From a virus, in IMG/VR virus record IMGVR_UViG_3300008114_000218, positions 5,155-46,125 of that record: a DNA stretch of 40,971 nucleotides. One strand, given 5' to 3'. Within the stretch, counting starts at the first letter, position 1, and every line of letters begins with the position of its first letter. The notes under the pieces were generated by a model. It worked only from the letters and a program-made list of their open reading frames with translations, was not told the origin of the DNA and did not search any database. Of this stretch, positions 1-40,971 are shown one piece after another. Made by a program: the position numbers and the translations under genes.

Positions 1-971
1 ATGAGGAAATCGATTTCTTCCTGATATGTTTTTCCCTTGACATGTTTGCTTGTAGGTTCATCATACTTAAGGACGATGCACTTGATTTTGAGCTTGGCAA
101 CGTATCCTTGGTCCATGAGCTCTTTTGTGCTAACGGCTTTGTACTTTGGACCAAAGAGACCTTCGATTGTTGCTTCGTTAAGGGGTGAGCCGTCAAGCGT
201 GCCAGTGGTACCGAAGCGATACTGGCAACTAGTAAGACTGCTAAGAATTTGTATGAGAGAGGTTGCTTTTGCACCATGCGCTTCATCTCCAAAAACTACT
301 CCAAATTGTTGATACCATGGCTTGAGCATTTTGCTCTTACCATTATTGAGCGATTGCCACGTTGTAATGACTAGATTAGCTGGAATGTCGTTTGATCTAT
401 TTATTCCTTGAGTAGAACAATGGATCGTACCAGTGTATCCATAGTCTCTAAAATCACTTTCCATCTGGTTTACTAGACCAATGGTAGGAACTATGATAAG
501 ACCTTTATGGCCAAACTGCTGGTACCATCTCATCAAAACGTAGATCATGAAAGATTTACCAGAAGATGTAGGACTGACAAGAGTTCTACGAGTAGATCTT
601 AAACACTTAAGAATCGAGTCGAACTGGTAATCTCTTTGTTGATACTTTTCAGGAATATTGAGTGATGCAATAAACTCTGTAAGTTCATGCTCAGATACAT
701 TCTCGTAAAGTAGCTCATCATCAAACGAGAAACTATATCCACGAGCATCACAGAACTTCTTGATTCTTTGAGCAAGTCCTGCATAACATGTTCCAGCCAG
801 ATTATTAATAAGCCGAATCTTACCATCCCAGACTCTTGCACGATACTTGGGATTAAACTTATAGCCTTCAGCAAAGAAAGTAAATTGATCCGACAATTCC
901 ATGACTGTCGAAGGTTCGGCAACTACTTTTACATGAACTCTATCTATGAACTTTAGATGTACATCACTCAT
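1..971 (-). CDS. uvsW: UvsW-like recombination/repair helicase, 3' end outside the window
   Basis: I translated this frame by hand from the ATG at 971; about 323 codons are visible and the gene continues beyond position 1. In T4, UvsW is an SF2 helicase that unwinds branched DNA and R-loops and drives the switch from origin- to recombination-dependent replication. Visible features: the N-terminal UvsW domain (YKFNPKYRARVWDGKIRL, about residues 37-54), Walker A PTSSGKS at 134-140, DEAH box at 229-232, a TGTL motif III, and the strongly T4-like KGKTYQEEI near the left edge. The helicase C-terminal domain is not in the window. The start overlaps the uvsY stop as TAATG, so the two genes are translationally coupled. 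Identification is secure from motif order, T4-like sequence and its position after uvsY. Confidence 0.95.
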   Translation of the reverse strand, partial: MSDVHLKFIDRVHVKVVAEPSTVMELSDQFTFFAEGYKFNPKYRARVWDGKIRLINNLAGTCYAGLAQRIKKFCDARGYSFSFDDELLYENVSEHELTEFIASLNIPEKYQQRDYQFDSILKCLRSTRRTLVSPTSSGKSFMIYVLMRWYQQFGHKGLIIVPTIGLVNQMESDFRDYGYTGTIHCSTQGINRSNDIPANLVITTWQSLNNGKSKMLKPWYQQFGVVFGDEAHGAKATSLIQILSSLTSCQYRFGTTGTLDGSPLNEATIEGLFGPKYKAVSTKELMDQGYVAKLKIKCIVLKYDEPTSKHVKGKTYQEEIDFL

Positions 972-1405
972 TAAATACCAACTTTAAATTTCTCCCAGTC
1001 TATCGCAGACTTAATGTTGAATCCGCGGTTCGTGAAAGATTTGATAATGGACTCAAGAAGCTCTAGCTTCTCCTGCTGAATGCCAATCTTCAGTGTAAGG
1101 TTTACAACTTCATTATCGGCTTCAATGTAGTTATTCACGTCCGAACGAATGATCTTGCCTTGAGGTGGTAGTTGCCAACCCTTAGCATGAGTCTCTTCAG
1201 TCGGGCCCATAGTAAAGAACTCGTGTTTAGCCAGCTTCAATTGCTTGAGCTCAGCTTCGTACTTACGAAGAATCAATCGCTCATTCGTAAAGATTTTGAA
1301 ATATTTGTGGTGGAGTTTCGGAATACGTAGAACCTCGTCGCCCAACTCGGAGCGATCAATACGAGAGTCCTGGTCCCATTCGGTAAAGATATCGTCTAGT
1401 TTCAT
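971..1405 (-). CDS. uvsY: UvsY-like recombination mediator
   Basis: 144 aa, close to T4 UvsY (137 aa). UvsY loads the UvsX recombinase onto gp32-coated single-stranded DNA. The protein starts MKLDDI and ends with a segment resembling T4 UvsY (IIKSFTNRGFNIKSAIDW; T4 has a similar ...IKSRGFAIKHIQD...). It is rich in charged helices, as expected for the hexameric mediator. It lies directly upstream of uvsW with a 1-nt stop/start overlap, the same partnership as in T4. A TTGACA-type promoter candidate in the short upstream gap may let this pair be expressed independently of the late virion genes. The assignment rests on similarity plus synteny. Confidence 0.9.
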   Translation of the reverse strand: MKLDDIFTEWDQDSRIDRSELGDEVLRIPKLHHKYFKIFTNERLILRKYEAELKQLKLAKHEFFTMGPTEETHAKGWQLPPQGKIIRSDVNNYIEADNEVVNLTLKIGIQQEKLELLESIIKSFTNRGFNIKSAIDWEKFKVGI

Positions 1406-1411
1406 AATATA

Positions 1412-1440
1412 ACTCTATCACATGTTACGAAAAATGTCAA
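1412..1440 (-). promoter_or_regulatory. Candidate sigma70-type promoter for uvsY-uvsW
   Basis: On the minus strand TTGACA (1440-1435) is followed after 17 nt by TAGAGT (4 of 6 matches to TATAAT), preceded by a TG extended -10 dinucleotide. The -35 overlaps the TGA stop of the upstream tail-tube-like gene. A transcript would start just before the uvsY ATG at 1405, leaving almost no leader. Plausible for genes needed before late transcription; not proven. Confidence 0.45.
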
Positions 1441-1955
1441 CCAATAAGTTCGATATTATACTTCAAAAATCTAAAGTCTGCTGTGCACTGAATGTAGTTG
1501 ACATCTGTATCAGTTGTGTTAAATTGTAAATCACCAAGCGAGATAGGAAATGCATCTTCAAAAGTAACTTTGATATTTGGTCTCATCGAACTATTCATAA
1601 TAAGCAAAGTGATATCAGAATAGATTGTACGAGGATTTCCTGGTTCTGCATCTTTTAAAGCTTTATACTGTTCAAAGCTTTCTGGAGCACCTAGACCTAC
1701 CATCCAATCATGAATTTCCAAGTAGTCATCCATGTCTTCACCAACTCTAAAAGAAATAGAGAGTGGATTGTAAGTAATATGACTTGCATTGGGAATTGAA
1801 ATGAATGGAGTAGGAGTTTCAGTTTGGCTAAGTTGCAATCCTGGAATACGCGCTTCCTGTACATTAAAGCTTAAGTTAGGAGCACGACCAAGGGTTAACT
1901 TAAATCCAAGCGGAGATAGAAAGTTCTTATTTGCAGGAACGTTGATAGCAGACAT
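1437..1955 (-). CDS. gp19-fold (tail-tube-like) virion protein, gp3/gp54-like alternative
   Basis: 172 aa. Not the main tail tube, which is the separate gene at 9022-9558. It has the layout of the T4 gp19/gp54 tube-fold family: an N-terminal substrate-like strand (FKLTLGRAPNLSFNVQEA), a PG-containing turn, a middle segment FRVGEDMDDYLEIHDWMVGL, a SDITLLIMNSS strand and a C-terminal DAFPISLGDLQF segment. Proteins of this size occur between gp23 and uvsY in marine T4-like phages, sometimes labelled tail completion (gp3) or tube protein. I infer a tail-tube extension, terminator or baseplate-tube role; which one cannot be decided here. The start at 1955 has an AAGGA ribosome-binding site. It is the first gene after a terminator and is served by both a sigma70-like promoter and a late box. 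Confidence 0.7.
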   Translation of the reverse strand: MSAINVPANKNFLSPLGFKLTLGRAPNLSFNVQEARIPGLQLSQTETPTPFISIPNASHITYNPLSISFRVGEDMDDYLEIHDWMVGLGAPESFEQYKALKDAEPGNPRTIYSDITLLIMNSSMRPNIKVTFEDAFPISLGDLQFNTTDTDVNYIQCTADFRFLKYNIELIG

Positions 1956-1979
1956 AGTATTCCTTAAAGGCTTAATCTC

Positions 1980-2007
1980 ATTATACCATATCTATTTATA
2001 ATGTCAA
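1980..2007 (-). promoter_or_regulatory. Consensus sigma70 promoter (TTGACA-N16-TATAAT)
   Basis: The minus strand shows perfect TTGACA at 2007-2002 and perfect TATAAT at 1985-1980, with 16 nt between. Predicted transcription start is about 1973, 18 nt before the ATG at 1955. A perfect T4 late box sits inside the spacer. It lies just past the gp23 terminator, so it could start a separate early transcript through the tail-tube-like gene, uvsY and uvsW. Confidence 0.65.
1993..2000 (-). promoter_or_regulatory. T4-type late promoter box TATAAATA
   Basis: Perfect TATAAATA on the minus strand, 37 nt before the start codon at 1955. It matches the established T4 late consensus read by the gp55 sigma factor with gp33 and the gp45 clamp. 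It lies within the spacer of the sigma70-type promoter on the same strand. Confidence 0.75.
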
Positions 2008-2012
2008 CAGAT

Positions 2013-2052
2013 AAAAAGAAAAAAAGAAGGGAGACCTTTCGATCCCCCTTCT
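2013..2052 (-). terminator. Intrinsic terminator after gp23
   Basis: The minus strand forms a 12-bp stem (2052-2041 with 2036-2025, AGAAGGG pairing with CCCTTCT plus an inner segment with G-U pairs). The loop is a GAAA-type tetraloop, and a run of U residues follows (2024-2013). It lies 32 nt beyond the gp23 stop and separates the abundant capsid transcript from the next genes. T residues also follow on the plus strand, so some bidirectional action is possible. Confidence 0.85.
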
Positions 2053-2083
2053 AGTTTTTGGTTGGTTATCCCAACTCTTATGA

Positions 2084-3439
2084 TTACATAAGGTTCGAGA
2101 TAAGAACGCGACGGTAGTACTTGTTCGAATCCTGCTCAAGAGTAGCTGTTGAATCAGCAGCTGTAGTACCCTTAGCGAATGGATTTGGAGCCATGCCGTA
2201 GCGAGTCTTGAAACCGATCTTTGGCTGGAATGAACCTGGATCAACTGCACGAACCATTTGTAGTGGAACGTATGGGCAGTAGAAGAGACCAGCGTCATAT
2301 GGGTTTGAACCCTTATAACCAACTACAAGGTAGTTAGTGCCAGCATATGGATCGATGTAAACCTTGATGCGACCATTGATAACACCAGCAAATGTATTGC
2401 CTGTGTCGTCGATGTTCAGCGAGTTTGTGTTAAGTGCTGGAGCATAGTCCAGAACACCAGCCATCTGAAGTGCAGAAGCTACGTCTGACGAACAGATGAT
2501 GATGTTACCCTTACCACGACGAGTTTGCTTAGCAATCTGGTTGCATTCACGCTCGATTTGGAATAGGAGACCCTTGAACTTTTCAACCATCCAACGACCG
2601 TTTGAGTCGGTGTCAAGATCGAAGAAACCAGCTGTTGTTGTGCCGTCAGCAGCACCGCGCTCAGCAGTGATGATGATTGAGCGAACAACTTCGCGGTTGA
2701 TTTCTGCAAGAATTTCAGCTGACAGAATGTTTGAAAGTTCTGTTTCAGCGTCAAGGCCGTGAATTGCCTTAAGATCTTGTGCAAGCTCAAGAGTGTATTC
2801 AGCCTTGAGAGCGCGTGTCTTAGCAGCAACAGTTACCTTCTCGATTGAGAAGCCCATTTCTGGGAATACGTAAGTGCTGTTTGCACCAAGAAGTTCGCCT
2901 GAACCAAGCAGAAGACCCATTGTGTAGTTATAGGTCGAGTTGCCTGCGTTGTTCGAAGAACCAGGAGCTGTACCAACAGTGTTAGCACCAACAGCAGTTG
3001 CTGAACCAGCACCTGTGTTAGCAGCATTAACGCCAGCGCCTAGACGCGAAGCGTGGCCTGTGTTTGCTTCGCCGTAGAATGCTTCATCACCAAGAGCGGT
3101 TGAGTTGGCATACTTCGAACGCATTGCAAAGATAAGACCTGTTGGGCCTGACATTGGCTGAACGCCGCAGATGTCATAAGCGATCAGGTTTGGCATCGAA
3201 CGACGAACCAGCGAGATAAGCACTGGGTCGAAGTTTGCAGCGTTGCCTGCAGTGTTTACGTGTGTAGCTTCACCAAGAAGGTGTTGCTGTCCACCCTGAG
3301 ATGCTGACTCACGAAGAGCAGCTTCAGTGTTTTCTAGAATTTGTGCGGTTACATAACGCTTGTGTGCGCTACCGATCTCTGGGAGGTCAGTGTGCTCAAG
3401 CACTGGCTTCCACTTGTTTTGTAGTTCCTCAGCTAACAT
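2084..3439 (-). CDS. gp23: Major capsid protein gp23
   Basis: 451 aa; T4 gp23 is 521 aa and marine homologues are shorter. It forms the hexamers of the head shell. The N-terminus (LQNKWKPVLEHTDLPEI) closely follows T4 gp23. RRSMPNLIAYDICGVQPMSG, ALKAEYTLELAQDLKAIHG, AEILAEINREVV and GFKTRYGMAPNPFA are hallmark blocks. A gp21-type cleavage site (Leu-X-Glu before a small residue) is present as LGE/A after residue E57, giving a mature protein of about 394 aa. The start at 3439 has a GGGAG ribosome-binding site. It follows gp22 and gp21, as in T4, has its own late-type promoter box, and is closed by a strong terminator. Confidence 0.98.
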   Translation of the reverse strand: MLAEELQNKWKPVLEHTDLPEIGSAHKRYVTAQILENTEAALRESASQGGQQHLLGEATHVNTAGNAANFDPVLISLVRRSMPNLIAYDICGVQPMSGPTGLIFAMRSKYANSTALGDEAFYGEANTGHASRLGAGVNAANTGAGSATAVGANTVGTAPGSSNNAGNSTYNYTMGLLLGSGELLGANSTYVFPEMGFSIEKVTVAAKTRALKAEYTLELAQDLKAIHGLDAETELSNILSAEILAEINREVVRSIIITAERGAADGTTTAGFFDLDTDSNGRWMVEKFKGLLFQIERECNQIAKQTRRGKGNIIICSSDVASALQMAGVLDYAPALNTNSLNIDDTGNTFAGVINGRIKVYIDPYAGTNYLVVGYKGSNPYDAGLFYCPYVPLQMVRAVDPGSFQPKIGFKTRYGMAPNPFAKGTTAADSTATLEQDSNKYYRRVLISNLM

Positions 3440-3477
3440 TTTATTCTCCCTTTACCTTTCTGGGCATTTGGTATTTT

Positions 3478-3485
3478 TATTTATT
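3478..3485 (-). promoter_or_regulatory. Late promoter-like box upstream of gp23
   Basis: AATAAATA on the minus strand (7 of 8 matches to TATAAATA, ATAAATA core intact), 38 nt before the gp23 start and overlapping the gp22 stop. The same variant recurs before gp22 and gp19. Confidence 0.55.
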
Positions 3486-4464
3486 ACTTTGCGTTTCTTG
3501 AAATTGATGCTACATAGTGGGCCATATGAGCTGGTACTTCTACCGGCTGATCTACACCATTTTCAGCTTCTTCAGTAACGACACCAGTTGAGACTTCCTT
3601 CTTTTCAGAGAAGTACTTGTCCTTGATGATGTTTAGCTTCTTTGCATATGTTTCAGCAGAGCTGAAGTCAATGCCTTCTGCTAGAGTGCGAAGCTTTTCA
3701 ACCTGAGTGGCTGCAAGTCCTTCACTTACTTCGTCGAATGTTGCTTCCTTGGTTGCTTCATCAAGAATTGCTTGAAGCTCAAGTTGCTTATTCACGGATT
3801 CGTCGAGCTTTTCTTCTAGCTCGTCGACTTGTGCCTGAAGCTCTCCGAGAACGTCGAGCTTTTCGTCAGGTACATTAATGTAGCTTTCTGCAAATAGGTT
3901 ACGTAGACCTTCCATGAAGTCTTCGGTAACATTTGTGCGGATTGAAGCTTCGATCGCAAGTTTGTTTTCTTCGATCCACTGCTCCACTACGTAATCAAGA
4001 TATTGATCGACCTTTTCGGTCATCTCTTCTTGAATGGCAACTACAGCTTCATCAAGCTTAGTTGCAAACTCTTCTTCTAGGCGAACGGTTTCAAGGTTCG
4101 AGCGAGCTGAAATAGCTGCTTCGAAGATTGTTGAAACTCTTTCTTTGAACTCTTCAGAAAGATCTTCGCCGCTGAACATTTCAGCAACGTCTTCCTTCAT
4201 AGCACCAAGTGTCGCTGCTGGCATCTGGCCAAGAGCCGGACCGCCACCAGGAGCTGTTGCCGAAGGAACGTTCTCAACGCCCAGTTTCTTGATCGAATCG
4301 TTAAAGAAGTGAGATAGATCCTCACCCTTTAGCTGAGCTAGTAACGAAGTAAACGTAGCTAGCATCTCTGTACGAGTTGGATTTGGCTTCAGTGTTTCTG
4401 AAGCTGCCGATTCATCGAGATTGTTTTCATTCTCAACGATATCAGTTAGTTCCTTATCTGACAT
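3484..4464 (-). CDS. gp22: Prohead scaffold (core) protein gp22
   Basis: 326 aa. In T4 gp22 is the main scaffold around which gp23 assembles, and gp21 later cuts it to peptides. The protein is acidic and largely helical, with a coiled-coil-like segment in the second half (LQAQVDELEEKLDE). It carries several gp21-type cleavage sites, Leu-X-Glu before A, S or G: LDE/S near residue 18, KLDE/AV, KLDE/SV, ILDE/AT and LAE/GI. This is what a self-consuming scaffold should show. The start at 4464 has an AAGGAG ribosome-binding site. It sits between protease gp21 and capsid gp23 in T4 order, with a late-type box just upstream. Confidence 0.93.
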   Translation of the reverse strand: MSDKELTDIVENENNLDESAASETLKPNPTRTEMLATFTSLLAQLKGEDLSHFFNDSIKKLGVENVPSATAPGGGPALGQMPAATLGAMKEDVAEMFSGEDLSEEFKERVSTIFEAAISARSNLETVRLEEEFATKLDEAVVAIQEEMTEKVDQYLDYVVEQWIEENKLAIEASIRTNVTEDFMEGLRNLFAESYINVPDEKLDVLGELQAQVDELEEKLDESVNKQLELQAILDEATKEATFDEVSEGLAATQVEKLRTLAEGIDFSSAETYAKKLNIIKDKYFSEKKEVSTGVVTEEAENGVDQPVEVPAHMAHYVASISRNAK

Positions 4465-4489
4465 TTTACACTCCTTAGTGAATTTAATT

Positions 4490-4497
4490 TATTTATT
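4490..4497 (-). promoter_or_regulatory. Late promoter-like box upstream of gp22
   Basis: AATAAATA on the minus strand, 25 nt before the gp22 start. It matches the ATAAATA core of the T4 late box with one mismatch to the full consensus. Confidence 0.5.
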
Positions 4498-4501
4498 TGA
4501 T

Positions 4502-5173
4502 TCAGAATTTCGAAATTTCGTTGAGAAAATTCTCAAAGATCTTAAATTTCTTGGCTTCCAGGTCTCTAGAAGATACGGCTTTTTCAATTGTCTGAACAGT
4601 TTGCTCAGCAACTTGAGTTTTCTTGGCAATCAGCAATTCATTTTCCCAGATCCACTCTACACCTTCCATGATACCATTTACAAAGGCATCAGGAGCAGAA
4701 GGATCCGCTACAATGTCAGCAGCTGTTGCTAGATAGAAATCGTCTTGTACTTCGTTGATTCCTTCTTTGTTGAGCTTTAGTGAGCCCATACCACGAGAAG
4801 AAACACCGAGCTTTACACCCTCAGAAACAAGACCCTTGGCAATGTTACCAAATGGAGTATCCATCAGTTTAGCACGACCAATGAAGTTTGTACCTTCTTG
4901 ACGAAGATTTGTGATTAGGTGAGAAACTCGATCCAGATTAATCTGTGGACCTTCTGGGTGACCGAGTTCACCTAGTGCTCTACCTGACTTGACGTATGAT
5001 TCGTTGTAGCGTTCTACTTCCTTAGCAAGAGTCTCAACTGGATACATACGTCCGTTGCGATTCTTAATACCACCCTGAAGGAACACACCTTCGATGAATA
5101 CGTTCTTCTTACCGTCTTCACGAGCTTCGGTAATCGTTCTTAGGTCTTCAAAGACTTCTGTAATGAGTTTCAT
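4502..5173 (-). CDS. gp21: Prohead core protease gp21 (S78 family)
   Basis: 223 aa, near T4 gp21 (212 aa). This serine protease sits in the prohead core and cleaves scaffold, capsid and core proteins during head maturation. The family signature is clear: NRNGRMYP near residues 38-45, LGELGHPEG with the catalytic His at about 72, and the GVSSRGMG segment at 123-130 carrying the catalytic Ser. A DIVADPSAP block with a candidate acid residue follows at 153-161. The C-terminus contains LNE followed by I, not an ideal self-cleavage site. The start is at 5173 with a modest AAGGT ribosome-binding site. Downstream neighbours gp22 and gp23 are its expected substrates; both show its Leu-X-Glu cleavage pattern. 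Confidence 0.95.
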   Translation of the reverse strand: MKLITEVFEDLRTITEAREDGKKNVFIEGVFLQGGIKNRNGRMYPVETLAKEVERYNESYVKSGRALGELGHPEGPQINLDRVSHLITNLRQEGTNFIGRAKLMDTPFGNIAKGLVSEGVKLGVSSRGMGSLKLNKEGINEVQDDFYLATAADIVADPSAPDAFVNGIMEGVEWIWENELLIAKKTQVAEQTVQTIEKAVSSRDLEAKKFKIFENFLNEISKF

Positions 5174-5182
5174 CTTTTTACC

Positions 5183-5581
5183 TTAACTATTATTGTATTC
5201 TGAAACGAATGTACCGACCTTCTGAACTTCAAGAAGGACGTAACCATTTGCCGTACCAACAAACTCTACAGTGAGGTTTGCAGTTTGACCAACAGTTAGA
5301 GCCATACCACAGCCGGCATAATCCTTATAACCGGTTGAGTCATAGATAGCAACTGGAGTTGTTCCACGCTTAATAACTGCATAACCGTTTGGATCGATAC
5401 CCCAGAATGCCTGTGCAATATAAGCACCTGAAAGGGTTTCGTCGCTTACTGCAAGACATGTAGATGTAGCATCTACGTTTGTAGTTGTGCTGTTACCAGA
5501 TACCTTAATGGTTGTATTGGCAACTGAAACGTGAACAGTGGCAGCGGTGTTCTTCTTATTTGAAATAATTGATACGGCCAT
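5183..5581 (-). CDS. Unknown beta-rich protein inserted before gp21, possible virion component
   Basis: 132 aa, function not recognised. The sequence is Thr/Val/Asn-rich with alternating hydrophobic strands (VHVSVANTTIKVSG, ANLTVEFVG, YVLLEVQKVGTFV), as in small Ig-like or jelly-roll virion proteins. No signal peptide, membrane segment or catalytic motif is visible. The start overlaps the stop of the upstream 410-aa gene (TAATG at 5581) with an AGGTGA ribosome-binding site. Its position inside the head-assembly block suggests a capsid-decorating or head-associated protein. That is inference from context only. Confidence 0.7.
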   Translation of the reverse strand: MAVSIISNKKNTAATVHVSVANTTIKVSGNSTTTNVDATSTCLAVSDETLSGAYIAQAFWGIDPNGYAVIKRGTTPVAIYDSTGYKDYAGCGMALTVGQTANLTVEFVGTANGYVLLEVQKVGTFVSEYNNS

Positions 5582-6813
5582 TATTCACCTCTATGACTAA
5601 TTGAGAAGTCGAGCATTGATTCAACACCTTCTGGTGTTTCGCATGCTTCTAGAAACTTCTTTTGGTTGCCTTCATTTAATTTATCAAAGACAGAAAGCAT
5701 GGTACGACGATGTGTTTCTGTCAGATCACCAAGAAGATCAGCAAGCTTTTCTTCCTTGCGAAGTGGCTTACCACCACGTTCTGCAGTCAGCTTAGCAGCA
5801 ATCGCCATAGCACGACGCTTGTCTTGTGACTTACCTTTGAATTGTGGAGCATCAGACTTTTGGAAATCCTTGACTACGGTTCCCATTGAAGCCGTATCCA
5901 TGTTTAGTTTTTCTTCAATCGCTTCAACTTCTTCTTTGGTAAGCTTATCAGTAGCTCTTTTGATACCTGTTTCGCGGTTTTTACGAAGACGCTCTGCTTT
6001 ATCATAAGTATGCTGGTTAAATCTTTTACCAAAGTAACCTGTTTCACTGTCGCCTTGGTATGCAGCGATTTTTGTCAGTGGAACATTCTTTGGTGACATT
6101 ACATTCTTTGGTTGCTCAGCACCAGATGCTTTCTTGATATAAGAACCAAGAGTCTTTTTTTCTAGTTCGTCGATCTGCTCAGCTTCTTCGTTAGCAATCT
6201 TACGAATGGTATTCTTGCGATTGTAATACTTACGAGCACCATCGGCAGTTTCGCCACTCTTCTTGAAAAGACCAGGCAGTTGCTTTACTGCTTTTTTAGC
6301 ATAAGAATCTTTTGTAGTTGCGGAGATCTCATCGATCTGTTCTTCATCAAGCATATTCTTACCAAGCTTGGTACGAACTGCCTTGGCAAGCTTTGATACA
6401 TCAACGCCAAAATCTTTAGCAGCAGAACTAACATGGCTCTTGCGAATGTTATCACCATAACGCTTTTGCAGATGAGCAACAATCTTTGCAGTCTCGTCAA
6501 GCTCTTCAACTTCTTCAGTCTTCAGGCTTTCACCGCGCTTGACAAGTTGCTTACCAGAAGCTTGTGCACCAGCTGCTCTCTTACGAAGTGTCTTGGTGTC
6601 TTTTTGATCCTTTGACCAGTCTCCGCCACCCATCTTCATCTTATCGACAATAGCATTACCCTGAGCGCGAGCCTTTGTTCTGTAGCTCTTAAGAGTTGCA
6701 GTATCTAGTTCTTCAAGCTCTTCAGCTTCTTCAGCAACTTTCTTCTTCTTACCACGAAGAAGTTTAAAGTCATGAGCATCAACCTTGTTCGTCTTCGCCT
6801 GGATTGTAACCAT
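5581..6813 (-). CDS. Basic/acidic repeat protein of the prohead core region
   Basis: 410 aa, highly charged and Lys-rich. It contains degenerate repeats joining an acidic linker to a short basic helix: EELEELDTATLKSYRTKARA, EEVEELDETAKIVAHLQKRY, EEQIDEISATTKDSYAKKAV and EAEQIDELEKKTLGSYIKKA. The family is widespread in T4-like phages but its function is not established. The region occupies the place of T4 gp67/gp68, so an internal head or core protein, perhaps packaged and injected, is a reasonable inference. One good gp21 site (LNE/G) lies near the C-terminus. The start at 6813 (AAGGAT ribosome-binding site) lies inside the upstream small gene, overlapping it by 35 nt. Enzymatic function is unlikely. 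Confidence 0.75.
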   Translation of the reverse strand: MVTIQAKTNKVDAHDFKLLRGKKKKVAEEAEELEELDTATLKSYRTKARAQGNAIVDKMKMGGGDWSKDQKDTKTLRKRAAGAQASGKQLVKRGESLKTEEVEELDETAKIVAHLQKRYGDNIRKSHVSSAAKDFGVDVSKLAKAVRTKLGKNMLDEEQIDEISATTKDSYAKKAVKQLPGLFKKSGETADGARKYYNRKNTIRKIANEEAEQIDELEKKTLGSYIKKASGAEQPKNVMSPKNVPLTKIAAYQGDSETGYFGKRFNQHTYDKAERLRKNRETGIKRATDKLTKEEVEAIEEKLNMDTASMGTVVKDFQKSDAPQFKGKSQDKRRAMAIAAKLTAERGGKPLRKEEKLADLLGDLTETHRRTMLSVFDKLNEGNQKKFLEACETPEGVESMLDFSISHRGE

Positions 6814-6985
6814 GGCGATCCTTACGGCGATCAGCCATCTTTACCTTGGAACCCTTAAAGACTTCGTCGTCATTGCCATTGCGATCTGCATGCTTGGCAA
6901 CAACGTGCTTATCCACGAACTTTTGTTCGTCAGGATTCTTAACTTTCAGGTAACCTTCTAGGAATTGATTAAGCGTCTTCGCCAT
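6779..6985 (-). CDS. Small prohead-core region protein (gp68 position)
   Basis: 68 aa. It begins MAKTLNQFLEGYLKVKN and ends HGYNPGEDEQG, a compact hydrophilic protein of a kind seen next to the portal gene in marine T4-like phages. No catalytic motif is visible. It overlaps the preceding acidic gene by 17 nt and the following repeat protein by 35 nt, so the three are translated as a coupled set. By position it corresponds to T4 gp68 (a prohead core protein), but I cannot show sequence homology. It is likely real because of the tight overlaps and coherent composition. Confidence 0.72.
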   Translation of the reverse strand: MAKTLNQFLEGYLKVKNPDEQKFVDKHVVAKHADRNGNDDEVFKGSKVKMADRRKDRHGYNPGEDEQG

Positions 6986-7298
6986 CGTCTTCGAATCCTT
7001 CTAAATCTTCGTCTTCTAATTCTTCTTCGTCGTCTTCCCAGTCGATGTCTTCAAGATCTTCTTCATCGATTTCTAAATCTTCGTCATCGAGATCCAGATC
7101 ATCGTCGTCATCAAGATCGAAATCATCTTCATCGTCGACAGTATCTTCTTCAGTTGCAAACATGCCTTGTGCGACAGAGATTCTCATGTCATCAATAGCT
7201 GCACTTGCTTTCTGACCCATGATATCATCAAATGCAGAAGCGAACTTTGTCGGCTGCTGATTCATAGAAAAGTTGATAAGATCATCAATATCGGCCAT
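6969..7298 (-). CDS. gp67: Highly acidic prohead core protein, gp67-like
   Basis: 109 aa from the ATG at 7298, chosen because GGAGG lies five bases upstream; the in-frame start at 7331 would add 11 residues inside the promoter region. The first half is ordinary sequence (DDLINFSMNQQPTKFASAF). Roughly the last 55 residues are dominated by Asp and Glu. T4 gp67 is a similarly small prohead core protein with an acidic tail and lies at the same position after gp20. The polyanionic tail fits an internal core component that is degraded during maturation. The symbol rests on position and composition rather than clear sequence identity. A perfect late promoter box lies 21 nt upstream of the start. Confidence 0.75.
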   Translation of the reverse strand: MADIDDLINFSMNQQPTKFASAFDDIMGQKASAAIDDMRISVAQGMFATEEDTVDDEDDFDLDDDDDLDLDDEDLEIDEEDLEDIDWEDDEEELEDEDLEGFEDDGEDA

Positions 7299-7318
7299 AG
7301 TTTCCTCCAAATTTTTAT

Positions 7319-7326
7319 TATTTATA
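7319..7326 (-). promoter_or_regulatory. T4-type late promoter box TATAAATA
   Basis: Perfect TATAAATA on the minus strand, 21 nt upstream of the acidic core gene start (7298) and inside the gp20/core gap. Confidence 0.75.
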
Positions 7327-7327
7327 A

Positions 7328-8971
7328 TCACGCTGGTTTCTTAACTAGATCTGGAACCTTAGGAAGAGAAGGAACTTTTGCCGTCTTTCCTGTGTCTGGT
7401 CCTAGAGCTCCACTTGTATCTTCTGGTCCTGGAGCCTCCATTGGCTGGCCATCTGGTCCCATTTCAACCGGTGGATTATATTGTGGATTTTCTTGTTCTT
7501 CAACGATTTGCTCGTCAATTTCCTTCATGTCTTCTTCAGTCTGATACAGAACATTACGACGTACCCATTCGTGTGAGTAGTACTTGCCTGTATAGTCATC
7601 AATATCACGAAGCATTGAGATACGATCACGAAGAATTTCAGTATTTCTTAATTCAGCAAAGTGGTTATCTTCTGAATATTCATACTTAAAGTTAGTTCTA
7701 AATTCTTGCCAATCTTCACTGGTAATAACACCCTTGAGGATAAGTTGCTTCTCAAGAATCTTATTAAAGAGTTCAGAGAACTTACCACGAAGGCGAGTAA
7801 TAAACTTAGCAAACTTAACTTCATCACGTGAAACTTCAGTAGCACGACCAAAGTTATAGTTTTGTTCTGGATCAAGACGAGTAATTGGAACGTTCAACGA
7901 CTTATAAAGCTTACGTTGGAAGTAAACCACATCGTCCATTTGGCCAAGGTTTTGACCACCAGGAAGAGTTGTAATTTCTGTACCTTTACCACCTTCACGA
8001 CGTGGTAGCCAGAAATCTTCAAGCATTGTCATGTGCTTACGATCGTCACGAATTTCACCAGTCTGAGCATCGTAAACTACGCGGTTCTTAAAGCGAGTCA
8101 TAATATCACGAAGATATTGCTCAGCTTTCATCTTTGGTAGGTTACCAACGTCAATGTAGAAAATACGACGTTCTGGAGCACGAGAAATACGATAGATAAC
8201 CAGTGAGTCTTCCATAGACTTTAGCTGATTAAGTGGCTTGATTGCCTTTTGCAGGTAACCAATGACCATATCACCACCGACATTTACTAGTCCAGATGAT
8301 GTATTGACAACGGAATCTACAGCAATACGAATGCCCTGTGACGCAGGATCGTTATAAGTAGATCCTTGTGTAGGTGCTTTGGCGAATCCTTTATCATTAT
8401 AGATATAGAATTCTTCAGCAGTCTTATTGATAATTACGTTAGTATTCTTATTCGCCTTGACTCTCTTTTGAGTCTTAATCTTACGAATCTTACGCGGATC
8501 AACGTATCTTAATTCTTTGATACCTTCACGCGGTGCTTTTTCATCGATGATAGCATGATAGTAAAGTCTACCATCAACATACCATTTACGAAAGATTTCA
8601 TATGCGTGTTGGTTAAATTCAAGAAGTTCGAGAGTATTATCAAACTCTTCTAGAATCATCTTCTTGATATTTTCTGGTTGTTCTAGATCGTCAAGGTTCA
8701 GAGATACGATCTCTTTCTTGGGATCCATTACAATAGCTTCATTGACAATATCGTCAACTGCCATTTCAATATCTGGATGCATAGAGATTTCACGGTACTT
8801 ACTGACAAGTTCCGCTTCGTTTCTTACTGCACCTTCAAGATCTACGTATTGGCCGTATGCGCCACCTTCGGAAACGACAAGTGCACCATCTTCTTCCAGT
8901 TTTGGAGCAAAAGATGGTAATTCTACTTCCGGTTTCTTACGAACAATTTCAAAACCAAATAACTCGGCCAT
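7328..8971 (-). CDS. gp20: Portal vertex protein gp20
   Basis: 547 aa from the ATG at 8971, supported by an AGGAG ribosome-binding site; the longer frame to 8989 reaches into a terminator and is not used. T4 gp20 (524 aa) forms the dodecameric portal through which DNA is packaged and the tail attached. Typical blocks are present: MHPDIEMAVDDIVNEAI, RKWYVDGRLYYH, LRYVDPRKIRKIK, YRISRAPERRIFYIDVGNLP, the FWLPRREGGKGTEITTLPGG segment and FGRATEVSRDEVKFAKFI. The C-terminus is Pro/Gly-rich, as in marine homologues. Order gp19-gp20-core-gp21 matches T4. A hairpin terminator lies immediately upstream of the start, which probably tunes the low portal dosage. Confidence 0.97.
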   Translation of the reverse strand: MAELFGFEIVRKKPEVELPSFAPKLEEDGALVVSEGGAYGQYVDLEGAVRNEAELVSKYREISMHPDIEMAVDDIVNEAIVMDPKKEIVSLNLDDLEQPENIKKMILEEFDNTLELLEFNQHAYEIFRKWYVDGRLYYHAIIDEKAPREGIKELRYVDPRKIRKIKTQKRVKANKNTNVIINKTAEEFYIYNDKGFAKAPTQGSTYNDPASQGIRIAVDSVVNTSSGLVNVGGDMVIGYLQKAIKPLNQLKSMEDSLVIYRISRAPERRIFYIDVGNLPKMKAEQYLRDIMTRFKNRVVYDAQTGEIRDDRKHMTMLEDFWLPRREGGKGTEITTLPGGQNLGQMDDVVYFQRKLYKSLNVPITRLDPEQNYNFGRATEVSRDEVKFAKFITRLRGKFSELFNKILEKQLILKGVITSEDWQEFRTNFKYEYSEDNHFAELRNTEILRDRISMLRDIDDYTGKYYSHEWVRRNVLYQTEEDMKEIDEQIVEEQENPQYNPPVEMGPDGQPMEAPGPEDTSGALGPDTGKTAKVPSLPKVPDLVKKPA

Positions 8972-8986
8972 TTGGACTCCTGTTAA

Positions 8987-9020
8987 CAAAAAAAGTAAGG
9001 GGAATGGTTACCCCTTACTT
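8987..9020 (-). terminator. Intrinsic terminator between gp19 and gp20
   Basis: On the minus strand AAGTAAGGGG (9020-9011) pairs perfectly with CCCCTTACTT (9002-8993) around an 8-nt loop, followed by a run of U residues to 8987. It starts 2 nt beyond the gp19 stop and ends about 16 nt before the gp20 start codon. Confidence 0.88.
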
Positions 9021-9021
9021 A

Positions 9022-9558
9022 TTACTGACCACCAGCTCTATCGGTGGTGCCACCACTTACAGTCCAGTAATCGTACGAGAATGTTACCTGGAACGATTCA
9101 ATCTGATCTGTTGTACCCCAATCGAGTTCGATTGGAGAAATAACACTTGGGAAGACTCCATTGAATGTATATTCACGAAGCTTCGAACCGTCCTTAGCAT
9201 ACTGGATTACAGTAGCATTTGACTTATAACGATTGATATCGCGAACATTACGCTCAAGACGATTGATTCGGTTCGACCATTCTTCCATGGCGTTACGAAT
9301 CAGGAAGTCTTCATCATTGATAACTGTTACTGTCCAGTCACCGAATGTTCTATCTCCAGCCAACTTCATTTGGCGGCCGAAGTAAAACACAGGAATGACA
9401 CCCAGTTGAGATTCTGGAATCTGAGCAGCCTGAACCATGAAAGGTGTTTTCAGGTCGCCCGAAGCATTTGCAGGATTGTTAATACGCACCTGGAAAAGAT
9501 TCTGACGTGCACCGCCGTAAACCAGTTGGCTTCTCATTTCATTGATATTAAAAGCCAT
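9022..9558 (-). CDS. gp19: Tail tube protein gp19
   Basis: 178 aa (T4 gp19 is 163 aa). It polymerises into the inner tube of the contractile tail. Diagnostic blocks: NLFQVRINNP, KLAGDRTFGDWTVTVINDED (T4 has nearly the same AGDRTFDDWTVTVMND), VIQYAKDGSKLREYTFNGVFP, LDWGTTDQIESFQVTFSYDYW. The start at 9558 has a strong AGGAGG ribosome-binding site, fitting a protein needed in many copies. It lies directly after the sheath gene gp18, with a late-type box overlapping the gp18 stop, and is followed by a terminator. Confidence 0.97.
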   Translation of the reverse strand: MAFNINEMRSQLVYGGARQNLFQVRINNPANASGDLKTPFMVQAAQIPESQLGVIPVFYFGRQMKLAGDRTFGDWTVTVINDEDFLIRNAMEEWSNRINRLERNVRDINRYKSNATVIQYAKDGSKLREYTFNGVFPSVISPIELDWGTTDQIESFQVTFSYDYWTVSGGTTDRAGGQ

Positions 9559-9582
9559 TTCTTATTTCCTCCTAGTTTCTTT

Positions 9583-9590
9583 TATTTATT
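9583..9590 (-). promoter_or_regulatory. Late promoter-like box upstream of gp19
   Basis: AATAAATA on the minus strand, 24 nt before the gp19 start and touching the gp18 stop codon. Same one-mismatch variant as before gp22 and gp23. Confidence 0.5.
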
Positions 9591-11895
9591 AGAACTGGCC
9601 GACAACTTCGTTGAACTCTACGCCGGATCTTACAGCAACAAAGTTCAGTTGGATGAAGTTGATGCTCTTAGCTGGCTTAATGTAGATGTCACCAACAAAG
9701 CGGTTTGTATCAACAACTTCTGGAGTATTGTTTGTTTCGTCGCAAACAACACGGAAGTCAGTGATACCGCGGCGGCCCTGAACATCACGGAGGAATGGTT
9801 CAATCAGATTCAAGAACTGAGCTCTTGTGAATTCATCATTGAATTCGAAGAGCATCTGGTTAGCAGCTGTTGCAATTGTCTTTTCAAGGACAATAAACAG
9901 ACGGCGAACATTGATACGATCAAATGCGCTTGAACGACCAAGAGCGGTCTTGTCACCGAACAAAACTGTTCCTTGACCTGGCTGCGTGATTACTGGGTTG
10001 ATGTCGTTCTTATAAAGAAGATCGCGATCTGTTTTGTTAGGGCTATAAGCCAGCTTTACAAGGTTCTTGATCTGGCCACGGTTGTAACCAGCTGGTGAGA
10101 ACCATGGATCACGTAGATCGTCCGAACGAGCTGTTAGACCAGCAATATCACCATTCAGTGATGCATACGAGCTGTTACGTACATTCTGACGGAATGTTAC
10201 GATGTTCGAAGCTTGTGAACCTTCAACACCTGCTCCAACAACGTCTTCCTTCTGAGGTGATACAAATACCACGCAGTCCTTACGAACATCAGCGATATTG
10301 TCAATCAGATAGTTAGCTAGCTGAGCACCAGCCGAAGCACCAACAGACTTACCTGTCATAAGCAGAGATACGTCAACCGAAGATGAATCGGCGAAGAGAT
10401 CATAAGCTGAAGCAAGAGCAGCAACAGATGTCGAACTTTCTGTTACACCATCACGTCCACCAATGAATGACTTCGAATATGGAAGTGAAGTTGTTGAGTT
10501 CGAAAGACTTGCTGCTGTAGTTGTAGCGGCTTCGCCGCGATCGTTGGTAGCCCATACATAACGTGAGTTATCGTTAATAACTGTCTTATAGAAAGTAGTT
10601 GTACCATCTTCACCAATAGCATCTGTAGCACGTGAAAGGTTCTCGTAAACTTCAAGAACTGTTCCTGGAGTACCTGAGAACATACCATCTTCGTCTACAA
10701 CTACAACACTTACTTGGTCAACAGTTGTTAGGCCACGATCTGAAAGGAAACGTGATGTGCCTGGAGCTGCTGGAACAGTATTGAAGAATTCCCACTTACG
10801 TGTGATTGTATTCGAACTGAAGTTCGATGCACGATTCCAAGTATCTTCAAATGTAATTGGGAAGTAAGCTAGAGTTAGATCGTTGAATGTAATAGCTTCA
10901 GGAAGCGACTTAATCTTCAGTGTCTGAGTACCAACACTTGTGTTACCAAGTTCAATATAATCACCAACAGACAGAGACGCTAGAAGTATTTCTGTAGCTG
11001 TTTTTGTTTCAGCATATGTAAGGTTACCTGAACCGGCATCATTTCCTGCCCAAGTAAGAACAACGTTAGCAACATTTGAATTAACAGAAACGCTAATTGC
11101 GGCATTTGCAAGTTGATTTAGTTTAAAGCCATCATCTACAGCAACAGTAGCAGGACCGGCAGCAGCACCACCAACACTGTTTCCACTGAACATGTTGATT
11201 GTGCGTGTGTACTGATTTGCTGAATCACACATAGAAACACGAAGCGAGTTACCAAGATCGCCTGGATAACGAGCTACAAACTGTGTGCTTGCGAAGGTAG
11301 CATTTGCTGGACCCTTATCTTCGAAGTCGTCTGCGTTCTTGACAATGCAGTCTGCAAGTTCAATAACACCACTGTTAGCAACAGCATTCAATGTAAGTGT
11401 ATTTGCAAAGAAGTTAAGCTGAGCATCAGTTGATGTAGTAGCCGATTTTGTAATAACTACGGCTGTATTGTTTGTGTTAACAGTTGTAGCAGATACAACA
11501 AATGTATCAGCTGGAATGCCAGCACCAAATACTGCTTGACCGGCAGCAACACCAAAGTCGGTGCCAACAAGTGTAACAGTTGTAGATGAATTCAGATTAG
11601 CTGAAGCAGCTGCAACTGTGTTTGAGAAACCAGTTGTTACAGCAGCACGACTTACATATAGAGCATTACCATATGCAAGGAAGTTAGCAGCTGTAAAGAA
11701 GGTTTCGAAATTGTCTGATGTTGGCTTGCCATAACGTGCGGCAAGAGTATTTTCTGAATCTACTAGAATGAACTTTCCGATAGGACCCCAACGGAACACA
11801 CCACCAATGGCACCAACAGTGGTTGCCAGCGATGGGATGGTAGTAGTTAGGTCGATCTCAGATACATTAATTCCAGGGCTGACTTGAAACGCCAT
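9589..11895 (-). CDS. gp18: Tail sheath protein gp18
   Basis: 768 aa (T4 gp18 is 659 aa). It forms the contractile outer sheath. The N-terminus MAFQVSPGINVSEIDLTTTI and the following VGAIGGVFRWGPIGK segment are typical. The C-terminal core is strongly conserved: RRLFIVLEKTIATAANQMLF, FLRDVQGRRGITDFRVVCD, NRFVGDIYIKPAKSINFIQL. The extra length lies in a Thr/Ala/Asn-rich insertion (about residues 90-370) that probably forms protruding surface domains, the variable part of the sheath family. The start at 11895 has a GGGAG ribosome-binding site, and a perfect late box lies 43 nt upstream. It sits between terminase gp17 and tube gp19, as in T4. Confidence 0.97.
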   Translation of the reverse strand: MAFQVSPGINVSEIDLTTTIPSLATTVGAIGGVFRWGPIGKFILVDSENTLAARYGKPTSDNFETFFTAANFLAYGNALYVSRAAVTTGFSNTVAAASANLNSSTTVTLVGTDFGVAAGQAVFGAGIPADTFVVSATTVNTNNTAVVITKSATTSTDAQLNFFANTLTLNAVANSGVIELADCIVKNADDFEDKGPANATFASTQFVARYPGDLGNSLRVSMCDSANQYTRTINMFSGNSVGGAAAGPATVAVDDGFKLNQLANAAISVSVNSNVANVVLTWAGNDAGSGNLTYAETKTATEILLASLSVGDYIELGNTSVGTQTLKIKSLPEAITFNDLTLAYFPITFEDTWNRASNFSSNTITRKWEFFNTVPAAPGTSRFLSDRGLTTVDQVSVVVVDEDGMFSGTPGTVLEVYENLSRATDAIGEDGTTTFYKTVINDNSRYVWATNDRGEAATTTAASLSNSTTSLPYSKSFIGGRDGVTESSTSVAALASAYDLFADSSSVDVSLLMTGKSVGASAGAQLANYLIDNIADVRKDCVVFVSPQKEDVVGAGVEGSQASNIVTFRQNVRNSSYASLNGDIAGLTARSDDLRDPWFSPAGYNRGQIKNLVKLAYSPNKTDRDLLYKNDINPVITQPGQGTVLFGDKTALGRSSAFDRINVRRLFIVLEKTIATAANQMLFEFNDEFTRAQFLNLIEPFLRDVQGRRGITDFRVVCDETNNTPEVVDTNRFVGDIYIKPAKSINFIQLNFVAVRSGVEFNEVVGQF

Positions 11896-11938
11896 TGTTA
11901 TCTCCCTTAGTCGAAGGTGTTATATACGAGTTTTGTTT

Positions 11939-11946
11939 TATTTATA
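11939..11946 (-). promoter_or_regulatory. T4-type late promoter box TATAAATA
   Basis: Perfect TATAAATA on the minus strand, 43 nt upstream of the gp18 start and overlapping the end of gp17 (its stop begins at 11942). Confidence 0.75.
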
Positions 11947-13615
11947 AGTTAAGGAAATTGCGTTTTTGCTCTGCCCAGAACTCGTCTCTATAAGTATTAT
12001 CATTTCCAATCAAAGATTCGTTGCTTTGATCGTCATATTCGTCATCACCAGTACTCATTAATCCAAACGGAAGCATCTCTTCTTCAAACATTCTTTCGTT
12101 TTGTTCATAGATTTGCTTACGAATATCAAGGTCTGTAAGTTCTTTTAAATATGGTTGTGTAGTTAACCAAGCAAAGAGAACACAGCACATGGCCATATCG
12201 TCATGGCCTTCTTCTGCTTCGTATGATTGGTTACCTTTTAAACTATTCTTGAGTGAGAATCTTGTCAATTCATAGATTGTATCATAGTCTGAAATAATAA
12301 ACTTGTCAGATTCTACAAGAGTCTTGAGTGTAGCACATCCAATTCTTTTTACCTGCTTGGTAGTTCTTACACCACGAGTTGTCGAAGTAGCAAAACCACC
12401 AGAAAGACTTTGGCCAGACCTACCATTATTGGCAGTCACAAAGATACCTTCGTATTCTAGATCGTAGTGAAGAATATCTGCAACCTGCTGGCCAATATCA
12501 TTTGTTTCTACAAGTACAACTGCATCATTATAGTGCTTTGCCACTTCGTAGATAATATTAGGATACAGAAGTGGACTCAATAGATTGTTTCTAAATGTGG
12601 CAACTTGTCTGTATGGTAGGTTATTTACATTCACTACAATAAAGGCTGAGTAGTCAGCACCGGCTCCTCGAGAAGTATCCACTACAATTGCATAGATGTT
12701 ATCTTTAATTGGTTCTTCATAGACTTTCAGACCAGCTGGTGTCGTATGAATTGGATGCTTATAAACCATATTACGAAGTTTATTTGGATTAATCAGTGTA
12801 TTCGAAGATCCAAGGAACTCACATTCGTATTCCTGTCTGAACTGATCTTCAGAAGTATTGGAAATTGTTTCTTCTTTCCATGCCTCATCACGACCTGGAA
12901 TCTGTGACCAGTGAACGTCGACACGAGCATAAGCATTACGACCTTCTTCAGACTCTGTCCAGATACGGTAGAACATGTTCATGCCGTTCGGAGTCGAAGT
13001 CACGAGAACCTTTGAACTCTGACCAGATGAAATGGTAGGATAAACCGAAGCAAAGAACTCGTCTTGAATGTTGGTCGGAACGAAGGCAAACTCGTCGAGG
13101 TATACCATGTTCTGCGAAGTACCACGAATAGCAGAAGATGATGTAGCAGACGCCAGGATTTCTGATCCGTTCTCGAGCTTAATGTTACCCTTATTCCATT
13201 CTGTAACACCCATCTGAAGCCACTTTGGAAGATGTTCGAACATCAACTGAATACGACCAAGAATTTCTCGAGCCTGTCTGTCCTTGTTGGCAAGAATAGC
13301 AATCGAGTACTCTTCGTTAAAGAGGATCTTCCATAGCAGATAAGCAGCAACCGTAGTTGTCTTACCAACCTGACGTGGCATCTTACAGATAACAAAACGA
13401 TTGGCCTCAAAAGAAAGAATCATTTCCTTCTGGAATTCCCAGAGCGGGAACATGATAAGACCTTTGTCAATATTGACAATCTTACAATAAGTTAAGATAA
13501 AGTAGATTGGATCTTCAGAGCACTTGATATACTCGGCAACTTGCTCTGGAGTATACTCGACCTTTGTATCTGCTCTTTTAAGTCTAGGATTACCTAGATA
13601 ATTTTCACTGCTCAT
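11942..13615 (-). CDS. gp17: Terminase large subunit gp17
   Basis: 557 aa. ATP-driven packaging motor and headful nuclease. ATPase domain: Walker A MPRQVGKTT (79-87), Walker B VYLDEFAF with D174/E175, and a coupling-type TSTPNG motif at 207-211. Nuclease domain (RNase H fold): VVDTSRGAGADYS with D313, VVLVETND with E370, and HDDMAMC with D472/D473, matching the T4 catalytic triad arrangement. The protein is shorter than T4 gp17 (610 aa) but complete in motifs. The start at 13615 lies inside the end of gp16 (11-nt overlap), so the two terminase subunits are translationally coupled. Confidence 0.98.
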   Translation of the reverse strand: MSSENYLGNPRLKRADTKVEYTPEQVAEYIKCSEDPIYFILTYCKIVNIDKGLIMFPLWEFQKEMILSFEANRFVICKMPRQVGKTTTVAAYLLWKILFNEEYSIAILANKDRQAREILGRIQLMFEHLPKWLQMGVTEWNKGNIKLENGSEILASATSSSAIRGTSQNMVYLDEFAFVPTNIQDEFFASVYPTISSGQSSKVLVTSTPNGMNMFYRIWTESEEGRNAYARVDVHWSQIPGRDEAWKEETISNTSEDQFRQEYECEFLGSSNTLINPNKLRNMVYKHPIHTTPAGLKVYEEPIKDNIYAIVVDTSRGAGADYSAFIVVNVNNLPYRQVATFRNNLLSPLLYPNIIYEVAKHYNDAVVLVETNDIGQQVADILHYDLEYEGIFVTANNGRSGQSLSGGFATSTTRGVRTTKQVKRIGCATLKTLVESDKFIISDYDTIYELTRFSLKNSLKGNQSYEAEEGHDDMAMCCVLFAWLTTQPYLKELTDLDIRKQIYEQNERMFEEEMLPFGLMSTGDDEYDDQSNESLIGNDNTYRDEFWAEQKRNFLNL

Positions 13616-13982
13616 CTTTATTTTGCTTTAAGTACTTTTGTAACTCGGCAGTTGATCCGACGAATAGATTATTCGTGACCTGTTGTGGTGTAGCTTCTGG
13701 ATCGTCTTCTAGGAGCTTTTTCTTTTTGGCTTGGAGATCAAGTAAGTCTTTACTGGCTCCAACCATAGTGTTCATCATAGTAGCAAGAACTTCGTATGCT
13801 CTTGGGTGTTGACTCTGGCGAGCTACATCCATTAGATCAAAGAGAGCTTCTTGTCCCTTATTGATTACTTCCATCATGTTTTCACGAGCGTAATCAAAAT
13901 CCGCTTCAACTTGTGGAATTGCTTTTCTTTCAATGACAGCAGGAAGACTTCCTCTGCCAGTATTTGTAATGTCATTACTCAT
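13605..13982 (-). CDS. gp16: Terminase small subunit gp16
   Basis: 125 aa (T4 gp16 is 164 aa). It regulates gp17 and recognises DNA for packaging as a ring oligomer. It has a central helical pair (RENMMEVINKGQEALFDLMD and EVLATMMNTMVGASKDLLDL) like the T4 coiled-coil core, followed by a basic KKKK stretch and the segment ATPQQVTNNLFVGSTAELQ typical of the family. The start codon overlaps the gp15 stop (TAATG at 13982) and its end overlaps gp17. Assignment is from helix pattern, size and position. Confidence 0.92.
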   Translation of the reverse strand: MSNDITNTGRGSLPAVIERKAIPQVEADFDYARENMMEVINKGQEALFDLMDVARQSQHPRAYEVLATMMNTMVGASKDLLDLQAKKKKLLEDDPEATPQQVTNNLFVGSTAELQKYLKQNKDEQ

Positions 13983-14812
13983 TAGATATTCTCTTCAAAG
14001 TCATTAATAAATCCATAGTTATCTGTCGATTTAATTTCAAGATAATCAATAGACGCAGCAGAATTACTTGTCGGTAGGCCACCAACAGTAAGTCCTGGCT
14101 TGGCTGTAACTACTACTGTATTTGCTGTTGTTGAAGCATTTGCAGTTGTAGGTGAATCTGTAAGACGCATATTGGCTTCGGCAAACTTAACAAGACCAGT
14201 CTTCTTGCTCGGACCAAAAATGTATCCTTTCAGCGTAAATGTCAGATCCCAGATGATAGCTCTTCTTTCTTCAAAGCTACCTTCATAACTATCTGATACG
14301 TTTACATCATTTAGAATAATTGGAATGTCGAATGTTGCTCCAATTTCTGGTACTAGATTTACTGTAGCAGTCCAGTCTGGAGTAAAGTATGGAAGAATCT
14401 GTTCGACAATTCTTGTGCCATCTTCAGCATTCTTTACCATGATTGACATTTGGAATGTAATGTTATATGGCACTGGCATATACTGATAAGAAATACGATC
14501 ATCAGTGCCATTATTTGTTGGCTGCTTATAGATTCGATTAAGTGTATTCAGTTTTCTATCAGGGTCATATGTAAATGACGTCATCTCAAAAGAAATACGT
14601 GGAAGTACTACACCAACTTTATTCTCTAGTGTTGGGTTACCTTCAAGTCTTGCTAAGAACTTTTCTTTTGGTCCATAAGAAAGTGGAACCTTCAGAGTCT
14701 GAATTGATTCACCTGAAGCACTATCTCTTGTAATCCAGATATCATTAAAGATAGTTCCAAATAGAATTACATATTTTCTGAGTGTATCGTGATGCCATGT
14801 ACGACCGAACAT
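13982..14812 (-). CDS. gp15: Tail terminator / sheath stabiliser gp15
   Basis: 276 aa (T4 gp15 is 272 aa). It forms the ring that caps the tail and joins it to the neck. The N-terminus MFGRTWHHDTLRKYVILFG parallels T4 MFGYFYNSSFRRYATLMGDL. Further matches: VPLSYGPKEKFLARL, VVLPRISFEM, RIVEQILPYFTP and DLTFTLKGYIFGP. The C-terminal 60 residues are Thr/Ala/Ser-rich and probably flexible. It starts on the gp14 stop codon (TAATG) and runs into gp16, as in T4. Confidence 0.95.
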   Translation of the reverse strand: MFGRTWHHDTLRKYVILFGTIFNDIWITRDSASGESIQTLKVPLSYGPKEKFLARLEGNPTLENKVGVVLPRISFEMTSFTYDPDRKLNTLNRIYKQPTNNGTDDRISYQYMPVPYNITFQMSIMVKNAEDGTRIVEQILPYFTPDWTATVNLVPEIGATFDIPIILNDVNVSDSYEGSFEERRAIIWDLTFTLKGYIFGPSKKTGLVKFAEANMRLTDSPTTANASTTANTVVVTAKPGLTVGGLPTSNSAASIDYLEIKSTDNYGFINDFEENI

Positions 14813-15540
14813 TATGCGTTCCCTTCACTAAATGGATCGATTTGAGTCCAGTCTAGAATGCTATCACCCTCAGTTTCAAACTCTGTATTATCTTCGTATG
14901 GATCTCTTGCTTGTTCTTCAAAGTTATAACCACCTTGAACAATTTGATATCCATCTTGGCTGGTAATAATAAAGTTATCTTGAGTTAGAATAGCATATTC
15001 AGAAGCATCAAGGGAAAGATTAGTTTCAATACTATCAATCGCATCAATACCAGTATTGAATCTTTCTGAGCTATATTCAAACATTTCACAAACCAGATCA
15101 TACATCTGGATTGCACCCATTTGATAGAATACTGGATTCTTGTTTACATACTTGATAACAAGCAAACGATCGAGCATCGGAATATAAATGAGATCGCCTT
15201 CTTGTGGACGATCAATCAATTCAATATTTCCAATTTCATTCATAAAGTTACGAACAGAGACTGTAAGAGTCATCTGATCACGAATTTCTAGATTAAACTT
15301 AGATAAGAAGTTACCATCGCCTTCGTAGCTATCAAAGTTACGAATGTAAAGATCGATGTAGTAAGCAGTCTTGTATTCTGAAATTGTATCTTCACCATAG
15401 ATATCATCTTTGGCTACCAATGTTCTAGGACAATAGTACATGTCATGGCCATAGATCTTGATAGACTCGAGTACGAGATCTTCAATCAAAACCTGTTCTT
15501 GGCTATTTGTAAAGTTATTGAAATAGAAATTGGTAGTCAA
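14812..15540 (-). CDS. gp14: Neck protein gp14, TTG start
   Basis: 242 aa (T4 256 aa). With gp13 it completes the head neck and allows tail joining. T4-like blocks: NFTNSQEQVLIEDLVLESI, YYCPRTLVAKDDIYGED, the NFDSYEGDGNFLSKF segment and PQEGDLIYIPM. No upstream ATG is available. The only reasonable start is TTG at 15540, five bases past the gp13 stop, because the next Met is residue 34 and lies inside conserved sequence. The ribosome-binding site is weak (GGA), so translation probably depends on ribosomes finishing gp13. The acidic C-terminus is typical. Confidence 0.93.
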   Translation of the reverse strand: MTTNFYFNNFTNSQEQVLIEDLVLESIKIYGHDMYYCPRTLVAKDDIYGEDTISEYKTAYYIDLYIRNFDSYEGDGNFLSKFNLEIRDQMTLTVSVRNFMNEIGNIELIDRPQEGDLIYIPMLDRLLVIKYVNKNPVFYQMGAIQMYDLVCEMFEYSSERFNTGIDAIDSIETNLSLDASEYAILTQDNFIITSQDGYQIVQGGYNFEEQARDPYEDNTEFETEGDSILDWTQIDPFSEGNA

Positions 15541-15544
15541 GATC

Positions 15545-16288
15545 TTATCCGATCATATCAAGAACTGGAAGAGAATACGATGAAATCATCTCGTCTTCCA
15601 TTCTTCTTAATTCTTCCGTAGCGTCGTCATAGATCTTTTCGCCATTGAACTGTACACCACCCGGTAAAGACATGCCAGTAAACTTAGTCAGGTTCGAACC
15701 CCACTGTCTCTTGATCTGTGCAGTTGCATAGTTCTGAAGCCAGCGATCATTCCATGCGTCTGTCCATGTGTTTGGATCAACTGCTTCATATGCTTCAACA
15801 AGCAGGAACGTACCCGGTGGAACTGTATTCCAGTCCATATCGACATGGAGTCTGTCTTTATGACGTTGGTAACGAATCGGTTGCTGACCAACAAGAAGTT
15901 CTGTCACAAGCGCAAGATGTTCCATTACCATATAGTAAGGAACTAGCGAAACGTTTGTCAATGTATAGAGGTCGTTCAGAGCGATCTGATAACGGATATT
16001 GAAAAGGTCGTCGGCGCGGATTGATGGATCGCCAATTTGGAAAACTCGAACTGCGCCAATGATGTTCTCTGGAAGAGTAATGTACTTATTGGCTTTATCG
16101 TCAGCAGTCACTTGATGCTTGTAATAGATTCTATCCGAACCATCAAAGTGGTAGTCGTACCAATAACGGATTGCTTCGTCAATGCGATCATCTACCTGAT
16201 CATCATCAACGTTAATCTCAATCACTGGCTTGCCTAGTTTACGTAAGCAATACTCTTTGAACTCAGCTTTTGTTGTTGGTGTAGCCAT
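15545..16288 (-). CDS. gp13: Neck protein gp13
   Basis: 247 aa (T4 gp13 is 309 aa). A head-completion protein that with gp14 forms the collar beneath the portal. The N-terminal pattern FKEYCLRKLGKPVIEINVDDDQVDDRIDEAIRYW is the family hallmark; T4 gp13 has FKEYVVRQMG...VTDDQINTAIQEAL at the same place. Later blocks include NIIGAVRVFQIGD and QIKRQWGSNLTKFTGMSLPG. The start at 16288 has an AGGAT ribosome-binding site, with a perfect late box 25 nt upstream. It heads the gp13-gp17 late operon. Confidence 0.95.
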   Translation of the reverse strand: MATPTTKAEFKEYCLRKLGKPVIEINVDDDQVDDRIDEAIRYWYDYHFDGSDRIYYKHQVTADDKANKYITLPENIIGAVRVFQIGDPSIRADDLFNIRYQIALNDLYTLTNVSLVPYYMVMEHLALVTELLVGQQPIRYQRHKDRLHVDMDWNTVPPGTFLLVEAYEAVDPNTWTDAWNDRWLQNYATAQIKRQWGSNLTKFTGMSLPGGVQFNGEKIYDDATEELRRMEDEMISSYSLPVLDMIG

Positions 16289-16312
16289 CTCGACATCCTG
16301 TTTTTGTTTATT

Positions 16313-16320
16313 TATTTATA
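16313..16320 (-). promoter_or_regulatory. T4-type late promoter box for the gp13 operon
   Basis: Perfect TATAAATA on the minus strand, 25 nt before the gp13 start. It lies five bases from an identical box on the plus strand (16326-16333), forming a divergent pair. Confidence 0.78.
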
Positions 16321-16325
16321 TAGCT

Positions 16326-16333
16326 TATAAATA
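16326..16333 (+). promoter_or_regulatory. T4-type late promoter box for the inverted small gene
   Basis: Perfect TATAAATA on the plus strand, 29 nt before the ATG at 16363, back to back with the minus-strand gp13 box. Confidence 0.75.
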
Positions 16334-16362
16334 CAAACATCATACAGTTCACAGGAGTAAGT

Positions 16363-16701
16363 ATGTCAAACATAGTAAAGATTGACAACGTTCGTATATA
16401 CTACGGGATCACAACGCCTGAAGCGCTGCAGGCTATATTTGACTGCAAGCAAATCCTTGACGATAACAACATACCATATGGCAATCTTATATATAACGAA
16501 GTCAGTGCATATCCAGAAATATTTGCAAACCTAAGCACGTGGGCCTTCGGTACTGATTTTACACAATATACTTTTACCGATTTCCCAATTGTGACGTGGC
16601 AAGAATTCTACGATGACTTTGAAGTCTGCGATCAAGTAGCAATCTCTACAGAGATGCTTGAAGCTAGCAATCTGATTCTACTTAAAGAGTTAGTAGTTTA
16701 A
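16363..16701 (+). CDS. Lone inverted small protein, possibly thioredoxin-like fold
   Basis: 112 aa, function not established. It has its own AGGAG ribosome-binding site and late promoter box and is the only plus-strand gene among about 35 kb of minus-strand genes. The order of a beta strand (VRIYYGI), a helix (EALQAIFDCKQILDDNN), a strand and then FTDFPIVTWQEFYDDFE is reminiscent of glutaredoxin, where a cis-Pro segment precedes the last strand and helix. No CXXC is present, so a redox role is doubtful. Its stop lies 12 nt inside the end of the convergent gene at 16690. Expressed late, it could be a virion-associated or regulatory factor; this is a guess. Confidence 0.75.
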   Translation: MSNIVKIDNVRIYYGITTPEALQAIFDCKQILDDNNIPYGNLIYNEVSAYPEIFANLSTWAFGTDFTQYTFTDFPIVTWQEFYDDFEVCDQVAISTEMLEASNLILLKELVV

Positions 16702-17199
16702 CTTCTTTGGTTTGTTAATAAAATCCCCTAATGTTATAAATGCTATCTTAGCATCGCCGCTGATTGTATATTCATATTCTCTAGGGGCTATATAGTAAAG
16801 AGCTTTGACGTTAGTTTCTTCAAATACCAATGTTCCGAGTAAGTTGTATACACCGGTATTAGGAGGAACTACAATCTCTCCCTTTAGCCTTTTATATTCT
16901 GCTACAAAGGGCTTGTAACTTGAAAAACAAAGCCATACGCTATCCCCAACATAGTACTCAATTGTTGCATATGACAGATGTACATTTGTATTAACGTATG
17001 TTTCTCCCGTAACAACTCCTGACAGTTCGTTATTATCAGCGCGATATTCTCTCATCTCACCCCTATAGAGATATGTAAAGAATAAGTTCTTTTCATAGTC
17101 GCCGGTGTCGGGTATCCAATGTTTAAAATCCCCATCTCTTCTAGCGCAAATGTGAACGGTAAAACCTGTATACTTAATTTGTAAGAGAGCTGATTTCAT
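16690..17199 (-). CDS. Unknown beta-rich protein closing the modification cluster
   Basis: 169 aa, not recognised. The sequence is strand-rich (SALLQIKYTGFTVHICARRD, NLFFTYLYRGEMREYRADN, SVWLCFSSYKPFVAEYKRL). It ends with a VVPPNTGVYNLLGTLVFEE / YEYTISGDAKIAFITLGD pattern that could be a cupin or jelly-roll barrel, but no metal-binding His set is obvious. The start overlaps the sulfotransferase stop (ATGA at 17196-17199), so it is co-translated with the cluster. The stop overlaps the convergent small gene by 12 nt. It may be an accessory or recognition subunit for the adjacent enzymes. Confidence 0.72.
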   Translation of the reverse strand: MKSALLQIKYTGFTVHICARRDGDFKHWIPDTGDYEKNLFFTYLYRGEMREYRADNNELSGVVTGETYVNTNVHLSYATIEYYVGDSVWLCFSSYKPFVAEYKRLKGEIVVPPNTGVYNLLGTLVFEETNVKALYYIAPREYEYTISGDAKIAFITLGDFINKPKKLNY

Positions 17200-18098
17200 A
17201 TCTCAAAACTTCTTGGTTTGACCTTAGCACTTAATACACCATCTTCTTGTACTTCATTATAATAGGCCAACGCTTTAATTGTATTTAGCGTTACGTCAAA
17301 TGTAGACTTAAAGGCCTCGGAAGCAGTCAAATCCTGAATCGTAAGGTTATTTCTTCTTATAATATACTCTTTGAAATCGACAGGTATATTTTGTAATACA
17401 TCTGATTCCAGCTCGTCAAGAAAACTATCTGGTATGTCTTGTTGCAAACCTCTACTAATCTCTTCGAACTGGTTCACCTTTTCCTTTGTAATAGATTCGA
17501 CATTTTGCATACCGAAGAATGATAATAGTTTGTTAAACTGTGTTAGATCTAGTATCTGATCTAATGTAGTCTCATATATCTTACAATCACGTTGCTTTAG
17601 AATAGGTGTATAGTGTCTAATTCTACGCTCTGTATCAAGACACCACCAATAGCACAATTGATAGCTATGAGCGCTTTCCCAACCGTTGTATGGCAGTACA
17701 TTAGGCTCATCAGGACCACTATACCATCCTCTGATCAGCTCATGACGGCCGGGGATCCACTTTAGGTTAAACATACTTAGCGCAACTTCACGCATAGGTC
17801 TTCTTAGCACTATAATGTTTGGAGTAATGCCCTGATCGAGGAAGTGCTCAATGAAGCCTTCTCCTACCATATGCCCTGTATGAACACAATGGGTTTGTGG
17901 CTTAGAATTGAAAAACTCAATCTTGTTCTGTACAAAAGATTTACCTACAGAAGAATCATGTAGATTGGCGACTCTTACAGTGTGGAATCCAGGATCTCCC
18001 TCATGTTCAGCATATACGTCTGGAACGGTCGACAACATCGTTGCCAACTTATTTGTACCAGATCGCCCTGCTGATAGCATTAAGGTAATTGTCTTCAT
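17196..18098 (-). CDS. Sulfotransferase-family protein
   Basis: 300 aa. It has the two PAPS-binding signatures of sulfotransferases: the 5'-phosphosulfate loop LSAGRSGTNKLATML near residues 8-22, and the 3'-phosphate motif PNIIVLRRPMREVALSMF in the middle of the protein. Aromatic- and His-rich segments follow (HSYQLCYWWCLDTERRIRHY). The family transfers sulfate from PAPS to sugars or tyrosines. No signal peptide or membrane helix is visible, so it probably acts in the host cytoplasm. It is joined to both neighbours by ATGA-type overlaps within a six-gene cluster downstream of the fibre genes. The likely acceptor is a glycan or a virion fibre; the substrate cannot be read from the sequence. 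Confidence 0.85.
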   Translation of the reverse strand: MKTITLMLSAGRSGTNKLATMLSTVPDVYAEHEGDPGFHTVRVANLHDSSVGKSFVQNKIEFFNSKPQTHCVHTGHMVGEGFIEHFLDQGITPNIIVLRRPMREVALSMFNLKWIPGRHELIRGWYSGPDEPNVLPYNGWESAHSYQLCYWWCLDTERRIRHYTPILKQRDCKIYETTLDQILDLTQFNKLLSFFGMQNVESITKEKVNQFEEISRGLQQDIPDSFLDELESDVLQNIPVDFKEYIIRRNNLTIQDLTASEAFKSTFDVTLNTIKALAYYNEVQEDGVLSAKVKPRSFEI

Positions 18099-18556
18099 CT
18101 TGCCCTTGCTAGAAAGTGCATATGACTATTATTGTACACCTGGGTTCTATCAAGAGGCAGTGTCTCATCCGTTGAAGCATTATACATCATTACCTCGACT
18201 TCTGGAATGGTTTCCAGCTTTGCCCACAGTTTGCCAGTAAATTTTGTATGGGTTCTATCAGAAACAAAGATTTTCTTCTCTTCGAGGATATGGTATAGAT
18301 AGATTTCTCGACCGATGCCTTGTCCCATTAACTCGTCTTTGACATGGAATTCGTGCCCACGTACCATTGTCTCTTTAAATACCATAAGCCAGTTATATGC
18401 TACAAGAGTATTTCCGTCAAATAGTCCATAGTAAGATGAACATTTGTCATCACATCTTTTAAGCGTAAAGCCTTGAATCTCGCCGACCGTAACAGTATTC
18501 TCTCCGAACAACCTCTTACAATAGTCAAAGTCTCTGAAATCATCAATCAACCACAT
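18095..18556 (-). CDS. GNAT-family N-acetyltransferase
   Basis: 153 aa. The acetyl-CoA pyrophosphate-binding motif appears as LMGQGIGREIYLYHIL (Q-x-x-G-x-G/A pattern), following a strand containing GHEFHVKDE. The SDRTHTKFTGKLWAKL segment after it resembles a block found in many phage GNAT-like proteins. The family acetylates amines on proteins, sugars or small molecules. The start overlaps the methyltransferase stop by 10 nt. An ADP-forming acyl-CoA synthetase alpha-like gene lies in the same operon; the two domain types are fused in bacterial Pat-type protein acetyltransferases. Substrate unknown. Confidence 0.8.
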   Translation of the reverse strand: MWLIDDFRDFDYCKRLFGENTVTVGEIQGFTLKRCDDKCSSYYGLFDGNTLVAYNWLMVFKETMVRGHEFHVKDELMGQGIGREIYLYHILEEKKIFVSDRTHTKFTGKLWAKLETIPEVEVMMYNASTDETLPLDRTQVYNNSHMHFLARAR

Positions 18557-19467
18557 ATAGATACTTTCCCATTACTCATAATCCAAGCGTTTGTATCCTG
18601 AGGAATACTAATAGTAATCACTTCCCCTTTTACAACCTTCCTAGGATTTAGTATTTGACTTGGGTGACCAGCTTTTCGAATGAGTTTATCCTTATGCATA
18701 ATAGCCATATCCCACTTGATAGCTGTTAGCCATCCATCACCTATTACTTTAAGTTCAAGAGTTTTTGGCCTCTCTTCTAATGCATGATCCGATGTATAAT
18801 CAATATACGCAAGTCTAACAGGGTCTGTTAATGCTTCATACACAGCAAACTCTTTTACCACATCTCCAATGGCTCGTGGCATTTGCGAGGCCATAAGAAA
18901 CTTCTTATAATAGAAGTTGTCAGGATTGCGTAAATAGTTTAAAGTGATACCACTATCTTTCTCAACAAGAGAGATGTCATTATACAAATCCTGTGCATTG
19001 ATATCACCAAACCCACACCCAGTACCAGTATACTCTACGTGGTCTGGAACAAGAATTGTGTTTTTATGTCCAAACTTTTCTACACATTTTTTAAAGCTAA
19101 TTTGCTGGCCATCGTTAAACCAAGGCTCATGGACGTATATCATACCCAAGATTACATCAAACGTTTCACCGTCAAGATCAAGATCTTTAAAGTCCTGCTG
19201 AATAAACTCTACATTAACGTTGTTTTCTTCCGCTAGCTTACGCGCCATATTGACATTACCACAGTCGACTCCTACTACTCTAGTGGCGCCCATCTTAGCT
19301 GCCATAATAGCAAGATTACCTAATGCACCAGTTCCTAGATCCAATACAGACATGCCTGGTTTAATAATACCTGCCATAATATCTTTGAGGGAGAGCGTTC
19401 TCTCTCTTGTCTCTTTAAGAAGATAGAAGTGTTCGTATGGATTGTTGCCCACTGCTTCATCTAACAT
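18547..19467 (-). CDS. SAM-dependent methyltransferase, PRMT-like
   Basis: 306 aa. SAM-binding motif I is MSVLDLGTGALGNLAIMAAK (about residues 39-58), followed by GATRVVGVDCG (motif post I) and FDVILGMIYVHEPWF (motif II and the loop after it). The second half has an ILVPDHVEYTGTG strand and a beta-barrel-like end (LELKVIGDGWLTAIKWDMAI, VVKGEVITISIP). This order resembles protein arginine methyltransferases, which carry a Rossmann domain, an acidic loop and a beta barrel. The usual double-Glu loop is not clearly intact, so a protein target is only suggested. The start at 19467 has an AAGGAA ribosome-binding site and the end overlaps the GNAT gene. Confidence 0.8.
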   Translation of the reverse strand: MLDEAVGNNPYEHFYLLKETRERTLSLKDIMAGIIKPGMSVLDLGTGALGNLAIMAAKMGATRVVGVDCGNVNMARKLAEENNVNVEFIQQDFKDLDLDGETFDVILGMIYVHEPWFNDGQQISFKKCVEKFGHKNTILVPDHVEYTGTGCGFGDINAQDLYNDISLVEKDSGITLNYLRNPDNFYYKKFLMASQMPRAIGDVVKEFAVYEALTDPVRLAYIDYTSDHALEERPKTLELKVIGDGWLTAIKWDMAIMHKDKLIRKAGHPSQILNPRKVVKGEVITISIPQDTNAWIMSNGKVSICG

Positions 19468-19476
19468 AATGTTTCC

Positions 19477-20055
19477 TTATTTGAATGGCGGGCCGATAAA
19501 CCACATAATCAGGGCTTTTCTTTCTCCCGATACTAAAGGTGTTATTTGGTGTGGTACGTAGCCTGGAATACTATAATATGTTCCTTTTCCTTTTGGAACC
19601 TGGCGAAGACCTTGGTCGGTCATGACTTCAATATCACACCCCTCGTATTCTGATGGATCCGATAGCTGTAGGACCACAACCATTTTACGAACCATACTAG
19701 ACGCAACACTCTTTGAATGTTCTTTTTTGTCTGTATGCCATCCCACATGGCGGCCCGGTGTATCGTACTTCGAATATAGGATACCTTGAGGCAGTGCTGA
19801 TGTTATATCTAAGCCAAAGTAGCTTTCGTTTATGCGCTTTGCGTATTCACCAAATCTGTTGAATAGGAATTGTCTTTCAGGATCTTTTTTGATAAAGCAA
19901 CAAAAACCATCATATGAAAGAGTGGACATGTCTGTGTCTGTACGATCTGGCATACCATCAATAGCAATCCGTTGTTCACACAGCTCTATAAGTTTTAATA
20001 ACTCCTCGCCGGTAAACATATTGTCACCTACTACTATGTCATCAATCAGTTGCAT
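19477..20055 (-). CDS. 2OG-Fe(II) oxygenase, prolyl 4-hydroxylase-like
   Basis: 192 aa. The iron-binding triad is HVGWHTD with H107 and D109, and PHQIT with H169; R179 in SGERKAL is placed to bind 2-oxoglutarate. The YEGCDIEVM and YYSIPGYVPHQ blocks are characteristic of the P4H family (phage/bacterial PiuC-type). The reaction is O2- and 2-oxoglutarate-dependent hydroxylation, most often of proline. No signal peptide is present. It overlaps the acyl-CoA synthetase-like gene by 10 nt. Its presence a few kilobases from genes encoding long collagen-like Gly-X-Y arrays makes fibre prolines an attractive substrate, though host proteins or elongation-factor targets are possible. Confidence 0.88.
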   Translation of the reverse strand: MQLIDDIVVGDNMFTGEELLKLIELCEQRIAIDGMPDRTDTDMSTLSYDGFCCFIKKDPERQFLFNRFGEYAKRINESYFGLDITSALPQGILYSKYDTPGRHVGWHTDKKEHSKSVASSMVRKMVVVLQLSDPSEYEGCDIEVMTDQGLRQVPKGKGTYYSIPGYVPHQITPLVSGERKALIMWFIGPPFK

Positions 20056-21305
20056 ACGTTTTTCATTAGTGCAGTTGCAACATCAGGATCTCTGCAAACG
20101 ACCATCCTGTTTTTAAGAAGAGCTTTTACACCACTCGTATTATAGTTAAAGCACGTAAATATAACAGGCTTGCCGCCTTGACGAACAGCGTTTGCTAGTT
20201 GTGTTGCATATTGATAGTCCTGATCGGCATCTCTTTCGACATGAACATGCATTATAATATTATCAATCTCATCTGACTGCTGTAGGATCTTCATTACCTC
20301 AACAGCGTCTTTTGTAAACCCAGCAGAACTTCCAACCATATCGATTGGATTGGCAACAGTGGATTGATTTGATACTACATTAGTTATTTCTGATATAAGC
20401 TTTTCTGATGGTTCGTCTATGAGCAAGCTATTGAACTCAGCCGAGGTTGAAAGTATGACTCCATACCCGCCCGTGTCAGTTACTAGCATTGTTCTTTTTG
20501 CAGCTGATTTAGGCTGCCATGAATTCACATACTGGATCATGGCAGTGAAATCCATCATGTTTCTAGCAACATTCAATGCAATAGAAAGATCCGAACCTGT
20601 GTGACGCTTTGCTGCTCTGATAGCTGCCGGTGTCGCCCATGGTACGTATAAGACCAAAGGCTTGGCTAGTGTTTGAATGTATTCGAAAGGAATCTTATCA
20701 ACGCCCTCGCAATACATTGCAATGATCTCGGTATGGGTATCGTCGTTAAGACTTTGAATGATATCTTTGAGGTCCACGCCATTCTGATTACCAATAGTAA
20801 TCACACGAGAGAATCCGATACCAGTAGGTTTTAATCTTTCAGCAAGATCTACAACAAGACCTCCGCTCTGAGAAATTACTCCTACATTACCTGGCATAAA
20901 ATCTCCTAATGGGAGACAGTCTATGGGTGTGTTTGCATCCCATATACCAGCACAGTTAGGTCCGATGAACACTGTGCCGTTTTGCTTGGCTTTATCTACT
21001 ATCCGTTGTTCTAGTTCGCTATTGCCTTTTTCACTAAAGCCTGCTGTGATGCAGATGATAGCTTTGGTATTTATTTCTAATAGCTGATCGACAACAAACT
21101 CTACTTCTTCAACTGCTACACATATAACAACTAAGTCTAAAGGTTGAGGTATGTCTTTTATGGATTTGTTTTTATCTATAAGATATACAGATCTTTTGTC
21201 TTTGTGTTTCAAAAGACAATTAGATATCCAATTACCCCATTTGTCAGGGTTATTAGATGCTCCTATAACTGCTACAGAAGAAGGGTTAAAGATAAAGTCA
21301 ATCAT
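20046..21305 (-). CDS. ADP-forming acyl-CoA synthetase alpha-like protein (CoA-binding + ligase domains, no ATP-grasp)
   Basis: 419 aa. An N-terminal CoA-binding Rossmann domain starts SSVAVIGASNNPDKWG. It is followed by GTVFIGPNCAGIWD (about 111-123), VGVISQSGGLVVDLAERL and a succinyl-CoA-ligase-like domain. The phosphohistidine signature is present as AAKRHTGSDL (H235). A third flavodoxin-like domain contains TDTGGYGV and ANPIDMVGSS. The length and domain order match the alpha subunit of ADP-forming acetyl-CoA synthetases. The ATP-grasp beta subunit needed for complete catalysis is absent from the window. It leads the enzyme cluster, 16 nt after the glycine-rich adhesin. Very unusual for a phage; it could use a host beta subunit or act as an acyl-CoA sensor or carrier. 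Confidence 0.88.
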   Translation of the reverse strand: MIDFIFNPSSVAVIGASNNPDKWGNWISNCLLKHKDKRSVYLIDKNKSIKDIPQPLDLVVICVAVEEVEFVVDQLLEINTKAIICITAGFSEKGNSELEQRIVDKAKQNGTVFIGPNCAGIWDANTPIDCLPLGDFMPGNVGVISQSGGLVVDLAERLKPTGIGFSRVITIGNQNGVDLKDIIQSLNDDTHTEIIAMYCEGVDKIPFEYIQTLAKPLVLYVPWATPAAIRAAKRHTGSDLSIALNVARNMMDFTAMIQYVNSWQPKSAAKRTMLVTDTGGYGVILSTSAEFNSLLIDEPSEKLISEITNVVSNQSTVANPIDMVGSSAGFTKDAVEVMKILQQSDEIDNIIMHVHVERDADQDYQYATQLANAVRQGGKPVIFTCFNYNTSGVKALLKNRMVVCRDPDVATALMKNVCN

Positions 21306-21321
21306 AACAAATCACCAAAAA

Positions 21322-22095
21322 TTATGTATAAGCGAAGTATATTTTCCCAGCACCACCGGATGAGCCGGCATTACCTCCGTATCCTCCGTTGCCACCAGCG
21401 GATCCAGTATTATAACTGCCACTGAGTCCTGCTCCTCCAGCAGCCGAGCCAGCAGTGGTTCCAGTTGCGCCTGCATTCCCGGTCGTATTAACAACTGTTC
21501 CACCAGACGCTGATCCACCGGCTCCGCCTGCTCCGCCTGCACCGCCTATACCACCACCGCCGCCACCGCCGGACATTGATGTGAGCGATATCGACCCGCT
21601 TGTTACTGTAGATGCACCACCAGCGGCACCAGAAGTGTTGAAAGCTCCTCCTGCACCAGCGGCGCCTACTGTGTATGTGAATGTGCGACCATTAGCTTTG
21701 ACTGCTATAGAAGTACGAGTTAGACCACCAGATCCTCCACCGCCACCACTATATAATACTGCCCCACCTTTACCACCAGTGGCTCCACCACCGCCGCCAC
21801 CCGAAGCACCAATAGCTTCGATGACAACTAGCTGAGCTCCAGCTGGAATGGTTTCGGTAGCCCCTGTGGTAGCAGATGTATAGTTTCTATTCGTTGCAAC
21901 AAATTTCGTTGCTCCGTAGAAGTTACTAAAACTGATTGTGCCAGATGTAGGAATTACTACATCAGAGGAATTATATGTACCAGAGGGAACGTTAGCTCCC
22001 CCTGAATAATATTCATTTAGTCCAATAGGGTTGGCGCCACCAAATTCCGTCTGAATTTGAGCTAATGTGATGGCGCCAGAGGTCTGTAGGGTCAT
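21322..22095 (-). CDS. Glycine-rich tail-fibre adhesin
   Basis: 257 aa. The N-terminal 60 residues have the SGAITLAQIQTEFGG and SGTISFSNFYGA motifs found at the start of many environmental phage fibre-tip proteins. A beta domain (AGAQLVVIEAIGASGG) then leads into about 150 residues with many Gly runs (SGGGGGSGG, MSGGGGGGGIGGAGGAGGAGG) separated by short variable strands. The polyglycine pattern resembles the receptor-binding tip (gp38-type) of T-even phages, where polyglycine helices pack into a sandwich and loops bind the host. It lies downstream of fibre genes as expected. Probably the main host-range determinant. The Gly-rich domain here is longer and less regular than T-even gp38. Confidence 0.82.
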   Translation of the reverse strand: MTLQTSGAITLAQIQTEFGGANPIGLNEYYSGGANVPSGTYNSSDVVIPTSGTISFSNFYGATKFVATNRNYTSATTGATETIPAGAQLVVIEAIGASGGGGGGATGGKGGAVLYSGGGGGSGGLTRTSIAVKANGRTFTYTVGAAGAGGAFNTSGAAGGASTVTSGSISLTSMSGGGGGGGIGGAGGAGGAGGSASGGTVVNTTGNAGATGTTAGSAAGGAGLSGSYNTGSAGGNGGYGGNAGSSGGAGKIYFAYT

Positions 22096-22098
22096 TTA

Positions 22099-22308
22099 TT
22101 AGCCTTGTGGCTGTCCTAGCTGTGCTTGAGCCTGTTGGAAGAGTTTCTTCAGGATAGGATCGACCACGCGGTGTGGAAGTTCCTGCAGTCCACCCATGAT
22201 AACATTCAATTCATTGACGTCTACTGTGAGTGTTACAGTAGGTGCCTGTTGAGCCTGAGCCTGTTGGTTTTCAGCAAGCATTGGATCGAGTTCTGGATTA
22301 GTAGCCAT
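22099..22308 (-). CDS. Small Gln/Ala-rich protein in the fibre operon
   Basis: 69 aa with AAGGAG as ribosome-binding site. Low-complexity Gln/Ala ends flank a middle segment VTLTVDVNELNVIMGGLQEL and a helix DPILKKLFQQAQAQLG. Not recognised. Small proteins of this form sit between fibre genes in marine T4-like phages, and its start and stop are tightly packed against its neighbours. Possibly a fibre-assembly factor or a chaperone for the adhesin that follows 3 nt later. Confidence 0.68.
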   Translation of the reverse strand: MATNPELDPMLAENQQAQAQQAPTVTLTVDVNELNVIMGGLQELPHRVVDPILKKLFQQAQAQLGQPQG

Positions 22309-22325
22309 GATATATTCTCCTTGAA

Positions 22326-22757
22326 TTATGTATTGGCAGTTGGGGTTGTGTTAGATGAAACAGTATTAGATACTGGTGTTGGAGTTGGTACAGTGTTTGA
22401 ACCTGGAGGTGCCCAAGGTAGAGCATCAGCATTGACTTCAACCATCGGACGAATGATAGCATCAATCTGCTTTTGAATTTGCTCATCAATGTGAGCTTTA
22501 TAACCAGGGTTACCATTTACCACATCCTGAATCCAACCAAGAACCTGAGCTTCAGTTAGATTTTCATATGTGGTAAAATTATCAGCGTCGACCTGATCTG
22601 GGTCAAATGGAGTTGCACCGTTGAACGTACCCGAATTATCGTCTTCGTCAGTTCCTGTGCATTCCCAATATGTTTGGACGATGATGTCATTAAGTTCTGC
22701 AGAAGGATCGTCCTGCTTCTTCAGACTCTTAATCTTCCAAGTATAAGTAAGTGCCAT
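22326..22757 (-). CDS. Conserved phage structural-region protein
   Basis: 143 aa. The N-terminus MALTYTWKIKSLKKQDD is a common start among T4-like marine phage proteins in fibre regions, followed by DIIVQTYWECTGTDEDDN and an N-terminal beta domain. The segment PGYKAHIDEQIQKQIDAIIR is helical, and the last 35 residues are Pro/Thr/Asn-rich and probably disordered. No enzyme motif is present. It begins just before the 1,328-aa fibre stop, with an GAGG ribosome-binding site 11 nt away. Function unknown. Confidence 0.75.
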   Translation of the reverse strand: MALTYTWKIKSLKKQDDPSAELNDIIVQTYWECTGTDEDDNSGTFNGATPFDPDQVDADNFTTYENLTEAQVLGWIQDVVNGNPGYKAHIDEQIQKQIDAIIRPMVEVNADALPWAPPGSNTVPTPTPVSNTVSSNTTPTANT

Positions 22758-22759
22758 TT

Positions 22760-25700
22760 TTATTTATCCTCTTTGAGTGAGTTAATTTGTTGTTCTAGTC
22801 TATTTATATGTGTTTGTTGTTCCTTAATTGCTTCAATTAAGAGACCAACCATGTTGCCATAAGCTACGCTATAGTTGGTTTCTTCTGAACCAAGCACAAC
22901 TTCAGGAATTACTTCTATTACTTCCTGAGCGATTACACCCATCTGTCTTGTATTAGTATCTATACGTGTATATGTATAACCGTTTAATCTGCTTACTTTT
23001 TCAACAGCGTTATCAATCTTGACAATATCTTTTTTCAAACGAGCATCTGAATATGCTGTGATGTTGTTAAGCATCGTCAGGTTGCCAGACATATCCATCT
23101 GAAGTAAGTTGGCCGATGCTGACCATCCACCAATTCTAAATACGTTGTCTGAATCAAGTCCCATATTAACAGCAAATACACCAGCTCTGTGGAACGACAT
23201 AGTTGCGCCACCAGATGATGAATATGCTTGTAGCTGTTGCCCAGTATCTGTTGTATTTTTGTTAGATTGGAAATATTGAACACCAGTCCATGTGGCGCTG
23301 AGAGACGTAAACGAATTCAATACATGCTGAACCGAAGATTTTCTATAATAACCATCAAGACTACTATTAACAGTAATGAACTGTCCAATAGTCGGATTTT
23401 CATTATTGCCAGTATTACTATTAATATAGTTCAGGAAAGTATAACCGTTTTCCTGTCGTGTTACAATTGTATTTGCACCAACTCCATTTGATGCATGAAA
23501 ACCATCAAGCAAATCAGCATCTAGACCAGAACCAGCGCCGTCATTTCCATCATTCCAATGTTTTTTCCAGCCTTGCGCGGTACCGCCCATAATAGTCTGA
23601 GTGTATATGTCACCTACACCAGTACCAGTCATACGAATTGCAAGTGTGTTACTATAATAAGATAACGGAGATCCGTGGCCCATTCTTATTGTGTTGTGCC
23701 AATCCCCTGATGGTGCCTCATTTGTGCCAAGACCTGAAGCCTGCCAATATTGTAAGGAATCAGATGGAGTGTCTCTAGTCGAGTTTAAATAATTTCCATA
23801 TTGAGCGGTCCCTGAAACATTGATACTCCAGTTACCCGAAGCAGCACCGCGAATAGCAACTGCAACAGCACCAGGTGTTGTACGAACCAACTGATTGGTT
23901 GTAGGGTACATTGACGTCAATACTGTAGGAGTCTGTTCAGAAAGGCCCGAACTTAGAATGATTTCACAAGCCGCAATATCACCAGCAGCATCGCGATATG
24001 CAATGGTGCTTCCAGTCGGAGCTGTTGTTGGATTGTTGAATCCCGAAATCGATCCAGCAGTGCCGGTAACATTAATACCCCAGTTTCCAGATGCGCCGGT
24101 GCCTGTTAGAGTCGGAGCGTAGCTATTGTAATTTATATCCGTAAGTACTCTATTCCACGTCTGCCAGCTAGAATCAGTCCAGCCGCCACGGAAGATTAAA
24201 TCGTTCCCTGCATGAGAAATATACATTTGAGCGCGCGCATTAGCATTAGCACTGAAATTAATCAGTGTTCCATATTTGTATGCAGCAGTTGTAGGGAAGT
24301 TAGAGTTGCCCGTTCCACCAATATTAAAATGATTTTGATATATTTCATTGATAGTATTGACAGCATTGCCTAGAGTATTCCAGTTAGTATTGTCAGTGCT
24401 AGGAGCTCCAACACCTCTCATAACTGCGGAGCCGCCTACGGTCAGACTGCTTAGGACGCTGGATCCATTAGGATTAACAAAGAAGGCTGAGTCTTCTCTA
24501 TCCGTTAGAATGTTACCGATAATATCACCAGCTCTAAATGTGGTCCATCCTGTACAATCGCCATTCATCAAGTTAAGTACGTTAGCGCTGTCCAAGACTA
24601 ACTGGGACGCTACTCTTCCACCCCAATGAAAGCTAAGTCGAGGGGCGTTGTTATATGAGGTGGTCTGTGCACCAGCGTACGAGCGTTCGCGTATTTCAAG
24701 CGCGGTATCATAATACAATGCAGAGTCAACGGTGCTAGCAAGAACCACATTAGCAAGCGTGGAATCGCTGGCAGGATCAACATAATAACCAGTGCTATCA
24801 CTATCACGAAAGATAGGGGCGCGCATATCTGCGTTGCTTGCCACTATTCCATAAACAGTGAGATAAGATCCATCAGCAGTATTTGGCCCAAACTTCATTA
24901 GTGCCGTATAAGAGTTCGCTGTACCAGCAGCGTAATCAAGATAGAGAGGAATTCCTCCACCATCATCAAACTTACGAAAACGGTGTCTATATTGACCGTT
25001 AGTATAATTACCATCGAAAACTAACCCGTTAGTTGTATTGCCTGTGCCTACACTCCCGGTAATAATTCGCGCGATTAGGTTTATATCTACTCCAGCTAGG
25101 TTTGATGTACCGTTAGGATCTATGTAATAGGCAGTGTCGGGAATATTATAGAATATAGGTGCTCGGCTAGATGTTCTTGAATAAGAATCACCGGCACCAG
25201 AAATATTAAATTCGTTTCTGGCAACATAGTCAGTATAAGTTCTTTTATTTCTAAAAACCCACTGATCAGTTAGATAATCTTCAATATCATCAACAAGCTC
25301 AAATACCATACGAACTTGGTTCGTAGCAGGAGATTCTCCGTACAATCTCCAACCATCATTGTCACCTACAGCCTGTGACAACAAATATGGTGGTACACTA
25401 CTTACACCATCTCCGTATGTGGTTCCAGTAGGATTTTGTGGAAGCGCGGCTGGACCTGCAGGACCTTGTGGACCAGTTGGTCCCTGAACAGTAGAACCTG
25501 GAGGTCCTGCCGGTCCCTGTGCTCCAGTTGGACCCTGAACCGTAGCACCAGGAGGGCCGGCCGGTCCTTGAACTGTAGCACCAGCAGGTCCAGCAGATCC
25601 AGTAAATCCTACTGGTCCTTGAGCTCCTTGTGAGCCGGTCGGACCTTGAGCACCAGTAACACCTTGTGGGCCAATTTCACCTTGCGGTCCAGTTGGACCC

Positions 25701-26746
25701 ATTGGCCCAGTTGGTCCCATTGCGCCCGTTGGACCCATTGCACCAGTCGGACCTTGAGCACCAGTCGGACCCATTGCACCAGTCGGACCTTGTACAGTAG
25801 CACCAGGAGGACCTTGAACTGTAATACCAGACGGTCCTTGTGCACCAATTACACCCTGTGGTCCTTGCGGGCCAATTTCACCTTGCGGACCAGTCGGTCC
25901 TTGAGTACCTATTGGTCCTTGTGCACCTGTAATACCTTGAGAACCAGTAAATCCTGCTCCTTGAGGTCCTGTATCTCCTTGGCTGCCAGTATATCCAAGA
26001 GGACCAGCAACTGTAGATGCAGATCCAGTATAACCTATATCACCCTGTGAACCAGTGTATCCAATTGCACCTTGAGCTCCGGTAGCACCTTGAGCACCAG
26101 TAGCTCCTTGAGCACCAGTAGCTCCTTGTGGTCCCATTGCTCCTTGAGCACCAGTAGCTCCTTGCGGACCCTGTGCTCCTCGTGAACCCGTAAATCCTGT
26201 ATCACCACGATCACCGGTTCTTGCAAAGGTGATAATAATATCAAGGCCATTTGAAAGTGATGTTGCACCAGCAAGATATGCTACAGGAACCTGAAAGCTG
26301 GTTATGCCATCAACGTGATTGCCGGTAATTGAGAACTGAGAGAAGTTGGCAGTGTTTGCTTTCTCAGTTACAGTGAAGTGGCCTTTGATTGCTGAAGTAG
26401 AATCATCAATCGTTTGCAAGAAGTTGTTGATAGAAACATTGTTATCATCATTATCATGAATGATAAGAGTTGTAGCAGTTGATAGGTTTGTACTATTAAA
26501 CTTAAGAACACCATCACCAGGATCAGAAAGATCTGTATTTGTGCTATAAGTATAGTCAAAAGCAGCACCACCAAAGATACCATCTTCACCTTTGTCACCT
26601 TTCGATCCGGTGAATCCAGCACCAGATCCCCAGTAAACTCCTGTTCCATTCGAAAGTAGTGCCTGACCAGTTGATCCGATAAAGCCATTGGCTACCAGAC
26701 CTTTTACTGACAGGTTATTAAATAAGTGAATCGTATCTTTAGACAT
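22760..26746 (-). CDS. Collagen-like tail fibre with S74 chaperone domain (fibre B)
   Basis: 1,328 aa. Residues 1-175: fibre attachment region with GSTGQALLSNGTGVYWG. About 178-435: Gly-X-Y collagen-like array ([20 protein letters not shown], interrupted by GSASTVAGP). Next come beta-helical and carbohydrate-contact-like domains containing two clear copies of the (R)APIF-x-D-x-D-x-T-x-YY-x-DP motif. The C-terminus (from about S1233, SDARLKKDI) is an S74 intramolecular chaperone with the Ser and Lys used for self-cleavage, ending in a coiled coil (LIEAIKEQQTHINRLEQQI). It assembles as a trimer and is trimmed after folding. The start overlaps the 410-aa upstream gene by 8 nt. Intact, unlike fibre A. 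Confidence 0.93.
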   Translation of the reverse strand: MSKDTIHLFNNLSVKGLVANGFIGSTGQALLSNGTGVYWGSGAGFTGSKGDKGEDGIFGGAAFDYTYSTNTDLSDPGDGVLKFNSTNLSTATTLIIHDNDDNNVSINNFLQTIDDSTSAIKGHFTVTEKANTANFSQFSITGNHVDGITSFQVPVAYLAGATSLSNGLDIIITFARTGDRGDTGFTGSRGAQGPQGATGAQGAMGPQGATGAQGATGAQGATGAQGAIGYTGSQGDIGYTGSASTVAGPLGYTGSQGDTGPQGAGFTGSQGITGAQGPIGTQGPTGPQGEIGPQGPQGVIGAQGPSGITVQGPPGATVQGPTGAMGPTGAQGPTGAMGPTGAMGPTGPMGPTGPQGEIGPQGVTGAQGPTGSQGAQGPVGFTGSAGPAGATVQGPAGPPGATVQGPTGAQGPAGPPGSTVQGPTGPQGPAGPAALPQNPTGTTYGDGVSSVPPYLLSQAVGDNDGWRLYGESPATNQVRMVFELVDDIEDYLTDQWVFRNKRTYTDYVARNEFNISGAGDSYSRTSSRAPIFYNIPDTAYYIDPNGTSNLAGVDINLIARIITGSVGTGNTTNGLVFDGNYTNGQYRHRFRKFDDGGGIPLYLDYAAGTANSYTALMKFGPNTADGSYLTVYGIVASNADMRAPIFRDSDSTGYYVDPASDSTLANVVLASTVDSALYYDTALEIRERSYAGAQTTSYNNAPRLSFHWGGRVASQLVLDSANVLNLMNGDCTGWTTFRAGDIIGNILTDREDSAFFVNPNGSSVLSSLTVGGSAVMRGVGAPSTDNTNWNTLGNAVNTINEIYQNHFNIGGTGNSNFPTTAAYKYGTLINFSANANARAQMYISHAGNDLIFRGGWTDSSWQTWNRVLTDINYNSYAPTLTGTGASGNWGINVTGTAGSISGFNNPTTAPTGSTIAYRDAAGDIAACEIILSSGLSEQTPTVLTSMYPTTNQLVRTTPGAVAVAIRGAASGNWSINVSGTAQYGNYLNSTRDTPSDSLQYWQASGLGTNEAPSGDWHNTIRMGHGSPLSYYSNTLAIRMTGTGVGDIYTQTIMGGTAQGWKKHWNDGNDGAGSGLDADLLDGFHASNGVGANTIVTRQENGYTFLNYINSNTGNNENPTIGQFITVNSSLDGYYRKSSVQHVLNSFTSLSATWTGVQYFQSNKNTTDTGQQLQAYSSSGGATMSFHRAGVFAVNMGLDSDNVFRIGGWSASANLLQMDMSGNLTMLNNITAYSDARLKKDIVKIDNAVEKVSRLNGYTYTRIDTNTRQMGVIAQEVIEVIPEVVLGSEETNYSVAYGNMVGLLIEAIKEQQTHINRLEQQINSLKEDK
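22801..22808 (-). promoter_or_regulatory. Possible internal late promoter box
   Basis: Perfect TATAAATA on the minus strand inside the last codons of fibre B, 44 nt before the start of the 143-aa gene. It could drive the small proteins, adhesin and enzyme cluster independently. An in-gene match may be chance. Confidence 0.4.
25440..26215 (-). repeat. Collagen-like Gly-X-Y array in fibre B
   Basis: Tandem 9-nt units encoding Gly-X-Y with Gln/Thr/Ala at Y and Pro/Ala at X, for example [10 protein letters not shown]. The DNA is highly repetitive and similar to the two arrays in fibre A. Short breaks contain [12 protein letters not shown]. Confidence 0.9.
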
Positions 26747-27971
26747 TCGATAACGTTACCAACATAGTGTTAGAGATGGTATTTGACATATAAGCAAATT
26801 CATGAGGAACCGAAACAAAAACCGCATTGGCAATATACTTATTAAAAGTATCAATAGACGTTACTACTGCATTGCCATTACGACTTGCTACAATTCCATT
26901 TGCACTGTAATTTAAAACAACTTTATTTGTTACTTGTTGTGGGCCACAATTAACAGTATTTATGAAGATATTATTTGACCCGTCTACGTAAACTCGATTG
27001 TTTGCATTACTTGAGTTTAAGCTGAGTACGGTATTTCCGGCAACAACTGCATTCCACTTGATATATATGGAACCTTCGTCTTGATTATATGTATGGAAAG
27101 GCACGTATTCTTTTAAATCAAAATCTTTGATAAAGATTCTATTATTAATATCACCAAAGCCAGCAGAGACATGAACTGTATCTGAAGTAGGAGCAAAGAC
27201 AACCGAGAATGCAGTTTCAGATGTAGTGGCAATGTAACCACCAAAATCATTATCACCAAAGTTACTACCAACTTCAATTCTTGATGGTCCAGAATCTCTG
27301 TCTTCTGATTGTAATGAATAGTTTTGATCTGTTGTATAGTATGCACTACCAGATAGAATATATCTTTTGCCAACTGAAACAGGAATGGTCTGAGTCAGGC
27401 TATTATCTTTCTGACCAGAAGAAACAGCAACTAAATAACTACCATCAGTTGTTTGAATACTTCCGTTTGCAACAGTCCAGTCTGATAATAGATTTGATTT
27501 TGTTTTGATTGGACCCATTACACCCGAAGTCACACAAGCATTCGCATAAGTGAATACATTATTATTTGACTGACGAACAGTAATGTTATTGGCACCATCA
27601 AAGTAAATACCAAGACCTTCTGTAGTCTTGATGTTTCTACCACTTAATGTATTCTCAGAATAAAGATTACAAGCGACCGGTATTCTTTCAATACTAAATG
27701 TTGTAGGAATCGCTGCAGGTGTTACACTAACAATTCCAACATTGTTTGCAATCGAAACAATATACTCAAGTGGAGTGATTCCATTCTTCGCCATAGAATA
27801 CTGGTACTCAGATGTTTGGATTCCATCATGACTAATATCAAGCGTCGAGTAATGAGTAGTGTTTCCAGTTGTTATATAAACGTCATAGTGAATAATCTTC
27901 TCTGTTGGCAGATTGAAAGTATCAATTGCCTGTAAAGAAGTATTTGTCGATGTGTATACTATATTTGTCAT
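26739..27971 (-). CDS. Virion/fibre-associated beta-sandwich protein
   Basis: 410 aa. The N-terminal 100 residues look like a virion-attachment beta domain (YDVYITTGNTTHYSTLDISH). The middle has a carbohydrate-binding-module-like segment (VSVGKRYILSGSAYYTTDQN, SRIEVGSNFGDNDF). The C-terminal part resembles a LamG/concanavalin fold (SIYIKWNAVVAGNTVLSLNS, NRVYVDGSNNIF). No catalytic motif. The start shares an ATGA overlap with fibre A piece 4 and the stop overlaps the fibre B start, so it is made together with both fibres. It may link or decorate fibres or bind host-surface sugars. Confidence 0.78.
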   Translation of the reverse strand: MTNIVYTSTNTSLQAIDTFNLPTEKIIHYDVYITTGNTTHYSTLDISHDGIQTSEYQYSMAKNGITPLEYIVSIANNVGIVSVTPAAIPTTFSIERIPVACNLYSENTLSGRNIKTTEGLGIYFDGANNITVRQSNNNVFTYANACVTSGVMGPIKTKSNLLSDWTVANGSIQTTDGSYLVAVSSGQKDNSLTQTIPVSVGKRYILSGSAYYTTDQNYSLQSEDRDSGPSRIEVGSNFGDNDFGGYIATTSETAFSVVFAPTSDTVHVSAGFGDINNRIFIKDFDLKEYVPFHTYNQDEGSIYIKWNAVVAGNTVLSLNSSNANNRVYVDGSNNIFINTVNCGPQQVTNKVVLNYSANGIVASRNGNAVVTSIDTFNKYIANAVFVSVPHEFAYMSNTISNTMLVTLSNV

Positions 27972-28996
27972 CTAGCTTCCAGCTCTTCTACTTTTGCAGT
28001 CAGTTCCTTGATTGCTTCGATAAGAAGTGGAACCAGTCTTGAGTAGTCTACGGTCAGATATTCTTCACCAGACTTAGAAACAATTGTTCCATCTTCAAGT
28101 GTTTCATAATCCACAGGAGCAAGAGCAACTGCTTCTGGAAGTACTGCTTTCACTTGTTGAGCAGATACACCAACTTGCTGCTTTTCGTTCTTATAACCCA
28201 GTGAACGGGCTAAATCATTTTCTATATATGTAAAGCCACTAAGAGATTTAACCTTAGTAAGTGCATTGTCAAGGTTGCCTGTCTTAGTCTTTAGACGTTC
28301 GTCAGAGTAATAAGCCGTAATGTTACCAGTGGCTGCGATCTGGTTATCTACCAAGAATGCCTTAGAGTTATAAACACGCACCCAAGTGCTATCATTCATC
28401 CAAATTCCACCACCATGGGTTTGTTGATACCAGCCAGTGTTGTCCTGAGAACGGAACCAATCATTAGCGTAAACCGACGAGAATTGGGATGCGCCGTTTG
28501 GATTGGCGTAATATCCAGTGTTATCGCTATCGTAATAGATTGGTGCTCGAAGTGCGCCGCCGGCAACCAAATCTGCAAGAGATTGAACGTTGCCGTCCAC
28601 TAGCAATCTTACCGAGAAGTCTCCGCCGTTAGCCCCACCCAATCCATGGATACGGAAGTCTCCTTGAGGACCCTGATCAGTTGTATTTCGTACAGCAATA
28701 CCAGGGTAGTTATCCCAAGATCTATCAAACCCACAACGTAGATTGATAAGTTCCGTTTTATATAGAATGGACGTGCCGTTTGGATCAGTATAATAACCGG
28801 TATCGTTGAGATCGTAGAAGATAGGAGCACGCATGTCTCCGTTTGCTCTTGTACTTGAATCTAACTGAGCTACGTTTGTTCCATTCACAATACACATCAG
28901 ACCGTGCGAAGACAATGATGCCGCTGGACCACCTGCTGAAGGATAAGACCACCAGAGACCATATGCTCCAGAAAGGCTTGTATTGCATAAACACAC
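27968..28996 (-). CDS. Giant collagen-like fibre A, piece 4 of 4 (S74 C-terminus)
   Basis: 342 aa in the frame ending at 27968. The nominal start is GTG at 28996, but this is almost certainly the continuation of fibre A after a frameshift, not a separate gene: no ribosome-binding site fits and upstream coding has the same fibre style. It carries DMRAPIFYDLNDTGYYTDP and LRAPIYYDSDNTGYYANP repeats. It ends in an S74 intramolecular chaperone from about S231 (SDERLKTKTG) through VGVSAQQVKAVLPEAV and LVPLLIEAIKELTAKVEELE. The Ser/Lys autocleavage residues are present. If the frame is not restored, fibre A lacks its trimerisation domain. Confidence 0.85.
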   Translation of the reverse strand: MCLCNTSLSGAYGLWWSYPSAGGPAASLSSHGLMCIVNGTNVAQLDSSTRANGDMRAPIFYDLNDTGYYTDPNGTSILYKTELINLRCGFDRSWDNYPGIAVRNTTDQGPQGDFRIHGLGGANGGDFSVRLLVDGNVQSLADLVAGGALRAPIYYDSDNTGYYANPNGASQFSSVYANDWFRSQDNTGWYQQTHGGGIWMNDSTWVRVYNSKAFLVDNQIAATGNITAYYSDERLKTKTGNLDNALTKVKSLSGFTYIENDLARSLGYKNEKQQVGVSAQQVKAVLPEAVALAPVDYETLEDGTIVSKSGEEYLTVDYSRLVPLLIEAIKELTAKVEELEAR

Positions 28997-31485
28997 TGGA
29001 AGCGTGTCGATGCGTATAGGCCTACAATACCATGACCGTAGTTTTGGTTAAAATAATGAAATCCGTTTTGTTGTGAAGTAGCCCAATACGATGTTCCGGT
29101 GGGATCCATGTAGTAGCCGGTGTTGTTGCTATCATAGAAGATAGTACCATCAACACGTCCACCTGAATATATTCCAGTAGGACAATAGATATTATAGGAA
29201 GCCGAAGTAGACGATGTACCAAAGCCCCAGCAGTTATCAGCATAACTATAGTAAGCTGCCCAACGCCCACCAGTCTCAAAATAGAAACCTCCATTGGCGC
29301 CTGTAAACATTAGGTGAGGAGTATTTCCACCCTCATAGAAATGTATCCCGCGCCAACCGTTTCGGGACCCACGAATAGCAACAGATCCATAGCTAGAAAG
29401 ATCGTTGCCATGTATATGCGCATCATTTGTATTTGGCCAGTAAAGTCCATAGGATCCATTGAATTGTATCCATGAATTTGGCTGGAAGTATGCACTGCCC
29501 GATAGGGAGAGGCTGTAGAGATATGAACTGCCATTTGGATTTACGTAATAGCCGGTGTTGTTACTATCATAGAAGATAGGTGCGCGCATATCAACCTGAG
29601 CGACCACTGCGCCGTCATTACCAATGCTCAGTCGCAGCGATCCTCCAGTGCCATGTGTGATAGCATTATGAGTATAGAAATTAATTGTCGTAGCAGGATT
29701 GGCTTCGTAAATGGATCCACCAATAACAACTTGGTTTTCGGTTGACGAAGCATACAAGCCAATCATCGATACGCCTTCGCTCTCAGACGTATCGTTATAG
29801 TGTGATCCAGTTAGATAAGACCACTTATTAGCTCCTTCTCCAGCCTGCCCCATCTTAATATTACCACCAGCCTGATTACCTGCGCTGATGACGCGTAGCT
29901 TCACAATCTGGGATGTGCTAGCAGGATCGGTATAGAAAGCAGTATCGCTGCTATCATAGAAAATAGGAGCTCTTAAACTATTGGCTGCTTGGGCAAAATT
30001 GCCAGATTTGCCGACAGCAAATATCTCTGTTCCCAAATCTTCCGAATCATAGAAACGAATACCACCATAATTAGCTTGCGCGCCCATACGTATACCCGTA
30101 TGCCAGCGTAAGTCTAGCTTATTATAATTACCACCATAGTCTTCCAGGTTTGTCCCAATGTAGTAGTTACCTTGAGCATCACTATCAGCACTACCAAACA
30201 TTAGACGACGACCAGTTACAGCATTGTAGGCGTTTTGATTTTCGTTTCCGCCAATGGTAACATAGCCAGATTGATCTATGTAAATGGCATCATTTCGCGT
30301 ACCGCCGTAGCGAGTGTAAAATGTTAACGAGCCTTGGGTCCAGTTTCCACTGTCACCAGCAATTTGTTTTTTGGCAACAATACCAGCCAAGTTAACAGCA
30401 TTGCCACTGCCTTGCGCTTCGCGAGAAACGAATGCCATAGCTACTGTTGTTTCATCGCCACCGTTTTCATTATACAATGAAATTGCAGGACGCGATCCGT
30501 TGATACCAGCTGTAGCATTATCTGCACGAACTAACAGACCAGGAGTGTGATCGCCTGGGTTTCTGTATGTCGCACCTTCCCACTGGAAGTGTGATTGGCC
30601 GTTTACTGTCTGACCACCACCAAGTGACATATTGACCAAGATAGACGTACTAGCAGGATCGGTATAATATCCAGTGTTATCGCTATCATAGAAAAGCGGT
30701 GAGCGGGTTGAGTTGTTGATCTGTGTATACGTTGTAAATACCCAGAGGCGCGGGTTGTATGTCGAGCCGTTATAGTCGCCGATTGATAGACGCCCGTTAC
30801 CGCTAGCACCGTTGGGAAAATAAACCGAGTGCTCATAAGGGCCACCACCCATGTCCGTACCAAGACCCATCCATGCGGCACCATCGGCATCGAGACCATA
30901 AGTCTGTATACGTGGATATCCTGCATTACCTCCACGAACTTGGATAGCTGCAGTATTATTTGCACCGCCTTTTGTGGCGTAAATGGTTACTAGGTTGGAA
31001 AGACTATTAGGGTCGGTGTAATAGGATGTATTGTCGCTATCGTAGAAGATAGGAGCGCGGAAACTAGCATAAGCGTAGCCAATGTTTCCTACTTCTAAGT
31101 TCACCGGCGCATAGGTGTTTCTGAGATCGCCACTAATATTAACAAATGTTTCTGTCGTGGTTTGGAACACAGACCAGTTGCCAGCAAGATTCATTACACC
31201 ATCATAAAACGATCCATTATGAATCTTACGAAGACGAATCGTTCCGTAACTCCAGGATGAAGTTGTACCACCAAATACAACACAGAATCGGTTGTTCGTA
31301 CCATCGTTTTTTACACCAAGACGAATAGACTTGTTTGTATAACCAATAATATTACAACCTGTATTATACCACGAGCTGCTCCAGTTGTGACCGCCAATGA
31401 TTACAGTTGCGGTGTATTGTCCAGTGTATTCGTAGATATCAAATACCATGTGAACCATACCATAGTTCGCCGTAGTACCAGGCAA
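28897..31485 (-). CDS. Giant collagen-like fibre A, piece 3 of 4
   Basis: 862 aa in this frame, but coding clearly continues upstream of 31485 to about 31644 ([18 protein letters not shown]), where the previous piece is out of frame. It contains five copies of the FYDS-x-N/D-T-x-YY-x-D/N-P repeat (SYYTDP, GYYTDP, AFYTDP, GYYVNP, GYYMDP) between beta-structured blocks such as DLRWHTGIRMGAQANYGGIR and HIHGNDLSSYGSVAIRGSRN. The final 40 residues after STRFQCVYA are out of the true frame. It has the composition of a beta-helical fibre shaft. Not an independent gene. Confidence 0.85.
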   Translation of the reverse strand: MPGTTANYGMVHMVFDIYEYTGQYTATVIIGGHNWSSSWYNTGCNIIGYTNKSIRLGVKNDGTNNRFCVVFGGTTSSWSYGTIRLRKIHNGSFYDGVMNLAGNWSVFQTTTETFVNISGDLRNTYAPVNLEVGNIGYAYASFRAPIFYDSDNTSYYTDPNSLSNLVTIYATKGGANNTAAIQVRGGNAGYPRIQTYGLDADGAAWMGLGTDMGGGPYEHSVYFPNGASGNGRLSIGDYNGSTYNPRLWVFTTYTQINNSTRSPLFYDSDNTGYYTDPASTSILVNMSLGGGQTVNGQSHFQWEGATYRNPGDHTPGLLVRADNATAGINGSRPAISLYNENGGDETTVAMAFVSREAQGSGNAVNLAGIVAKKQIAGDSGNWTQGSLTFYTRYGGTRNDAIYIDQSGYVTIGGNENQNAYNAVTGRRLMFGSADSDAQGNYYIGTNLEDYGGNYNKLDLRWHTGIRMGAQANYGGIRFYDSEDLGTEIFAVGKSGNFAQAANSLRAPIFYDSSDTAFYTDPASTSQIVKLRVISAGNQAGGNIKMGQAGEGANKWSYLTGSHYNDTSESEGVSMIGLYASSTENQVVIGGSIYEANPATTINFYTHNAITHGTGGSLRLSIGNDGAVVAQVDMRAPIFYDSNNTGYYVNPNGSSYLYSLSLSGSAYFQPNSWIQFNGSYGLYWPNTNDAHIHGNDLSSYGSVAIRGSRNGWRGIHFYEGGNTPHLMFTGANGGFYFETGGRWAAYYSYADNCWGFGTSSTSASYNIYCPTGIYSGGRVDGTIFYDSNNTGYYMDPTGTSYWATSQQNGFHYFNQNYGHGIVGLYASTRFQCVYAIQAFLEHMVSGGLILQQVVQRHHCLRTV
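28980..29000 (-). other. Apparent frameshift 3 in fibre A
   Basis: After STRFQCVYA the frame is lost and sensible sequence resumes as NTSLSGAYGLWWSYPSAGG in the -1 frame. A single-base loss or a short out-of-frame deletion is possible. Confidence 0.7.
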
Positions 31486-31493
31486 GTAGAATA

Positions 31494-34397
31494 TTACTTC
31501 GCCAGTTGAGGATCCAGCAGCAGACCACTCGATTTCAGGGTGAGCAAAGTTATTACCCTGTTCGATTGTTCTGTTTTGGCCAATGGTAATTTTCTTACCC
31601 CATGAGGTACCATCGTATCCCCATAGAGCAGCATCGTTATTCTCCCAGCATTAGCAAAGTAAATGCTGCTTGCAATACTCGACGACCCATCAATAAAGGA
31701 CCTGAATCCGCTACCAGCGCGAGTTTCAACTGTTACTAACTGCGAAGTGCCATTCGGATTAACGTATCGATTCGTGTCGTCTGTATCGTAGAAGATAGGA
31801 GCACGGAAGTCAGCGCTAGCTGTTGCAGATCCACTACTATTTACTGTAAATCTCCAAGCGCCCAAATAGAAACCAGCAGAACCGCTGTTTTCAGAACCCA
31901 TGAATATATCAGATCCACCGTTAAAACTGAGCCATACGCCTGGTGATCCTCCATTGAGGAATGGTGTTCCAGAACCATCACCGACTGATATTCGGTTTTG
32001 GAATCGAGCTTGATTTAATCTACTTGTACTTGCACCATCAAAGTAATACGTGGTATCATCACTATCATAGAAGACAGGAGAACGGGTAGAGCCATCAAAC
32101 TGCGCGATACCAGTATTCGTGATAGATGCAACATTCACCCCGGTAAAATCGTTTCCACCTACGGTAGCGCGACGGAATATCCATGCTCGGCCAGACGTAT
32201 CCATTGTAAAGTATGTGTTATAACTTGCGGTTGCTGCGCCGTGCGTTGCCCAAACACCGCCAACATTTTTAAATCCAATGGCAGACGTGGTAGTGTTACC
32301 ACTATCCCATAAGAATAATTGGTTACCCGTTCCTTGAGCACTTTGATCTCCTCTAATAGCTACACTCCACAGCTGAGAGTAACCTGTAGGATCTGCATAG
32401 TAACCAGTATCATTCGAATCATAGAAAACAGGTGCACGAAGAGATACTTGCCCTGTTGCATAGCCGCTTCCAACAAATAACGAATACGTTCCGGTATCGT
32501 TGGTACCATCTGTATAGAAATCAAGGCCACAGCCACCAGTTCTAATTCTAGCATTGTTGTTAACATCTAACGGACTAATCCAAACAAAGTCAGAGTTATC
32601 ATTGTTTTGAATTTGAAGCGCAGATGTCCAACCTCCTGGATAATTTCCAAAAAGTATCTCGCTTTGTGTCGCGTCTTTAATAACTACTGTACGTCCAGCT
32701 GCTCCGTTAGTTGCAGTGTTGAATTTTGTAGTATAAAGATTTGAACCACCCGCCATATTAGAGTAATAAGCAGTGTCATCGCTATCATAGAAAACAGGCG
32801 CACGAACATCTGCCCCACTTTGCAAAGAATTGTTTGTGTAAACAATTGTAGGAGCTGTAAAATCAGAAATGTTTGTTGCAGATGGTGATTGATATACAAG
32901 TATGTTACCGCCATGTGCACCATGAGAAGTAACTTCTGGCCAGCTGGTTTCAATATAAGTTTGGTATGTAGTGTAATACATCACATCAACATAAACAGAA
33001 ATATAATAAAAATCACCAGACACTTGAACTGGAGAACTGCAAGCAACCTGTGCATGTCTTCCGCGAGGAGATGCACCTGCTATAAGATAACAGTGTACGT
33101 TATTATAATCATAGGAAATTGACCAGCGCTGATAATCACCGCCGTAATAGTAGTTATTGTGGATTTCTACAAATGTAGTACCAGCCCCATGCCAGTCATT
33201 AAAATCAATATAAAGTCTGGCAATTTCATGGCGTCTAGCTTGTGTACCAGCAGCACCCAATGCTCCAAGATAATATTTGCGGTGCGCTCCCATAATTGAT
33301 GTGCTTGTTGCAACAATGGTATTAGCATTTGTAATGCTATAACCATTCATATTCACATTAGCTTGAGCAGTTCCACCCCACGATCCGGTATAACCAATTG
33401 GACCTTGAGCACCCTGTGGACCAGTAGGTCCTTGTGGACCAGTAGCACCTTGAGGTCCCTGTGCACCAGGAATACCAGCAGATCCAGTGAAGCCAATCGC
33501 TCCCTGTGGACCTGTAGCTCCTTGTGGACCAGTAGCACCTTGCGGTCCGGTTGGTCCCATTGGTCCTATTATACCCTGTGGACCTGTAGCTCCCTGTGGA
33601 CCTTGTGCTCCCGCAGGACCCTGTGCACCTTGAGCACCGGTAACTCCTTGTGCTCCTTGTGGACCTGTAGCACCTTGTGGACCAGTAAGTCCTTGGGCAC
33701 CTTGTGGTCCAGTCGCTCCCTGAGGACCTTGAGCACCAGTCGCTCCTTGTGGGCCAGTAAGTCCTTGAGGTCCTTGAGCACCAGTAGCTCCTTGTGGGCC
33801 CTGTGCACCAGGAATACCAGCAGATCCAGTAAAGCCAATCGCTCCCTGCGGTCCTGTAGGTCCTTGAGCACCAGTCGGACCCTGAGCACCCGTAGCACCC
33901 TGCACACCTTGAGGACCTATAGCACCCTGTGGACCGGTTGCTCCTTGTGTACCTGTAGGACCTTGTGCACCTTTAACGTTCTGAAGCTCGATAGCATTTA
34001 ACGTAGGACCAGATGTTTCACCAAAATGCGTATTGCCACCCTGAGTAACTGTGCAATAGAGATAATAAGTATACGTTCCAGCTGCAGGGTTGTCGATGTG
34101 TGTAAATGCAAATGGACTGTTTTCACTGCCGGCAGATCCTTCATAGTGAACGTTGCCACTAATAGGTGTTGACCCACGCCAAAGTTGCAACTTACCCCAA
34201 GACCCAACTGCTTTATTTTCTGCATCACCGTATGCACCAATCTGTACAGGTGAACCACTAGTTGTGATAGTTACCGATGCTATTGCTTTAGGGACCGAAT
34301 CGCTTGTAGTTACAAAAATCTGCGGAGCAGTATTCTGAACCCAGAATAACGCCCTGAGGTCCTTGTGGTCCAGTTGCACCTTGTGGGCCAGTAGCAC
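31494..34397 (-). CDS. Giant collagen-like fibre A, piece 2 of 4
   Basis: 967 aa in this frame. The first 18 residues (to about 34340) are a shadow of the collagen repeat in the wrong frame, and true sequence starts near [14 protein letters not shown]. It is followed by a beta domain, a long Gly-X-Y array (33385-33975) ending [11 protein letters not shown], and shaft domains with four FYD-x-x-D-T-x-YY repeats. From about 31644 it leaves the true frame, and the last 50 residues ([11 protein letters not shown] onward) are spurious. It therefore has a frameshift at each end. Confidence 0.85.
31644..31646 (-). other. Apparent frameshift 2 in fibre A
   Basis: At a GGG run the frame SIYFANAG must move -1 to continue as [12 protein letters not shown]. 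Loss of one G from GGGG would produce exactly this. Confidence 0.78.
33385..33975 (-). repeat. Collagen-like Gly-X-Y array 2 of fibre A
   Basis: Tandem Gly-X-Y units ([30 protein letters not shown]) with interruptions [10 protein letters not shown] and GPMGPTGP. Pro is mostly in the X position, and Gln/Thr/Ala in Y. The internal sequence [19 protein letters not shown] occurs twice. Confidence 0.9.
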
Positions 34398-35385
34398 CCT
34401 GTGGACCTGTTGGACCAGCGACTGTAGAAGCAGAACCAGTAAAACCTATAGCACCTTGTGCACCCTGAGCGCCTTGTGCTCCAGTAGGACCTTGTGTGCC
34501 GGTTGGTCCTTGAGCTCCTGCTGGTCCTTGTGCACCCTGAGCACCTTGTGCTCCAGTAGCTCCTGTCGAACCAGTATAACCTGGATTGTTTGACCAGTAT
34601 ACTGAAGTTCCGTCTGAAACAAGCGCTTGGCCTGCAGTACCTAGAGATCCATTGGCATAGATTGAATTTGCATAAAGAGTATTTGCTTGGAAGTCAGCAA
34701 TCTTAAAGCTGGCATTTGCTGTATCAATAAACGGTGAAGTGTCTGGCTCTGGAAGATAACTATCAAAGACTTTATATCGACCATCAGTCGCATCACGAAA
34801 GAAGCCAGTGTGATGATACGTTCCGTCGTTATATCCTGCCGAGAAACCAATATCAGGATTCGAGTCGGTCTTACCACGAGCAGTACCACCAGAGCTATAT
34901 GAATCTACATTGGTATTTGAAACAGTAAAGTGAGTAGCATTGGCAAATAGAATGTTGTTATAAGTTCCGTTGAAAGAACTTGGCGAAATGCCGGCAACAA
35001 ATACATCCCATCCAGCAGAGAAGTTGTTGTTTGCAACAAACGTAACAGTAGAGCCATTACCAGTAGCATTCGTAACCGTAGCAAGAATACCTTGGTTCAT
35101 ATAAAGCATGTTATCAGTAATAGACAGGTTATTGCCTGAGATACTGATAGTTGTACCAGTTACACTGAGGTTACCACCAATTGTAACATTACCACCAACA
35201 TTCAACGAGGCTAGATTTGCACCGACTTCAAATGCAACAGATCCGTTTGAGGAGTAGACTTTATGGTCAGTAAGATTAACTGCAAACTCGCCAGCATCAA
35301 TATAAGATGTGTTGCCAGAGTTTGTGGTGTTTGGTGTACGGCCAGAAATAGTCGTACGTTTGAATTGAATCTTATTGTTTGCCAT
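34288..35385 (-). CDS. Giant collagen-like fibre A, piece 1 of 4 (N-terminus)
   Basis: 365 aa from the ATG at 35385 ([10 protein letters not shown]), chosen because GGGGAG lies just upstream; the in-frame TTG at 35397 overlaps that site. The N-terminus is a fibre attachment domain with [18 protein letters not shown]. It also has [16 protein letters not shown], a [20 protein letters not shown] block shared with the fibre protein at 38275, and [20 protein letters not shown] Gly-X-Y array follows from about residue 263. True coding ends near 34345; the last 20 residues ([11 protein letters not shown] onward) are out of frame. The four pieces joined would be about 2,470 aa. Confidence 0.87.
34340..34352 (-). 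other. Apparent frameshift 1 in fibre A
   Basis: The frame ending ...GPQGPQGVI must move +1 to continue as [10 protein letters not shown]. One extra base in or near a CTGGG stretch explains it. It lies at the edge of a repetitive array. Confidence 0.75.
34360..34595 (-). repeat. Collagen-like Gly-X-Y array 1 of fibre A
   Basis: Gly-X-Y units [19 protein letters not shown] and following, interrupted by [12 protein letters not shown], the same module as in fibre B. Confidence 0.88.
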
Positions 35386-35430
35386 ATGGCTCCCCAAAGC
35401 AGATATATATCTTGTAAGCCAACTATTTAG

Positions 35431-35459
35431 TTGACAGTATTATTGTTTTTATTTATAAT
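35431..35459 (+). promoter_or_regulatory. Perfect sigma70 promoter for the glycosyltransferase genes
   Basis: TTGACA at 35431-35436, exactly 17 nt, then TATAAT at 35454-35459 on the plus strand. The predicted +1 is about 35466, the A of the first ATG of the glycosyltransferase gene, so the mRNA may be leaderless. The -10 overlaps the oppositely directed late box at 35450-35457. Confidence 0.82.
35450..35457 (-). promoter_or_regulatory. T4-type late promoter box for fibre A
   Basis: Perfect TATAAATA on the minus strand, 64 nt upstream of the fibre A start at 35385. It shares bases with the plus-strand sigma70 -10 element. Confidence 0.75.
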
Positions 35460-35465
35460 GGAACT

Positions 35466-37499
35466 ATGATGAAGATTGCTTTTATAGATACACTCGGCTT
35501 GACCTATGACGGATCCACTCTTGAAAAAAGAGGACTTGGAGGATCTGAATCGGCCGTAATTCGCATGTCCGAAGAACTTGCCAAGATAGGCTTTGATGTT
35601 ACCGTTTATAACGACTGCATGTCAGACGACTCTAAACCTGGTATTTACAATGATGTAAAATACTCACCAGTCGAAAACGCCAAAATCCAGTGTTTAAAAT
35701 ATGATGTGGTTGTTGTTTCTCGTTCAATTAAACCAATTGCAGAAGACTGGGGAACTGTACTAGAAGCAAAACATGTCGCTCTCTGGATGCATGATACCTT
35801 CTGTGAAGGCGATGATCAGATCGAATATCTAGTTAATGTCGGCAAGCTCCAAGAGATCTTTACACTCTCAGACTGGCATACAGGTTATGTCACTCATTGC
35901 GATCATGGATTCCGTCGTAACTATGATGTTCTGAAAAATCATATTTTTCTGACACGCAATGGTATAGGTAATATGAATCCAGGTTGGATTGATATTCGTG
36001 ACAAGGATCCGAACCTCTTTGTATTCAATGCATCTGTGACCAAGGGAATGGTTCCTCTTGTCAAACAGATCTGGCCAGAGGTGAAGCGCCGTATTCCAGA
36101 TGCAAAACTTAAGATCGTCGGTGGCTACTATAAGTTCCGTGAAGCGGCAGAACCAGACCAGCAGCAGAAGGACTGGACTGAACTTATGCTGCATCATGGG
36201 CACAGCATTGAGTTCACCGGAGTAATTACTCAGCAAGAGATCTCGGATATCCTACGCAAAGCTTCCTACATGATATATCCTGTAGGTTTTCCAGAGACGT
36301 TTGGCATCTCTACACTTGAAGCACTGGCTCATAATGTGCCACTCATTACATGTCAGTTTGGTGCCCTCGAAGAGACGGCAATCGATCTAGCATCGTGGAA
36401 GATTAAATATCCTGTTGAACCAAACTGGGCAATGCACTGGCTGAACCAAGAACACCAGGTGAATTTATTTGTTGACAAGGTCGTAGAAGCATATAATAAT
36501 CCTTATCTGCGCCAGCAGAAGATGTATGCTTGTAACCAGGTGAAAGATATTTGTACTTGGGATACGGTTGCTCTTCAATGGAAGCAACATCTGTATAAGA
36601 AACTTGGTGAATACTTACCTGTTGATGAGTATCGTAAGGTTACAAAGATTAACCATAAGGTTCGTAAAGTATTCAACCGTCGGTTCTTGAATGCAGAGGA
36701 ACTCCAACCAGTTAAGATCTCAGATGAAAAATCTATAGCTATTATTACACCTGTATATAATGCTGAAGCATACATCGAAAGGTGTATTCGATCTGTAGCC
36801 GCACAAGATTATACTGACTATCACATGTATATTATTGATGATTACTCAACAGATAATACAGTGAAGGTCGCCAAGGAAACCATCAACTCGCTTACACCAT
36901 CGCAACGTTGGCACTTTACTGTTTTACAAAATGAAGAGAATCTTGGCGCTGTTGCAAATCACTACGATACGATCAAGCAATTGATAACAGAACAGTATAT
37001 CATGCTTCTTGATGGTGATGATTCACTTGTCAACGATCCGACTATCTTTCACATGTACAATAACCTCTATCATGAAGGTGCAGAGTTTACATACGGATCA
37101 TGTTGGTCTATGGCCGATAACATTCCATTGATTGCTCAGGAATATCCACCTGAAATTAAGGCAAACAAATTCTATCGTTCGTACAGATTTAATTGGAACA
37201 TGCCGTACACGCATCTGCGTACGTTTAAATCTTCGCTAGTTAAAAACTTGACAAAAGAAGATTTACAGATTGATGGAAAATGGCCAAGAGCAGGTGGTGA
37301 TACTTCATTGTTCTATTATCTAATTGAACGAGCAGATCAGAACAAGGTTGTATGCGTAACAGATATTGTAGTTAACTATAATGATTTGAATCCAATCAAC
37401 GACTACAAAGTACATGCAGAAGAACAGAACAAGACCGCTGCAAAAGTATTGAACACTTCGCCATTCTTTCCAGGACAGATCGATCTCAGACCGTTATGA
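35466..37499 (+). CDS. Two-domain glycosyltransferase (GT4-like + GT2-like)
   Basis: 677 aa. N-terminal half: GT-B fold with GLGGSESAVIRMSEELAK near residue 23, a KIVGG strand, and the sugar-nucleotide E-x7-E motif in FPETFGISTLEALAHNVPLI. C-terminal half from about residue 421: GT-A/GT2 fold with IAIITPVYNAEAYIERCI, YIIDDYSTDNT, and the metal-binding MLLDGDDSL near 515. Two transferases of different fold are thus fused. No signal peptide or membrane segment. It is read from a perfect sigma70 promoter with the ATG at the predicted +1, and its stop overlaps the next gene as ATGA. Probable substrates are host surface glycan, phage DNA or the divergently encoded fibre; not decidable from sequence. 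Confidence 0.9.
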   Translation: MMKIAFIDTLGLTYDGSTLEKRGLGGSESAVIRMSEELAKIGFDVTVYNDCMSDDSKPGIYNDVKYSPVENAKIQCLKYDVVVVSRSIKPIAEDWGTVLEAKHVALWMHDTFCEGDDQIEYLVNVGKLQEIFTLSDWHTGYVTHCDHGFRRNYDVLKNHIFLTRNGIGNMNPGWIDIRDKDPNLFVFNASVTKGMVPLVKQIWPEVKRRIPDAKLKIVGGYYKFREAAEPDQQQKDWTELMLHHGHSIEFTGVITQQEISDILRKASYMIYPVGFPETFGISTLEALAHNVPLITCQFGALEETAIDLASWKIKYPVEPNWAMHWLNQEHQVNLFVDKVVEAYNNPYLRQQKMYACNQVKDICTWDTVALQWKQHLYKKLGEYLPVDEYRKVTKINHKVRKVFNRRFLNAEELQPVKISDEKSIAIITPVYNAEAYIERCIRSVAAQDYTDYHMYIIDDYSTDNTVKVAKETINSLTPSQRWHFTVLQNEENLGAVANHYDTIKQLITEQYIMLLDGDDSLVNDPTIFHMYNNLYHEGAEFTYGSCWSMADNIPLIAQEYPPEIKANKFYRSYRFNWNMPYTHLRTFKSSLVKNLTKEDLQIDGKWPRAGGDTSLFYYLIERADQNKVVCVTDIVVNYNDLNPINDYKVHAEEQNKTAAKVLNTSPFFPGQIDLRPL

Positions 37500-38095
37500 A
37501 AAAAATCTTAATTGCCATACCAACTGCTCGTTATATCGAAGCAGATACATTCAAATCGATCTATGATCTGGAAGTTCCTGAAGGATATGAAACAACCTTT
37601 CAATACTTCTATGGATACAGAGTAGATCAGGTTCGTAACCTGATTGCCGACTGGGTTGTACGTGGATTTGATTATTTGTTTTCAGTCGATCATGACATTA
37701 CGTTTCCACCAGATACATTAAAGAAGCTTCTTGCTCACGATAAAGATCTGGTTTCTGGTGTGTATCGCCAGAGACTTGAACCACAGATGCTTGAAATCTA
37801 CGAACCGTTTGGTACACGTATGACAACTGAAGACCTCTATGCAAAGGACTGGAATCTAGTTGGCATTGGTGGTTGTGGCTTTGGCTGTGTGCTTGTCAAG
37901 AAAGAAGTATTAGCAGGTGTAGGCTATCCACAGTTTGAATATCATCCTGCTCTCGATCACAGCAATACGATCAGCGAAGACACTGATTTTTGCAAAAAGG
38001 CAATTACTAAAGGCTTTAGGTTGTGGTGTGACCCATCAATTCGTTGTGGTCACATTGGTTCTACAACTATGGTTGTAGAGATTCCGAAGATTTAG
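37496..38095 (+). CDS. GT-A-type glycosyltransferase
   Basis: 199 aa. It starts MKKILIAIPTARYIEADTFK, has a nucleotide-sugar region YRVDQVRNLIADWVVRGFDY and a DxD-type motif in FSVDHDITFPPDTL (about 62-75). It ends with GGCGFGCVLVKKEVL and SEDTDFCKKAITKGFRLWCD, the pattern of compact phage and bacterial GT-A enzymes. Translationally coupled to the upstream two-domain transferase (ATGA overlap), so the two probably build one sugar chain. The 3' end overlaps the opposite-strand coiled-coil gene by 29 nt. Confidence 0.85.
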   Translation: MKKILIAIPTARYIEADTFKSIYDLEVPEGYETTFQYFYGYRVDQVRNLIADWVVRGFDYLFSVDHDITFPPDTLKKLLAHDKDLVSGVYRQRLEPQMLEIYEPFGTRMTTEDLYAKDWNLVGIGGCGFGCVLVKKEVLAGVGYPQFEYHPALDHSNTISEDTDFCKKAITKGFRLWCDPSIRCGHIGSTTMVVEIPKI

Positions 38096-38270
38096 TTTTC
38101 TTTTTTAACTTCTCGAGTTCGAGAAGAGCCTGTTGATGTTCTACTTGAAGGCTGGCGTAACTCTTTTCGAGTAGCGCCAGCCTTGCTTCATGTAGAACGT
38201 TTTTACTTACGGATTCATGTAAATTCGCAGTCAGGCGATTGATATACTCATTAACAAATTCAGCTTCCAT
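38067..38270 (-). CDS. Small coiled-coil fibre-region protein
   Basis: 67 aa from the ATG at 38270 (MEAEFVNEYINRLTANLHES). The longer frame to 38357 would lie inside the upstream fibre gene in another frame and is rejected. FVNEYI-x-RL starts are common for small proteins following fibre genes in T4-like phages. The remainder is a charged heptad-like helix (LLEKSYASLQVEHQQALLEL) with a basic tail. GGAGG lies 14 nt upstream, inside the last codons of the fibre gene. Its stop is convergent with and overlaps the glycosyltransferase gene. Possibly a fibre-assembly helper. Confidence 0.7.
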   Translation of the reverse strand: MEAEFVNEYINRLTANLHESVSKNVLHEARLALLEKSYASLQVEHQQALLELEKLKKKTKSSESLQP

Positions 38271-38274
38271 AATA

Positions 38275-39696
38275 TTAGAACGTGCCTCCATCAAGTGTTC
38301 CGTAAACAACAGATGTGCCATTTGACTGCAGCACATATCCGTCTGTACCAACTGCAAGGTTAGTCATACCATTTGTTGAGTTACCAACAAGGATGCCACC
38401 GGATGTAAGTGTTGATAGCTTGAGTGTGTTAGCAGAAATATGTACTGGGATAGTACTATTTGCAGTGATGCTAAAGGTATTGCCAAGTGATAAAAGAGCG
38501 CCGGAATAAAGATAAGTTTCCAGTGCTGCAAGACCATAGCCAACACCCGCCGTATTAACAGTTGTTGTTGGTTCAGATTCAAGACCGGTAAAGAGCTTAT
38601 AAACACCGTCTGTTGCATCACGAACAAGACCGGTATAACGGGTTCCGCCATTTGTGAACATACCATAGAAACCAACGTCGACGGTATCTGTACCGTTACC
38701 GTTAGCAACCTTAATCATAGGATCTTCAATTGTAAGGTTGTTTGTATCAATCGTGGTAAGCGTACCGGAAACTGTTAGGTTGCCAGAAAGAACAAGATCT
38801 GAAATCGACAGAGCATTATTAACATGCACACCAGTCGAGTTGACTGTAAGTGTAGAACCAGTTGGAACACTGATCGAGTCAGCAGCAACGCTAATGCTGT
38901 TTGAACCAACAACGTTTAGAGTAACGTCGCCAGTTGTTCCACCACCAGTAAGACCATCACCTGCGGTTACTGCAGTAATATCTGCTACTGTGTTTGACCA
39001 GTATACAGAAGAACCATTAGAGTGAAGAACCTGTCCAGCCGAGCCTATTCCACCGTTGGCAGAGATGCCTACGCCGCCAGCAAGCGTTATTTGACTTGCA
39101 TTGGCAATAAAAGCACCACTGCCGGCAGAAATGACTGCGGCATTGACTGCAAAAGACGCAGAAACGTTTGCAACAGTAAGTGTTGTAGCACTCAGACTAG
39201 AATTAACTGTAGAGTTACCAACAGAAAATTCATTTGTATGGATTTTGCCACCAACACCTAAACCGCCAGTAATTACAACTGCACCGGTTGTTGTGTTTGA
39301 GCTCGATGTACCAATAGAGAATGTATGTGTATTTGTCCACGCATACACTGCAGCAACGTTAATTGAAACTGCACCCTGATCTAGCCAGTAGGTATTACCA
39401 CCGGAATCTACAGAGAGAAGATATCCAGTACCAGGAGTTGATGTACCATTTGCGGTAATCGACTGTACAGTAAGGTTGGCAGTCTTAACCGAATCAAGAT
39501 ATCCAGTGCCATTGGCAACAAGAGCTTGATTTGCGGTGAGAACACCAGGATTAAATTTACCACCAATGGTGATAGACGCGCCGTTCGACCCGATAAAGAG
39601 ATGATCGCCGTTTGCAGTAAAAGCCAGTTCACCATTAGCTAATGACGGAGGAGTGGCAGTATTTAAAGATCGTTTGATCTGAATTTGGTTAGCCAT
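38275..39696 (-). CDS. Tail-fibre / baseplate-appendage protein
   Basis: 473 aa. The N-terminus MANQIQIKRSLNTATPPSLA then GELAFTANGDHLFIGSNGAS is the attachment motif of many phage fibre and tropism-determinant proteins. The middle is Thr/Val/Asn-rich beta structure with repeated SAGQVLHSNGSSVYWSN-type and NLTIEDPMIKVANG blocks. GLVRDATDGVYKLFTGLESEP is shared with the N-terminal part of fibre A, suggesting these genes descend by duplication. It ends DGYVLQSNGTSVVYGTLDGGTF-like with the C-terminal GGTF signature. No collagen repeats and no S74 domain. Start with a GAGG ribosome-binding site. Confidence 0.85.
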   Translation of the reverse strand: MANQIQIKRSLNTATPPSLANGELAFTANGDHLFIGSNGASITIGGKFNPGVLTANQALVANGTGYLDSVKTANLTVQSITANGTSTPGTGYLLSVDSGGNTYWLDQGAVSINVAAVYAWTNTHTFSIGTSSSNTTTGAVVITGGLGVGGKIHTNEFSVGNSTVNSSLSATTLTVANVSASFAVNAAVISAGSGAFIANASQITLAGGVGISANGGIGSAGQVLHSNGSSVYWSNTVADITAVTAGDGLTGGGTTGDVTLNVVGSNSISVAADSISVPTGSTLTVNSTGVHVNNALSISDLVLSGNLTVSGTLTTIDTNNLTIEDPMIKVANGNGTDTVDVGFYGMFTNGGTRYTGLVRDATDGVYKLFTGLESEPTTTVNTAGVGYGLAALETYLYSGALLSLGNTFSITANSTIPVHISANTLKLSTLTSGGILVGNSTNGMTNLAVGTDGYVLQSNGTSVVYGTLDGGTF

Positions 39697-39714
39697 TATT
39701 GTTCCTCAACAAGT

Positions 39715-39975
39715 TTAAAATGTGCCTCCGTCGATATTACCGAGGTCTCCGATTTCGAGCGGTCTTACTTCATATTTATCACTTGTGGAATTATACACTA
39801 AAGTAGCACCGGATGTTACATTCACCTCGTCAACATCGCCAAAATCTTCAATGCTACGAATTTCGTTAATTTGATTCTTAAGAGTTACTGGTTTAGATGA
39901 TGCAAGAGAGTCACCTGATGTGGTAACTCTTGCAACCATCTGAGAATTCTGTACAATTCTAGCTTTGAGAGCCAT
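39715..39975 (-). CDS. Small fibre-region structural protein
   Basis: 86 aa, beginning MALKARIVQNSQMVARVTTS and ending GDLGNIDGGTF. The C-terminal DGGTF matches the preceding fibre protein, so it is probably part of the same appendage family. No enzymatic motif. Start with a GAGGT ribosome-binding site. GGAGG encoded by its own last codons lies before the next gene. Confidence 0.75.
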   Translation of the reverse strand: MALKARIVQNSQMVARVTTSGDSLASSKPVTLKNQINEIRSIEDFGDVDEVNVTSGATLVYNSTSDKYEVRPLEIGDLGNIDGGTF

Positions 39976-39977
39976 GA

Positions 39978-40307
39978 TTACCTCGTAACTTGAGGAGTAA
40001 CTGTTACAATACCTTCAACCAGACGAGAGACTGTATTGCCAGAACTTGTCAGTTCACAGTCATAAACATATCTACCAGCTGTTACGTTAGCAGATGTTGC
40101 AGCATTCATTGATAACGTAACACTGCCACCAGAAGCATTAATGGCAACATTAAATGCAGTAGCCGTAGAAGAAGTATAGTGCTTGCGCATTTGTGCGGCA
40201 CCAGAATAACCAGTTAGATCTACTACTTCGCCGGCATCATCAAGCACGTCGATTTCTGTACTGAAATCAGCGCCTTGGTCGATTTGTAAGTTTGCTTTAA
40301 TTGCCAT
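39978..40307 (-). CDS. Baseplate/fibre Ig-like structural protein
   Basis: 109 aa. MAIKANLQIDQGADFSTEID, DLTGYSGAAQMRKHY and AGRYVYDCELTSSGNTVSRL form a short beta-sandwich pattern seen in baseplate upper-protein (BppU) N-terminal-like modules and in small proteins of marine T4-like fibre operons. Probably an adaptor joining fibres to the baseplate. Start with an AGAAGAG ribosome-binding site. Confidence 0.78.
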   Translation of the reverse strand: MAIKANLQIDQGADFSTEIDVLDDAGEVVDLTGYSGAAQMRKHYTSSTATAFNVAINASGGSVTLSMNAATSANVTAGRYVYDCELTSSGNTVSRLVEGIVTVTPQVTR

Positions 40308-40321
40308 TTACTCTTCTCTTA

Positions 40322-40873
40322 TTAAATAGGCGATGGTATACCAGATGTATCTGCGTCTAAAACAAAATAATTGCTTGCAACTGTTACCTGAGTTATTTTA
40401 TGACGAATGTAGCCTCGCATAAATGCTGTCGATCTTGAATTAAACTCGTTTGCAAAAACTCTCCAAACATAACTGCTAGAAAGATCCAACCATGTATCAA
40501 GAGGAGAACTTGTATCTAACGGATCGCCACTTACTCTTTCCACTAAAATTTGGTATTGACCAGAATTAGCAGAATTTACAATCCATGGATAACTTCCGCC
40601 TGGCCAATATTCTACATTTCCAGAAGAGTATATAGCCCATTCTGCCGTTGATCCTCCAAAACCATCTCCAGGGTTTTGAACAATATCATCGCTCAATTGA
40701 ACTTGGTCTACGAACCCCTTCCAAGTACTTCCATTATAAACTTTAGCGTTGGTTGTATATAACCATTCTGAACCATTCCAAATACGAAAAACTGCGCCAC
40801 CATCATCATATTGAAAATCAAAAGTGTTATTAACTATTGCCCATGATGATCCGTTCCAATAGTGCATTGCCAT
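40322..40873 (-). CDS. Tail-fibre-region beta protein
   Basis: 183 aa from the ATG at 40873 (MAMHYWNGSSWAIVNNTF), which overlaps the upstream stop as TAATG; the in-frame start at 40888 would lie inside the upstream gene. Repeated W-N-G-S-x-W motifs (HYWNGSSW, RIWNGSEW, VYNGSTW) mark a small aromatic repeat domain often found in phage appendage proteins. The second half is a different beta domain (YQILVERVSGDPLDTSS, YVWRVFANEFNSRSTAF). Function unknown; probably virion structural. Confidence 0.78.
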   Translation of the reverse strand: MAMHYWNGSSWAIVNNTFDFQYDDGGAVFRIWNGSEWLYTTNAKVYNGSTWKGFVDQVQLSDDIVQNPGDGFGGSTAEWAIYSSGNVEYWPGGSYPWIVNSANSGQYQILVERVSGDPLDTSSPLDTWLDLSSSYVWRVFANEFNSRSTAFMRGYIRHKITQVTVASNYFVLDADTSGIPSPI

Positions 40874-40971
40874 TAGATTTGAATCCAAATATCGCCAGTT
40901 GCTGATGCTGATGGTTGTGGACCCTGCACAAACACCTGTCCACCGCCAGTATAACCTGATGTTACGTGACG
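40873..40971 (-). CDS. C-terminal end of an upstream fibre-region protein
   Basis: Only the last 32 codons are in the window (ending PSASATGDIWIQI then TAA, which overlaps the next ATG). Gly/Gln-rich (GYTGGGQVFVQGPQP), resembling the end of a collagen-like or Gly-rich fibre protein. The gene continues off the right edge. Confidence 0.7.
   Translation of the reverse strand, partial: RHVTSGYTGGGQVFVQGPQPSASATGDIWIQI

Follow-up and report, generated by a model that had tools for sequence, protein, structure and literature searches.

A T4-like phage genome fragment was found to encode a protein that, as judged from its sequence and predicted fold, is a phage version of the alpha subunit of ADP-forming acyl-CoA synthetase (ACD), with predicted catalytic activity. 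The 419-aa protein is a known kind of enzyme in a new setting and with an unusual loop architecture, and its gene is the first of six tightly packed cassette genes located behind the tail-fibre genes. The setting outweighs the enzyme itself, since the cassette occupies a swappable site at which T4-like phages hold differing sets of genes for acyl, sulfo, methyl and hydroxyl chemistry, with late-type control. This raises the question of whether T4-like phages build or decorate a virion protein, a glycan or a lipid-like molecule late in infection, as opposed to a simple rewiring of host metabolism. The DNA analysed, hereafter the window, comprises 40,971 nucleotides, bases 5155-46125 of the 46,125-base virus record IMGVR_UViG_3300008114_000218; positions are those of the window, and (-) denotes its minus strand. 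T4-like genes for portal, capsid, scaffold, protease, sheath, sheath stabiliser and neck proteins are present on the record, and the isolates closest to it by capsid were Stenotrophomonas phage DLP_6 (63%), Pelagibacter phage Mosig (61%) and Methylophilales phage Melnitz (61%). Comparison of a 12.5-kb region with annotated phages gave no match at the DNA level.

The open reading frame at 20046-21305(-) starts with ATG and encodes 419 residues with the domain order 1-2-5. In the ACD nomenclature, 1-2-5 is a complete alpha chain and 4-3 is the ATP-grasp part (PMC11494057), and the phage protein is a complete 1-2-5 chain devoid of 4-3. Pfam searches placed CoA_binding_2 at residues 10-121 (8.7e-16) and Succ_CoA_lig at residues 138-238 (5.4e-24), both above cut-off, and the ligase-CoA domain, whose own Pfam model gave no match, was covered by TIGR02717 and by the predicted fold. 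TIGR02717 (acetate--CoA ligase alpha) spanned residues 4-417 of the protein and positions 3-443 of the 447 in the profile (1.2e-63, 215 bits). Because this score is below the curated equivalog cut-off of 567 bits, assignment as an acetate--CoA ligase was rejected. Succinyl-CoA synthetase alpha (SucD) was also rejected, with 68 bits against a TIGR01019 cut-off of 353 bits and a third domain present in the phage protein; SucD shares the CoA-binding and flavodoxin domains with a histidine loop but is an alpha chain without domain 5, and it matched phage residues 57-226 alone, weakly. The best solved relatives were PH0766 (2csu, 3e-44) and the ckcACD1 alpha chain (4xyl). An AlphaFold model built from a 68-row alignment reached a pLDDT of 89.7 and a pTM of 0.88, and with this model Foldseek retrieved 2csu (3.7e-29), ckcACD1 and thaumarchaeal hydroxyacyl-CoA synthetases, with TM scores of 0.79-0.88 to ACD structures. 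The first-pass annotation, made from the letters alone, had proposed an ACD alpha-like protein at this position and had suggested a profile search and a structure prediction. Both agree with it: the TIGR02717 match runs end to end, the model matches the ACD1 and PH0766 structures, and the predicted fold is intact, with neither a disrupted CoA pocket nor a lost histidine loop.

Residue conservation was scored in an alignment of 64 cellular relatives and the phage copies, 68 sequences in all. The 15 columns invariant in the 64 cellular relatives are all kept in the phage protein, including H235, E200, the GPN at 115-117, G148 and G279, as are 33 of the 39 near-invariant cellular positions. The codon for H235 (20601-20603(-)), the phosphohistidine position within HTGS, aligns with the catalytic histidine of every one of the 64 cellular relatives and is present in all phage copies, while E200 (20706-20708(-)), a position with a catalytic role in the ACD family, is invariant in 68/68 aligned sequences. 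Both power helix caps could be located in the alignment. The first, SQSGG at residues 145-149 (20859-20873(-)), in which S147 and G148 are invariant, corresponds to G163/A164 of Nmar_0206, and the second, G279-G280 (20466-20471(-)), to G310/G311 of the same protein (PMC11494057). The GPN and HTG motifs reported at first reading are real, as GPNC at residues 115-118 and H235 in HTGS. The phosphohistidine had in addition been described as intact, which is true of the residue, but 14 residues are lost just past it and about 10 in the CoA domain. The 14-residue deletion site follows residue 241 (20580-20585(-)), immediately C-terminal to the histidine loop, and the 10-residue site (2+2+6 alignment columns) follows residue 46 (21165-21170(-)) in the CoA-binding domain; each was seen in 0/64 cellular relatives. 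A further 5-residue deletion follows residue 212, and the larger internal gaps belong to the phage clade alone, none of the 64 cellular rows sharing them. The departures from near-invariant positions are D44, A64, T170, W223, R234, which is immediately N-terminal to the histidine, and T287, three of these changes being G223W, S234R and D287T. By the alignment, the residues for the chemistry are all there, whereas the loop and what is probably the partner interface are remodelled. The changed region (the 14-residue deletion, R234, W223 and T287) probably contacts the beta subunit, and the changes near H235 could impair phosphorylation. Compared with the ADP-forming acetyl-CoA synthetase alphas (TIGR02717; PH0766/2csu; ckcACD1/4xym), the phage protein is alike in its 1-2-5 order, phosphohistidine, power-helix glycines, GPN, E200 and standalone chain, and differs in its 27-33% identity, its 10- and 14-residue deletions, a score below the equivalog cut-off, its place in a phage late cassette and the lack of a beta gene on its contigs.

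The ACD gene was found on six contigs in all, the window record and five further IMG/VR contigs, with T4-like flanks in each. Three of the copies are nearly identical (99-100%) and three are at 87-88% identity, with no indels, and the gene is under purifying selection and selectively maintained (dN/dS 0.077, window versus L003), so that its occurrence goes beyond chance. The best match among the scanned cellular genomes was only ~30-36% identical, which together with the T4-like flanks indicates that the gene is not bacterial contamination. Accordingly, the initial proposal of a phage-encoded protein stands; no near-identical bacterial gene was present among the genomes scanned, and a bacterial contaminant or misassembly was rejected. 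In the tree, a long branch (1.87 changes per site) leads to a single clade of phage copies, which grouped, with support of 100/98, with fused Rhizobiales and uncultured bacterial proteins. These nearest proteins, of the 'acetate--CoA ligase family' (Microvirga, Mesorhizobium, Rhizobium and two uncultured bacteria), have a KWG motif in common with the phage protein and are 30-36% identical to it but, unlike it, carry their own ATP-grasp domain in the same chain; the fused copy of Rhizobium gallicum lies within a cluster of acyl-CoA dehydrogenase and CoA-transferase genes. A single-protein scan of genome contigs yielded no close cellular homologue, a mixed-alignment scan of them returned 80 loci with the best at ~34%, and nothing better than ~34% was obtained from 398 genomes of the phylum of one mixed-alignment match. 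At ~30-36% identity to the nearest known cellular proteins, the origin of the gene is old or unsampled.

Such a protein had been called unexpected in a T4-like phage, and the viral searches agreed. There was no like protein in PHROGs or in well-annotated phages, no convincing match to the 419-aa model in the BFVD library of predicted virus structures, and no bacterial-type ACD alpha in a low-sensitivity viral scan, so that in the viruses of the collections searched no ACD alpha was found beyond this small phage group. Matches among annotated phages (gut fragments, SucD-like genes and very short records) were at most 27% identical and were treated as probable bacterial DNA. No paper on phage ADP-forming acyl-CoA synthetases was found in the literature searched. 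Since ACD alpha was not found in PHROGs, BFVD or annotated phages, save for these short or poorly annotated, likely bacterial records, the present protein extends the enzyme superfamily to phages.

The gene order around the ACD gene is tail fibre, DUF7936, 69 aa, glycine-rich, ACD alpha, 2OG oxygenase, methyltransferase, 153 aa, sulfotransferase-like, 169 aa and gp13, and this order is common to the six contigs as far as each reaches. In the window, cassette genes overlap by 4-10 nt or are separated by a gap of 9 nt. The ACD gene shares a 10-nt overlap with a gene for a 2OG-Fe(II) oxygenase of 192 aa (19477-20055(-)) that keeps HxD (107, 109), H169 and R179. It is followed by a SAM methyltransferase of 306 aa with a standard SAM fold (18547-19467(-)), whose best solved relative is an arginine methyltransferase; because the matches cover the SAM domain only, an identity as protein-arginine methyltransferase was rejected and the protein was left as a methyltransferase. 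The next protein, of 153 aa (18095-18556(-)), could not be assigned by sequence alone, its sequence match being weak, and its structure was therefore predicted. The model was of moderate quality (pLDDT 73), and its 23 Foldseek matches at E <= 0.001 were GNAT-type acetyltransferases, which points to a GNAT fold with a G-Q-G-I-G loop. A 300-aa protein (17196-18098(-)) is sulfotransferase-like by a weak Pfam match (0.0025) and the motifs SAGRSGT, LRRP and ALS, and the last cassette gene (16690-17199(-)) encodes 169 aa with no family match, conserved at 90-100%. Directly upstream of the ACD gene, across a 16-nt gap, lies a gene for a glycine-rich tail-type protein (21322-22095(-)), and further upstream a gene for a DUF7936 protein (22326-22757(-)).

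The DUF7936 gene is the first gene past a late-promoter-like motif, TATAAATA, located 49-51 nt upstream of it (22801-22808(-)) and conserved in every contig reaching the site. TATAAATA is the T4-type late motif (PMC2984593) and is enriched in the window, with 7 found versus 2.3 expected; a CTAAATA promoter variant was not above chance. The motif search located the TATAAATA of gp13 past the downstream end of the cassette (16313-16320(-)), and none was present on the coding strand between these two. With TATAAATA ahead of the block and none inside it on the coding strand, late co-expression with the tail genes is likely.

The site between the tail-fibre and neck genes is swappable, with recurring genes for acyl, hydroxyl, methyl and sulfo chemistry. 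Between contig L002 and the window, the cassette is 98-99.5% identical and gp13, gp14 and gp15 are 81%, 77% and 60% identical; the cassette being far more alike than its neighbours, the block moves as a unit between phage backbones. Among 80 gp13 relatives, there were four (L108, L109, L135 and L121) in which the same flanking DUF7936 and 69-aa genes were found and the site was empty. In 8 of the 80 (L107, L112-L116, L118 and L122), a fatty-acid desaturase gene was found upstream of gp13, and these sister phages mostly carried sulfotransferase-like and 2OG oxygenase genes at the site (cargo at L122:5762-8968 and L118:4587-8915). Beside its tail-fibre genes, the Kyanoviridae isolate Pelagibacter phage Mosig EXVC030M likewise has genes for a desaturase, 2OG/Asp-Arg hydroxylases, a methylase and an N-acetyltransferase; it differs in that the annotation of the stretch inspected includes no subunit of an acyl-CoA synthetase, and it was not listed in the phage-wide tblastn. 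The large biosynthesis-like cluster adjoining the tail-fibre genes of this isolate (L187, Mosig 53738-66304) contains MoaA-like enzymes, aminotransferases, a desaturase, hydroxylases, a methylase, an N-acetyltransferase and a carbamoyltransferase.

As first reported, the beta subunit is absent here: neither ATP-grasp_5 nor ATP-grasp_2 was detected in the whole 46-kb record or in the five further ACD contigs, all six being fragments. ATP-grasp_5 was also missing from 20 sister records of up to 162 kb, which lack the alpha gene too. In Pyrococcus furiosus, each of the five alphas is functional with each of the two betas, the alpha setting the acyl substrate and the beta the nucleotide (PMC3942289). 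Among cellular genomes, 29 loci located with a home-made profile held standalone alphas with no beta in the fetched locus, and a Desulfobacteraceae genome (G008, MAG S2_4) gave 22 alpha-type matches; of its ATP-grasp_5 domains, three are part of long fused frames and one has a standalone frame of 240 aa. This genome is a possible natural many-alphas-one-beta system in bacteria. With so many alpha-type matches beside just one standalone beta in this genome, a missing neighbouring beta gene is not odd in itself, and by analogy with this genome, the lone cellular alphas and the mixing in P. furiosus, borrowing of a host beta subunit appears plausible.

The reading that we tentatively prefer, at somewhat below an even chance, is that the alpha chain and a beta subunit, most likely from the host, make acyl-CoA for the neighbouring GNAT in a late tailoring pathway, with partner and substrate put forward as candidates. 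The phage alpha would pair with an ATP-grasp beta encoded outside this DNA, most likely by the host or else by unsequenced phage DNA. The gamma phosphate of ATP would be accepted by the beta and handed on to H235, where the alpha would use it to couple an organic acid with CoA, unless the reaction runs in the opposite direction, with the acyl substrate presumably set by the alpha, as in P. furiosus. Late in infection, the GNAT-fold protein would transfer the acyl group from this acyl-CoA, and with the 2OG oxygenase, the methyltransferase and the sulfotransferase-like protein the target would be decorated, be it a glycan, a tail-fibre protein of the virion or a small molecule. Counting against this reading are the lack of a beta in the six contigs and the 20 sister records, the altered histidine region, the low TIGR02717 score and GNAT and sulfotransferase assignments that are weak by sequence.

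The main rival, which we consider unlikely, is a non-catalytic acyl-CoA sensor or scaffold, that is, a split PatZ-type system whose ACD-like part binds acyl-CoA and switches the neighbouring GNAT on. The ACD alpha and the GNAT-fold protein are encoded in one operon, the PatZ structures 9it0 and 9isq were among the Foldseek matches of the 419-aa model, the histidine loop region is altered, and in PatZ-type proteins the ACD domain binds acetyl-CoA and is needed for GNAT activity (PMC8556138). However, the regulatory domains of the type II enzymes have no catalytic histidine and are for that reason inactive (PMC8556138), whereas the phage protein keeps H235 and all other invariant residues; moreover, the phage GNAT forms a chain of its own and there is no ATP-grasp part at all. 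PatZ and the type I and II GNAT protein acetyltransferases resemble the phage pair in associating an ACD-like part with a GNAT but do so in a fused chain with a catalytically inactive ACD domain, and with separate ORFs and H235 present, assignment to this type was rejected.

Two further readings are rather improbable, to a similar degree. In one, the phage has a complete two-subunit enzyme with its beta encoded in an unsequenced part of the genome, the six records being pieces of a genome whose length, judged from sister records and isolates, is likely 130-190 kb. Against it, no ATP-grasp_5 was present in sister records of 128-162 kb, though the alpha is also missing there, and a viral scan for ATP-grasp beta, which was not sensitive, gave one partial match, on another contig. 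In the other, the alpha chain with its re-shaped histidine loop may work without a classical beta, for example through an exchange between acyl-CoA and phosphate or by switching the separate GNAT in response to acyl-CoA, and the acyl groups it supplies would serve to modify virion tail fibres, or else a secreted or surface molecule, at a late stage. Less probable again is a classical auxiliary metabolic gene that alters host CoA-thioester or ATP metabolism independently of its neighbours, as the first-pass annotation had in part suggested. Homologues are indeed metabolic enzymes in acyl-CoA gene clusters, but the gene belongs to an operon of overlapping tailoring-enzyme genes that moves as one block and is preceded by tail-fibre genes and a late-promoter motif. 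Of the first interpretation, the unexpected phage-encoded ACD alpha with its phosphohistidine and the absence of a beta here stand; a role within a late tailoring cassette adjoining the tail-fibre genes is a better fit than a lone gene that shifts CoA-thioester energy. A catalytically dead relic or a binding-only recruit with no acyl-CoA role, to which the unique deletions and the branch of 1.87 changes per site might point, is very improbable given the dN/dS of 0.077 and the retention of every invariant catalytic residue.

Other features of the window were recorded alongside. A lysine/glutamate-rich 410-aa protein without a PHROG match is encoded at 5581-6813, with portal and protease genes on either side. 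The tail sheath protein (9589-11895) is, at 768 aa, much longer than the 496-position PHROG model that it spans, which suggests a large inserted domain. Amid the minus-strand tail genes, two plus-strand glycosyltransferase-like genes (35466-38095) encode proteins of 677 aa, with group-1 and family-2 glycosyltransferase domains, and of 199 aa. Collagen-like (Gly-x-y) tail-fibre proteins are encoded at 31494-35397, and the window also holds genes for 2OG oxygenase and glycosyltransferases; these fibres are a conceivable target of prolyl or lysyl hydroxylation.
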